Of a stretch of DNA of 35,602 nucleotides, positions 1-35,602 are shown piece after piece. The position numbers and the translations under genes are program-made. The stretch is from contig JAUHXR010000058.1 of NCBI GenBank assembly GCA_030426845.1, forward strand, positions 1 to 35,602, in the 5' to 3' direction. The stretch is from Polyangia bacterium. Its GTDB lineage: Bacteria > Myxococcota_A > Polyangia > Polyangiales > Sandaracinaceae. Under the pieces are notes generated by a model that searched no databases, was not told the origin of the DNA, and saw only the letters and a program-made list of their open reading frames with translations. Within the stretch, counting starts at the first letter, position 1, and each line of letters opens with the position of its first letter.

Positions 1-1394
1 GTCGGGTCGACGTCGCGCTTGAGCATCCAGGCGATCGCCTTGATGCGTCGCCAGAGGCGCGTCTCTTCGGGCGAGCGGGCGGCGAGGGCCTCGTAGATCT
101 TGAGCGCCTTGTCGAGCTCGCCCCGGACGACCAGCGCCTCGGCCTCGCGCTCGCGGCCGCCCACCTGCACGTCGGTCGGGACGTCCCAGCGGTCCTCGCC
201 CTCGCCGACCTCGCCCGGCTCGAAGGTCGCCGGCTGCGCCTCGAAGAGCGGCACGCCGGACCAGCTCGAGGTCGCGTCCTGGTCGACCCGCGTGTAGGTC
301 GGCTCGTCGCCCTGCTGCGCGTAGCGGTGCTCGGGGAGCGTGAGCTCGCCGGTGTGCAGCGGCGCGTGGATCGGATCGTCGCTCAGCGCCTCACGCGACG
401 GGATCGGGGGGCTCGACGGCGCGCGCGGCGGCGGGGGCTCCGACTCGTAGGGCGGCGGGGTCAGCACGTCGTCGATCGCCTCGAGCTCCTCGATGCTCGG
501 GCGCTTGAACGTCCGCGACGGCGTCACCGGGAGCTCGACGTCGACCTCGATCTCGAGCTCCTCCGCCGCGTCGTCGAGCGCGAGCTCCGGCGACGACGAG
601 GCCGGCTCGTCGTCCTCGAGGTCGAGGTCGTCGAAGAGGTGATCGAGGTCGGAGTCGACCTGCGCCGGCGAGTCCTCCGCGGCCATCTGGCGGCGCAGCT
701 CGTCGAGCGGCAGCTCGCCGTCCTTGGCCACCCGCGTCGCCTCGCGCAGCCCGGCGCGGCTCGCGCGGGAGCGGTCGTCGAACGCCTCGACCTCCTCGAT
801 CGAGACCTCGTGGGTGGCGTCGTTCAGCGTCGGGTGGGCCGGCTCGTCGACGACCTCGTCGGCCTCGAGATCGACGAGCACGGACTCGAGCGGGATCGGC
901 TCGGGCGTCGTCGGCTTGAGCGTCGGCCCGCCGACCCGGGTGGGGGCCTGGTGCTCGTCGACCGCCCGCAGCTCGGCCTCGCTCGGCGCGCTGACCGCGT
1001 TCGACGGCTCGCGCGGCGGCAGGGGCTGGGCCGCGAGCACCGCGAGGACGACCTCGACTCGGTGGGTGAGCCGGCGCGCGCGCGCGGGGTCCTCCGCGGC
1101 CGCCGCCGGGTCGCGGTAACAGGCGAGCGCCCCCGCGAGGTCGGCGGTCTCGAGCCGCTCGGCCGCGCGCAGGAACGGCGAGCCGGCGGTGCCCTCGCCC
1201 TTGCCCTCGCGGCCGCCGAACCAGACCTGCGACGTGAGCATCTCGAGCGCCTCGACGAGGCGGCGCGCGTCATCGTCGCCGGGCGCGCGCATCGCGACGC
1301 GGCGCGCAGCTTCGAGCGCGGCCGTCAGGTCGCCCGCCTCGAGGGGAGCCCGCAGCGCCTGCGCGAGGGCCCCCGGCTTTGACTCGTTGCCCAC
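1..1394 (-). CDS. TPR-like acidic/proline-rich protein, 3' end beyond the window
   Basis: An open frame of 464 codons reads from GTG at 1394 to the left edge without a stop, so the C-terminus is missing. The N-terminal ~110 residues are Ala/Arg/Leu-rich and look helical. A long Glu/Asp/Pro/Ser-rich stretch follows (roughly residues 120-400), with short phrases such as SIEEVEAFDD and SIEELEAIDD, and is probably disordered. Near the edge the frame becomes helical again, with RGELDKALKIYEALAARSPE, a good match to a tetratricopeptide helix pair. No signal peptide or membrane segment is visible, so it is probably cytoplasmic. The frame was chosen because its codon bias fits and no other frame is open throughout; the GTG has no clear ribosome site. 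A sigma70-like promoter lies at 1420-1448. I infer a scaffold or adaptor role only from the TPR-like end. Confidence 0.72.
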   Translation of the reverse strand, partial: MGNESKPGALAQALRAPLEAGDLTAALEAARRVAMRAPGDDDARRLVEALEMLTSQVWFGGREGKGEGTAGSPFLRAAERLETADLAGALACYRDPAAAAEDPARARRLTHRVEVVLAVLAAQPLPPREPSNAVSAPSEAELRAVDEHQAPTRVGGPTLKPTTPEPIPLESVLVDLEADEVVDEPAHPTLNDATHEVSIEEVEAFDDRSRASRAGLREATRVAKDGELPLDELRRQMAAEDSPAQVDSDLDHLFDDLDLEDDEPASSSPELALDDAAEELEIEVDVELPVTPSRTFKRPSIEELEAIDDVLTPPPYESEPPPPRAPSSPPIPSREALSDDPIHAPLHTGELTLPEHRYAQQGDEPTYTRVDQDATSSWSGVPLFEAQPATFEPGEVGEGEDRWDVPTDVQVGGREREAEALVVRGELDKALKIYEALAARSPEETRLWRRIKAIAWMLKRDVDP

Positions 1395-1419
1395 GTGACG
1401 CGCCGGGGAGGAACACCCG

Positions 1420-1448
1420 ATCAGACCCGGTTTGAGCGGTCCAGTCAA
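1420..1448 (-). promoter_or_regulatory. sigma70-like promoter for the TPR-like gene
   Basis: On the minus strand TTGACT (1443-1448) is followed after exactly 17 nt by TCTGAT (1420-1425). This places a transcript start near 1413, about 19 nt before the GTG at 1394. The -35 box overlaps the ATG at 1448 on the other strand, which slightly favours the later start (1532) for the acyltransferase gene. Confidence 0.45.
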
Positions 1449-1531
1449 TGACGGCGGCGCCGCGCGCCGCAGGCGCCGAGTTGGCGAGTCGGCCGTTCGC
1501 GTGCGATGTGGAGCACCGCGAGGCGCGCTGG

Positions 1532-3019
1532 ATGTATTTCAACAGCTTCGACTACGTGGTCTTCCTGACCCTCGTGTTCGTCGCGTACTGGACGCTCGAG
1601 CCGGTCACGAGCCCGCTCGCGCGCAGCCTCCCGATGGACCCGGAGCGCCGTCGCCGCCTGCTGTCGGCCGCGCGCACCGGGCTGCTCCTGATCGCCTCCT
1701 ACCTGTTCTACATGTCGTGGAACGCGCTGTTCATCGTCCTGATCATCGCGTCCACGCTCGTCGACTACGGGGTCGGGCTCGCGCTCGGCCGCACGGAGTC
1801 GGAGCCAGCGCGCAAGGCGCTCGTCACGCTGAGCCTCGTCCTCAACCTCGGGATGCTCGGCGCCTTCAAGTACCTCGACTTCGGCCTGGTCGCCGCGTCG
1901 CAGACCGCGGGCCTCTTCGGGGTCACGTGGGAGCCCGAGCTGCTCCACCTGATCCTGCCGGTCGGGATCTCGTTCTACACGTTCCAGACCCTCAGCTACA
2001 CGATCGACGTCTACCGCCGGCGGATCCCGCCGCACCGCGACGTCCTCGAGTTCGCGACCTACGTCGCGTTCTTCCCGCAGCTCGTGGCCGGCCCGATCGT
2101 GCGGGCCAAGGAGTTCCTGCCACAGTTCCAGCGCGAGCCGCGCCTGAGCCAGCGGCAGGCGCAGAGCGGCGTCTACCTGATCCTGCGCGGGCTCGTGAAG
2201 AAGGTCGCGATCGCCGACTTCCTCGCGGTGCAGCTCATCGACCGCGTCTTCGACAACCCCGAGGTCTTCGCCGCGAGCGAGGTCTGGGTCGCGGTCTACG
2301 CCTACACCTGGCAGCTCTACGGCGACTTCAGCGGCTACACCGACATCGCCCGCGGCAGCGCGCGGCTCCTCGGCTACGAGCTGCCCGAGAACTTCAACCG
2401 CCCGTTCAACACGACCGGCCCGATCGAGTTCTGGAAGAGCTGGCACATCACGTTGTCAACGTGGGTCCAGGACTACATCTACATCCCGCTCGGCGGCAGC
2501 CGGCGCGGGTTCGCGCGCAGCTACGCGAACCTGTTCCTGTCGTTCTTCATCATCGGCGTCTGGCACGGGGCCGGCTGGACGTTCGTGATCTTCGGCCTCT
2601 ACCACGCGTTCGGGGTCACCCTGAACCGCCTGTTCCGGCAGATCCGCCAGCGCCTCGGCTACTCCGGCGAGCCCCCCGAGGGTGGCCTCAAGCGCGCCCT
2701 CCTCGTCTTCGTGAGCGTCAACTTCTTTGCCATTCACTGGCCGATCTTCCGCTCGCCCGATCTCGACACGATGCTCGCCGTCTACCGGCAGATGCTCGAG
2801 ACGGGGCCGCAGTCGATGCGGGTCGGGCCGTGGGTCTGGGCGGTGATCGTCGGGATGGGGGTCGTCCACTTCTGCCCGCGCGCGTGGGTGGACGGCGCGG
2901 AGAAGACGCTGCGCGAGCTGCCGTGGCCGGTGTTCGGGCTCCTCGCGGCCGCGATCGCCGCGCTCCTGATGCACATCGCCGCCGGGCAGGCCGCGCCGTT
3001 CATCTACTTCCAGTTCTGA
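1532..3019 (+). CDS. MBOAT-family membrane O-acyltransferase (AlgI/DltB type)
   Basis: A polytopic membrane protein of 495 residues. MBOAT proteins of this type pass acyl groups across the inner membrane so that a periplasmic partner can acylate a polysaccharide, as in alginate O-acetylation by AlgI. Visible hallmarks are MYFNSFDYVVFL at the N-terminus, QLVAGPIVRAKEFLPQF, then FWKSWHITLSTWVQDY with family His 305, YIPLGGSR, and WHGAGWTFVIFGLYHAF with the invariant catalytic His 358. I chose ATG 1532 because AlgI-like proteins begin with this sequence; an in-frame ATG at 1448 would add 28 residues unlike the family. Two SGNH-type proteins downstream (5206 and 7007) are the expected periplasmic partners. 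Family assignment is firm; the acceptor glycan is unknown. Confidence 0.9.
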   Translation: MYFNSFDYVVFLTLVFVAYWTLEPVTSPLARSLPMDPERRRRLLSAARTGLLLIASYLFYMSWNALFIVLIIASTLVDYGVGLALGRTESEPARKALVTLSLVLNLGMLGAFKYLDFGLVAASQTAGLFGVTWEPELLHLILPVGISFYTFQTLSYTIDVYRRRIPPHRDVLEFATYVAFFPQLVAGPIVRAKEFLPQFQREPRLSQRQAQSGVYLILRGLVKKVAIADFLAVQLIDRVFDNPEVFAASEVWVAVYAYTWQLYGDFSGYTDIARGSARLLGYELPENFNRPFNTTGPIEFWKSWHITLSTWVQDYIYIPLGGSRRGFARSYANLFLSFFIIGVWHGAGWTFVIFGLYHAFGVTLNRLFRQIRQRLGYSGEPPEGGLKRALLVFVSVNFFAIHWPIFRSPDLDTMLAVYRQMLETGPQSMRVGPWVWAVIVGMGVVHFCPRAWVDGAEKTLRELPWPVFGLLAAAIAALLMHIAAGQAAPFIYFQF

Positions 3020-3038
3020 ACCGCGCGCGCGCCGCCGC

Positions 3039-3044
3039 TATCCT
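3039..3044 (+). promoter_or_regulatory. -10 box TATCCT, leaderless start of the oxidoreductase gene
   Basis: TATCCT ends 8 nt before the ATG at 3053, so transcription should begin at or next to the start codon. A weak -35 candidate, CTGAAC (3016-3021), lies 17 nt upstream. Confidence 0.45.
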
Positions 3045-3052
3045 GCGCGGCG

Positions 3053-5194
3053 ATGACCCACTACCGGACGTGCCCGCTCTGCGAGGCGATGTGCGGCCTC
3101 GCGATCGAGACCGAGGGCGAGCGCGTGACCTCGATCCGCGGCGACGACGCCGACCCGCTGAGCCGCGGCTACCTCTGCCCCAAGGGGCCCGCGCTCGCGG
3201 CGCTGCACGAGGACCCGGACCGGCTGCGCCGGCCGCTCAAGCGCGAGGGCGATCGCTTCGTCGAGGTGGGGTGGGCCGAGGCCCTCGACCTCGCGGCGGA
3301 GGGGCTGCACCGCGTGCAGCAGGCGCGCGGCCGCGACGCGGTCGCGACCTACCTCGGCAACCCGACGATCCACAGCCCAGGGGCGGCGATGTTCACCCCG
3401 ATGATCGTCAAGGCGCTGCGCACCCGGAGCCGCTTCAGCGCCACCTCGGTCGATCAGCTCGCCCACCACCTCGCGGCGCACTGGGTGTTCGGCCACCAGT
3501 TCCTCCTGCCGGTGCCCGACCTCGCGCGGACCGAGCACCTGCTGATCCTCGGCGCCAACCCGCTCGCGTCGAACGGCAGCCTGATGACCGCGCCCGGGAT
3601 GCGCGCGCGGCTCAAGGCGATCCGCGCGCGGGGCGGGCGGGTGGTGGTGGTCGACCCGCGCCGCACCGAGACGGCCGAGGCGGCGGACGCGCACCACGCG
3701 ATCCGACCGGGGACCGACGCGTGGCTCCTCGCCGCGCTCACCCGATACGCGATCGCGCACGGGCGCGGGCTCGGCCGGCTCGCGCCGCACGCCGAGCGGC
3801 TCGAGGTGCTCCGCGCGGCGATGGCGCCGTTCACGGTCGAGGCGGCGGCGGCGCAGACGGGGCTCGAGGCCAGCGCGATCGAGGCGATGGCGGACGCCCT
3901 CTGCCGAGCCGATCGCGCGGTCGTCTACGGGCGCATGGGGCTCTCGACGCAGCGCTTCGGCGGGATCTGCCAGTGGCTCATCCACGCGCTCAACGCGGTG
4001 ACCGGCAACCTCGACCGCGAGGGCGGCGCGATGCTGCCGTCGCCCGCGATCGATCTCGTCCGCGCGCCGTTCGGCCTCGGCATCGGCCGGGGCAGCTACG
4101 GCCGCTGGCGCAGCCGGGTGCGCGGCCTCCCCGAGGTGGGCGGCGAGCTGCCGGTGGCCGTCCTCGCGGAGGAGATCCTGACCGAGGGCGAGGGCCAGCT
4201 CCGCGGCCTGCTCACGAGCGCGGGCAACCCGGTGCTCTCGACCCCGAACGGCGGCCAGCTCGATCGCGCGCTGGAGGAGCTCGACTTCATGGTGAGCGTC
4301 GACTTCTACCTGAACGAGACGACGCGACACGCCGACGTGATCCTGCCGCCGGTCTCGCCGCTCGAGCGGCCGCACTACGACCTCGCGTTCCACCAGCTCG
4401 CGGTCCACAACACCGCGAAGCTCAGCGACCCGCTCTTCGAGGCGGGGCCGGACGCGCGGCAGGAGTGGCAGATCGCGCTCGGCCTGATCGAGCGGCTCGG
4501 CCGCCTCCGCGGGCGCTGGGGCCTCAAGGAGCGGGCGCGCCACGCGACCCTCGCGCGGCTCGGGGTGACCGGGATGATCGACGTCGCGCTCCGCGCCGGG
4601 CCCTACGGTCTGCGCCGCTCGCCGACCGACGGGCTGAGCGCGGCCAAGCTCCGCCGGCACCCCCACGGGATCGACCTCGGGCCGCTCGTGCCGCGGCTCC
4701 CCGAGGCGATGGAGGGCTTCGCGACCCGCATCGATCTCGCGCCCGGCGCGTTCGTGGACGACCTGGCCCGGCTCGAGCGGGAGCCCCCGGAGCCGGGCCT
4801 GAGCCTGGTCGGGCGGCGGCACCTCCGGAGCAACAACTCCTGGATGCACAACGTCGAGAAGCTGATGGCTGGAAAGGCCATATGCACACTCCAGATCCAC
4901 CCGGAGGACGCGGCCGAGCGCTCGCTCACCGACGGCGCGCTCGCGCGGGTGCGCTCCCGGGTCGGCGAGGTCGAGGTGCCGGTCGAGGTGACCGACGCGA
5001 TGATGCGGGGCGTGGTGAGCCTGCCGCACGGGTTCGGCCACGGCCGCGAGGGGGTGCGGCTCGGCGTGGCCCGCGCGCACGCGGGGGTGAGCGCGAACGA
5101 CCTCACCGACGAGCGGCGGGTCGACCCGCTCACCGGCGCGGCGGCGCTCAACGGGACCCCGGTCGAGGTGGCGCGCGCGACCGATGTGCCCTAA
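3053..5194 (+). CDS. molybdopterin-dependent oxidoreductase (formate dehydrogenase/BisC-like)
   Basis: A 713-residue member of the Mo-bisMGD oxidoreductase superfamily. The N-terminus has a [4Fe-4S] motif at Cys 7, 10, 14 and 42 (CPLCEAMC and later LCPKG), followed by the catalytic molybdopterin domain. Typical segments include LGNPTIHSPG, LGANPLASNG, VVDPRRTETAEAA and AVTGNLDREGG. The C-terminal dinucleotide-binding domain includes SNNSW (593-597) and ANDLTDE near the end. No Tat signal is present, so it is probably cytoplasmic, like stand-alone assimilatory-type enzymes. At the usual molybdenum-ligand position the sequence reads SATSVDQ (129-135), with no Cys or selenocysteine. Substrate and electron partner cannot be told; no subunit or cofactor gene lies nearby. 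It starts 33 nt after the acyltransferase gene but has its own -10 box. Confidence 0.88.
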   Translation: MTHYRTCPLCEAMCGLAIETEGERVTSIRGDDADPLSRGYLCPKGPALAALHEDPDRLRRPLKREGDRFVEVGWAEALDLAAEGLHRVQQARGRDAVATYLGNPTIHSPGAAMFTPMIVKALRTRSRFSATSVDQLAHHLAAHWVFGHQFLLPVPDLARTEHLLILGANPLASNGSLMTAPGMRARLKAIRARGGRVVVVDPRRTETAEAADAHHAIRPGTDAWLLAALTRYAIAHGRGLGRLAPHAERLEVLRAAMAPFTVEAAAAQTGLEASAIEAMADALCRADRAVVYGRMGLSTQRFGGICQWLIHALNAVTGNLDREGGAMLPSPAIDLVRAPFGLGIGRGSYGRWRSRVRGLPEVGGELPVAVLAEEILTEGEGQLRGLLTSAGNPVLSTPNGGQLDRALEELDFMVSVDFYLNETTRHADVILPPVSPLERPHYDLAFHQLAVHNTAKLSDPLFEAGPDARQEWQIALGLIERLGRLRGRWGLKERARHATLARLGVTGMIDVALRAGPYGLRRSPTDGLSAAKLRRHPHGIDLGPLVPRLPEAMEGFATRIDLAPGAFVDDLARLEREPPEPGLSLVGRRHLRSNNSWMHNVEKLMAGKAICTLQIHPEDAAERSLTDGALARVRSRVGEVEVPVEVTDAMMRGVVSLPHGFGHGREGVRLGVARAHAGVSANDLTDERRVDPLTGAAALNGTPVEVARATDVP

Positions 5195-5205
5195 CACGGG
5201 CGGGA

Positions 5206-6972
5206 ATGCGAGCGCCGGCCGCGCTCGTCGGGCCCACCATGACGACCACCGAAGCGAGCGAAGGACCGGGCGCGCACCCCGCCGGGGTCACGCGCGCGGT
5301 CCTGATCGCGCTCGTCATGGCCTCGGTGGCGTGGCTCCCCTACGTGGTGCCGGGCTTCGAGGAGCTGCAGGTGGTGGGGCCCAACGACGGCTGGCCGCTC
5401 GCCGATCTGCTGCGGCGCGATCCGCGGCAGGGCGGCGCCGGGCTCGCGGGGGCGTTCCGCCGGCCGCCGCTCGTGACGATCGAGGACGACGACGCGCTCC
5501 TCGCGGCCGCGCCCCTGCCGCCGGCGCTCGCGATCACGCCGCGCGCGCCCGCGCTCGAGGACGAGGCCGGCGAGGCCTCCGTGGCCGAGCCGGCCGCGGC
5601 CCACGAGCGGGCGGAAGGCGACCCCGACGAGGCCGCCGAGCTGGGTGGGACCGAGCTCGCAGAGACCGAGCTCGCGGAGACCGAGCTCGCGGAGACCGAG
5701 GGCGAAGACACCGAGGGCGACACCGAGGGCGACACCGAGGGCGCGGGCGAGCGGCCGCCGGCGACCCCCGTCCCCGTCGAGCGGGTCGACTCGGTGCAGT
5801 ACGAGGGCCTCACCCAGGAGATCGAGGACCCGCGCCACTCCATGCGCGCGTTCTACTCGCAGCTCTCGCGCGTCCACGCGGGCCGCCCGCAGCTCGCGCG
5901 CATCGGGGTCTACGGCACCTCCACCAACGGCGCCGACCGCATGACGTCGCAGCTCCGCCGGCTGATGCAGGAGCGCTTCGGGGACGGCGGCAAGGGGTGG
6001 GTCCCGGTCGCAGCCGGCTGGCGCTTCCAGCGGCACCAGGACGTGAGCTGGGAGCACGACCACTGGCGCACCTTCGTGATCAACCGGGGCGACGCGCCCC
6101 TGCACCGCTTCGGCTACGGCGGCGTGCTCGCGATCAACCGGCACCGCGGCGCGGTCAGCCGGATCGGCACCGTCGACGGCGACCCGGGGCGCGCGGTGAG
6201 CCGGCTGCGGCTCTTCTACCAGGCGTTCCCCGAGGGCGGGACGCTGCGCATCCAGGCGGACGACGGGCCGGCCCAGGAGCTCGACACCCACGCCGACGCG
6301 GTGGAGGACCGCACCTTCGAGCTGCGGGTCCCCGACGGGCCGCACACCTTCACCCTCCGCGCGGGCGACGAGGACGCGCAAGAGAACCTGCGTCTCTACG
6401 GTGTCACGATGGAGCGCGACGGGCCCGGCGTGGTGGTCGACGGCCTCGCGCTCATCGGCGCGTTCACGCGGGTGCTCCGCCTCTCGGATCCGGCGCACCT
6501 CGCGACCCAGGTGCGCCAGCGCGACCCCGACCTGCTCGTGTTCTGGATGGGCGCAAACGACGCGGTGAGCGAGTCGGTCGCCTTCGTGCGCGACCGCTAC
6601 GTGGAGCACTACCGGACGATCCTGCGGCGCTACCAGGACGCCAACCCGGACATGAGCTGCATGGTCATGTCGATCCTCGACAAGGGAGAGCGCGTCGACG
6701 GCCACATCCGCACCCGCGAGCGGGTGCCGCGGCTCGTGGAGGCCCAGCGCGAGGTCGCGCTCGCGGAGGGCTGCGCGTTCTTCAACACCTACGAGGCGAT
6801 GGGCGGCCAGGGGACGATGCGGCGCTGGTACGAGAACCGCCCGCGCCTCGTCACCGACGACCTCGGCCACCTCACCGCGTCGGGCTCGCGCATCCTCGGG
6901 ACGCTCCTCTACCGGGCCCTGGTGAAGGGCTACGACGACTGGATCGCCGACGGCCAGCCGACCGGGCGTTGA
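5206..6972 (+). CDS. membrane-anchored SGNH-hydrolase-like protein, probable O-acyltransferase partner
   Basis: A 588-residue protein with an N-terminal membrane anchor (AVLIALVMASVAWLPYVV) and a periplasmic acidic linker that includes tandem Glu-Thr repeats from about residue 149. The SGNH-fold domain occupies roughly residues 230-570. Block I reads YGTSTNGAD with candidate nucleophile Ser 239, where Thr replaces the usual Asp of GDS. Block III is FWMGAND (Asn 451, Asp 452) and block V is DLGH (Asp 552, His 555). The phrase RFGDGGKGWVP is shared with the next gene product. Such proteins next to an MBOAT usually transfer or remove acyl groups on cell-surface glycans. ATG 5206 lies 12 nt after the preceding stop; ATG 5239 in the same frame is an equally possible start and keeps the membrane anchor. 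Confidence 0.82.
   Translation: MRAPAALVGPTMTTTEASEGPGAHPAGVTRAVLIALVMASVAWLPYVVPGFEELQVVGPNDGWPLADLLRRDPRQGGAGLAGAFRRPPLVTIEDDDALLAAAPLPPALAITPRAPALEDEAGEASVAEPAAAHERAEGDPDEAAELGGTELAETELAETELAETEGEDTEGDTEGDTEGAGERPPATPVPVERVDSVQYEGLTQEIEDPRHSMRAFYSQLSRVHAGRPQLARIGVYGTSTNGADRMTSQLRRLMQERFGDGGKGWVPVAAGWRFQRHQDVSWEHDHWRTFVINRGDAPLHRFGYGGVLAINRHRGAVSRIGTVDGDPGRAVSRLRLFYQAFPEGGTLRIQADDGPAQELDTHADAVEDRTFELRVPDGPHTFTLRAGDEDAQENLRLYGVTMERDGPGVVVDGLALIGAFTRVLRLSDPAHLATQVRQRDPDLLVFWMGANDAVSESVAFVRDRYVEHYRTILRRYQDANPDMSCMVMSILDKGERVDGHIRTRERVPRLVEAQREVALAEGCAFFNTYEAMGGQGTMRRWYENRPRLVTDDLGHLTASGSRILGTLLYRALVKGYDDWIADGQPTGR
5650..5744 (+). repeat. in-frame minisatellite encoding acidic linker repeats
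   Basis: Three near-identical 15-bp units (5650-5694, encoding TELAE) are followed by nearly three 12-bp units (5710-5744, encoding TEGD). Both unit lengths are multiples of three, so copy number can change without breaking the SGNH gene; the encoded stretch joins the membrane anchor to the catalytic domain. Confidence 0.8.
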
Positions 6973-6997
6973 TCGGCGCGCCGCGGGTCGCGATACT
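6969..6997 (+). promoter_or_regulatory. sigma70 promoter TTGATC-17-GATACT of the second SGNH gene
   Basis: TTGATC (6969-6974) overlaps the end of the upstream gene and is separated by exactly 17 nt from GATACT (6992-6997). The -10 box ends 9 nt before ATG 7007, predicting a leaderless or nearly leaderless transcript. Confidence 0.6.
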
Positions 6998-7006
6998 GAC
7001 CGGCAT

Positions 7007-8176
7007 ATGCGACGCGGGGCAGCGTGGCTCACGGGGGCGACGATCCTGGCGTGGGTCGGCGCGGCGGTCGCGCAGCACCCGGTCACCCCCGTCGTGCGGC
7101 CCGTGCCCATCGAGGGCGCACCTGCGCTGGCGCACTTCCACGAAGCGCTGCGCGCGCTGGAGCGCGGCCAAGGCCGTCAGGTCCGCGTGCTGCACTACGG
7201 CGACAGCAACGTCGCGGCCGACCTCTGGACCCAGGTCGCGCGCGACACCCTGCAGCGACGGTTCGGCGACGGCGGCAGCGGCTACCTGCTGCCGCCGGGG
7301 CACGGGAGCTGGAACCGCGGGCCGGTGCGGGTGAGCCAGGCGCCGGGCTGGGCCACGCGGCGGCGCGGCTTCGCGCGCGACTTCGGCCCGAGCGACGGCC
7401 GGTGGGGCCTGGCCGGGGTGGCGATCGAGCCGGTGGGGCCGACCCGGCCGATCCGCGTCCACGTGCCGGCGGGCCCGGCCGGGCGCGTGTTCCAGCTCCA
7501 CCTGACCGAGGGCCCGCGCGGCGCCGAGGGCGCGGTGCAGCTCACGGTGGGCGAGGCGAGCCCGCGGCTGATCCGCGCGAGCCGCACCGCGGTCGTCGAC
7601 GCGACGCAGCTCGCGCCGGGCGAGCAGACGCTGAGCATCCGGCGGGTGAGCGGCCGGCCGCGGCTGCTCGGCGTGTCGGTCGAGCACCCGCGCGGGGTCG
7701 TCTACGACGTGCTGGGGATCAACGGCCACCGGGCGAGCGCGATCCTGCACTGGGACCTCGAGCTGCTGCGCGCCCAGCTCGCGGCGCGCCCCGCCGACCT
7801 GCTGGTGCTGAGCTACGGCGGCAACGAGGCGCTCGATCCGCAGCTCTCGATGGCGACCTACGAGGCGCAGACCACCGAGGCGGTGCGCCGGATGCGCGCG
7901 CTGACCCCCGGCGCGAGCTGCCTCCTCGTCGGCCCCCTCGCGACCTACCCGCGGCACGCCGAGCGGATGCGTCAGGTCACGCGGATCCAGCGGCAGATCG
8001 CGGCTCGAGCGGGGTGCGGCTTCTGGGACAGCGCGGCGACGTCGGGCGGCCCCGGCACGCTCCCCGCGTGGGCGCGCTTCGAGGGCATGGTCGGGCGCGA
8101 TCACCTTCACCTCGGACGCGCGGGCTACACCCGGGTCGGCGAGGTCTTCGTGGCCGCGCTGCTCCATGGACTCTGA
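7007..8176 (+). CDS. secreted SGNH/GDSL-type esterase or acyltransferase
   Basis: A 389-residue exported protein with a signal peptide (LTGATILAWVGAAVAQ, cleavage probably near residue 22). The SGNH blocks are complete: HYGDSNVAADLW with nucleophile Ser 67, YGGNEALD with Asn 273 (Glu 274 replaces the usual Asp), and DHLH with Asp 365 and His 368. RFGDGGSGYLLPPG after block I matches the previous gene product, so the two are diverged relatives. With the MBOAT gene upstream, it may be the periplasmic enzyme that transfers an acyl group to, or removes it from, a surface polysaccharide. Such a role is inferred from gene context and fold; the acceptor is unknown. The gene has its own promoter and ends 31 nt before the kinase gene. 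Confidence 0.85.
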   Translation: MRRGAAWLTGATILAWVGAAVAQHPVTPVVRPVPIEGAPALAHFHEALRALERGQGRQVRVLHYGDSNVAADLWTQVARDTLQRRFGDGGSGYLLPPGHGSWNRGPVRVSQAPGWATRRRGFARDFGPSDGRWGLAGVAIEPVGPTRPIRVHVPAGPAGRVFQLHLTEGPRGAEGAVQLTVGEASPRLIRASRTAVVDATQLAPGEQTLSIRRVSGRPRLLGVSVEHPRGVVYDVLGINGHRASAILHWDLELLRAQLAARPADLLVLSYGGNEALDPQLSMATYEAQTTEAVRRMRALTPGASCLLVGPLATYPRHAERMRQVTRIQRQIAARAGCGFWDSAATSGGPGTLPAWARFEGMVGRDHLHLGRAGYTRVGEVFVAALLHGL

Positions 8177-8192
8177 GCGCGCGGTTCTGATG

Positions 8193-8198
8193 TAGACT
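8193..8198 (+). promoter_or_regulatory. -10 box TAGACT, leaderless start of the Ser/Thr kinase gene
   Basis: TAGACT ends 9 nt before ATG 8208. No convincing -35 hexamer is found at 16-18 nt upstream, so an activator or another sigma factor may be involved. Confidence 0.45.
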
Positions 8199-8207
8199 GG
8201 TTCGCGG

Positions 8208-10676
8208 ATGGAGAAGGAGGACCTCGGGGCAGTCGACGAGGCCCGGGCCGAAGCGCCCGACCCGGCCGACTCCACCGACGAGGGCTCCCCGGCCGCCGAG
8301 CCCGACAGCGACGAGCGCGTGTCGCGCCCCGTCCCGAAGGTCGTCGCCGAGGCGTCCATCCAGCTCTCCCAGACCTTCCAGTCGGAGGTCCACGCGCATC
8401 GCTCGCCGTCCGATCGACCGGTCCCGAAGCCGCGCTCGGTCGAGCTGTCGCGGACCTTCCAGTCCGAGGTCGAGCAGCTCCGCAAGCCGCCGGCCCCGCC
8501 CCGCATCCCGCCGCCGCGCGTCTCCCTCTCCGCCCCCCCTCCGCCCCCGCCGAGCGGCGAGCGCGTGCGGGCCGAGCGGCTCGCCAAGCGCTTACGCGAG
8601 CGCTCATCGCAGAAGACGCCGGCGCTCGGGAGCGGGATCCCGCCGCGGCCGGACGAAGCCGCGAGCGAGACCTCGAGCCCGCCGCGCTCCGCCCCCCCGC
8701 CGCGCGTCGCCCCCACGCCGCGCTCCGCCCCCACGCCGTCCCCGGGCGCGAGCGCCGACTCCAGGCCCACGCCCTCGAAGCCCGCGCCCTCGAGCCCGCC
8801 CCTCCCGCGGCGCGTGCCGTCGCAGCGAGCGACCCTCGACGGAGTGCCGGTCCCATCGGCGCGCCCGTCCCGGACGCCGCTCGTCAGCGCCCGCTCGACC
8901 GCACCCTTCCCCGTCCCGGCGATCCCCACCGTGCCGGCGCCGCCCCCGGAAGAAGACCCCATCCTCGAGCCTCCGCCGCTGGAGGACGAGCCGTTGGAGG
9001 ACGAGCCGGCGGAGATCGAGCCGGCGGAGGCCGCCTCCCGCGCGACCCTCGAGGGGCCCGCCCCGACGATGGAGGAGATCGAGGAGGCGAAGCGCGAGCG
9101 CGAGGGCACCGCGCCGTCCCTCGAGTCCCCGCCGGGGGTGCCGCTCGAGCTGACCCCCACCGACACCGCGCGCTCGCCCACCCGGCCCCAGCCCGAGACC
9201 CTGACGCGCGAGGAGCCCGAGGCGCCGCACACCGAGCCGCTGCCCGCGTTCCGCAGCGAGCTGCTCGACTCGATGGACCCGGGCGCGGCGGAGCCGAGCG
9301 ACGAGGTCGACCTCAAGGCCACGTTCATCTCGGAGGTCATCGGGTTCGAGGAGGGGGGCAGCGACCCGCCCGCGGACGAGCCCGAGCTGAGCGTGGAGCG
9401 CCGCGGCGCGACCGACACCGAGGGGGCGGACGCCACGGACGACGACGACCCGTTCGGGGACCTCTCGACCGGCACGGAGCTCGGCGGGCGCTACCGGCTC
9501 GAGCGGGTGATCGGGCGCGGCGCGACCGGCGTGGTGTTCGAGGCGTCGCACCTCGTCATCGGCAAGCGCGTCGCGCTCAAGTGCCTCTACCCGCACTACC
9601 TCGAGACGCCGAACGCGGTGGAGCGCTTCTTCCGCGAGGCGAAGATCGCGGCCACCGTGGAGCACCCGAACGTGGTGCAGGTCTTCGACGGCGGCGACGC
9701 GGGCGACACGATGTTCCTCGCGATGGAGCTGCTGCTGGGCGAGACGCTCGGCGATCGGCTCGAGCGCGGCCCCATCCCGGTCGACGAGGCGGTCGAGATG
9801 TTCCTCAAGGTCGCCGACGGGATCGCGGCCGTGCACGCGTTCGGGGTGGTCCATCGGGACCTGAAGCCCGACAACGTGTTTCTCCCTCGACCGAAGGGCG
9901 ATCGCCCGGTCGAGCCGAAGGTCCTCGACTTCGGCGTCAGCAAGCTCAAGGAGCCGGGCCGCAAGGAGCTCACCTCGCTCGGGACGGTGCTCGGGACGCC
10001 CTACTACATGGCGCCCGAGCAGATCCGGAACACGCGCGACGTGGACGCGTCCGCCGACGTCTACTCGCTCGGCGTGATCCTCTACGAGATGATCGCGGGC
10101 GAGCTGCCCTACGAGGGCGACAGCGTGGTGGACATCTTCGAGGCGGCCCGGGACGGGGTCCGGACGCCGCTCGACAAGCTCGTGGGCGACCTGCCGGCGG
10201 GGCTCTCGGACATCGTCGAGCGGTCGATGAGCGCGGCGCGCGAGGAGCGCTACCCGACGGCCCGGGAGCTCCACGCCGCGGTCCAGGCGGTGGCCACGCA
10301 GGGGACCGATCCGGAGCGCGACCCGCCGACCGATCCGCGCCAGACGGTGCGCGAGCCGATGCGCTCGCCCTTCGCGCGCTCGCCCGGCGAGGGGCCGGGC
10401 GACGCGGTCACGCCCGAGGTGGTGCGGCCGGACTCGGTGCCCGACAGGGACCTCGAGCAGCTCGCCCAGCAGTCCGACGCGGTGCTGTCGGGGCGGCGCG
10501 AGATGAAGACCGTCGAGCTCGCGCCGTCGAGCGCGGACGAGGCGGCGACGATCGAGCGCCCCGAGCTCCGGGAGCCGCCGCCCAAGCGCCGCGTCGGGCT
10601 CTGGATCGGGGTGCTCCTGACGGTCCTCGTCATCAGCGCGGTGATCGGCGCCGCCGCCCTCGAGCTGCTCCGCTAG
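8208..10676 (+). CDS. eukaryotic-type Ser/Thr protein kinase, tail-anchored, with long disordered N-terminus
   Basis: An 822-residue kinase. Residues 1-420 are Pro/Ser/Glu-rich and almost certainly disordered. They carry three copies of a short motif: LSQTFQSEV (near 53-61), LSRTFQSEV (80-88) and LKATFISEV (369-377). The kinase domain begins near 425 with the glycine loop GRGATGVVFEA. ATP-binding Lys is 458 (VALK), the catalytic loop is HRDLKPDN (His 549, Asp 551), and the metal-binding DFG Asp is 574; GTPYYMAPEQ closes the activation segment. All catalytic residues are present, so it should be active. A single hydrophobic segment (about 797-818) lies at the extreme C-terminus, so the kinase faces the cytoplasm as a tail-anchored protein. 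Targets are unknown. Confidence 0.93.
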   Translation: MEKEDLGAVDEARAEAPDPADSTDEGSPAAEPDSDERVSRPVPKVVAEASIQLSQTFQSEVHAHRSPSDRPVPKPRSVELSRTFQSEVEQLRKPPAPPRIPPPRVSLSAPPPPPPSGERVRAERLAKRLRERSSQKTPALGSGIPPRPDEAASETSSPPRSAPPPRVAPTPRSAPTPSPGASADSRPTPSKPAPSSPPLPRRVPSQRATLDGVPVPSARPSRTPLVSARSTAPFPVPAIPTVPAPPPEEDPILEPPPLEDEPLEDEPAEIEPAEAASRATLEGPAPTMEEIEEAKREREGTAPSLESPPGVPLELTPTDTARSPTRPQPETLTREEPEAPHTEPLPAFRSELLDSMDPGAAEPSDEVDLKATFISEVIGFEEGGSDPPADEPELSVERRGATDTEGADATDDDDPFGDLSTGTELGGRYRLERVIGRGATGVVFEASHLVIGKRVALKCLYPHYLETPNAVERFFREAKIAATVEHPNVVQVFDGGDAGDTMFLAMELLLGETLGDRLERGPIPVDEAVEMFLKVADGIAAVHAFGVVHRDLKPDNVFLPRPKGDRPVEPKVLDFGVSKLKEPGRKELTSLGTVLGTPYYMAPEQIRNTRDVDASADVYSLGVILYEMIAGELPYEGDSVVDIFEAARDGVRTPLDKLVGDLPAGLSDIVERSMSAAREERYPTARELHAAVQAVATQGTDPERDPPTDPRQTVREPMRSPFARSPGEGPGDAVTPEVVRPDSVPDRDLEQLAQQSDAVLSGRREMKTVELAPSSADEAATIERPELREPPPKRRVGLWIGVLLTVLVISAVIGAAALELLR

Positions 10677-10732
10677 GAGCTTGATGAGCGCCCGGGCCAG
10701 CGCCGCTGGCCCGTAGCGAATCAAGCTCCTAG
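10673..10732. terminator. nested-hairpin bidirectional terminator between convergent genes
   Basis: Perfect 13-nt arms CTAGGAGCTTGAT (10673-10685) and ATCAAGCTCCTAG (10720-10732) enclose a second hairpin, GGGCCAG (10694-10700) and CTGGCCC (10706-10712), with loop CGCCG. The left arm contains the kinase gene's stop codon. It sits between convergent genes ending at 10676 and 10760. There is no long T-tract, so it may act by pairing alone or block transcript decay. Confidence 0.7.
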
Positions 10733-10759
10733 CGCGCGGCGGGTCGGTCGCTCCGCGGC

Positions 10760-11083
10760 TCAGCCGTACCAGCGGTAGAGCAGCGCGCCGACGGCCGCGA
10801 GGAGCAGCACCGTCCAGAGCACGTTGCTGAGGGTCGAGGGCTTGTCGCTCTCGCCGCCGGTGTCGTCACCCACCCCGGCCGCGCGCTTGAAGCCGGAGCG
10901 CATGCTCTGCATCAACCCGCCGCCCGAGCCGCGCTTGGACACGCCGTAGCCGCCGCCCGAGCTGCTCGAGCTGCTCGAGCTGCTGGCGCGGCTGCTCCGG
11001 CTGCTGCTCCGGCTGCCGCTGCTGCTCGAGCCGCTCTTGCTCGCCTTGTGCTTCTTGATCCGCTTCTGCTTGGACTTGGCCAT
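10760..11083 (-). CDS. small Ser/Arg-rich tail-anchored protein
   Basis: A 107-residue protein of unknown family. It has a Lys-rich N-terminus (MAKSKQKRIKKHKASKSG), an SR-like low-complexity region with runs of Ser and Arg (about residues 18-45), a Gly-rich stretch with a short basic segment (MQSMRSGFKRA), and a C-terminal hydrophobic helix (NVLWTVLLLAAVGALLYRWY) ending at the last residue. This is the layout of a tail-anchored protein with a basic cytoplasmic domain. The start ATG is 6 nt after the stop of the 11446 gene, so the two form an operon. The Ser tract comes from repeated gctgctc-type DNA. Function is unknown; the many serines next to a Ser/Thr kinase gene suggest, without proof, a phosphorylation target. 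Confidence 0.7.
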   Translation of the reverse strand: MAKSKQKRIKKHKASKSGSSSSGSRSSSRSSRASSSSSSSSSGGGYGVSKRGSGGGLMQSMRSGFKRAAGVGDDTGGESDKPSTLSNVLWTVLLLAAVGALLYRWYG

Positions 11084-11089
11084 CCGCGT

Positions 11090-11446
11090 TCAGCCCCCGT
11101 ACTTCGCCTCGATGTCCGCCGCCGAGCCCCCGTGATCGAGGTAGTGCTCGTTGAGCATCGGCTCGTAGCGGAGGATCCAGTAGAACCCGACCATCGTGCG
11201 GTAGACCCCGAGCTGCTTCGCGCTCTTGTTGAAGTACGCCATCCAGCGCGGGTCCCCGGTGCGGTCGGTGAGCTTGAGCTTGGCGAGCGCCTCGGCCGGC
11301 AGGGTCGTCGCCCCGCCGCGGCTCCAGCCGTAGCGGCGGTACAGCGTGGTGAGGTTGATCGACTTGTCGCTCGCGGCGATCGCCTGCCCGTTGTTGAGGG
11401 CGCGATCCACGCGTTGGATCTGCTCGGCCACCTGCTCGGCGCTCAT
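11090..11446 (-). CDS. conserved-looking small hypothetical protein
   Basis: A 118-residue protein that I do not recognise. It has no signal peptide or membrane segment and is predicted cytoplasmic. The sequence is well mixed rather than low-complexity, with aromatic-rich stretches (INLTTLYRRYGWSRGG, GFYWILRYEPM) that suggest a small folded helical domain. It is the first gene of a two-gene minus-strand operon with the Ser/Arg-rich tail-anchored protein. A TATGGT box 6 nt before the ATG supports this start and a leaderless transcript. No function can be assigned. Confidence 0.7.
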   Translation of the reverse strand: MSAEQVAEQIQRVDRALNNGQAIAASDKSINLTTLYRRYGWSRGGATTLPAEALAKLKLTDRTGDPRWMAYFNKSAKQLGVYRTMVGFYWILRYEPMLNEHYLDHGGSAADIEAKYGG

Positions 11447-11452
11447 GCGCGG

Positions 11453-11458
11453 ACCATA
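11453..11458 (-). promoter_or_regulatory. -10 box TATGGT, leaderless start of the two-gene operon
   Basis: On the minus strand TATGGT ends 6 nt before the ATG at 11446, placing the transcript start at the start codon. Confidence 0.45.
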
Positions 11459-11541
11459 GCAGCCCGCGCAACGCCCGACCGCGCCGGATCGCGGTCCCTG
11501 CGTGGCCGCGCGGCGGACCGGGTGAATCGGCGCGGACGCGC

Positions 11542-11547
11542 TACTCT
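11542..11547 (+). promoter_or_regulatory. -10 box TACTCT, leaderless start of the zinc-ribbon gene
   Basis: TACTCT ends 6 nt before ATG 11554. No clear -35 box is seen. Divergent from the box at 11453-11458, so about 100 bp holds both promoters. Confidence 0.45.
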
Positions 11548-11553
11548 GGGACC

Positions 11554-12345
11554 ATGAGCGAGCACGCGCGCTGCCCCGAGTGCGGGAGGGCGACCGAGGC
11601 CGAGGCCGTCGGTGAGGGCTTCGCGGTCTGCGCCGGCTGCGGCCACGTGGTCCGGGCCGCCCCGGCCGCCGCCCTCCGCACGCGCCGCTTCCGGCTGAGC
11701 CGCCCCCGGCTGGGCCTCGGGCTCGCGTCGGCGGTGCTCGACGACGGCGGCCAGGAGCTCGGGCGGGTCCAGCGCGCGCGGCCCGGGCCGCGGCGGTTCC
11801 TGGCGCTGCTCGCGGGGGCGGTCCTCCTCGCGGCGGGGCTCCTCGGGCTGCACGCGCTGGGCGAGCACACCCTGGGCGCGGCCCTGGTGTTCGCCGGCGC
11901 GCCGCTCCTCGCCGTGCTCGCGCTGCGGCTCACCGCGCGCCTCTCGCCGCCGCCCTCCCTCCTCGTGATCCAGAGCGGCCGCGACCCCCGCCTGCTCTTC
12001 GCGGTGCGCCCCCGGACCGAGCGCGGCGCGCGCTGCGAGCTCGACGTCGAGGACGAGAACGGGGCCACGGTCGGCCGGCTGGAGGTCGACCGCGGCCGGC
12101 TCAAGGCGAGCGTCTTCGGGGCGCTGGCGGGGCACGTCGCGATCCACGAGCCGGGCGGGGCGCGCCTCGTCGCACGCCGCGTCTCGAGGGTCCGGCCCGG
12201 CGCGGTGTTCGAGGACGCCGAGGGTGAGGTGGTGGCCACGGTCGGGCTGAGCGGTGGGCTCGGGTTCGACGAGCTCCGGATCAGCGACGCTTCGGACGTC
12301 GATCCCCGCCTCGTGCTCGCGGCGTCCCTCGTCGCCGCGCCCTAG
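11554..12345 (+). CDS. zinc-ribbon membrane protein with C-terminal beta-rich domain
   Basis: A 263-residue protein. The N-terminus is a short zinc ribbon: CPECG at residues 5-9 and CAGCG about 20 residues later. Near residues 85-135 there are two hydrophobic helices (FLALLAGAVLLAAGLLGL and LVFAGAPLLAVLALRL). The C-terminal half is beta-rich, with phrases such as LLVIQSG, LLFAVRP, CELDVEDENGATVGRLEV and VVATVGLSGG, where short strands alternate with Gly turns. This pattern recalls the LURP-one/scramblase-like tubby fold, but that is a weak resemblance from reading alone. A two-helix membrane hairpin between cytoplasmic zinc-ribbon and beta domains is inferred. Its start is supported by the -10 box just upstream. 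Function unknown. Confidence 0.7.
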   Translation: MSEHARCPECGRATEAEAVGEGFAVCAGCGHVVRAAPAAALRTRRFRLSRPRLGLGLASAVLDDGGQELGRVQRARPGPRRFLALLAGAVLLAAGLLGLHALGEHTLGAALVFAGAPLLAVLALRLTARLSPPPSLLVIQSGRDPRLLFAVRPRTERGARCELDVEDENGATVGRLEVDRGRLKASVFGALAGHVAIHEPGGARLVARRVSRVRPGAVFEDAEGEVVATVGLSGGLGFDELRISDASDVDPRLVLAASLVAAP

Positions 12346-12406
12346 TCTAGCGGAGCCGTAGCCGATCGAGCGCGCCGCATTCGGCGTTGCCGAGGGGCGC
12401 CGCGCG

Positions 12407-13033
12407 ATGCCACAACGGGGACCGATGGAGGAGCCGGAGCACGAGACGGTCACCGACGAGGAGAGCGTCCGCGCGCGCCGGATCCGCCGGCTCCGGATGG
12501 GGCTGCTCGCGCTGCTGTTCTTCGGCTCCCTCGCCGCGGCCAAGCTCAGCGGGCTCACCGAGTCGATGAGCGTGGAGTCGGTCCGCGACCTCATGCAGTC
12601 GACGGGGCCGTGGGGCTTCTTCGCGTTCATCGGGGTCTTCACCCTCGGCGAGCTCATGCACGTGCCCGGCCTGGTGTTCGTCGGGGCCGCGTCGATCGCC
12701 TACGGGCAGGGCCTCGGGATCGCGGCGAGCTTCGCGGGCGCGCTCACCAGCGTCGCGGTGAGCTTCGTCTTGATCCGCACGATCGGCGGCCAGCCGCTGA
12801 GCGGCTTCAAGCGCCCGATCGTCCAGCGCGTGTTCGCCCGCCTCGAGACCCAGCCGATCCGCACGATCGCGATCCTGCGGATCGTCTTCATCCTCTCGCC
12901 GGCGCTGAACTACGCGCTCGCGATGAGCAAGGTCCGTTTCCGCGACTTCCTCATCGGCTCGGCCCTCGGGCTCGCCCTGCCGATCCCCCTCGCGGTGGTG
13001 TTCTTCGACTACCTCGCCGACGCGTTCCTGTAG
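12407..13033 (+). CDS. TVP38/TMEM64 (DedA-like VTT domain) membrane protein
   Basis: A 208-residue polytopic membrane protein with a VTT/SNARE-associated domain. Visible features are the first long hydrophobic helix (GLLALLFFGSLAAAKL), then GPWGFFAFIGVFTLGELMHV followed by PGLVFVGAASIAYG, AGALTSVAVSFVLIRTIGG, and the signature LRIVFILSPALNYALAMSKVRF followed by FRDFLIGSALG. Relatives in the DedA/TVP38 superfamily move lipids or polyprenyl-phosphate carriers across membranes; which applies here is not visible. ATG 12407 has GAGGGG about 9 nt upstream; ATG 12425 in frame is an alternative that loses six residues. An intrinsic terminator follows (13061-13091), so this gene does not depend on or run into plsX. 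Confidence 0.82.
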   Translation: MPQRGPMEEPEHETVTDEESVRARRIRRLRMGLLALLFFGSLAAAKLSGLTESMSVESVRDLMQSTGPWGFFAFIGVFTLGELMHVPGLVFVGAASIAYGQGLGIAASFAGALTSVAVSFVLIRTIGGQPLSGFKRPIVQRVFARLETQPIRTIAILRIVFILSPALNYALAMSKVRFRDFLIGSALGLALPIPLAVVFFDYLADAFL

Positions 13034-13060
13034 GCGCGCTCGTCGGCGGCGCCAGGGACG

Positions 13061-13091
13061 AGCCCGGCCGACCGGGACCCTCCGGGCTTTT
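13061..13091 (+). terminator. intrinsic terminator after the TVP38 gene
   Basis: AGCCCGG (13061-13067) pairs with CCGGGCT (13082-13088) across a 14-nt GC-rich loop and is followed by TTT, a rare T-run in this GC-rich DNA. It lies between the stop at 13033 and the plsX promoter at 13112. Confidence 0.6.
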
Positions 13092-13111
13092 CGCGGCGCG
13101 GGGCGAGGCGG

Positions 13112-13117
13112 TACCTT
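13112..13117 (+). promoter_or_regulatory. -10 box TACCTT, leaderless start of plsX
   Basis: TACCTT ends 7 nt before ATG 13125. A poor -35 candidate, TTTTCG (13088-13093), lies 18 nt upstream and overlaps the terminator T-run. Confidence 0.45.
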
Positions 13118-13124
13118 CGGCGGC

Positions 13125-14162
13125 ATGGTCACGGTGGCGCTCGATGCCATGGGGTCGGACCTCGGGCCGGAGGCGACGGTCGGGGGCGCGGCGAAGGCGA
13201 GCCGGCGCGAGGGGGCGCCGCACATCCTCCTCGTGGGCGACGAGGCCATCCTGCGGCGGCAGCTCACCGTTCACGACCACGACCGCGAGCGGCTCCGCAT
13301 CGTGCACGCGCCCTGCTTCGTGACCCAGGAGGACAAGCCCAAGGACGCGCTCGATCGGATGCCGGAGTGCTCGGTCCTGCGCACGACCGAGCTGGTGAAG
13401 CGCGGCGAGGCGGACGTCCTCGTGAGCGCAGGCAACACCGGCGCGGTCACCCTCGCGGCCGCGCGGACCTTCGGGCGGCTCCCCAACGTGAACCGCTGCG
13501 CGCTGGGCGCGGTGTACCCGACGGAGCGTCGGCGCGGAGAGAAGGACGACCCGTTCAGCCTGATCCTCGACGCCGGCCTGACCCTCGAGGTCGACGCGGA
13601 GGACCTCGTCGCCTTCGCAGTGATGGGGTCGGCCTACGCGGCGCGCATCTCGCGCAACCCGGAGCCGCGCGTGGCGCTCCTGTCGAACGGGAGCGAGCCC
13701 GGCAAGGGCACGCGCGCGGTGGTCGAGGCCAACGCGCGCCTCTCGCGGGTCCGCCACCTCAACTTCATCGGCAACATCGAGGGCATGGACATCCCGAAGG
13801 GCACCGCCGACGTGGTGGTCACGGCGGGGTTCACCGGCAACATCGTGCTCAAGATGCTCGAGGGCGTGGCCGAGACGGTGATCCGCCTGGGTCGCTACGC
13901 GGGCGATCAGAGCCTGCGCTACAAGGCGGGCCTCGGGCTCCTCGCGCCGGCGGTGCGCAAGCTGCGACGCGCGACCGACTGGGAGCAGTACGGCGGCGTG
14001 CCGATCCTCGGCTTCGACCACCTGTGCATCAAGGCCCACGGCCGGTCCACCGAGCGCGCGATCGCCAACGCGATCCGGGTAGCGTCGCGCACCGCCCAGA
14101 CCGGGCTCGTGCAGGCGATGGACGAGCACCTCCGCGCCCTCGACGACGTCGAAATTAGCTGA
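13125..14162 (+). CDS. plsX: phosphate acyltransferase PlsX
   Basis: A 345-residue cytoplasmic or peripheral membrane enzyme that converts acyl-ACP to acyl-phosphate, the first step of the PlsX/PlsY route to lysophosphatidic acid. Family features are VALDAMGSD at the N-terminus (usually AMGGD), SAGNTGAVTLAAAR, NRCALGAVYP, LLSNGSEPGKGT, FIGNIEGMDIPKG, VTAGFTGNIVLKMLEG, QYGGVPILGFD and the C-terminal KAHGRSTERAI. Length is normal for the family. The start fits both the conserved N-terminus and the -10 box. The usual neighbours rpmF and fabH are absent. Its last 8 bp overlap the 3' end of the convergent histidine-kinase gene. Confidence 0.96.
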   Translation: MVTVALDAMGSDLGPEATVGGAAKASRREGAPHILLVGDEAILRRQLTVHDHDRERLRIVHAPCFVTQEDKPKDALDRMPECSVLRTTELVKRGEADVLVSAGNTGAVTLAAARTFGRLPNVNRCALGAVYPTERRRGEKDDPFSLILDAGLTLEVDAEDLVAFAVMGSAYAARISRNPEPRVALLSNGSEPGKGTRAVVEANARLSRVRHLNFIGNIEGMDIPKGTADVVVTAGFTGNIVLKMLEGVAETVIRLGRYAGDQSLRYKAGLGLLAPAVRKLRRATDWEQYGGVPILGFDHLCIKAHGRSTERAIANAIRVASRTAQTGLVQAMDEHLRALDDVEIS

Positions 14163-16269
14163 GCTGAGCCACGACCTCGCAGCCGCCGCCGGCGCGCTCG
14201 CGGACCTCCACCTGGCCGCCGTGGGCCTCGAGGAGGTCGGCGACGAGGGAGAGCCCTATGCCGGTGCCGGGGGTGTGCGCGGTGTCCGCCCGCTCGACGC
14301 GGTGGAAGCGCTCGAGGACGCGGGCGCGCTCCTTCGCGGGCACGCCGGGCCCGCGGTCGCGCACGATCAGGGTCGGCCGGCCGTCGCGGCGACCCACCCA
14401 GACCTCGATCGCGTCCTCGGCGCCGCGGCCGTACTTGACCGCGTTCTCGATCAGGTTCGTGACGACCTGCTCGATCGCCTGCGGGTCGAAGCTCGCGTCC
14501 ACCCGCTCACCATCCTCGGGGCCCTCGAGGGTGAAGCCGCGCGCCTCGACGCGCGCGCGCAGGCCCTCGACGACCTGCCGCACGTGGGCGCGCAGATCGC
14601 CGTCTTCGAGCGCGAGCCGGCGCTGGCCCTCCTCGAGCTTCGCGAGGCTGAGCACGTTGTCGACCAGGCGCGCGAGGCGGACCGACTCGGTCACCAGCTC
14701 GCGGTGCACCCGCGGCCGCCGCTCCTCGCTCACCATGCCCTCGGCCAGCATCTCCGCGTGCATCCGCAGGGTCGTCAGCGGCGTGCGGAGCTCGTGGCTC
14801 ACCGCCGAGACGAACGCGCTCTTCTGCCGCGACAGGGCCTCGGCGCGGCGAGCCGCGCGCACGATGAGCGCGGCCGCGAGGAGCGCGACCATCAACAGCG
14901 CGGCGAGGGCCGCGATCTGCCAGCGGAGCTCCGCGTCGTGGCGCAGGCTCGCGCCGCGCAGCGCACCCTCCGCGAAGCAGAGCTCGAGCCCCTGGAGCAC
15001 CTCGGACGCCGGGCGGCGCACCGAGCACCGGCCCTCGCCCGCCTCGATCAGCCGCGCGGGGCCCGCGTCCCGGCGCGTGACGAGGTCCGTGATCCACGCC
15101 TCCACCGCCGCCCGATCGAGCAACAACCCTTGCACAACCGAAGTCTCGCCGCGGGTGACCACGCGGTGGAGGATCCACGTGTCCCCCGTACGGAGGAACG
15201 TCATCGGCGTGTAGGCGACCTCCGTCTCCGTCTGCAGGCGATTGTCGGCCGCGGGCGCGTCCGAGATCGTCGGCACGACGCCCGCGCCGAAGCGGTAGTC
15301 CACCACCAGGCTCGTCCCGATCGGGCCGAGCGCGAGGGTGCGCAGGGCCTGGGTCACGCAGGCGCGGGCCTCGAGCGTCTCGGCTCCCTCGACGCTGATC
15401 CCGAGCGGGCGTCCGTCGCTCGCGGCGAGGCGGACCCGGACCTCGACCTCGCGCTCGGGGGCGCAGCCCCGCACCGCGTCCCCGTACCGCTCGAGCGCGG
15501 CCCGCACGGCGCCGCGCGTGGGGCGCCCCGACGCCTGCACCTGGAGCCGCGCCGAGGAGGACGCCTGAGGCGCGTCCCAGCCGACGTTGCGGCGGTTCTC
15601 GATCGGCGCCTGGCGGCCCCGCGCGAGCACGCGCGCGCCGGCCTCCTCGTCGCCCGCCTGGGCCGCATAGATGTCCTGCGCCTGGAGGTTGCCCCAGCTG
15701 TTCTGGGCGACGGTGGAGACCGAGCCGGGCGCGGACCCGGGCGCAGACCCGGACCCGTCGGCGCCGCCGAAGGTGAGCCGGAGGAGCGCGTCCGGGGTGG
15801 TCCTCGGGGGCGGGGTCTCGGGCGAGCGCGCGCGCGCCCGGACCGTCGCGAGGCCGGGGCCCGAGACCCGGGCCGACACGCGGAGCCCGAGCTCGCTCGG
15901 CGGGGCGCCCGGCGTGTCGTGCGGCGTGCGGACCACCCCGTCGGGGTCCACCTGGAAGTAGCCCTCGACGCGAGGGTCCCGGGGCTCGCCGGCCAGCGGG
16001 GAGACCGCGACCGGATCGGTGATCGCGAGCACGTCGGGCGGGCTGTAGAAGTGGCTGTAGACCGAGAAGGCGCGCTCGGCCTCGCGCTCGCGCAGCTCCC
16101 CGAGGCTCTCGTCGACCGCGCCCTGGACGACCGCGGCCGCGCGCGTGAGCCGCTCGCGCTCCCGCTCCATCACGGACGCGCGCTCGCGCCACGTCGCGGC
16201 GAGCCAGCCTCCGCCGAGGAGCAGGGTCGACGCGACGAGGCCGACCGCGAGCGCGATCATGCGGCGCAC
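14155..16269 (-). CDS. sensor histidine kinase with large periplasmic domain containing an AgmX/TonB-C-like insert
   Basis: A 704-residue inner-membrane kinase. TM1 spans about residues 4-24 and TM2 about 450-471, framing a periplasmic domain of about 425 residues. Residues 252-328 resemble the AgmX/PglI or TonB C-terminal fold: a helix with RYGDAVRGC (Cys 269), strands (VEVRVRLAASDGRPLGISV), then ACVTQAL (Cys 304) and a final strand LVVDYRF. The cytoplasmic part has the H-box SHELRTPLTTL with phospho-acceptor His 492, the N-box NLIENAVKYG, and the G boxes DRGPGVP and GTGIGLSL; no HAMP domain is evident. GTG 16269 lies 9 nt after the regulator's stop with GGAAG upstream; ATG 16260 is an alternative. 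It forms an operon with the regulator at 16279. Confidence 0.93.
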   Translation of the reverse strand: MRRMIALAVGLVASTLLLGGGWLAATWRERASVMERERERLTRAAAVVQGAVDESLGELREREAERAFSVYSHFYSPPDVLAITDPVAVSPLAGEPRDPRVEGYFQVDPDGVVRTPHDTPGAPPSELGLRVSARVSGPGLATVRARARSPETPPPRTTPDALLRLTFGGADGSGSAPGSAPGSVSTVAQNSWGNLQAQDIYAAQAGDEEAGARVLARGRQAPIENRRNVGWDAPQASSSARLQVQASGRPTRGAVRAALERYGDAVRGCAPEREVEVRVRLAASDGRPLGISVEGAETLEARACVTQALRTLALGPIGTSLVVDYRFGAGVVPTISDAPAADNRLQTETEVAYTPMTFLRTGDTWILHRVVTRGETSVVQGLLLDRAAVEAWITDLVTRRDAGPARLIEAGEGRCSVRRPASEVLQGLELCFAEGALRGASLRHDAELRWQIAALAALLMVALLAAALIVRAARRAEALSRQKSAFVSAVSHELRTPLTTLRMHAEMLAEGMVSEERRPRVHRELVTESVRLARLVDNVLSLAKLEEGQRRLALEDGDLRAHVRQVVEGLRARVEARGFTLEGPEDGERVDASFDPQAIEQVVTNLIENAVKYGRGAEDAIEVWVGRRDGRPTLIVRDRGPGVPAKERARVLERFHRVERADTAHTPGTGIGLSLVADLLEAHGGQVEVRERAGGGCEVVAQLS

Positions 16270-16278
16270 GGGGCTTCC

Positions 16279-17043
16279 CTATCCGTCCGAGGGCGGCTCG
16301 AGCTCGGCCACGAAGCGGTAGCCGCGGCCGCGCACCGTCTCGATCCAGCCCTCGCCGCCCGGCACCTGCCGGAGCTTGGCGCGGAGCTGCTGCACGTGGA
16401 CGTCGACCGTCCGGGTGCGGACGCTCCCGTCGTTGTAGCCCCACACGTCGACCAGGAGCTCGGCCCGCTCGACCGGCCGGTGGCGACGCTCGACGAGGTA
16501 GCCGATGAGCCGCGCCTCACGCGCGGTGAGCCGCACCGGCTCACCTGCCTCGCACACGGTCTGCGCGTCGAGGTCGACCTCCACCCCGCCGACGCGGAAC
16601 GCCTTGGGGCGCTCGGGCGCGGGGCGCGGTCGACGCAGCAGCCCGCGGGCCCGCGCGACGAGCTCGCGCACCCCGAACGGCTTGGTGACGTAGTCGTCGG
16701 CCCCCGCCTCGAGACCGGCCACGATGTCCTCCTCGGACCCGCGCGCGGTGAGCACCAGGACCGGCGTCTCGTCGCCGCCCGCGCGGGTCCGCCGCAGCAC
16801 GGTGAGCCCGTCGACCTCCGGCATCATCAGGTCGAGCACCACGAGGTCGAAGCGCCGGCGCGCGAGCTGCTCGAGCGCGGCCGCGCCGTCCGGCGCGCAG
16901 GTCGTGCGGAAGCCCTGGGCGCTGAAGAGGGCGTCGAGGCCGTCGAGGATCGGGGCCTCGTCCTCCACGAGGAGCACGCGCGGCGGCGCGAGGTCGACGT
17001 CGCTCATGATGCTGACTGTCGCGGGCGCGGGTTCGCCTGTCAC
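16279..17043 (-). CDS. OmpR/PhoB-type response regulator
   Basis: A 254-residue two-component regulator, partner of the kinase encoded 9 nt downstream. The receiver domain begins RVLLVEDEAPILDGL, with acidic residues near 28-29, phospho-acceptor Asp 71 in LDLMMPEVDG, the Thr in VLVLTARG and the switch Lys in VTKPFG. The winged-helix DNA-binding domain has LTAREARLIGYLVE, ELLVDVWGY, TVDVHVQQLRAKL and ETVRGRGYRFV. I chose GTG 17043 because a TAGCCT box lies 6 nt upstream; in-frame ATG 17007 would still leave the whole receiver domain. A direct repeat typical of OmpR-family sites lies just upstream (17076-17092), suggesting autoregulation. Confidence 0.93.
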   Translation of the reverse strand: MTGEPAPATVSIMSDVDLAPPRVLLVEDEAPILDGLDALFSAQGFRTTCAPDGAAALEQLARRRFDLVVLDLMMPEVDGLTVLRRTRAGGDETPVLVLTARGSEEDIVAGLEAGADDYVTKPFGVRELVARARGLLRRPRPAPERPKAFRVGGVEVDLDAQTVCEAGEPVRLTAREARLIGYLVERRHRPVERAELLVDVWGYNDGSVRTRTVDVHVQQLRAKLRQVPGGEGWIETVRGRGYRFVAELEPPSDG

Positions 17044-17049
17044 CCCTGA

Positions 17050-17055
17050 AGGCTA
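17050..17055 (-). promoter_or_regulatory. -10 box TAGCCT of the regulator-kinase operon
   Basis: On the minus strand TAGCCT ends 6 nt before GTG 17043. The -35 position at 17-nt spacing reads CACCGC, which is poor, as expected for an activator-dependent promoter. Confidence 0.45.
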
Positions 17056-17075
17056 AGGGCGAGCCGGCCGCGGCG

Positions 17076-17092
17076 GTGTAAGGCTCGTGTCA
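17076..17092 (-). promoter_or_regulatory. candidate OmpR-family binding site (11-bp direct repeat)
   Basis: On the plus strand GTGTAA (17076-17081) and GTGTCA (17087-17092) are spaced 11 bp apart, the period of PhoB/OmpR half-sites. The pair sits at about -33 to -49 from the predicted start, just where an activator would replace a missing -35 box. Confidence 0.4.
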
Positions 17093-17110
17093 ATTGCCGC
17101 CGCCCCGGTT

Positions 17111-17152
17111 TCGAGCGCTCGGTCTCGGGCGCTCAGTCTCGAGCGCTCAGTC
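17111..17152. repeat. three tandem 14-bp repeats with GAGCGCTC palindromes
   Basis: Three units of TCGAGCGCTCAGTC-type sequence (17111-17124, 17125-17138, 17139-17152) differ at only two positions. Each holds the 8-bp palindrome GAGCGCTC or its variant GGGCGCTC. The array covers the stop codon of the MATE gene and part of the gap upstream of the response regulator. Confidence 0.8.
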
Positions 17153-18499
17153 CTCGAGGGCGAGGAGCCTGTGGCGCGCGTAGAACCCGGCGACCGCCCC
17201 CATCACCACGTTGGCGGCCGCGATCCCGAGGAAGAGCCCGACCACGCCGAAGAGCTCCGAGCCGAGCCACGCGAGCGGGATCGCGAGGACGAGGAGACGC
17301 AGCGCGGCGAGCAGGGTCGCCTGAGTGGGCATGTCCAGCGCGTTGAAGACCGACGCGACGAGGAGCGCGATGCCGAAGAGCGGGTAGCTCCACGGGACGG
17401 CGCGGAGGTAGGCGACGGTGAACTCCACCACCTCCGGGTCGTCGTTGAAGATCCGGGCGAGCGGCCCGGCGGCGAGCGCGAGGATGGCGGTCACCGCGAG
17501 GCCCCACACCAGCGAGGCGACGCTGACGAACCGGAGCGCCTCGCGGTTGCGGCCCACCTGGCCCGCGCCGTGGTTCTGGCCGACGAACGGGGTGATCGCG
17601 GCGGTCATCGCGTAGACGCCGATCAGCGACAGGCCCTCGATGCGCGTGCCGACGCCGTAGGCCGCCACCGCGTGGGCGCCGTGGAACGACACGATGCGCG
17701 TCACCGCGCCGGCCGCGAGCGGGGTGAGGAGGTTGGTCCCCGCGGCCGGGATGCCCACGTGAAGGATCGCGCGCCACGACGCGAGGACCTCGGCCGGCCG
17801 CGGCAACGCCAGGCTCAGCATCCGCTCGCGCCAGCCGAGCACGTAGAAGCCGCCGACCGCGGCCACGACGTAGCTCGCGACCGTCGCGAGGGCCGCGCCG
17901 CGCAGGCCCATCGCCGGGATCGGCCCGAAGCCGAAGATCAGCGCGGGGTCGAGCACCGCGTTCACGACGCCCGCCGCCACCATCACGAGGGCGGGCGTCT
18001 TGGTGTCGCCGGTCGCGCGGATCGCGCCGTTGCCCACCATCGGCACCACGAGCAGGCCGATGCCGCAGTAGAGCGGCACCATGTACTCGCCGATCAGCGC
18101 GATCGTCGGGCCGTCGGCCCCGAGCGCGCCGAAGAGCGGCTCGATCGTGAGCAGGCCGAGGCCCGAGACGGTGCACACCACCGCCATCGCGAGGATCAGC
18201 GAGTCGGTGGTCAGCCGCTTGACCCGCTCCTCCTGACCCTCGCCGATCGCCCGGGCGATCACGGCGGTGCTGCCGATGCCGAGGCCGATGGTGAGGTTCG
18301 AGATCACCATCACCACCGGGAAGGTGAAGCCCATCGCGGCCAGGGCCTGCGGGCCGAGCTGACCCACCCAGAACGTGTCGACGACGTTGAAGAACAGGAT
18401 CGCCGCGATGCCGACCATCATCGGCACGCAGAGGCGGATGAGCGTCGCGCCGACGGGGGCCTCCAACAGCCGCTTGCGCCGCTCGCGATCGCCGCTCAC
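17147..18499 (-). CDS. MATE-family multidrug/toxin efflux transporter
   Basis: A 450-residue inner-membrane transporter of the MatE/NorM type, which exports cationic or aromatic compounds in exchange for H+ or Na+. About twelve hydrophobic helices form two repeats. Family features include GATLIRLCVPMMVGIAAILF and NVVDTFWVGQLG in the first repeat, MGFTFPVVMVISNLTIGLG, TGDTKTPALVMVAAGVVNAV then LDPALIFG, and VGQNHGAGQVGRNREALR in the second repeat. Length is normal. GTG 18499 follows the only plausible upstream promoter, and the conserved first helix lies about 20 residues in. Substrate is unknown. It lies upstream of, and in the same direction as, the regulator-kinase operon, separated by a 104-bp gap containing 14-bp repeats. 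Confidence 0.93.
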   Translation of the reverse strand: MSGDRERRKRLLEAPVGATLIRLCVPMMVGIAAILFFNVVDTFWVGQLGPQALAAMGFTFPVVMVISNLTIGLGIGSTAVIARAIGEGQEERVKRLTTDSLILAMAVVCTVSGLGLLTIEPLFGALGADGPTIALIGEYMVPLYCGIGLLVVPMVGNGAIRATGDTKTPALVMVAAGVVNAVLDPALIFGFGPIPAMGLRGAALATVASYVVAAVGGFYVLGWRERMLSLALPRPAEVLASWRAILHVGIPAAGTNLLTPLAAGAVTRIVSFHGAHAVAAYGVGTRIEGLSLIGVYAMTAAITPFVGQNHGAGQVGRNREALRFVSVASLVWGLAVTAILALAAGPLARIFNDDPEVVEFTVAYLRAVPWSYPLFGIALLVASVFNALDMPTQATLLAALRLLVLAIPLAWLGSELFGVVGLFLGIAAANVVMGAVAGFYARHRLLALED

Positions 18500-18505
18500 C
18501 GCCCA

Positions 18506-18535
18506 CGTCTAGGGCAACCCGACCCCCGAGGGCAA
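18506..18535 (-). promoter_or_regulatory. promoter TTGCCC-18-TAGACG of the MATE gene
   Basis: On the minus strand TTGCCC (18530-18535) and TAGACG (18506-18511) are 18 nt apart. The -10 box ends 6 nt before GTG 18499. The -10 lacks the usual final T, so this is a moderate match. Confidence 0.35.
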
Positions 18536-18571
18536 CGCCAATCTCGGCCCGCTCTGGGAAGAAGCCGACCG

Positions 18572-19597
18572 TCACAGCGCGTCGAGCGCGTTCGCCGCGA
18601 GGTGGACCACGCGCCACTGCTCGGCGAGGCCGGCGTCGGCGCCCTCGGCGTGGCGCAGGAGCGGCGTACGGACGAGGCCGCCGCGGGCGCGCTCGGGGAG
18701 GGCCGCAAAGATCGCCTCGGACTCGGTCGGCGGCACCAGGGGATCGCGCTCGCCGTGGAGGAGGAACACCGGGGCCGACAGATCCGCGATCGCCCCGCGC
18801 GGGCTCATCCGGGCCAGCGCGTCCGCGTGGCGCGCGACGATCGCGCGCAGCCTCGACTGCGCCTCGGGGGGCATCGGGTCGGCGCGCAGGGCGGCGAGCT
18901 CGGCCGCCGCGTCCCCTTCGAGGCGCGGGGCCTCGCCGCCGAGGAGCCGCGCGGTCAGCGCCGCGGCCGCGTCGGGCGACTCGAAATACTCGGCCTCGAA
19001 CGCGTGGGCGAGGGCCTCGGCGCCGTACCGCTCCTCGGGCGAGGCGATCCACCCGTCGAGCAGCCCGGCGAGGTCGTGGTGCGCGCCGATCGCGAAGACC
19101 GCGTGGATCGCGTCGGTCTCGGTCGCGGCCCGCAGCGCGACGCCGCCGCCCACGCTGATGCCGACCACCCCGACCGACGCGACGCCGCGCGCGCGGGCGA
19201 GGGCCTCCGCCGCGCGACGCGCCTGGATCACGGTCGCCGGGTCGAGCCTCAGCGCGGCGAGCGCGTCCAGCGACGGGCAGTGGACGTCGAAGCCGCGGGC
19301 CGCGAGCTGGCCGGCAAACGCGCGCAGGCGCGGCTCGTCGACGCCGCCCGGGTGCGCGCCGTGGAGCAGCAGGATCGGCCGGCCTCGCCCGCCGTAGCGA
19401 ACGGCCCGCGCGCCCGCGAGCGTGGTCTCCTCGATCGCCACGTCGGCCGGCGGCTCGCCGCGCTGGGACTCCGGGCTCTGGAAGCCGAGAAGGAGCCGCG
19501 CCGCGCGCACGTGCCAGGCGACCGGCGACCACAGCGCGAGGCCGAGCGCGCACAGCCCGAGCAGCCCGAGCACCCCTCGCGCGTAGCGGCGCCGCAC
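18572..19597 (-). CDS. membrane-anchored alpha/beta hydrolase
   Basis: A 341-residue hydrolase with an N-terminal hydrophobic segment (GVLGLLGLCALGLALWSPVA) that probably anchors it in the inner membrane with the enzyme domain outside. The alpha/beta-hydrolase core starts near residue 65. HG of the oxyanion loop is in ILLLHGAHPGG, the nucleophile elbow is GISVGG (Ser 148), the acid is probably Asp 285 in LLHGERDPLVPP, and the base His 316 in LLRHAEGADAG. Substrate cannot be predicted; esterase or thioesterase activity is likely. The GTG start at 19597 is preceded closely by GGAG and a TTAA-containing AT-rich patch. It diverges from the metal-resistance-like operon at 19727. Confidence 0.82.
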   Translation of the reverse strand: MRRRYARGVLGLLGLCALGLALWSPVAWHVRAARLLLGFQSPESQRGEPPADVAIEETTLAGARAVRYGGRGRPILLLHGAHPGGVDEPRLRAFAGQLAARGFDVHCPSLDALAALRLDPATVIQARRAAEALARARGVASVGVVGISVGGGVALRAATETDAIHAVFAIGAHHDLAGLLDGWIASPEERYGAEALAHAFEAEYFESPDAAAALTARLLGGEAPRLEGDAAAELAALRADPMPPEAQSRLRAIVARHADALARMSPRGAIADLSAPVFLLHGERDPLVPPTESEAIFAALPERARGGLVRTPLLRHAEGADAGLAEQWRVVHLAANALDAL

Positions 19598-19710
19598 GGC
19601 TCCGGTTTAACAGTTCTTCACCGCGAGATCCGAACCTCCTTCACAGGCGGCCCCCACGTTCAAGTCACACGAGGCGACGGAGCGGATGGCGCGACGCGGC
19701 TCGAGACACG

Positions 19711-19718
19711 AAGGAGGT
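19711..19718 (+). promoter_or_regulatory. strong ribosome binding site AAGGAGGT
   Basis: AAGGAGGT lies 8 nt before ATG 19727, a full match to the 16S tail. It fixes this ATG as the start, although the frame stays open far upstream. Confidence 0.75.
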
Positions 19719-19726
19719 CTTGCTCG

Positions 19727-20224
19727 ATGTTCGGATTTCTCATTGGATTCGCCTGCCTGGTCGGCCTGATCGCCGTCCTGAAGCGCGGGCATCGCTGCGG
19801 CCGCGGCTGGCACGGAGGCTGGCACGGCGGCGGACGCGGCGGCTGGCGTCGCGGGCGTCGCCGAGGCCCGGGGGCGTTCCTCGGCTTCGTCTTCGATCGG
19901 CTCGACACCACGCCGAGCCAGGAGAAGGAGATCCGAGCCGCGGTCGAGGAGCTCTTCGACAAGGGCGCCGAGATGAAGCGGGAGGCGCGCACGTCGCGCA
20001 AGGACGTCGCCCGCCTGCTCCGCACGGAGTCCCTCGACGAGACGATCCTCGGTGAGGCCTTCGCGCGGCACGACGAGCGGCTCCGTGAGCTGCAGAAGGC
20101 GTTCGCCGACGCGCTCGGACGCGTTCACCAGGCGCTCGACGCGGAGCAGCGGGCGCGGCTCGCCGACTTCCTCGAGCGCAACGATCACGACGGTCACGGC
20201 GGTCCCTACCGCGGCTGGGCCTGA
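19727..20224 (+). CDS. membrane-anchored Spy/CpxP- or metal-resistance-like protein
   Basis: A 165-residue protein. A hydrophobic N-terminus (MFGFLIGFACLVGLIAVL) is followed by a His/Gly/Arg-rich stretch (HRCGRGWHGGWHGGGRGG) that could bind metal. A charged all-helical domain (about residues 60-160) contains LDTTPSQEKEIRAAVEELF, RLLRTESLD, FARHDERLRELQKAF and HQALDAEQRARLADFLE. This helix pattern, with a T/PxQ turn after the first segment and a repeat of it later (LDAEQR), is typical of CpxP/Spy and CnrX-like periplasmic proteins that sense or buffer metals or misfolded proteins. The ribosome site at 19711 fixes the start. First gene of an operon with a His-rich protein and a two-component pair. 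Confidence 0.8.
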   Translation: MFGFLIGFACLVGLIAVLKRGHRCGRGWHGGWHGGGRGGWRRGRRRGPGAFLGFVFDRLDTTPSQEKEIRAAVEELFDKGAEMKREARTSRKDVARLLRTESLDETILGEAFARHDERLRELQKAFADALGRVHQALDAEQRARLADFLERNDHDGHGGPYRGWA

Positions 20225-20235
20225 GGGAGGACGAG

Positions 20236-20601
20236 ATGCACAAGCGTAAGCTCCTGATCGCGCTTCTGGCGTTCGGCACGATCGCCGGCTTCGGACACGG
20301 CTTCGCGTCGATGTCCCACTGGCACCACCACCAGCGGGCGCGCCGCGCCGCCTTCGAGCAGCACGTCGCCGCCGTCTGCGTCGACGCCGCCCGACGGGTC
20401 GACCGCGCGGAGGCCCCCTACGATCGGCCCCCGCCGATGACCCCGCAGCCTCCCCCGCGGCAAGCCCCGCCGGCCTACTACCCGGACGACTACCGCCCGG
20501 AGCCGCGCCGGCACCACCACCGGGGTCACGCGCCCCGCGGTGAGCACCCGCGCGGGCTGGACGACGGCCCGCCCGATCCCTACGGCTACGACGGATACTG
20601 A
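20236..20601 (+). CDS. small His/Pro/Tyr-rich secreted protein
   Basis: A 121-residue protein with an N-terminal signal or anchor (KRKLLIALLAFGTIAGFGHG). A His cluster follows (SMSHWHHHQRARR), then a short helix with one Cys, a Pro-rich region (PPPMTPQPPPRQAPPAYY) and a second His cluster (RRHHHRGHAPRGEH). It ends YGYDGY. No known domain is seen; the His clusters suggest metal binding in the periplasm, which fits the neighbouring metal-resistance-like protein. GGGAGGA lies just upstream of the ATG, and the gene starts 11 nt after the previous stop, so it is co-transcribed. A strong hairpin follows before the response-regulator gene. Confidence 0.75.
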   Translation: MHKRKLLIALLAFGTIAGFGHGFASMSHWHHHQRARRAAFEQHVAAVCVDAARRVDRAEAPYDRPPPMTPQPPPRQAPPAYYPDDYRPEPRRHHHRGHAPRGEHPRGLDDGPPDPYGYDGY

Positions 20602-20623
20602 ACCGCGATCCCTCCTCCCACCC

Positions 20624-20656
20624 GAGGCGCCGGGCCCCTTCGTGGCTCGGCGCCTC
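20624..20656 (+). terminator. GC hairpin between effector and regulator genes of the operon
   Basis: GAGGCGCCG (20624-20632) pairs perfectly with CGGCGCCTC (20648-20656); the 15-nt loop can pair further (GCC with GGC). No T-tract follows, so it may be a partial terminator or an RNA-stability element that lowers expression of the downstream regulator genes. Confidence 0.5.
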
Positions 20657-20666
20657 ACCCTGTGAG

Positions 20667-20672
20667 TAGGAT
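20667..20672 (+). promoter_or_regulatory. possible -10 box TAGGAT before the response-regulator gene
   Basis: TAGGAT ends 11 nt before ATG 20684, with AGGA in the gap as a possible ribosome site. It could give the regulator pair its own short-leader promoter downstream of the hairpin. No -35 box is visible. Confidence 0.3.
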
Positions 20673-20683
20673 GGCAGGACCCC

Positions 20684-21370
20684 ATGGCACTTCGCGCCCT
20701 CCTCATCGATGACGACGCCCGGCTCGCCGAGCTGCTGAGCACCTACCTGTCCGACCACGACGTCTCCATCGAGGCGGGCCGCGACGGTCCGAGCGGGCTC
20801 GAGATGCTCGGCCGCGGCACCTACGACCTCGTGCTCCTCGACGTGATGATGCCCGGGATGGACGGCCTCGAGGTGCTCCGCCGCATCCGGGCCAAGAGCC
20901 GCATCCCGGTCATCATGCTGACCGCGCGCGGCGACGAGGCGGACCGGGTGGTCGGCCTCGAGCTCGGGGCGGACGACTACGTGCCCAAGCCCTTCAGCCC
21001 CCGCGAGCTCCTCGCGCGAGTCCGCGCGGTGCTCCGGCGCGCGCAGCCCGAGGCGACGAGCGAGCGGATCGCGATCGGTGGCGTCGAGGTGGACGTGGCG
21101 GCGCGAAGGGCCCGGGTCAACGGCGAGGACATCGACCTGACCGGGCTCGAGCTCGACATCCTGGTCGCGCTGATGCGCCGCGCCGGACGGGTCGTGCCGC
21201 GCGACGCGCTGCTCAGCGAGGCCGGGCGCGACGACGTGGTGGTGAGCGAGCGGACGGTCGACGTCCACATCTCGCACCTTCGCAAGAAGCTCGGCGACGA
21301 CCCGCGCTCGCCCGCGCGCATCCGCACGGTCCGCGGGGTCGGCTACGTGTTCGTGAGAGACGACGCGTGA
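20684..21370 (+). CDS. OmpR-family response regulator (CpxR/RstA-like)
   Basis: A 228-residue regulator. The receiver domain has the acidic pocket LLIDDDARLAELL (Asp 9-11), phospho-acceptor Asp 53 in LLDVMMPGMDG, Thr in IMLTARGDEADRV and the switch Lys in YVPKPFSPREL. The winged-helix domain has IAIGGVEVDVAARRARVNG, LTGLELDILVALMRRAGRVV, SERTVDVHISHLRKKLGDD and RTVRGVGYVFV. It resembles CpxR/RstA-type regulators, which fits the CpxP/Spy-like protein at the head of the operon. Its TGA overlaps the GTG of the kinase gene (GTGA), so the pair is translationally coupled. Likely targets include this operon itself, but no clear binding repeat was identified. Confidence 0.93.
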   Translation: MALRALLIDDDARLAELLSTYLSDHDVSIEAGRDGPSGLEMLGRGTYDLVLLDVMMPGMDGLEVLRRIRAKSRIPVIMLTARGDEADRVVGLELGADDYVPKPFSPRELLARVRAVLRRAQPEATSERIAIGGVEVDVAARRARVNGEDIDLTGLELDILVALMRRAGRVVPRDALLSEAGRDDVVVSERTVDVHISHLRKKLGDDPRSPARIRTVRGVGYVFVRDDA

Positions 21371-22683
21371 CCCACCGACGCTGCCCGCACCTGCACCGTC
21401 ATGACCCACACCACGGGCACGGGCGGTGGCGCCACAAGAAGAAGCTGCAGCGCCGCATCTTCATGTGGTTCGGCGCCTCGATCGTCTTCACCGCGGTCGT
21501 GGTGCTGCTCGCGTTCCGGATGCTCTCGCCGACCGAGCGCATGCAGCAGGACATGGCGGGCTTCGAGCGCTTCGCGTCGGCTCGCTTCGAGTCGGTGTGG
21601 CACGACCCGCGCAGCCGCTGGGCGCTCGTCCACGACATGCACCGCGACCTGCGGCTCGACGTGACGGTCCGCGACGCCCACGGCGCGGTGATCGAGCAGG
21701 CGGGCGCCCCGTGCGCCGACGAGGTCTGGGGGCACCTGCGCCTGACCCGCCACGACGGCGCGCCGCTCGGCACGGTGACGGTCTGCGGCGAGCGCTACCA
21801 GTGGGGCGGCTGGCGCTTCGGGGTCGTGATCTTCCTCGTCATCGCGATCCTCTGGGCGGCCGCGGGGATGCTCGCGCGGGTGCTCCTTCGCCCGCTGCGC
21901 AAGCTCGAGGTGATGGCCCGCAAGATCGCCGACGGCGACCTCAAGGCGCGCTCCCACCTCGACCCGCACCGGCACGGCGAGCTGGGGATGCTCGGCCAGA
22001 CGATGGACGAGATGGCGGGGCGGATCGACAAGCAGCTCACCGACCAGCGCGAGCTGCTCGCGGCGGTGAGCCACGAGCTGCGCACCCCGCTCGGGCACCT
22101 GCGCCTCTTGATCGAGATGGCGCGCGAGAAGCCCAGCCCGAAGCTCGTCGAGGAGATCGACAAGGAGGTGCTCGAGGTCGACGCCCTGGTCGGGCAGCTC
22201 CTCGCTTCGTCGCGGGTCGACTTCGGCACCCTGCACAGCAAGGCGGTCGACCCGGAGGAGCTGGCCAAGCGCGCGCTGGCGCGGCTCGACCTGCCCGCCG
22301 ATCGCCTGGCCGTCGTGGGCAACGCGGAGATGATCGAGGCCGACCCGACGCTGCTCGCCCGCGCCCTCGCGAACCTGCTCGCCAACGCCGAGCAGCACGG
22401 GGGCGGGGCCGAGCGGCTCGAGGTGCGCTTCCTGCCCGACGAGGTGGTCTTCGCGGTCGAGGACTCCGGCCCCGGATTCGGAGCCGACGAGCGCGACCAG
22501 GTCTTCCAGCCGTTCTTCCGCGGCGAGCACCGCGCGGGGGCCTCGCTCGGCCTCGGGCTGTCGCTGGTGCGGCGGATCGCGGCCGCGCACGGCGGGCGCG
22601 CCTGGGTCGAGGACGTCGACGGCGGCGGCGCCCGGGTCCTGTTCTCGGTGGGCGCGGTAGAGCAGCGGGCGGCCGCGGAATGA
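21367..22683 (+). CDS. sensor histidine kinase with His-rich N-terminus
   Basis: A 438-residue kinase. The cytoplasmic N-terminus is unusually His-rich (MTHRRCPHLHRHDPHHGHG), followed by a Lys/Arg stop and TM1 (FMWFGASIVFTAVVVLLAF, about 32-50). The periplasmic loop of about 100 residues contains one Cys pair (APCADEVWG and VTVCGERY). TM2 is near residues 155-175 (FGVVIFLVIAILWAAAGML). A HAMP-like segment follows (LRPLRKLEVMARKIADGDL), then SHELRTPLGHLR with phospho-His 236, the N-box NLLANAEQHGG, and the G boxes EDSGPGFG and LGLGLSLVRRI. GTG 21367 overlaps the regulator stop. The His-rich tail could bind metal and is rare in this position. Confidence 0.92.
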   Translation: MTHRRCPHLHRHDPHHGHGRWRHKKKLQRRIFMWFGASIVFTAVVVLLAFRMLSPTERMQQDMAGFERFASARFESVWHDPRSRWALVHDMHRDLRLDVTVRDAHGAVIEQAGAPCADEVWGHLRLTRHDGAPLGTVTVCGERYQWGGWRFGVVIFLVIAILWAAAGMLARVLLRPLRKLEVMARKIADGDLKARSHLDPHRHGELGMLGQTMDEMAGRIDKQLTDQRELLAAVSHELRTPLGHLRLLIEMAREKPSPKLVEEIDKEVLEVDALVGQLLASSRVDFGTLHSKAVDPEELAKRALARLDLPADRLAVVGNAEMIEADPTLLARALANLLANAEQHGGGAERLEVRFLPDEVVFAVEDSGPGFGADERDQVFQPFFRGEHRAGASLGLGLSLVRRIAAAHGGRAWVEDVDGGGARVLFSVGAVEQRAAAE

Positions 22684-22729
22684 ACCACCGGTGATCTTCC
22701 GATCAGTTCATGCTCGCGGATTATTGTAG

Positions 22730-22735
22730 TATTCT
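22730..22735 (+). promoter_or_regulatory. -10 box TATTCT in an AT-rich patch, leaderless start of the FHA-GGDEF gene
   Basis: TATTCT ends 8 nt before ATG 22744; TAGTAT at 22727-22732 overlaps it as an alternative. The region 22720-22740 is the most AT-rich stretch in the window, as expected for a promoter. Confidence 0.5.
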
Positions 22736-22743
22736 CACAACCG

Positions 22744-23658
22744 ATGGCCTCGTCCGACCGTCCGCCGTTCTATGACGACGACGAAGGGACCGCGCAGATC
22801 CGGATCTCGCAGCTGCCATCGCCGATCAAGTCGTCGGAGCACCCCTACCTGATCGTCTACGGGGGCGACGACGCGGGCCGGATGATCCCGATCACGGACG
22901 AGCTCACCGTGGGCCGCAGCCGCCAGGCCGGCCTGCCGCTGACCGGCGAGGGCGTCTCGCGCATCCACGCGCGCCTGTTCCGCAAGGGCGGCCAGACCTT
23001 CGTCGAGGACCTCGGCTCGACCAACGGTACGCGGCTCAACGGCGACGAGCTCCAGGCCGCGGCGATCCTCAAGGACGGCGACCACATCCAGGTCGGGGTG
23101 AACCTGATCCTCAAGTTCTCGCTCCAGGACGAGGCCCAGGTCCGCTTCCAGCAGCAGCTCTACGAGGCGGCGCTGCGCGACCCGCTGACCAAGGCCTACA
23201 ACCGACGCGCGCTCCTCGAGCGCCTCGAGACGGACCTGTCGTTCTCGCTGCGTCACGGCTCGCCGCTCGCGCTCCTCCTGTTCGACCTCGACCGCTTCAA
23301 GCAGGTCAATGACACCTACGGCCACCTCGCGGGCGACCACGTGCTGCGCGAGTTCGCGCTGGTGGTGGGCGGCACCGTCCGCAAGGAGGATATGTTCGCG
23401 CGCTACGGCGGCGAGGAGTTCGCGATGGTGTGCCGCAGCACCGACATCACGCGCGGAACCCAGCTCGCCGAGCGGATCCGCGGGCTGGTCGAGGACCGCA
23501 CGATCACTCACGACGGCCAGCGCATCCCCGTGACGGTGAGCGTCGGGGTGGCCTGCGCGTGGCCCGAGGCCACCGTCGACGGCCTCATCCAGCGGGCCGA
23601 CGACATGCTCTTCCTGGCGAAGGACGGCGGACGGAACCGCGTGGTGTTCCACCCGTGA
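22744..23658 (+). CDS. FHA-domain diguanylate cyclase (FHA-GGDEF)
   Basis: A 304-residue cytoplasmic enzyme predicted to make c-di-GMP from two GTP. The N-terminal FHA domain (about 33-115) has the phosphothreonine-binding residues: GRSRQAG (Arg 58), SRIHARL (Ser 72, His 75) and DLGSTNGTRLNG (around Asn 94). The GGDEF domain (about 140-304) has DPLTKAYNRRALLERL, LLLFDLDRFKQVNDTYGH, the active-site loop GGEEF at 222-226 and VTVSVGVA. The inhibitory I-site RxxD is present as RKED (213-216), exactly five residues before GGEEF, so product inhibition is expected. The FHA domain implies control by a Ser/Thr kinase, of which two are encoded in this window. All catalytic residues are intact. Confidence 0.95.
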   Translation: MASSDRPPFYDDDEGTAQIRISQLPSPIKSSEHPYLIVYGGDDAGRMIPITDELTVGRSRQAGLPLTGEGVSRIHARLFRKGGQTFVEDLGSTNGTRLNGDELQAAAILKDGDHIQVGVNLILKFSLQDEAQVRFQQQLYEAALRDPLTKAYNRRALLERLETDLSFSLRHGSPLALLLFDLDRFKQVNDTYGHLAGDHVLREFALVVGGTVRKEDMFARYGGEEFAMVCRSTDITRGTQLAERIRGLVEDRTITHDGQRIPVTVSVGVACAWPEATVDGLIQRADDMLFLAKDGGRNRVVFHP

Positions 23659-23675
23659 TCGCGCGCGACCTCTGA

Positions 23676-23681
23676 TATGTT
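23676..23681 (+). promoter_or_regulatory. -10 box TATGTT, leaderless start of the RCC1 lipoprotein gene
   Basis: TATGTT ends 6 nt before GTG 23688, within the 29-nt gap after the diguanylate cyclase gene. Confidence 0.45.
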
Positions 23682-23687
23682 GAGCGC

Positions 23688-26285
23688 GTGAGCCTCGTGG
23701 CGCGCGCATGCCTCGCGGTGATGCTGGTCGGCTGCACTACGCAGATCGACGTGTCGATCACGAGCGAGGTGACCGGCCCCCTCGAGCTGGTCGAGATCTC
23801 CGTGACGCCGTCGGAGCTCGCCGGGCCGACCGACGTGCCGATCGGCGGCGCGCAGTCCTTCCCGCTGCGGTTCTCGCTGCGGCCGCGCGGTGACGACCCG
23901 GCCCCGGTGACCGTCGTCGCCCGCGGAGTCACCGAGGGCGAGGAGGTGGCGGCGGTCCGCGCGACCCAGGCCTTCGAGTCGGGCCGCACCGTCACCCTCG
24001 CGCTCGTCCTGCGCGACCCCTGCCGGATCGACGGAGACTGCCCCCCCGGCAGCACCTGCGCGGAGGGGGCGTGCGTGCGCGACGACGTGGACGCAGGCCC
24101 CGGCGGGGGTGGCGACGAGACCTGCGATGGCCGGGACGACGACGGGGACTCGACGATCGACGAGGGCGCGTGCCCGCCGGGGCGCCTCCTCGCGGCGGGC
24201 GACGACCACACCTGCGACAGCACGCCCGGCCGGGTGCGCTGCTGGGGCCTCAACCGGAACGGGCGCCTCGGAGACGGCACGCGCACCTCGAGCGGTCACC
24301 CCGTGGGCGCCACGGACGTTTCGTTCGACGACCTCACCGCGGGGTCCGACTTCACCTGTGGGGTAGTCGGCGGCAAGGTGAGCTGCTGGGGCAGCAACGC
24401 GTACGGTCAGGCCACGCCGACCGCCGATCCCCTCGAGGACGTCCTTCGGCCAGCGGAGGTCGCGGACGGGATGGCCCGGGTGGCGGCGGGCGACGGGTTC
24501 GCCTGCGCGATCACGACGGTGGGCCGGCGCGTCCAGTGCTGGGGGCGCAACGACCGCGGGCAGCGCGGCGACATCGACGCGAACACCTTCGACGATGTAC
24601 CGCTGGACGGGCTACCGGCCGTCGACCTGGTGGCCGGCGCGCGTCACGCCTGCGCCCGGCTCGCGAACGGGACCGCGCGGTGCTGGGGAGACGACACCTA
24701 CGGTCAGGTCGGCGTCACGGGCACTGGGCCCCGCGAGCCGTCGCTGACCCGGGGCGCGCGCGTCCTCGCGATCGCCGCCGGGGCCCGCCACACCTGCGCG
24801 ATCGTCGACTCAGCGACGAACAATATCCGTTGCTGGGGCGAGCCCGGTGAGCACCTGGGCGACGGCCAGCTCACGGTGCTCGGCGCCGATCAACTCGCGC
24901 TCGGGGACGGGTTCTCCTGCGTGCTGGTGGAAGGCACCGCGCAGTGCTGGGGCGCGAACGAGTCCGGGCAGCTCGGGGACGGCGGCCTGATGCCCGCGAC
25001 CTCCGTGCCACAGTCCATCGCGGACCTGCCGCAGGTCCTCGAGCTCTCGGCCGGGCAGGCGCACGTCTGCGCGCGCGGCGCGAGCGAGGTCCGGTGCTGG
25101 GGCAGCGACGGAAGCGGGCAGCTCGGCCGCGGCGCGCGGCTCTCCAACCCGGTGCCGGCGGTGGTCCATCGCCTGCCGTCCGGGCGGGTCACCCACCTCG
25201 CGGCGGCCGACCGCCGCACCTGCGCGGTGGTGCAGGTGGACGGGACGAGCATGCCCCTCCTTGGGTGCTGGGGCGAGGGGCGCCGCGGTCGGCTCGGCGA
25301 CGGGACGTCGGGGAGCCACGCATCCTGGCGAGCCGTCGCGCTGCCGGGTGACGTGCGCGAGCTCGTCGGGGGCTACGGCGGGATCGTGGCCCGGACGAGG
25401 ACGGACACCTTCGTCTGGGGCGACGCCGAGGAGGGCAGGCTCGGCGCGCCCGGGCTGCGCGTGCTCGACACTCCGACCGACATGGAGGTGCAGCCGCCCT
25501 CGTCGCTGACCCCCGGGGGGCCGACGACGAGCGCGCTCGGCGAGCACCATGGCTGTGTGATCGACGACATGTCTGTCCTGCGCTGTTTCGGGCGCGGCCC
25601 TCGGGGCGAGCTCGGACTCGAGGGCCCGCGCGCCGATCTCCCTACGCCGGTCGCGTGGGCGATGACGACGTGGGACCGGGTCGCCACGGGGCGCGCCCAC
25701 ACCTGCGGGATGCAGCCGGCGGACCCCGGGAGCGTCTGGTGCTGGGGAGACAACCGGCGCTTCGCGATCGGGTCGGCAGACATCGCGACGACCGGGCTGA
25801 CGCAGGTCACGCCTGCGGGGACGACGGCGGTCGACCGCCTCGTGGCCGGCGGGCGCCACAGCTGCGCCGGGGCGGGCCGCAACGTGTCGTGCTGGGGGGA
25901 CAACCGGCGCGGGCAGCTCGCCTCGGGAGGAGCGAGCACCGCCACGCCCCAGGCGGTCTCACTGTCGGGGGATCTGATCGTCGGGCTCTCGGCCGGAGAG
26001 GCCTTCTCCTGCGTCTCGCTCAACGGCACCGGGGGCGACTCCACGATGTGCTGGGGCGCCAACGACCACGGCCAGCTCGGGCCCGACGCGACCAGCCCGA
26101 CCCAGAGCGCCACGCCGACCCGGGTCCCCGGCGTGCTCCGGACCGTCCAGGCCGGCTACGACCACGCGTGCGCGATCGATGCCGGCGCGCAGGAGGTTCT
26201 CTGCTGGGGCTTCGACGGCGACGGAGCTCTCGGCTCGAACCGCGAGCTCGTCGGCGAGCCCGCGCTCATCCTGGAGGGCCCGTGA
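23688..26285 (+). CDS. RCC1-repeat lipoprotein (two predicted 7-bladed propellers)
   Basis: An 865-residue lipoprotein: a short signal peptide ends in the lipobox MLVGC with lipidated Cys 16. A beta-sandwich-like region follows (to about 115), then a Cys-rich knot (CRIDGDCPPGSTCAEGACV) and an Asp-rich MopE-like motif CDGRDDDGDSTIDEG (from Cys 146) that may bind calcium. The rest carries RCC1-type repeats of about 50 residues with the core CWGxNxxGQLGDG; I count 14 copies from Cys 185 to Cys 839, two of them with Trp or Cys replaced (FVWGDAEEGRLG, RCFGRGPRGELG). Fourteen blades would form two 7-bladed propellers. Probably displayed on the cell surface for protein binding. The GTG start is supported by the -10 box. 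Confidence 0.9.
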   Translation: MSLVARACLAVMLVGCTTQIDVSITSEVTGPLELVEISVTPSELAGPTDVPIGGAQSFPLRFSLRPRGDDPAPVTVVARGVTEGEEVAAVRATQAFESGRTVTLALVLRDPCRIDGDCPPGSTCAEGACVRDDVDAGPGGGGDETCDGRDDDGDSTIDEGACPPGRLLAAGDDHTCDSTPGRVRCWGLNRNGRLGDGTRTSSGHPVGATDVSFDDLTAGSDFTCGVVGGKVSCWGSNAYGQATPTADPLEDVLRPAEVADGMARVAAGDGFACAITTVGRRVQCWGRNDRGQRGDIDANTFDDVPLDGLPAVDLVAGARHACARLANGTARCWGDDTYGQVGVTGTGPREPSLTRGARVLAIAAGARHTCAIVDSATNNIRCWGEPGEHLGDGQLTVLGADQLALGDGFSCVLVEGTAQCWGANESGQLGDGGLMPATSVPQSIADLPQVLELSAGQAHVCARGASEVRCWGSDGSGQLGRGARLSNPVPAVVHRLPSGRVTHLAAADRRTCAVVQVDGTSMPLLGCWGEGRRGRLGDGTSGSHASWRAVALPGDVRELVGGYGGIVARTRTDTFVWGDAEEGRLGAPGLRVLDTPTDMEVQPPSSLTPGGPTTSALGEHHGCVIDDMSVLRCFGRGPRGELGLEGPRADLPTPVAWAMTTWDRVATGRAHTCGMQPADPGSVWCWGDNRRFAIGSADIATTGLTQVTPAGTTAVDRLVAGGRHSCAGAGRNVSCWGDNRRGQLASGGASTATPQAVSLSGDLIVGLSAGEAFSCVSLNGTGGDSTMCWGANDHGQLGPDATSPTQSATPTRVPGVLRTVQAGYDHACAIDAGAQEVLCWGFDGDGALGSNRELVGEPALILEGP

Positions 26286-27064
26286 GAGGCCGCGTGCGCC
26301 GTGCGGCCTGGCTCACCGCGGGGGCGCTCGTGCTCCTGCTCGCGTCGCCCGCGGCGGCCCAGCCCGGTGAGGCCCGCGCGCTCTTCGAGCAAGGCCTGGC
26401 CGCGTTCGACTCGGGAGATCTGGTGCGCGCCGAGTCGCTCTTCCGCCGATCCCTCGAGCTGCGGCGCTCCGGCTCGGCCGCCTACAACCTCGCCAACGTG
26501 CTCGAGCAGACCGGCCGCCTGGTCGAGGCGCGGGCGCTCTTCGCGGAGGTCGGGGCGATGGCCGAGGTGCCGGCCCCGATCGCGGCCGAGGCCGCCCGCA
26601 GCCGGGCCGCCCTCGAGGCCCGCATCGCGCGCCTGACCGTGCACGCCGCCACGCCCGAGGGCGTCGAGGCGCGCGTCGACGGAGCGCGGATCCCCCTCGA
26701 CGCCGAGCAGCTCTTCGATCCTGGCCGGCGCCTCCTGCTCGTCCAGCGCGACGGCGCGACCGTCCTCGAGGAGGCGCTCCGCCTGCGCGAGGGAGAGCGC
26801 CGCACCGTGGAGGTTCCGTCCGTCGGCTCCCCCGAGGCGGCGGCGCGCTCGGTGATCGCGCCCGATCCGACCTCCGAGCCGACCCCCGACCCGGGCGGCG
26901 AGACCGGCGGCGACGACGCGTGGATCTGGGTCGTGCTCGGGGTCGCGCTCGCGGCGGTGATCGGCGCGGGGATCGCGATCGGGGTGGCGATCGGTACGCA
27001 GCCCGGGTGCGAGAGCAACGTGTTCGACGGCTGCGTCGCGGCCGGGCTCCGCGCGGCGCCCTGA
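26282..27064 (+). CDS. secreted TPR protein with PEGA-like domain and C-terminal membrane helix
   Basis: A 260-residue protein. Signal peptide AAWLTAGALVLLLASPAAAQ is followed by TPR-like helices (EARALFEQGLAAFDSGDLVR, AAYNLANVLEQTGRLVEARA) to about residue 110. A beta-rich PEGA-like segment follows (VEARVDGARIPLD, LLLVQRDGATVLEEAL), then a Pro/Asp linker and a C-terminal hydrophobic helix (AWIWVVLGVALAAVIGAGIA) before a Cys-containing tail. Such proteins are common in myxobacteria and may scaffold complexes in the periplasm. Its GTG overlaps the TGA of the RCC1 gene (GTGA), so the two are translationally coupled and probably act together. It ends 2 bp before the convergent minus-strand gene. 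Confidence 0.82.
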   Translation: MRGRVRRAAWLTAGALVLLLASPAAAQPGEARALFEQGLAAFDSGDLVRAESLFRRSLELRRSGSAAYNLANVLEQTGRLVEARALFAEVGAMAEVPAPIAAEAARSRAALEARIARLTVHAATPEGVEARVDGARIPLDAEQLFDPGRRLLLVQRDGATVLEEALRLREGERRTVEVPSVGSPEAAARSVIAPDPTSEPTPDPGGETGGDDAWIWVVLGVALAAVIGAGIAIGVAIGTQPGCESNVFDGCVAAGLRAAP

Positions 27065-27066
27065 AG

Positions 27067-27540
27067 CTACTTGGCGCGCGCGTGCTTGCGCGCGGGGTCG
27101 CGGTGCGCACGAGACACCGTCGCGGTGCCCTCGATGCGGCGGCCCTCGGTCATCGCGCGCAAGGTCAGCTCCCAGGTCGGGCCCGACCCGGAGCAGCGAT
27201 CGAAGAAGACCACCGCTTCGATCCGGCCGTTGGCGGGGACGGTGAACCGACGACCGAGGGCGGCGCCGTCGCCCCGCTGGACCTGCGTGATGGTGAGCGG
27301 CAGCCGGTAGCGGCCGTCGATCTGGATCACGCGGTCGAGGAAGACCTCCATCGGGAGCGGGCTCTCGTTCACCAGGACGTACCGCGCGTGGGTCGGCGGA
27401 CCGTCGCTCGTGACCGTCGAGCGCTGGCCCTGGATCGACAGCAGCGGCGGCGGCGAGGGCGCGAGGTCGGCGGCGGCCGAGCCGGCGAGCAGGAGGGGAG
27501 CGGCGAGGGCGGCGAGGGCGAGGAGGTGACGGCGCGTCAT
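27067..27540 (-). CDS. secreted hypothetical protein
   Basis: A 157-residue protein with a clear signal peptide (HLLALAALAAPLLLAGSAAA, cleavage near residue 24). The mature part is beta-rich and ends in a basic tail (RAHRDPARKHARAK). Phrases such as ARYVLVNESPLPMEVFLDRV, FTVPANGRIEAVVFFDRC and WELTLRAMTEGRRIEGTATV suggest an immunoglobulin-like beta-sandwich with conserved charged residues; a single Cys is present. I do not recognise a family. The start is supported by CATCCT 6 nt upstream. It ends 2 bp from the end of the convergent TPR gene. Confidence 0.75.
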   Translation of the reverse strand: MTRRHLLALAALAAPLLLAGSAAADLAPSPPPLLSIQGQRSTVTSDGPPTHARYVLVNESPLPMEVFLDRVIQIDGRYRLPLTITQVQRGDGAALGRRFTVPANGRIEAVVFFDRCSGSGPTWELTLRAMTEGRRIEGTATVSRAHRDPARKHARAK

Positions 27541-27546
27541 GGGTGC

Positions 27547-27552
27547 AGGATG
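27547..27552 (-). promoter_or_regulatory. -10 box CATCCT, leaderless start of the secreted hypothetical
   Basis: On the minus strand CATCCT ends 6 nt before ATG 27540; it matches TATCCT used at 3039 except for the first base. Confidence 0.35.
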
Positions 27553-27588
27553 GACCGACCCGTCCGCGCCGACCTTGGAGGCGCGATC

Positions 27589-28257
27589 TCAGAAGTGGCC
27601 CGAGAGCTGGACCCGGCCGCCGCCAGGGAGCGGCGCCAGGCCGAGGTCAGCGCGGGCTCCTTCCTCGCCCTCGTAGATCGGGACGCGGACCGACTCGGAG
27701 CTCGAGAGGCCGGCGATGAACAGGCTCAGGCCAGCGATCTGGAGGAGCCCGCTCGTGATGGGGATAGCGGGGTGCGGCGCGCCGATCGCGAGCTGCACGA
27801 TCGGGCCGACCACCGGGAGCAGCGACCACGCCCAGGCGTCCTCCTCGACCGCGTCGGACCGATCGAGGCTGACCGAGTTCGCGATCGGCGTCGCGATGAC
27901 GTCGAGCAGATAGCCGACGCAGAAGCCCACGAGCCCCGGCACCCAGAGCGCCTTCACCGCGCGATCCTCGTTGCGGTAGCCGACGATCCGCGGGCGGTAG
28001 CGTCCGCGCGGCGGCGGGTAGTAGTACGGCTGAGGCTGTGGCTGCGGCCCGTAGTAGTACGGCTGAGGCTGTGGCTGCAGCCCGTAGTAGTACGGCTGAG
28101 GCTGAGGCTGAGGCTGAGGCGGCGGCGGCGGCGCGGGCTGGGCGACCGGCGAGCCGGTCGCCGAGGATGGCGGCGCGTCCTGCGCGAGGGCGAAGGACGG
28201 GATGGTGAGCGCGAGGGCGAGGGCGACGACTGCACCGAAGGCGCGGACGGTGGACAT
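27589..28257 (-). CDS. exported protein with Tyr/Pro/Gln repeats and membrane segments
   Basis: A 222-residue protein with a signal peptide (FGAVVALALALTIPSFALAQ). A low-complexity region with three QPQPYYYG-type repeats follows (about residues 45-85). The C-terminal half has hydrophobic segments (ALWVPGLVGFCVGYLLDVIA, AWAWSLLPVVGPIVQLAIGA, ITSGLLQIAGLSLFIAGL) that probably sit in a membrane, and ends PLPGGGRVQLSGHF. Many myxobacterial proteins have this layout, but the role is unknown. A strong ribosome site AAGGAGAT (28262-28269) precedes the ATG, unlike the leaderless neighbours. The DNA repeats at 28018-28120 make this a possible site of length variation. Confidence 0.75.
   Translation of the reverse strand: MSTVRAFGAVVALALALTIPSFALAQDAPPSSATGSPVAQPAPPPPPQPQPQPQPYYYGLQPQPQPYYYGPQPQPQPYYYPPPRGRYRPRIVGYRNEDRAVKALWVPGLVGFCVGYLLDVIATPIANSVSLDRSDAVEEDAWAWSLLPVVGPIVQLAIGAPHPAIPITSGLLQIAGLSLFIAGLSSSESVRVPIYEGEEGARADLGLAPLPGGGRVQLSGHF
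28018..28120 (-). repeat. 33-bp tandem repeats encoding Tyr/Pro/Gln blocks
   Basis: Two almost identical 33-bp units (28018-28050, 28051-28083) and a third variant (28084-28120) with extra GGCTGA-type hexamers. The unit is a multiple of three, so copy number may vary without breaking the frame. Confidence 0.8.
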
Positions 28258-28399
28258 GCGGATCTCCTTGCTTTCGCCCCAGCCACCGCACGGGGCGTGC
28301 CGACCGCGGATCGACCGCGCCGCGCCGCGCTCGTCGGACGCAGACGAACGCGGACGTGCACCGGGTTTCCCTCGGTGGGCGAGCGGCTGCGCAGCCCGT
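28258..28399. other. intergenic region without clear promoter
   Basis: These 142 bp between two minus-strand genes contain the ribosome site AAGGAGAT (28262-28269) of the downstream gene. No convincing -10 box or terminator is visible; the rest is GC-rich sequence without recognised features. Confidence 0.5.
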
Positions 28400-29896
28400 T
28401 CAGTCGAGGCGGACGGCCCGCAGCGCGCCGAGGTAGCCGAAGCGCGCCGCGCCGTCGGGGCTCACCGCGATCCGCAGCACCACCTCGCCGCGCGCGTCCG
28501 GGCGGACCTCGAGCGTCGCGACGCGGTCCTCGTTGTCGCTCGCGTCGAGGTCCACGAAGTCGCCCTCGACCCGGTAGCGCGTGAGGCGGCCGCGCCCGCC
28601 GTCGTCGCCGTCGCGCGAGGCGAACAGCTCGAGGCGGTAGCGGGCCGGCGCGAGGCCGCGCAGGACGACCCGCGCCTCGAGGTCGAGCGCGGCCGCGTGG
28701 CCGTCGAAGCTCCCGACCCAGAGGGTGTCCCGGCTCACGTCGCCGGGGTACCCGAGGGTGTTCACGTCGCGGCCACCCTCCTGCACGCCGCTGAAGCCCC
28801 ACGCGGTCGCCCGCGCCGAGCTCTCCGCCAGCGCCTCCGTCGACAGCGGCCCGACCGTGCGGTCGGTCCCCGCGATCCAGCCCCAGCCCTCGACCATCCG
28901 CGGGCCGAGATCGACGCGCACCGCGTCGCCCACCGCGAAGGGCAGCAGCGGGCCGACCGCGTGGCCGACCTGCCCGGACGCCATGTTCGCGCTCGCCTGG
29001 AGCTGGGCCGCGGTCGCCTCGTCGAGGCCGCGCAGCGGGATCAGGCCGTCGGCCGCCCGGCGGTAGATCGTCGAGTAGATCACGAGCGCGTTGAGATACG
29101 CGCCAGCCGCGCTCGCGTGGTAGTCGTCGCTCGCGTGGAGCCGCGGCGGCTCGCCGCCCGCGAGCTGGAGCTCCCACGCGTCCCCCGCCGGGGCGACCCG
29201 CACGTCGCTCGGGCGCGCGGCGGCCGAGAACATGGGGATGTAGCGATCGGCGGCGTCGTTGTAGTGGAACCGCAGCTCGGCTTGCATCTGCACCGGGTCG
29301 GTGAAGGTCGCGTTGTAGATCGAGTGGCCCGCGCGCCGCGCCCAGGTCTCGTAGAGGATCACCTCGCAGTCGGGGTTGGCCATCTTCGCGAGGTCGTAGA
29401 ACCAGGTCGCGTCCTCCTTGAAGCGCTCCGCCGGGCCGACCTGATCGGTCGGCCGCGTGCTGAACTCCTGGAGGACCACGACGTCCCAGCCCTCGGCGAC
29501 CCTCGCCGGTGCGCCGGCCGCGTCCGCGTCCGCCCGGTGACCGGCGAGGGTCTGGCCGCCGATCGCGCGGTACTCGACGTTCGGCTCGGGGTGCCCCGCG
29601 TAGACCGCGAGGTCGCGCACCAGGTCGGGGACCGGGCCGCCGAAGGTGAAGCTGTTGCCCACGAAGAAGATCTCGCTCGGCGGCGGCGGCCCGGCGTCGC
29701 CCGGCCCCGCGTCGGGATCGGCGCCCGCGTCGAGATCTCCGCCCGCGTCGGGGTCCGCGCCCGCGTCCGGCTCCACCCCGGCGTCGGCGCGGGGGCCGGC
29801 GTCGTCGAAGGAGCCGGCGTCGGCGGCGGGGAGGTCTTCGACGCAGCCCCCGGCGAGGGCGAGCGCGAGCAGGGCGAGCAGCGAGCGGTTCGTCAT
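28400..29896 (-). CDS. SGNH/GDSL-type hydrolase lipoprotein
   Basis: A 498-residue lipoprotein with lipobox ALAGGC (Cys 18). An Asp-Ala-Gly-rich linker of about 50 residues (repeated PDAGADPDAG) spaces the enzyme from the membrane. The SGNH-like domain starts at IFFVGNSFTFGG (Ser 82, GNS instead of GDS), has the phrases VVLQEFSTRP and YETWARR, and closes with the Asp-x-x-His block DDYH (Asp 257, His 260) in HASDDYHASAAG. The C-terminal 200 residues form a separate beta-rich module (VRVDLGPRMVEGWGWIAGTD, TLWVGSFDGHAAALDLEARV, YRLELFASRDGDDGGRG) that may bind carbohydrate. Probably acts on surface glycans or esters. A TATCCT box lies 26 nt upstream with GAGG as a ribosome site. Confidence 0.85.
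   Translation of the reverse strand: MTNRSLLALLALALAGGCVEDLPAADAGSFDDAGPRADAGVEPDAGADPDAGGDLDAGADPDAGPGDAGPPPPSEIFFVGNSFTFGGPVPDLVRDLAVYAGHPEPNVEYRAIGGQTLAGHRADADAAGAPARVAEGWDVVVLQEFSTRPTDQVGPAERFKEDATWFYDLAKMANPDCEVILYETWARRAGHSIYNATFTDPVQMQAELRFHYNDAADRYIPMFSAAARPSDVRVAPAGDAWELQLAGGEPPRLHASDDYHASAAGAYLNALVIYSTIYRRAADGLIPLRGLDEATAAQLQASANMASGQVGHAVGPLLPFAVGDAVRVDLGPRMVEGWGWIAGTDRTVGPLSTEALAESSARATAWGFSGVQEGGRDVNTLGYPGDVSRDTLWVGSFDGHAAALDLEARVVLRGLAPARYRLELFASRDGDDGGRGRLTRYRVEGDFVDLDASDNEDRVATLEVRPDARGEVVLRIAVSPDGAARFGYLGALRAVRLD
29687..29825 (-). repeat. degenerate DAG-encoding repeats in a lipoprotein linker
   Basis: Repeated GCGTCNGG-type units encode a (P/A)DAG-rich linker after the lipidated Cys. 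Similar linkers occur in the lipoprotein at 33451-34587, so they seem to be a general spacer in this genome's lipoproteins. Confidence 0.65.
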
Positions 29897-29922
29897 GGAG
29901 CCTCGGGGCGGGGGGCCCGCCG

Positions 29923-29928
29923 AGGATA
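29923..29928 (-). promoter_or_regulatory. -10 box TATCCT with short leader for the SGNH lipoprotein
   Basis: TATCCT on the minus strand ends 26 nt before ATG 29896, giving a leader of about 19 nt that includes CGAGG as a weak ribosome site. Confidence 0.4.
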
Positions 29929-29961
29929 GGCGTGCTCCGCGCGCGGATCATCTCCCGCGGC

Positions 29962-31404
29962 TCAGGCGCCCGCGCTCGCGAGGTCGTACGCGACGCGCGT
30001 GCCGCTGAGGTGATCGTGAGCCGCGCGCTTGTCCCGCCGGAAGGCGAGCGCGAGGCCGAGGAGCCACGCGCCGCCGAGGGCGAGGATCACCGACTGCCGG
30101 ATGAGGTCGTCGCCGATCAGGCCCGCGAGCGAGAGCGCGATGAGGCCCCAGTGCTTGAGCGCGTTCCGGAGCAGCGCGCGCAGCGCCCTCGGTGGACGCT
30201 CGTGGGTGGTCACCACGCGCATCGCGAACAGGCGCTTGCCGAGCGTCTTGCCCCAGCGCGCCTCGCAGAACGCCCACACGAGCACCCCGGGGAGCCAGCC
30301 GACCCCCGGCAGCGCGAACGGGTCGAGGAGCCCGGCGACGATGACCGTCGGGATCAGGTCGACGAGCTCGGCCGCGAGCCGCGTGAAGCCGCCCGCGCTC
30401 GGGGCCGCGCGCACCCGGGACGCGTCGATCGCCTGGCGCAGCGCGACGTAGTCGTCGAACCGCAGCGCCGGCTCCTTCTGCATGAGGCGCGCGATGAGCC
30501 CGTCCACCTCGGGGCTCAGCGCCGGGTTGAGGGTGCGCGCCGGGAGCGGGTCCTCCTCGCGCTGCTGCCGCAGGAGCGCGGGCGCGGTCGGCGCGCTGAA
30601 CGGGCGCTGCCCGGTCGTCATCTCGTAGAGCGTCACCCCGAGCGCGTACATGTCGGCGCGGTGGTCGATGTCGGGCCCGCGGGTCTGCTCGGGGGCCATG
30701 TAGGCCGGCGTCCCGACGATCGCCCCCTGCTGGGTCAGCGCGGGCGACGCCCCGCTCACCGGCGGCGACGCGTCGTCCGGCGACGGATCGCCGGGCTGCG
30801 GGTCGATCGAGGGGTCGATCGAGGGCTCGTCGACCGCCTTGGCGAGCCCGAAGTCGGCGAGGAGGACACGCCCGTCCTGGGCGCAAAGAACGTTACTGGG
30901 CTTCACGTCGCGGTGGATCAGGCCGTTCTTGCGCCCCTCGTCGAGCGCCCGCGCCACCGCGTCGACGACGTCGAGCGCCTCGTCCACCGGGAGCGGGCCC
31001 GCGCTGAGGCGCTCGTCGAGCGAGGGACCCTCGACGAGGTCCATCGAGAGGAAGACCGTGTCGCCCTCCTGCCCGACGAAGTGGATGGGCACGACGTTGG
31101 GGTGGCGCACCTTGGCCATCGCGCGCGCCTCGCGGAGGAAGCGCTCGCGGGCCTGGGGGTGATCGAGGGTGAGCACCTTCACCGCGACGGGCCGCTCGAG
31201 CGCGGTGTCCCAGCCGCGGTAGACCGTGCCCATCCCGCCGCGCCCGAGCGGGGCGTCGATGCGGAAGTGCGCGAGCTGCGTGCCGACGCGCGGGTCGGGG
31301 CGGCCCGAAGCCGGGCGCGGCCCGCTCGCGCCGCTGGCGTGCGTGTCCGCGAGGGGATCGGTCGACCGCTCCCCGACCTGGACCTTCTGGGGCTGCCCCT
31401 CCAT
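29962..31404 (-). CDS. Ser/Thr protein kinase fused to a C-terminal RDD membrane domain
   Basis: A 480-residue kinase. The domain starts near residue 46: glycine loop LGRGGMGTVY, ATP Lys 76 (VAVKVL), catalytic loop HRDVKPSN (Asp 166) and DFGLAK (Asp 184). The activation segment is long: about 45 acidic/Pro/Ser residues lie between DFG and GTPAYMAPEQ, including two SIDP repeats. The kinase ends near 330. Residues 338-480 form an RDD-type membrane domain: FTRLAAELVDLIPTVIVAGL, GKTLGKRLFAMRVV, a helix pair, and DKRAAHDHLSGTRV. The kinase is thus tethered by several helices rather than the usual single one. The start is supported by TATGAT 9 nt upstream. It diverges from the DUF2723 gene. Confidence 0.93.
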   Translation of the reverse strand: MEGQPQKVQVGERSTDPLADTHASGASGPRPASGRPDPRVGTQLAHFRIDAPLGRGGMGTVYRGWDTALERPVAVKVLTLDHPQARERFLREARAMAKVRHPNVVPIHFVGQEGDTVFLSMDLVEGPSLDERLSAGPLPVDEALDVVDAVARALDEGRKNGLIHRDVKPSNVLCAQDGRVLLADFGLAKAVDEPSIDPSIDPQPGDPSPDDASPPVSGASPALTQQGAIVGTPAYMAPEQTRGPDIDHRADMYALGVTLYEMTTGQRPFSAPTAPALLRQQREEDPLPARTLNPALSPEVDGLIARLMQKEPALRFDDYVALRQAIDASRVRAAPSAGGFTRLAAELVDLIPTVIVAGLLDPFALPGVGWLPGVLVWAFCEARWGKTLGKRLFAMRVVTTHERPPRALRALLRNALKHWGLIALSLAGLIGDDLIRQSVILALGGAWLLGLALAFRRDKRAAHDHLSGTRVAYDLASAGA

Positions 31405-31413
31405 CGAGCCCCC

Positions 31414-31419
31414 ATCATA
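31414..31419 (-). promoter_or_regulatory. -10 box TATGAT, leaderless start of the kinase-RDD gene
   Basis: On the minus strand TATGAT, one of the best -10 matches in the window, ends 9 nt before ATG 31404. No good -35 box is seen. Confidence 0.5.
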
Positions 31420-31452
31420 CGCCTGCGGGCGGGACCTTCTTTCGTCGCGCGT

Positions 31453-31482
31453 TTGACGCCCTCATTCGCGGCTGAACATGAT
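31453..31482 (+). promoter_or_regulatory. promoter TTGACG-18-CATGAT of the DUF2723 gene
   Basis: TTGACG (31453-31458) and CATGAT (31477-31482) are 18 nt apart; the -10 box ends 8 nt before ATG 31491. Only 86 bp separate this gene from the divergent kinase gene, so both may share regulation. Confidence 0.5.
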
Positions 31483-31490
31483 GCGGCCGG

Positions 31491-33434
31491 ATGGGCCTGT
31501 TGAGCCGCGGCACCCGCGACCCCAACGTCCGGCAGCTCGCGATCGCGCTCGCCGCCGGGGTGCCCCTCGCCGCGTTCCTCGCGACCGCCTCGGCCCACGA
31601 CTACTGGCTCGACGGCGGTGAGCTCACCGCCCAGGCGGTCGCCCTCGACATCGCCCACCCGCCGGGCCACCCACTCGCGGGGCTCCTCGGCAAGCTGATG
31701 ACGCTCCTGCCGCTCGGGCCGATCTCGCTCCGGGTCGCGCTCGGCCAGGCGCTCTGCGCGGCGGTCGCGGCCGGGTTCCTGTTCAGCGCGATCGACACCA
31801 CCGTGCGCGCGCTCGGGGTGGAGCGGGACCGCGTGGCCGTGCCGATCGCCCTCGGCGGCACCTGGCTGGTCGTCTGCTCCTACGCCTGGTGGTTCCAGGC
31901 GGTGCGGCCCGAGGTCTACGCGCTGCAGGCGATGCTCGTGGCGATCGCGATCGAGCGGATCGTCGCCCTCGAGGCGGCGTGGCCGACCAACGACGTCCGG
32001 CCGCTCTACGTGGCGTGCCTCGCCCTCGGCCTCGGCCTCGCCAACCACCACCTGGTCGCGTTCCTCGCGCTGCCCGCGATGGCCCCGACGCTCGCGCGCG
32101 TGTTTCGCTCGCGGGGCACCCGGCCGCTCTGGCTCGCGGCGCTCGCCCTCGGCATCGGCCTCGCCACCTACGTCTATCTGCCGGTGCGCGCGGCCACCGA
32201 CCCGCCGGCCAACCTCGGCGACCCGACCAACGCCACCCGCCTGTTCTGGGTGGTCAGCGCCCGGGTCTACGCGCACGACATGGGCACCGAGGCCGCCCAG
32301 CCGCTCCTCGAGCGCTTCGCCGACGTCTTCGTCATCCTCGGGCGCAACCTCGCCAACGTCTGGCCGGCGACCGACGAGCTGGGCGAGGCCCTGCGCGCGC
32401 TCTTCGCCGTCGGGCTGACCCTCGTCGCGATCTACGCCGTCCTGCGGACCCCGGGCGCGCGGCGGATCGGCATCGTCTGGGTGCTCGTCCTCCTGGTGAG
32501 CATCGGCGCGCGCGCGTGGCTCGGCTCCGTCCGCAGCAACCCCGACATCCTCGGCTACCTGATGCCGGGGCTCGCGGCCGTCGTCGCGATCTGGATCGCG
32601 CTGCTCGCCATCCTGCTCGCGCGGCTCGGGCACCGGCCCGACGGCTCACCACGGATCGTCGCGACGATGCTCGGGCTCTGCGTCGCGGCGGTGGGCCTCG
32701 CGCAGATGAAGGCGAGCGCGCCGCGCGCCTCGCTCGCGTCGTTCCACATGACCGACGACTTCGACGAGGAGCGCGTGCGCCGCCTGCCGCCGAACGCGGT
32801 CGTCGTCCTGCACCAGCCGCAGACCGTGTTCCGACACTGGGCGGTGGCCGCGACCGAGCGCGCGAGGCCGGACGTCTCGGTCGTGCCGATGCCGTTCCTC
32901 GGCTACCCGGGCGTGGTCGAGGCGCTCGCCGCCCGCGACCCGGACCTCTCCGATCTGCTGCGCGGCTACATGCTCGAGGGCGAGCTGCGCCAGCCCGACG
33001 TGCAGAGCCTCGCCGCGCGGCGGCCGCTCCTCGTGGAGATGGACCTGCGGGTCCCGCTCGACCTCTACGAGACGATGGTGCCCGCGGGCCTCTTCTACGC
33101 GGTGGTCGACGGCGGCGCGACGGACACCGACGTGCTCGAGGCGGCCGAGCCGCACGAGCAGGTCCTCGCGCGGCTCTATCAGGACCTCGGCGCGGACGGC
33201 CTCGAGGAGGTCGAGACGAGGAACCACCTGCTCTGGCTCCACTACACCGACGCGCTCTACTACGCCGCGGTCGGCGCCCGCGACCCCGCGCGCCGCGCGG
33301 TCGAGCGCGGCCTCGCGATCAACCCCGACAGCGCCGAGCTGCAGGCGCTCGCGGAGGCCTTGCGCGGGCCGGACGACGGCCCGCTGGACGTCCGACCCTT
33401 CGTCGTCGGCTCCGACTGGTCCGACGGCCGCTGA
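31491..33434 (+). CDS. DUF2723 polytopic membrane protein, GT-C glycosyltransferase-like
   Basis: A 647-residue membrane protein. The first periplasmic loop carries the DUF2723 signature DYWLDGGELTAQAVALDIAH followed by PPGHPLAGLLGKL, with acidic Asp 41 and Glu 44, as in GT-C enzymes that use polyprenyl-linked sugars. Nine to ten hydrophobic helices follow (e.g. WLVVCSYAWWFQAVRPEVYA, LGLGLANHHLVAFLALPAMA, LGYLMPGLAAVVAIWIALLA) to about residue 410. The C-terminal soluble domain (about 420-647) is helical with TPR-like sections (ALYYAAVGARDPARRAVERG) and phrases such as NAVVVLHQPQTVFRHWAV. The family has members that glycosylate proteins or build surface glycans; the substrate here is unknown. 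The start is supported by the promoter at 31453. It ends 16 bp before a convergent gene. Confidence 0.85.
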   Translation: MGLLSRGTRDPNVRQLAIALAAGVPLAAFLATASAHDYWLDGGELTAQAVALDIAHPPGHPLAGLLGKLMTLLPLGPISLRVALGQALCAAVAAGFLFSAIDTTVRALGVERDRVAVPIALGGTWLVVCSYAWWFQAVRPEVYALQAMLVAIAIERIVALEAAWPTNDVRPLYVACLALGLGLANHHLVAFLALPAMAPTLARVFRSRGTRPLWLAALALGIGLATYVYLPVRAATDPPANLGDPTNATRLFWVVSARVYAHDMGTEAAQPLLERFADVFVILGRNLANVWPATDELGEALRALFAVGLTLVAIYAVLRTPGARRIGIVWVLVLLVSIGARAWLGSVRSNPDILGYLMPGLAAVVAIWIALLAILLARLGHRPDGSPRIVATMLGLCVAAVGLAQMKASAPRASLASFHMTDDFDEERVRRLPPNAVVVLHQPQTVFRHWAVAATERARPDVSVVPMPFLGYPGVVEALAARDPDLSDLLRGYMLEGELRQPDVQSLAARRPLLVEMDLRVPLDLYETMVPAGLFYAVVDGGATDTDVLEAAEPHEQVLARLYQDLGADGLEEVETRNHLLWLHYTDALYYAAVGARDPARRAVERGLAINPDSAELQALAEALRGPDDGPLDVRPFVVGSDWSDGR

Positions 33435-33450
33435 CGGGCCGCGGCGTCAA

Positions 33451-34587
33451 TCAGAGGACGCCCTCGAGGGGCGCGCAGCGGAGCGCCCAGCGGTCGATCC
33501 AGGCACCCGCCCGCCCGTCCACACCCACCGCCGCCTCGCCGGGCCCGCAGTCGGCAGGTCCGGTCGCGGAGCCGCTCATCACACCGATTGGAGTCAGATC
33601 CGAGGCCGCCCCCGTGAGGATCGGGAAGCCCGCGTCGGCCAGGCCCAGGGAGAGCGGGGCGCAACGCACCGTGAGCTGATAGAGGTGAACCCCCGCGTAC
33701 GCCGAGTACCCGACCACGACCTGGTTGGCCGGACACACCGCCGAGTAGGCGACGCGCCCGCTCACCGGGTCGTCGCCGGTGGCGATCCGTGCGGTCATCC
33801 CGACCGGGGTGGTGGTGATCGCGCCCGAAGACGGGTCGACGGCGACCGTGCTGCACACGCCGAACGTGGCGCCGGGGCGATCGACGAGGCCGTTGCCCGT
33901 CTCGATCTCGCCCACAAACCCCGTGAGGACCTGCCCGGTCGGGCAGTCCTCGGCGACCGCGCTGCCGCCCACGCCACCCGCGGGCATCGTGAGGGTGACC
34001 ATCGTCAGGTCAGGCTGCACGGCGGTGCAGGCCAGGCCGGTGCCGGCGCACGCGCCCGACGCGCAGAGGCTCGCCCCGGTGCAGACGAACCCGTCGTCGC
34101 AGGCGGTGCCGTCGGGGCTCGGCGCGACCACGCACCCGCCGGTCGTCGCGTCGCACATTCCCACCACGCAGACCCCGTCCATACCGCTGCAGTCCACCGC
34201 CGCGCCCGCGCACGCCCCCGCGGTGCACACGTCGCCGGTTGTGCAGGCGTCGGCGTCGTCGCAGGCCGTCCCGTCCGCGCGCGGGCTCGCCGCGCAGGTG
34301 CCGGTGGCCGGGTCGCAGGTGCCCACGTTGCACGCGTCGTCGAGGCTGGTGCAGTCGACCCCCGCGCAGAGGTCGGGGGCGCCCCCGTCCGGCGCGCCCC
34401 CGTCCGGCGCGCCCCCGTCTGGCGCGCCCGCGTCCGCTCGCCCGGCGTCCGTGCCGCCCGCGTCGATGCCCGGGCCCGCGTCGGTCTCTCCACCGCCCGC
34501 GTCGGTCTCTCCACCGCCCGGGTCGCACGCGGCAACACCGGCCACGAACCCGATCGCGACCCACGCTCCCAGCCACCGACGACGCAT
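33451..34587 (-). CDS. Cys-rich lipoprotein with repeated Gly/Cys domain
   Basis: A 378-residue lipoprotein. Signal peptide GAWVAIGFVAGVAAC has the lipidated Cys 21. An Asp-Ala-Gly/GAPDG-rich linker follows (to about 60), then three Cys-rich units (such as CNVGTCDPATGTCAASPRAD) of the kind found in many myxobacterial surface proteins. The C-terminal part contains three related segments: CPTGQVLTGFVGEI, CPANQVVVGYSAYAGVHLYQ followed by LTVRCAPL, and CGPGEAAVGVDGRAGAWIDR followed by WALRCAPL. Three repeated Cys/Gly-turn units suggest a beta-prism such as VMO-I or jacalin-like folds, which is a guess. A strong ribosome site (34592-34597) fixes the start over an upstream in-frame ATG at 34635. 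Confidence 0.82.
   Translation of the reverse strand: MRRRWLGAWVAIGFVAGVAACDPGGGETDAGGGETDAGPGIDAGGTDAGRADAGAPDGGAPDGGAPDGGAPDLCAGVDCTSLDDACNVGTCDPATGTCAASPRADGTACDDADACTTGDVCTAGACAGAAVDCSGMDGVCVVGMCDATTGGCVVAPSPDGTACDDGFVCTGASLCASGACAGTGLACTAVQPDLTMVTLTMPAGGVGGSAVAEDCPTGQVLTGFVGEIETGNGLVDRPGATFGVCSTVAVDPSSGAITTTPVGMTARIATGDDPVSGRVAYSAVCPANQVVVGYSAYAGVHLYQLTVRCAPLSLGLADAGFPILTGAASDLTPIGVMSGSATGPADCGPGEAAVGVDGRAGAWIDRWALRCAPLEGVL
34379..34436 (-). repeat. 15-bp tandem repeats encoding GAPDG linker
   Basis: Almost four copies of a 15-bp unit (GGCGCGCCCCCGTCC on the plus strand) encode the GAPDG linker of the Cys-rich lipoprotein. The unit keeps the frame, so linker length can vary. Confidence 0.75.
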
Positions 34588-34591
34588 GCGC

Positions 34592-34597
34592 ACCTCC
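34592..34597 (-). promoter_or_regulatory. ribosome binding site GGAGGT deciding the lipoprotein start
   Basis: GGAGGT lies 4 nt before ATG 34587 on the minus strand and directly precedes the signal peptide. It rules out the longer in-frame start at 34635, which would place 16 extra residues before the signal sequence. Confidence 0.7.
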
Positions 34598-34678
34598 ACC
34601 GGCCCGAGCATCACCGCGCGGCGCCCGTTCGGCAAGGTGGGGGCGGTCCCTTGGAACCCGCGCGAAAGCGGCGCGAGG

Positions 34679-35602
34679 TCAGCCGCGACGCATCGCGAGG
34701 GTGCTCGCGAGGGTCCGCAGGATCGTCCGCGGGTTGAGCACCTTCGAGTGCCCCGCCACCCGGGCGCGCGCGCGGATCGGGACCTCGACGATCGGCACGC
34801 CGGCGGCCCGCAGGCTCGACCGGAACGCGGTGCTGATCATCATGCTGTCGTCGGGCGGCGGCGCGTGCCGCTCCCATGCCGAACGACCGAAAAGATAGTT
34901 GCCGCCGCTCTTCGCGACCTCGCCGGTACGCAGGCGGATGATCGTGTTGAGCGTCCGGCTGATCACCGTGCGGTAGATCGGGTCGTCGCGGTCGGTGTAG
35001 ACGGTCGTGAGCATCGGCGCCTCGCCGCGGCGGCGGTAGAGCTCGACCACCGTGTCCGGCCCGATCTGTCCGTCGGCGGGCACCCAGGTCACGTGACCGC
35101 CGCGCGCCCGATCAAAGCCGGCCCGGAGCGCCCCGCCGATGCCGCGGTTGGGCGAGAGGGGGACGACGACCACGCGTGGGTCGGCGGCGGCGAGGCGACG
35201 CATGATCGCGAGGGTCTGGTCCGCGCTGCCGTCGTCCACCATCACCAGCTCGAAGGCGATCCCGGCCAGCGACAGCGCGCGGCTCAGCTCGGCCGTGACC
35301 TCCGCGAGGCACTCCTCCTCGTTGTAGGCGATCACCACGACCGAGAGCGCGGGCGCGTCGCTCGCGGCGGCGCGCGACGGCGCGCCGAAGACGTAGAGGT
35401 CCTGGAGCACCGGCACCGGCGCGAGGAGCGGCGCGAGCGCGGGGTGGCTCCGCACGTAGGACTCGAGCTCGAGCAGGGTCGGGTCGAGCCGCTCCCAGAG
35501 CGGCGCCAGGGCCTCGAGCGCGCGCGACGCCGGGCCGCCGCCGACCGACGCCGCCGCCTCGTTGGTCGAGCCGAGGAAGAACGGCACCGGGTGAGCGAGG
35601 GT
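34679..35602 (-). CDS. GT2-family glycosyltransferase (dolichol-phosphate-mannose-synthase-like), 5' end uncertain
   Basis: A frame open to the right edge encodes at least 302 residues from GTG 35587; the real start may lie outside the window. Residues (counted from 35587) 81-300 form a GT-A fold: LSVVVIAYNEEECLAEV, the nucleotide-binding VMVDDGSADQT (Asp 118, 119), LSPNRGIGGALRAGFDRARG and WVPADGQIGPDTV, where PADGQ takes the place of the metal-binding DAD motif. Later segments are TVYTDRDDPIYRTVISRTLN, GGNYLFGRSAWER and the C-terminal GHSKVLNPRTIL. No membrane helices are seen. Members add a sugar from GDP- or UDP-sugar to polyprenyl phosphate, or build surface glycans. The DUF2723 gene (31491-33434) could use such a lipid-linked sugar. 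The first 75 residues are unfamiliar and helical. Confidence 0.82.
   Translation of the reverse strand, partial: TLAHPVPFFLGSTNEAAASVGGGPASRALEALAPLWERLDPTLLELESYVRSHPALAPLLAPVPVLQDLYVFGAPSRAAASDAPALSVVVIAYNEEECLAEVTAELSRALSLAGIAFELVMVDDGSADQTLAIMRRLAAADPRVVVVPLSPNRGIGGALRAGFDRARGGHVTWVPADGQIGPDTVVELYRRRGEAPMLTTVYTDRDDPIYRTVISRTLNTIIRLRTGEVAKSGGNYLFGRSAWERHAPPPDDSMMISTAFRSSLRAAGVPIVEVPIRARARVAGHSKVLNPRTILRTLASTLAMRRG

Follow-up and report, generated by a model that had tools for sequence, protein, structure and literature searches.

Does a molybdenum enzyme take part in the acylation of a bacterial cell envelope, or does its gene simply lie among the acylation genes? The question is raised by a locus of a Polyangia bacterium in which a molybdopterin oxidoreductase gene (MOP) stands between the gene for a membrane-bound O-acyltransferase (MBOAT) and the genes for two SGNH proteins. 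The original prediction read these genes as a doubled acylation pair that had co-evolved with the molybdoenzyme, although it allowed that the link could be trivial neighbourhood. We will argue, with considerable confidence, that the locus is a cluster of a known type for the O-acylation, probably O-acetylation, of a cell-envelope polysaccharide, and that an unrelated, stand-alone molybdoenzyme was inserted into it by ordinary gene shuffling. The window, meaning the whole stretch of DNA that was analysed (35,602 nucleotides), comprises the entire contig C103; the genome is 9.4 Mb long and assembled into 538 contigs.

Table. Features at the start of the window that bear on the argument, with the evidence for each or its use here
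Feature	Position	Strand	Evidence or use
w3: Pro/Glu-rich, divergent from MBOAT	3..1394	-	synteny marker, outside the acylation system
MBOAT: O-acyltransferase, AlgI/PatA type	1532..3019	+	Pfam, alignment, structure match
MOP: stand-alone molybdopterin oxidoreductase (DMSO reductase superfamily)	3053..5194	+	Pfam, Cys motif, flank scan
SGNH1: Ape1-fold SGNH protein, putative N-terminal anchor	5239..6972	+	alignment, PDB profile search, model
SGNH2: Ape1-fold SGNH protein, signal-peptide-like N-terminus (by eye)	7007..8176	+	alignment, PDB profile search, model
Ser/Thr protein kinase, next gene after SGNH2	8208..10676	+	Pfam, synteny

The genes themselves are real and stand in the order that had been predicted for them. 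All four, from MBOAT to SGNH2, are open and coding-like over the coordinates in the table, with Pfam domains over their cut-offs. Together with the kinase gene they share the + strand, and the gaps are short: 33 bp between MBOAT and MOP, 44 bp between MOP and SGNH1 (11 bp if SGNH1 starts at the ATG at 5206), 34 bp between SGNH1 and SGNH2 and 31 bp between SGNH2 and the kinase. No site resembling a sigma-70 promoter or a terminator was found within 1380-8300, which is a weak test at 67-80% GC. The short gaps suggest that MBOAT, MOP and the SGNH genes are co-transcribed here and may share their expression, a point against our main reading. Gene starts are to be taken as rough, because the gene caller was custom-made and trained on the window's own genes; it works badly on one of the compared loci (L092). 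The MBOAT start at 1532 fits, in that the majority of aligned homologues share the first residue. The C-terminus of w3 is truncated at the contig edge and its start is uncertain.

The MBOAT protein carries PF03062 (E 8.1e-34, over the Pfam cut-off). His305 and His345 are invariant in all 14 rows of its alignment, one of which is truncated by a contig edge, and so are Tyr492 and the I-Y-F-Q-F of the C-terminal hexapeptide, which reads FIYFQF here and FIYFQF or YIYFQF in relatives. With a domain bearing the catalytic His and a Tyr in its C-terminal hexapeptide, the protein has the hallmarks of the bacterial acyltransferases that work with SGNH partners. The nearest solved structure is DltB, and the score against the NCBIfam model for DltB is 166.9, below the cut-off of 375. 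In PatA, according to PMC12148441, the hexapeptide Tyr undergoes auto-acetylation and then hands the acyl group to an SGNH partner. By analogy, the C-terminal hexapeptide of the MBOAT is fitting for the same acyl-tyrosine shuttle.

The two SGNH proteins both have PF13472 over its cut-off. In the SGNH1 model (mean pLDDT 77) a helix at residues 14-36, which we read as a putative membrane anchor, is followed by a disordered acidic linker and the SGNH domain; the SGNH2 model (mean pLDDT 84) has a signal-like N-terminus and then the SGNH domain. The catalytic triad is intact in every aligned row, as Ser228-Asp541-His544 in SGNH1 (22/22 rows, Asn440 also marked) and as Ser67-Asp365-His368 in SGNH2 (10/10 rows, Asn273 also marked). 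The 22 rows are SGNH1-like genes selected from the list of best MBOAT loci, and one gene among the 10 SGNH2 rows (L094) matched SGNH1 best. By its sequence, SGNH1 qualifies as a Ser-Asp-His SGNH partner encoded with the MBOAT.

What kind of SGNH proteins they are is suggested by their structure matches. For both models the top PDB matches are 4k3u, a peptidoglycan O-acetylesterase (target-normalised TM 0.89 for SGNH1 and 0.80-0.83 for SGNH2), and Ape1 of Campylobacter jejuni (8gkd and 8gld; 0.81-0.83 for SGNH1 and 0.76-0.78 for SGNH2); among the best 50 matches listed for each model, all structures but these three stay below 0.65. PDB profile searches agree for both proteins. Both are thus modelled with the Ape1 fold, an SGNH domain with a beta domain, and the pair that had been called doubled is instead one MBOAT with two SGNH proteins that are Ape1-like in fold. 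According to PMC12148441, PatB differs from typical SGNH esterases in having Ser or Asn for the Gly of block II. Gly occupies SGNH1 position 407 in 22/22 rows and SGNH2 position 240 in 10/10 rows, and in our reading of the alignments these positions are the block II Gly; no protein with the PatB-like replacement is found among the cluster's two SGNH proteins. The fold and the oxyanion Gly together make SGNH1 and SGNH2 look like Ape1 esterases. By its position and its membrane anchor SGNH1 resembles the transfer partner of the MBOAT, and it must be counted against this role that the esterase-like fold and the oxyanion Gly disfavour SGNH1 as a transferase.

An MBOAT with an SGNH partner is likewise found in the DltB/DltD and AlgI/AlgJ/AlgX acylation systems. 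Neither DltD nor AlgX appears among the best 50 structure matches listed for each SGNH model, where Ape1 comes first. The patA-patB-ape1 OAP cluster of Neisseria and Campylobacter, as described in PMC1199599 and PMC12148441, is likewise short and likewise combines one hexapeptide MBOAT with two SGNH proteins, which at the present locus both have the Ape1 fold. The present locus differs in that neither of its two SGNH proteins is PatB-like and in that a membrane-anchored Ape1-fold protein comes after the MBOAT; in many relatives, moreover, the strand of the second SGNH gene is the opposite one. OAP clusters with pat, ape1b and ape1c were described in 2005 (PMC1199599); they too have an MBOAT with two Ape1-family proteins, some of which are predicted to retain a membrane anchor. 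In those clusters ape1b precedes pat, in some cases separated from it by ape1c, whereas here both SGNH genes lie downstream. Since pat clusters with two Ape1 proteins were already described in that 2005 account, the layout is of a kind already known, and our best reading is that the envelope cluster is OAP-like in type. As an observation in its own right, the membrane-anchored Ape1-fold SGNH1 occupies the place that PatB holds in Neisseria.

The molybdoenzyme has a character of its own. MOP has 713 aa and carries PF00384, PF01568 and PF04879, all over their cut-offs. Its N-terminal [4Fe-4S]-type motif (Cys7, 10, 14 and 42) is present in 13/13 rows of an alignment of the window with 12 of the 20 relatives, and in every covering row of a 20-row alignment of the window with 19/20 relatives, from which locus L101 was left out for its short gene call. 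Molybdopterin, dinucleotide-binding and Fe4S4 domains place the protein in the DMSO reductase superfamily. Because the Cys motif begins at residue 7 there is no room for a signal peptide, and we infer that MOP, a stand-alone enzyme, is probably cytoplasmic. The nearest solved relatives are the Thermus thiosulfate (polysulfide) reductase 2vpw (132 bits), which MOP matches over its whole length, N-terminal Cys motif included, and enzymes of the YjgC/FdhF type (122-130 bits). It differs from 2vpw in having Asp134 opposite a Cys, which we take to be the Mo ligand of that enzyme, and in having no recognised partner-subunit gene next to it. Asp134-Gln135 is invariant in 20/20 aligned orthologues.

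Among the best 80 of 587 confirmed matches, relatives of MOP at 47-69% identity come from Myxococcota, Pseudomonas, Streptomyces, other Actinomycetota, Bacteroidota and Acidobacteriota. They have no widely shared neighbour: within three genes of MOP in the 20 relatives from the order, short gene calls omitted, what recurs is confined to same-genus pairs or to generic families such as SDR. In a wider set, counted with the same omission (76/93 loci with a callable MOP), a single block is found repeatedly, in Pseudomonas and related loci. Its genes, labelled by eye, are argF-like (14 loci, the myxobacterial L101 being one of them), monothiol-glutaredoxin-like (13), bacterioferritin-like (10) and peroxiredoxin-like (7).

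The flank scan covered 159 MOP loci, representing 116 distinct MOP genes when merged on a shared 150-residue stretch (117 by a looser rule); the lowest best-segment identity among them is 46.6%. The flanks extend at least 5 kb on both sides for 69/116 genes and at least 1.4 kb on both sides for 103/116, while 13/116 have less than 1.4 kb on one side. Because the queries were the window's own proteins (tblastn, E <= 1e-3), the scan could overlook MBOAT or SGNH genes that are very distant. The window's own locus was recovered, as a positive control should be, and it is the single distinct MOP gene out of 116 with an MBOAT or SGNH homologue in the scanned flanks; the other 115 gave 0, as had a prior count over 100 of the same loci. 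The order MBOAT-MOP-SGNH-SGNH is likewise found in 1/116, the window itself.

The view from the MBOAT and SGNH genes is based on a search of 76 genomes from the order; they include the window's own but no other genome of its genus. Paralogues included, MOP has matches in 41/76 of them (at E <= 1e-80), SGNH1 in 64/76 and MBOAT in 69/76, and the pair of MBOAT and Ape1-fold protein is common among the Polyangiales genomes searched. Of the 20 loci with the best MBOAT matches, 17 carry a co-oriented SGNH1 homologue no more than 1.5 kb downstream. The remaining three are the window, G005 and G008, all with inserts, and a MOP match is present in 1/20, the window alone. Since SGNH1 adjoins MBOAT in 17/20 loci, we regard MBOAT-SGNH1 as the conserved unit and MOP as one insert in its gap. 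The domains and this conserved order bear out the prediction of an MBOAT-SGNH O-acylation cassette.

Among the genomes with the cassette, G003, G005 and G008 are the nearest relatives. In each, MBOAT, SGNH1 and SGNH2 (70-71%, 67-72% and 59-62% identical to those of the window) lie together on one contig, and a MOP that is 68-69% identical lies on another. G003 has SGNH1 directly after MBOAT. The gap in G005 and G008 holds SDR-like (- strand), MATE-like and CobW-like genes (labels by eye), of which the MATE-like gene matches a gene of the window, and in a paralogous cassette of G005 it holds a 1311-aa hybrid-kinase-like gene. A gap that is empty in one genome and filled with such varied genes in others evidently tolerates unrelated genes. 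The window's genome also holds a second cassette (contig C79), truncated by the contig edge, with an MBOAT 48% and an SGNH1 41% identical and no gene between them. It does count against our main reading that one contig of G005 carries both its paralogous cassette and MOP, though some 182 kb apart. Because the nearest relatives keep the two apart, the combination of MOP and cassette looks ordinary and does not point to a new pathway. We reject co-evolution of MOP with the cassette on the basis of the MOP-side flank scan, the MBOAT-side loci and the separation in G003, G005 and G008. The order MBOAT-oxidoreductase-SGNH-SGNH, whose conservation had been proposed as a check, is absent even from these relatives, and a lack of co-occurrence outside close relatives is what the original prediction had named as its refutation. 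The trivial neighbourhood that it offered as an alternative is better supported.

The marker gene w3 bears on the age of the neighbourhood. Among nine other genomes of the family, the best matches of w3 are solely in G003, G005 and G008, with additional matches, of 22.6-29.6 bits, at other places in these genomes. A relative of w3 adjoins MBOAT in G005 and G008 and adjoins MOP in G003. An ancestor may therefore have had MOP and the cassette in one place; the association may then be older than one genome, which counts against our main reading. One variant of that reading has MOP standing in the MBOAT-SGNH1 gap before the three genera diverged and parting from the cassette later in two lineages, instead of reaching only this genus; it, too, involves no functional link. 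We would give this a little less than an even chance: the window has both of the neighbours that w3 relatives flank elsewhere, but the G003 match is weak, consisting of two stretches apart from each other (55.9 and 47.3 bits), and w3 is matched in four genomes only. The two lineages that keep both parts separately argue against a functional tie between MOP and the cassette.

The same marker speaks to the assembly. The genome is fragmented into its 538 contigs and the arrangement recurs in no other searched genome, both of which would favour an assembly error; but the two junctions are between intact genes with the usual short spacing, and the w3 relative beside MOP in G003 ties MOP to the place. 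In addition, w3-MBOAT and the run from SGNH1 and SGNH2 through the kinase to PlsX have the same order in G005. The downstream block shared by the window and G005 consists of the kinase, two small genes, a VTT-domain protein, a PlsX-like protein, a sensor kinase, a response regulator and the MATE-like gene; the kinase also follows SGNH2 in G008, not in G003. We consider an error of assembly very unlikely. The idea that MOP is a working part of the pathway, for example by oxidising an acyl or sugar intermediate that is still cytoplasmic and has yet to be transferred, draws on its tight, co-oriented spacing in the window. Against it stand the 115 distinct MOP genes without flanking homologues, the three relatives that hold both parts on separate contigs, the paralogous cassette of the same genome with nothing between MBOAT and SGNH1, and the orthologues in Pseudomonas, Streptomyces, Bacteroidota and others, none with an adjoining acylation cassette in the scanned flanks. 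We find it scarcely credible.

On our main reading, of a known-type acylation cluster with an inserted molybdoenzyme, the MBOAT would load an acyl group from cytoplasmic acyl-CoA onto its hexapeptide Tyr, as PatA does. A periplasmic SGNH protein would accept the acyl group on its Ser and pass it to the glycan, or remove it again. SGNH1, membrane-anchored and beside the MBOAT in most relatives, would be the likely transfer partner; the secreted SGNH2 would probably serve as an esterase or as a second transferase. As the Ape1 fold hints, peptidoglycan may be the glycan, and MOP would have no role in acylation. The open-licence literature on molybdopterin with MBOAT consists, among the matches listed, of liver-disease genetics only; on myxobacterial peptidoglycan O-acetylation with an MBOAT none was found there, which is no proof of absence.

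What this work removes is a false lead: short gaps and a common orientation do not suffice as evidence that glycan acylation includes a molybdoenzyme step. The MOP family is best seen as an orphan enzyme of several phyla that lacks a widely shared neighbour. The pair of MBOAT and Ape1-fold protein is well suited to asking whether enzymes of the Ape1 type can catalyse transfer. We tentatively propose that in these myxobacteria the membrane-anchored SGNH1 empties the acyl-tyrosine of the MBOAT as an O-acyltransferase, the job of PatB, with SGNH2 as the opposing esterase, although we would sooner bet against this than on it. If it is true, a single fold, that of Ape1, which until now has been known from peptidoglycan O-acetylesterases, would supply both the writer and the eraser.

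Cys, Sec or Ser is the Mo ligand in other members of the molybdopterin oxidoreductase (MOP) superfamily. The aligned MOP orthologues have an invariant Asp-Gln at the position of that ligand, residues 134-135 in the MOP of the window (gene at 3053-5194); two same-genome paralogues (loci L004 and L005) have Asp-Cys instead at this site in the alignment. Among loci from Pseudomonas and related loci (L168-L195), up to 13 have argF-like and monothiol-glutaredoxin-like genes adjoining the MOP orthologue, often with bacterioferritin-like and peroxiredoxin-like genes next after this pair (all labels assigned by eye).

A long block 3' of the O-acylation cassette is syntenic with the relative G005 (loci L090 and L198). 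The paralogous cassette of G005 has its MBOAT and SGNH1 separated by a hybrid-kinase-like gene.

Coordinates of the features discussed
Feature	Location	Description
Tandem repeat pair	window 5649-5743	within SGNH1 gene (5239-6972), side by side; one has 4.5 copies of a 15-bp unit, the other 3.1 copies of a 12-bp unit
G005-shared block	window 8208-18499	Ser/Thr kinase, VTT-domain protein, PlsX-like protein, two-component pair, MATE-like transporter
Hybrid-kinase-like gene	L096 8678-12613	1311 aa; gene call, paralogous G005 cassette

The acidic ELAET/EGDT linker of SGNH1 is the product of the two tandem repeats, and the alignment rows of the relatives G003 and G008 have a shorter linker than the window's. 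Block I (residues 226-228) aligns as G-T-S in the window, G008 (L089) and G003 (L091), whereas the remaining rows have G-D-S; the block I Ser is retained.
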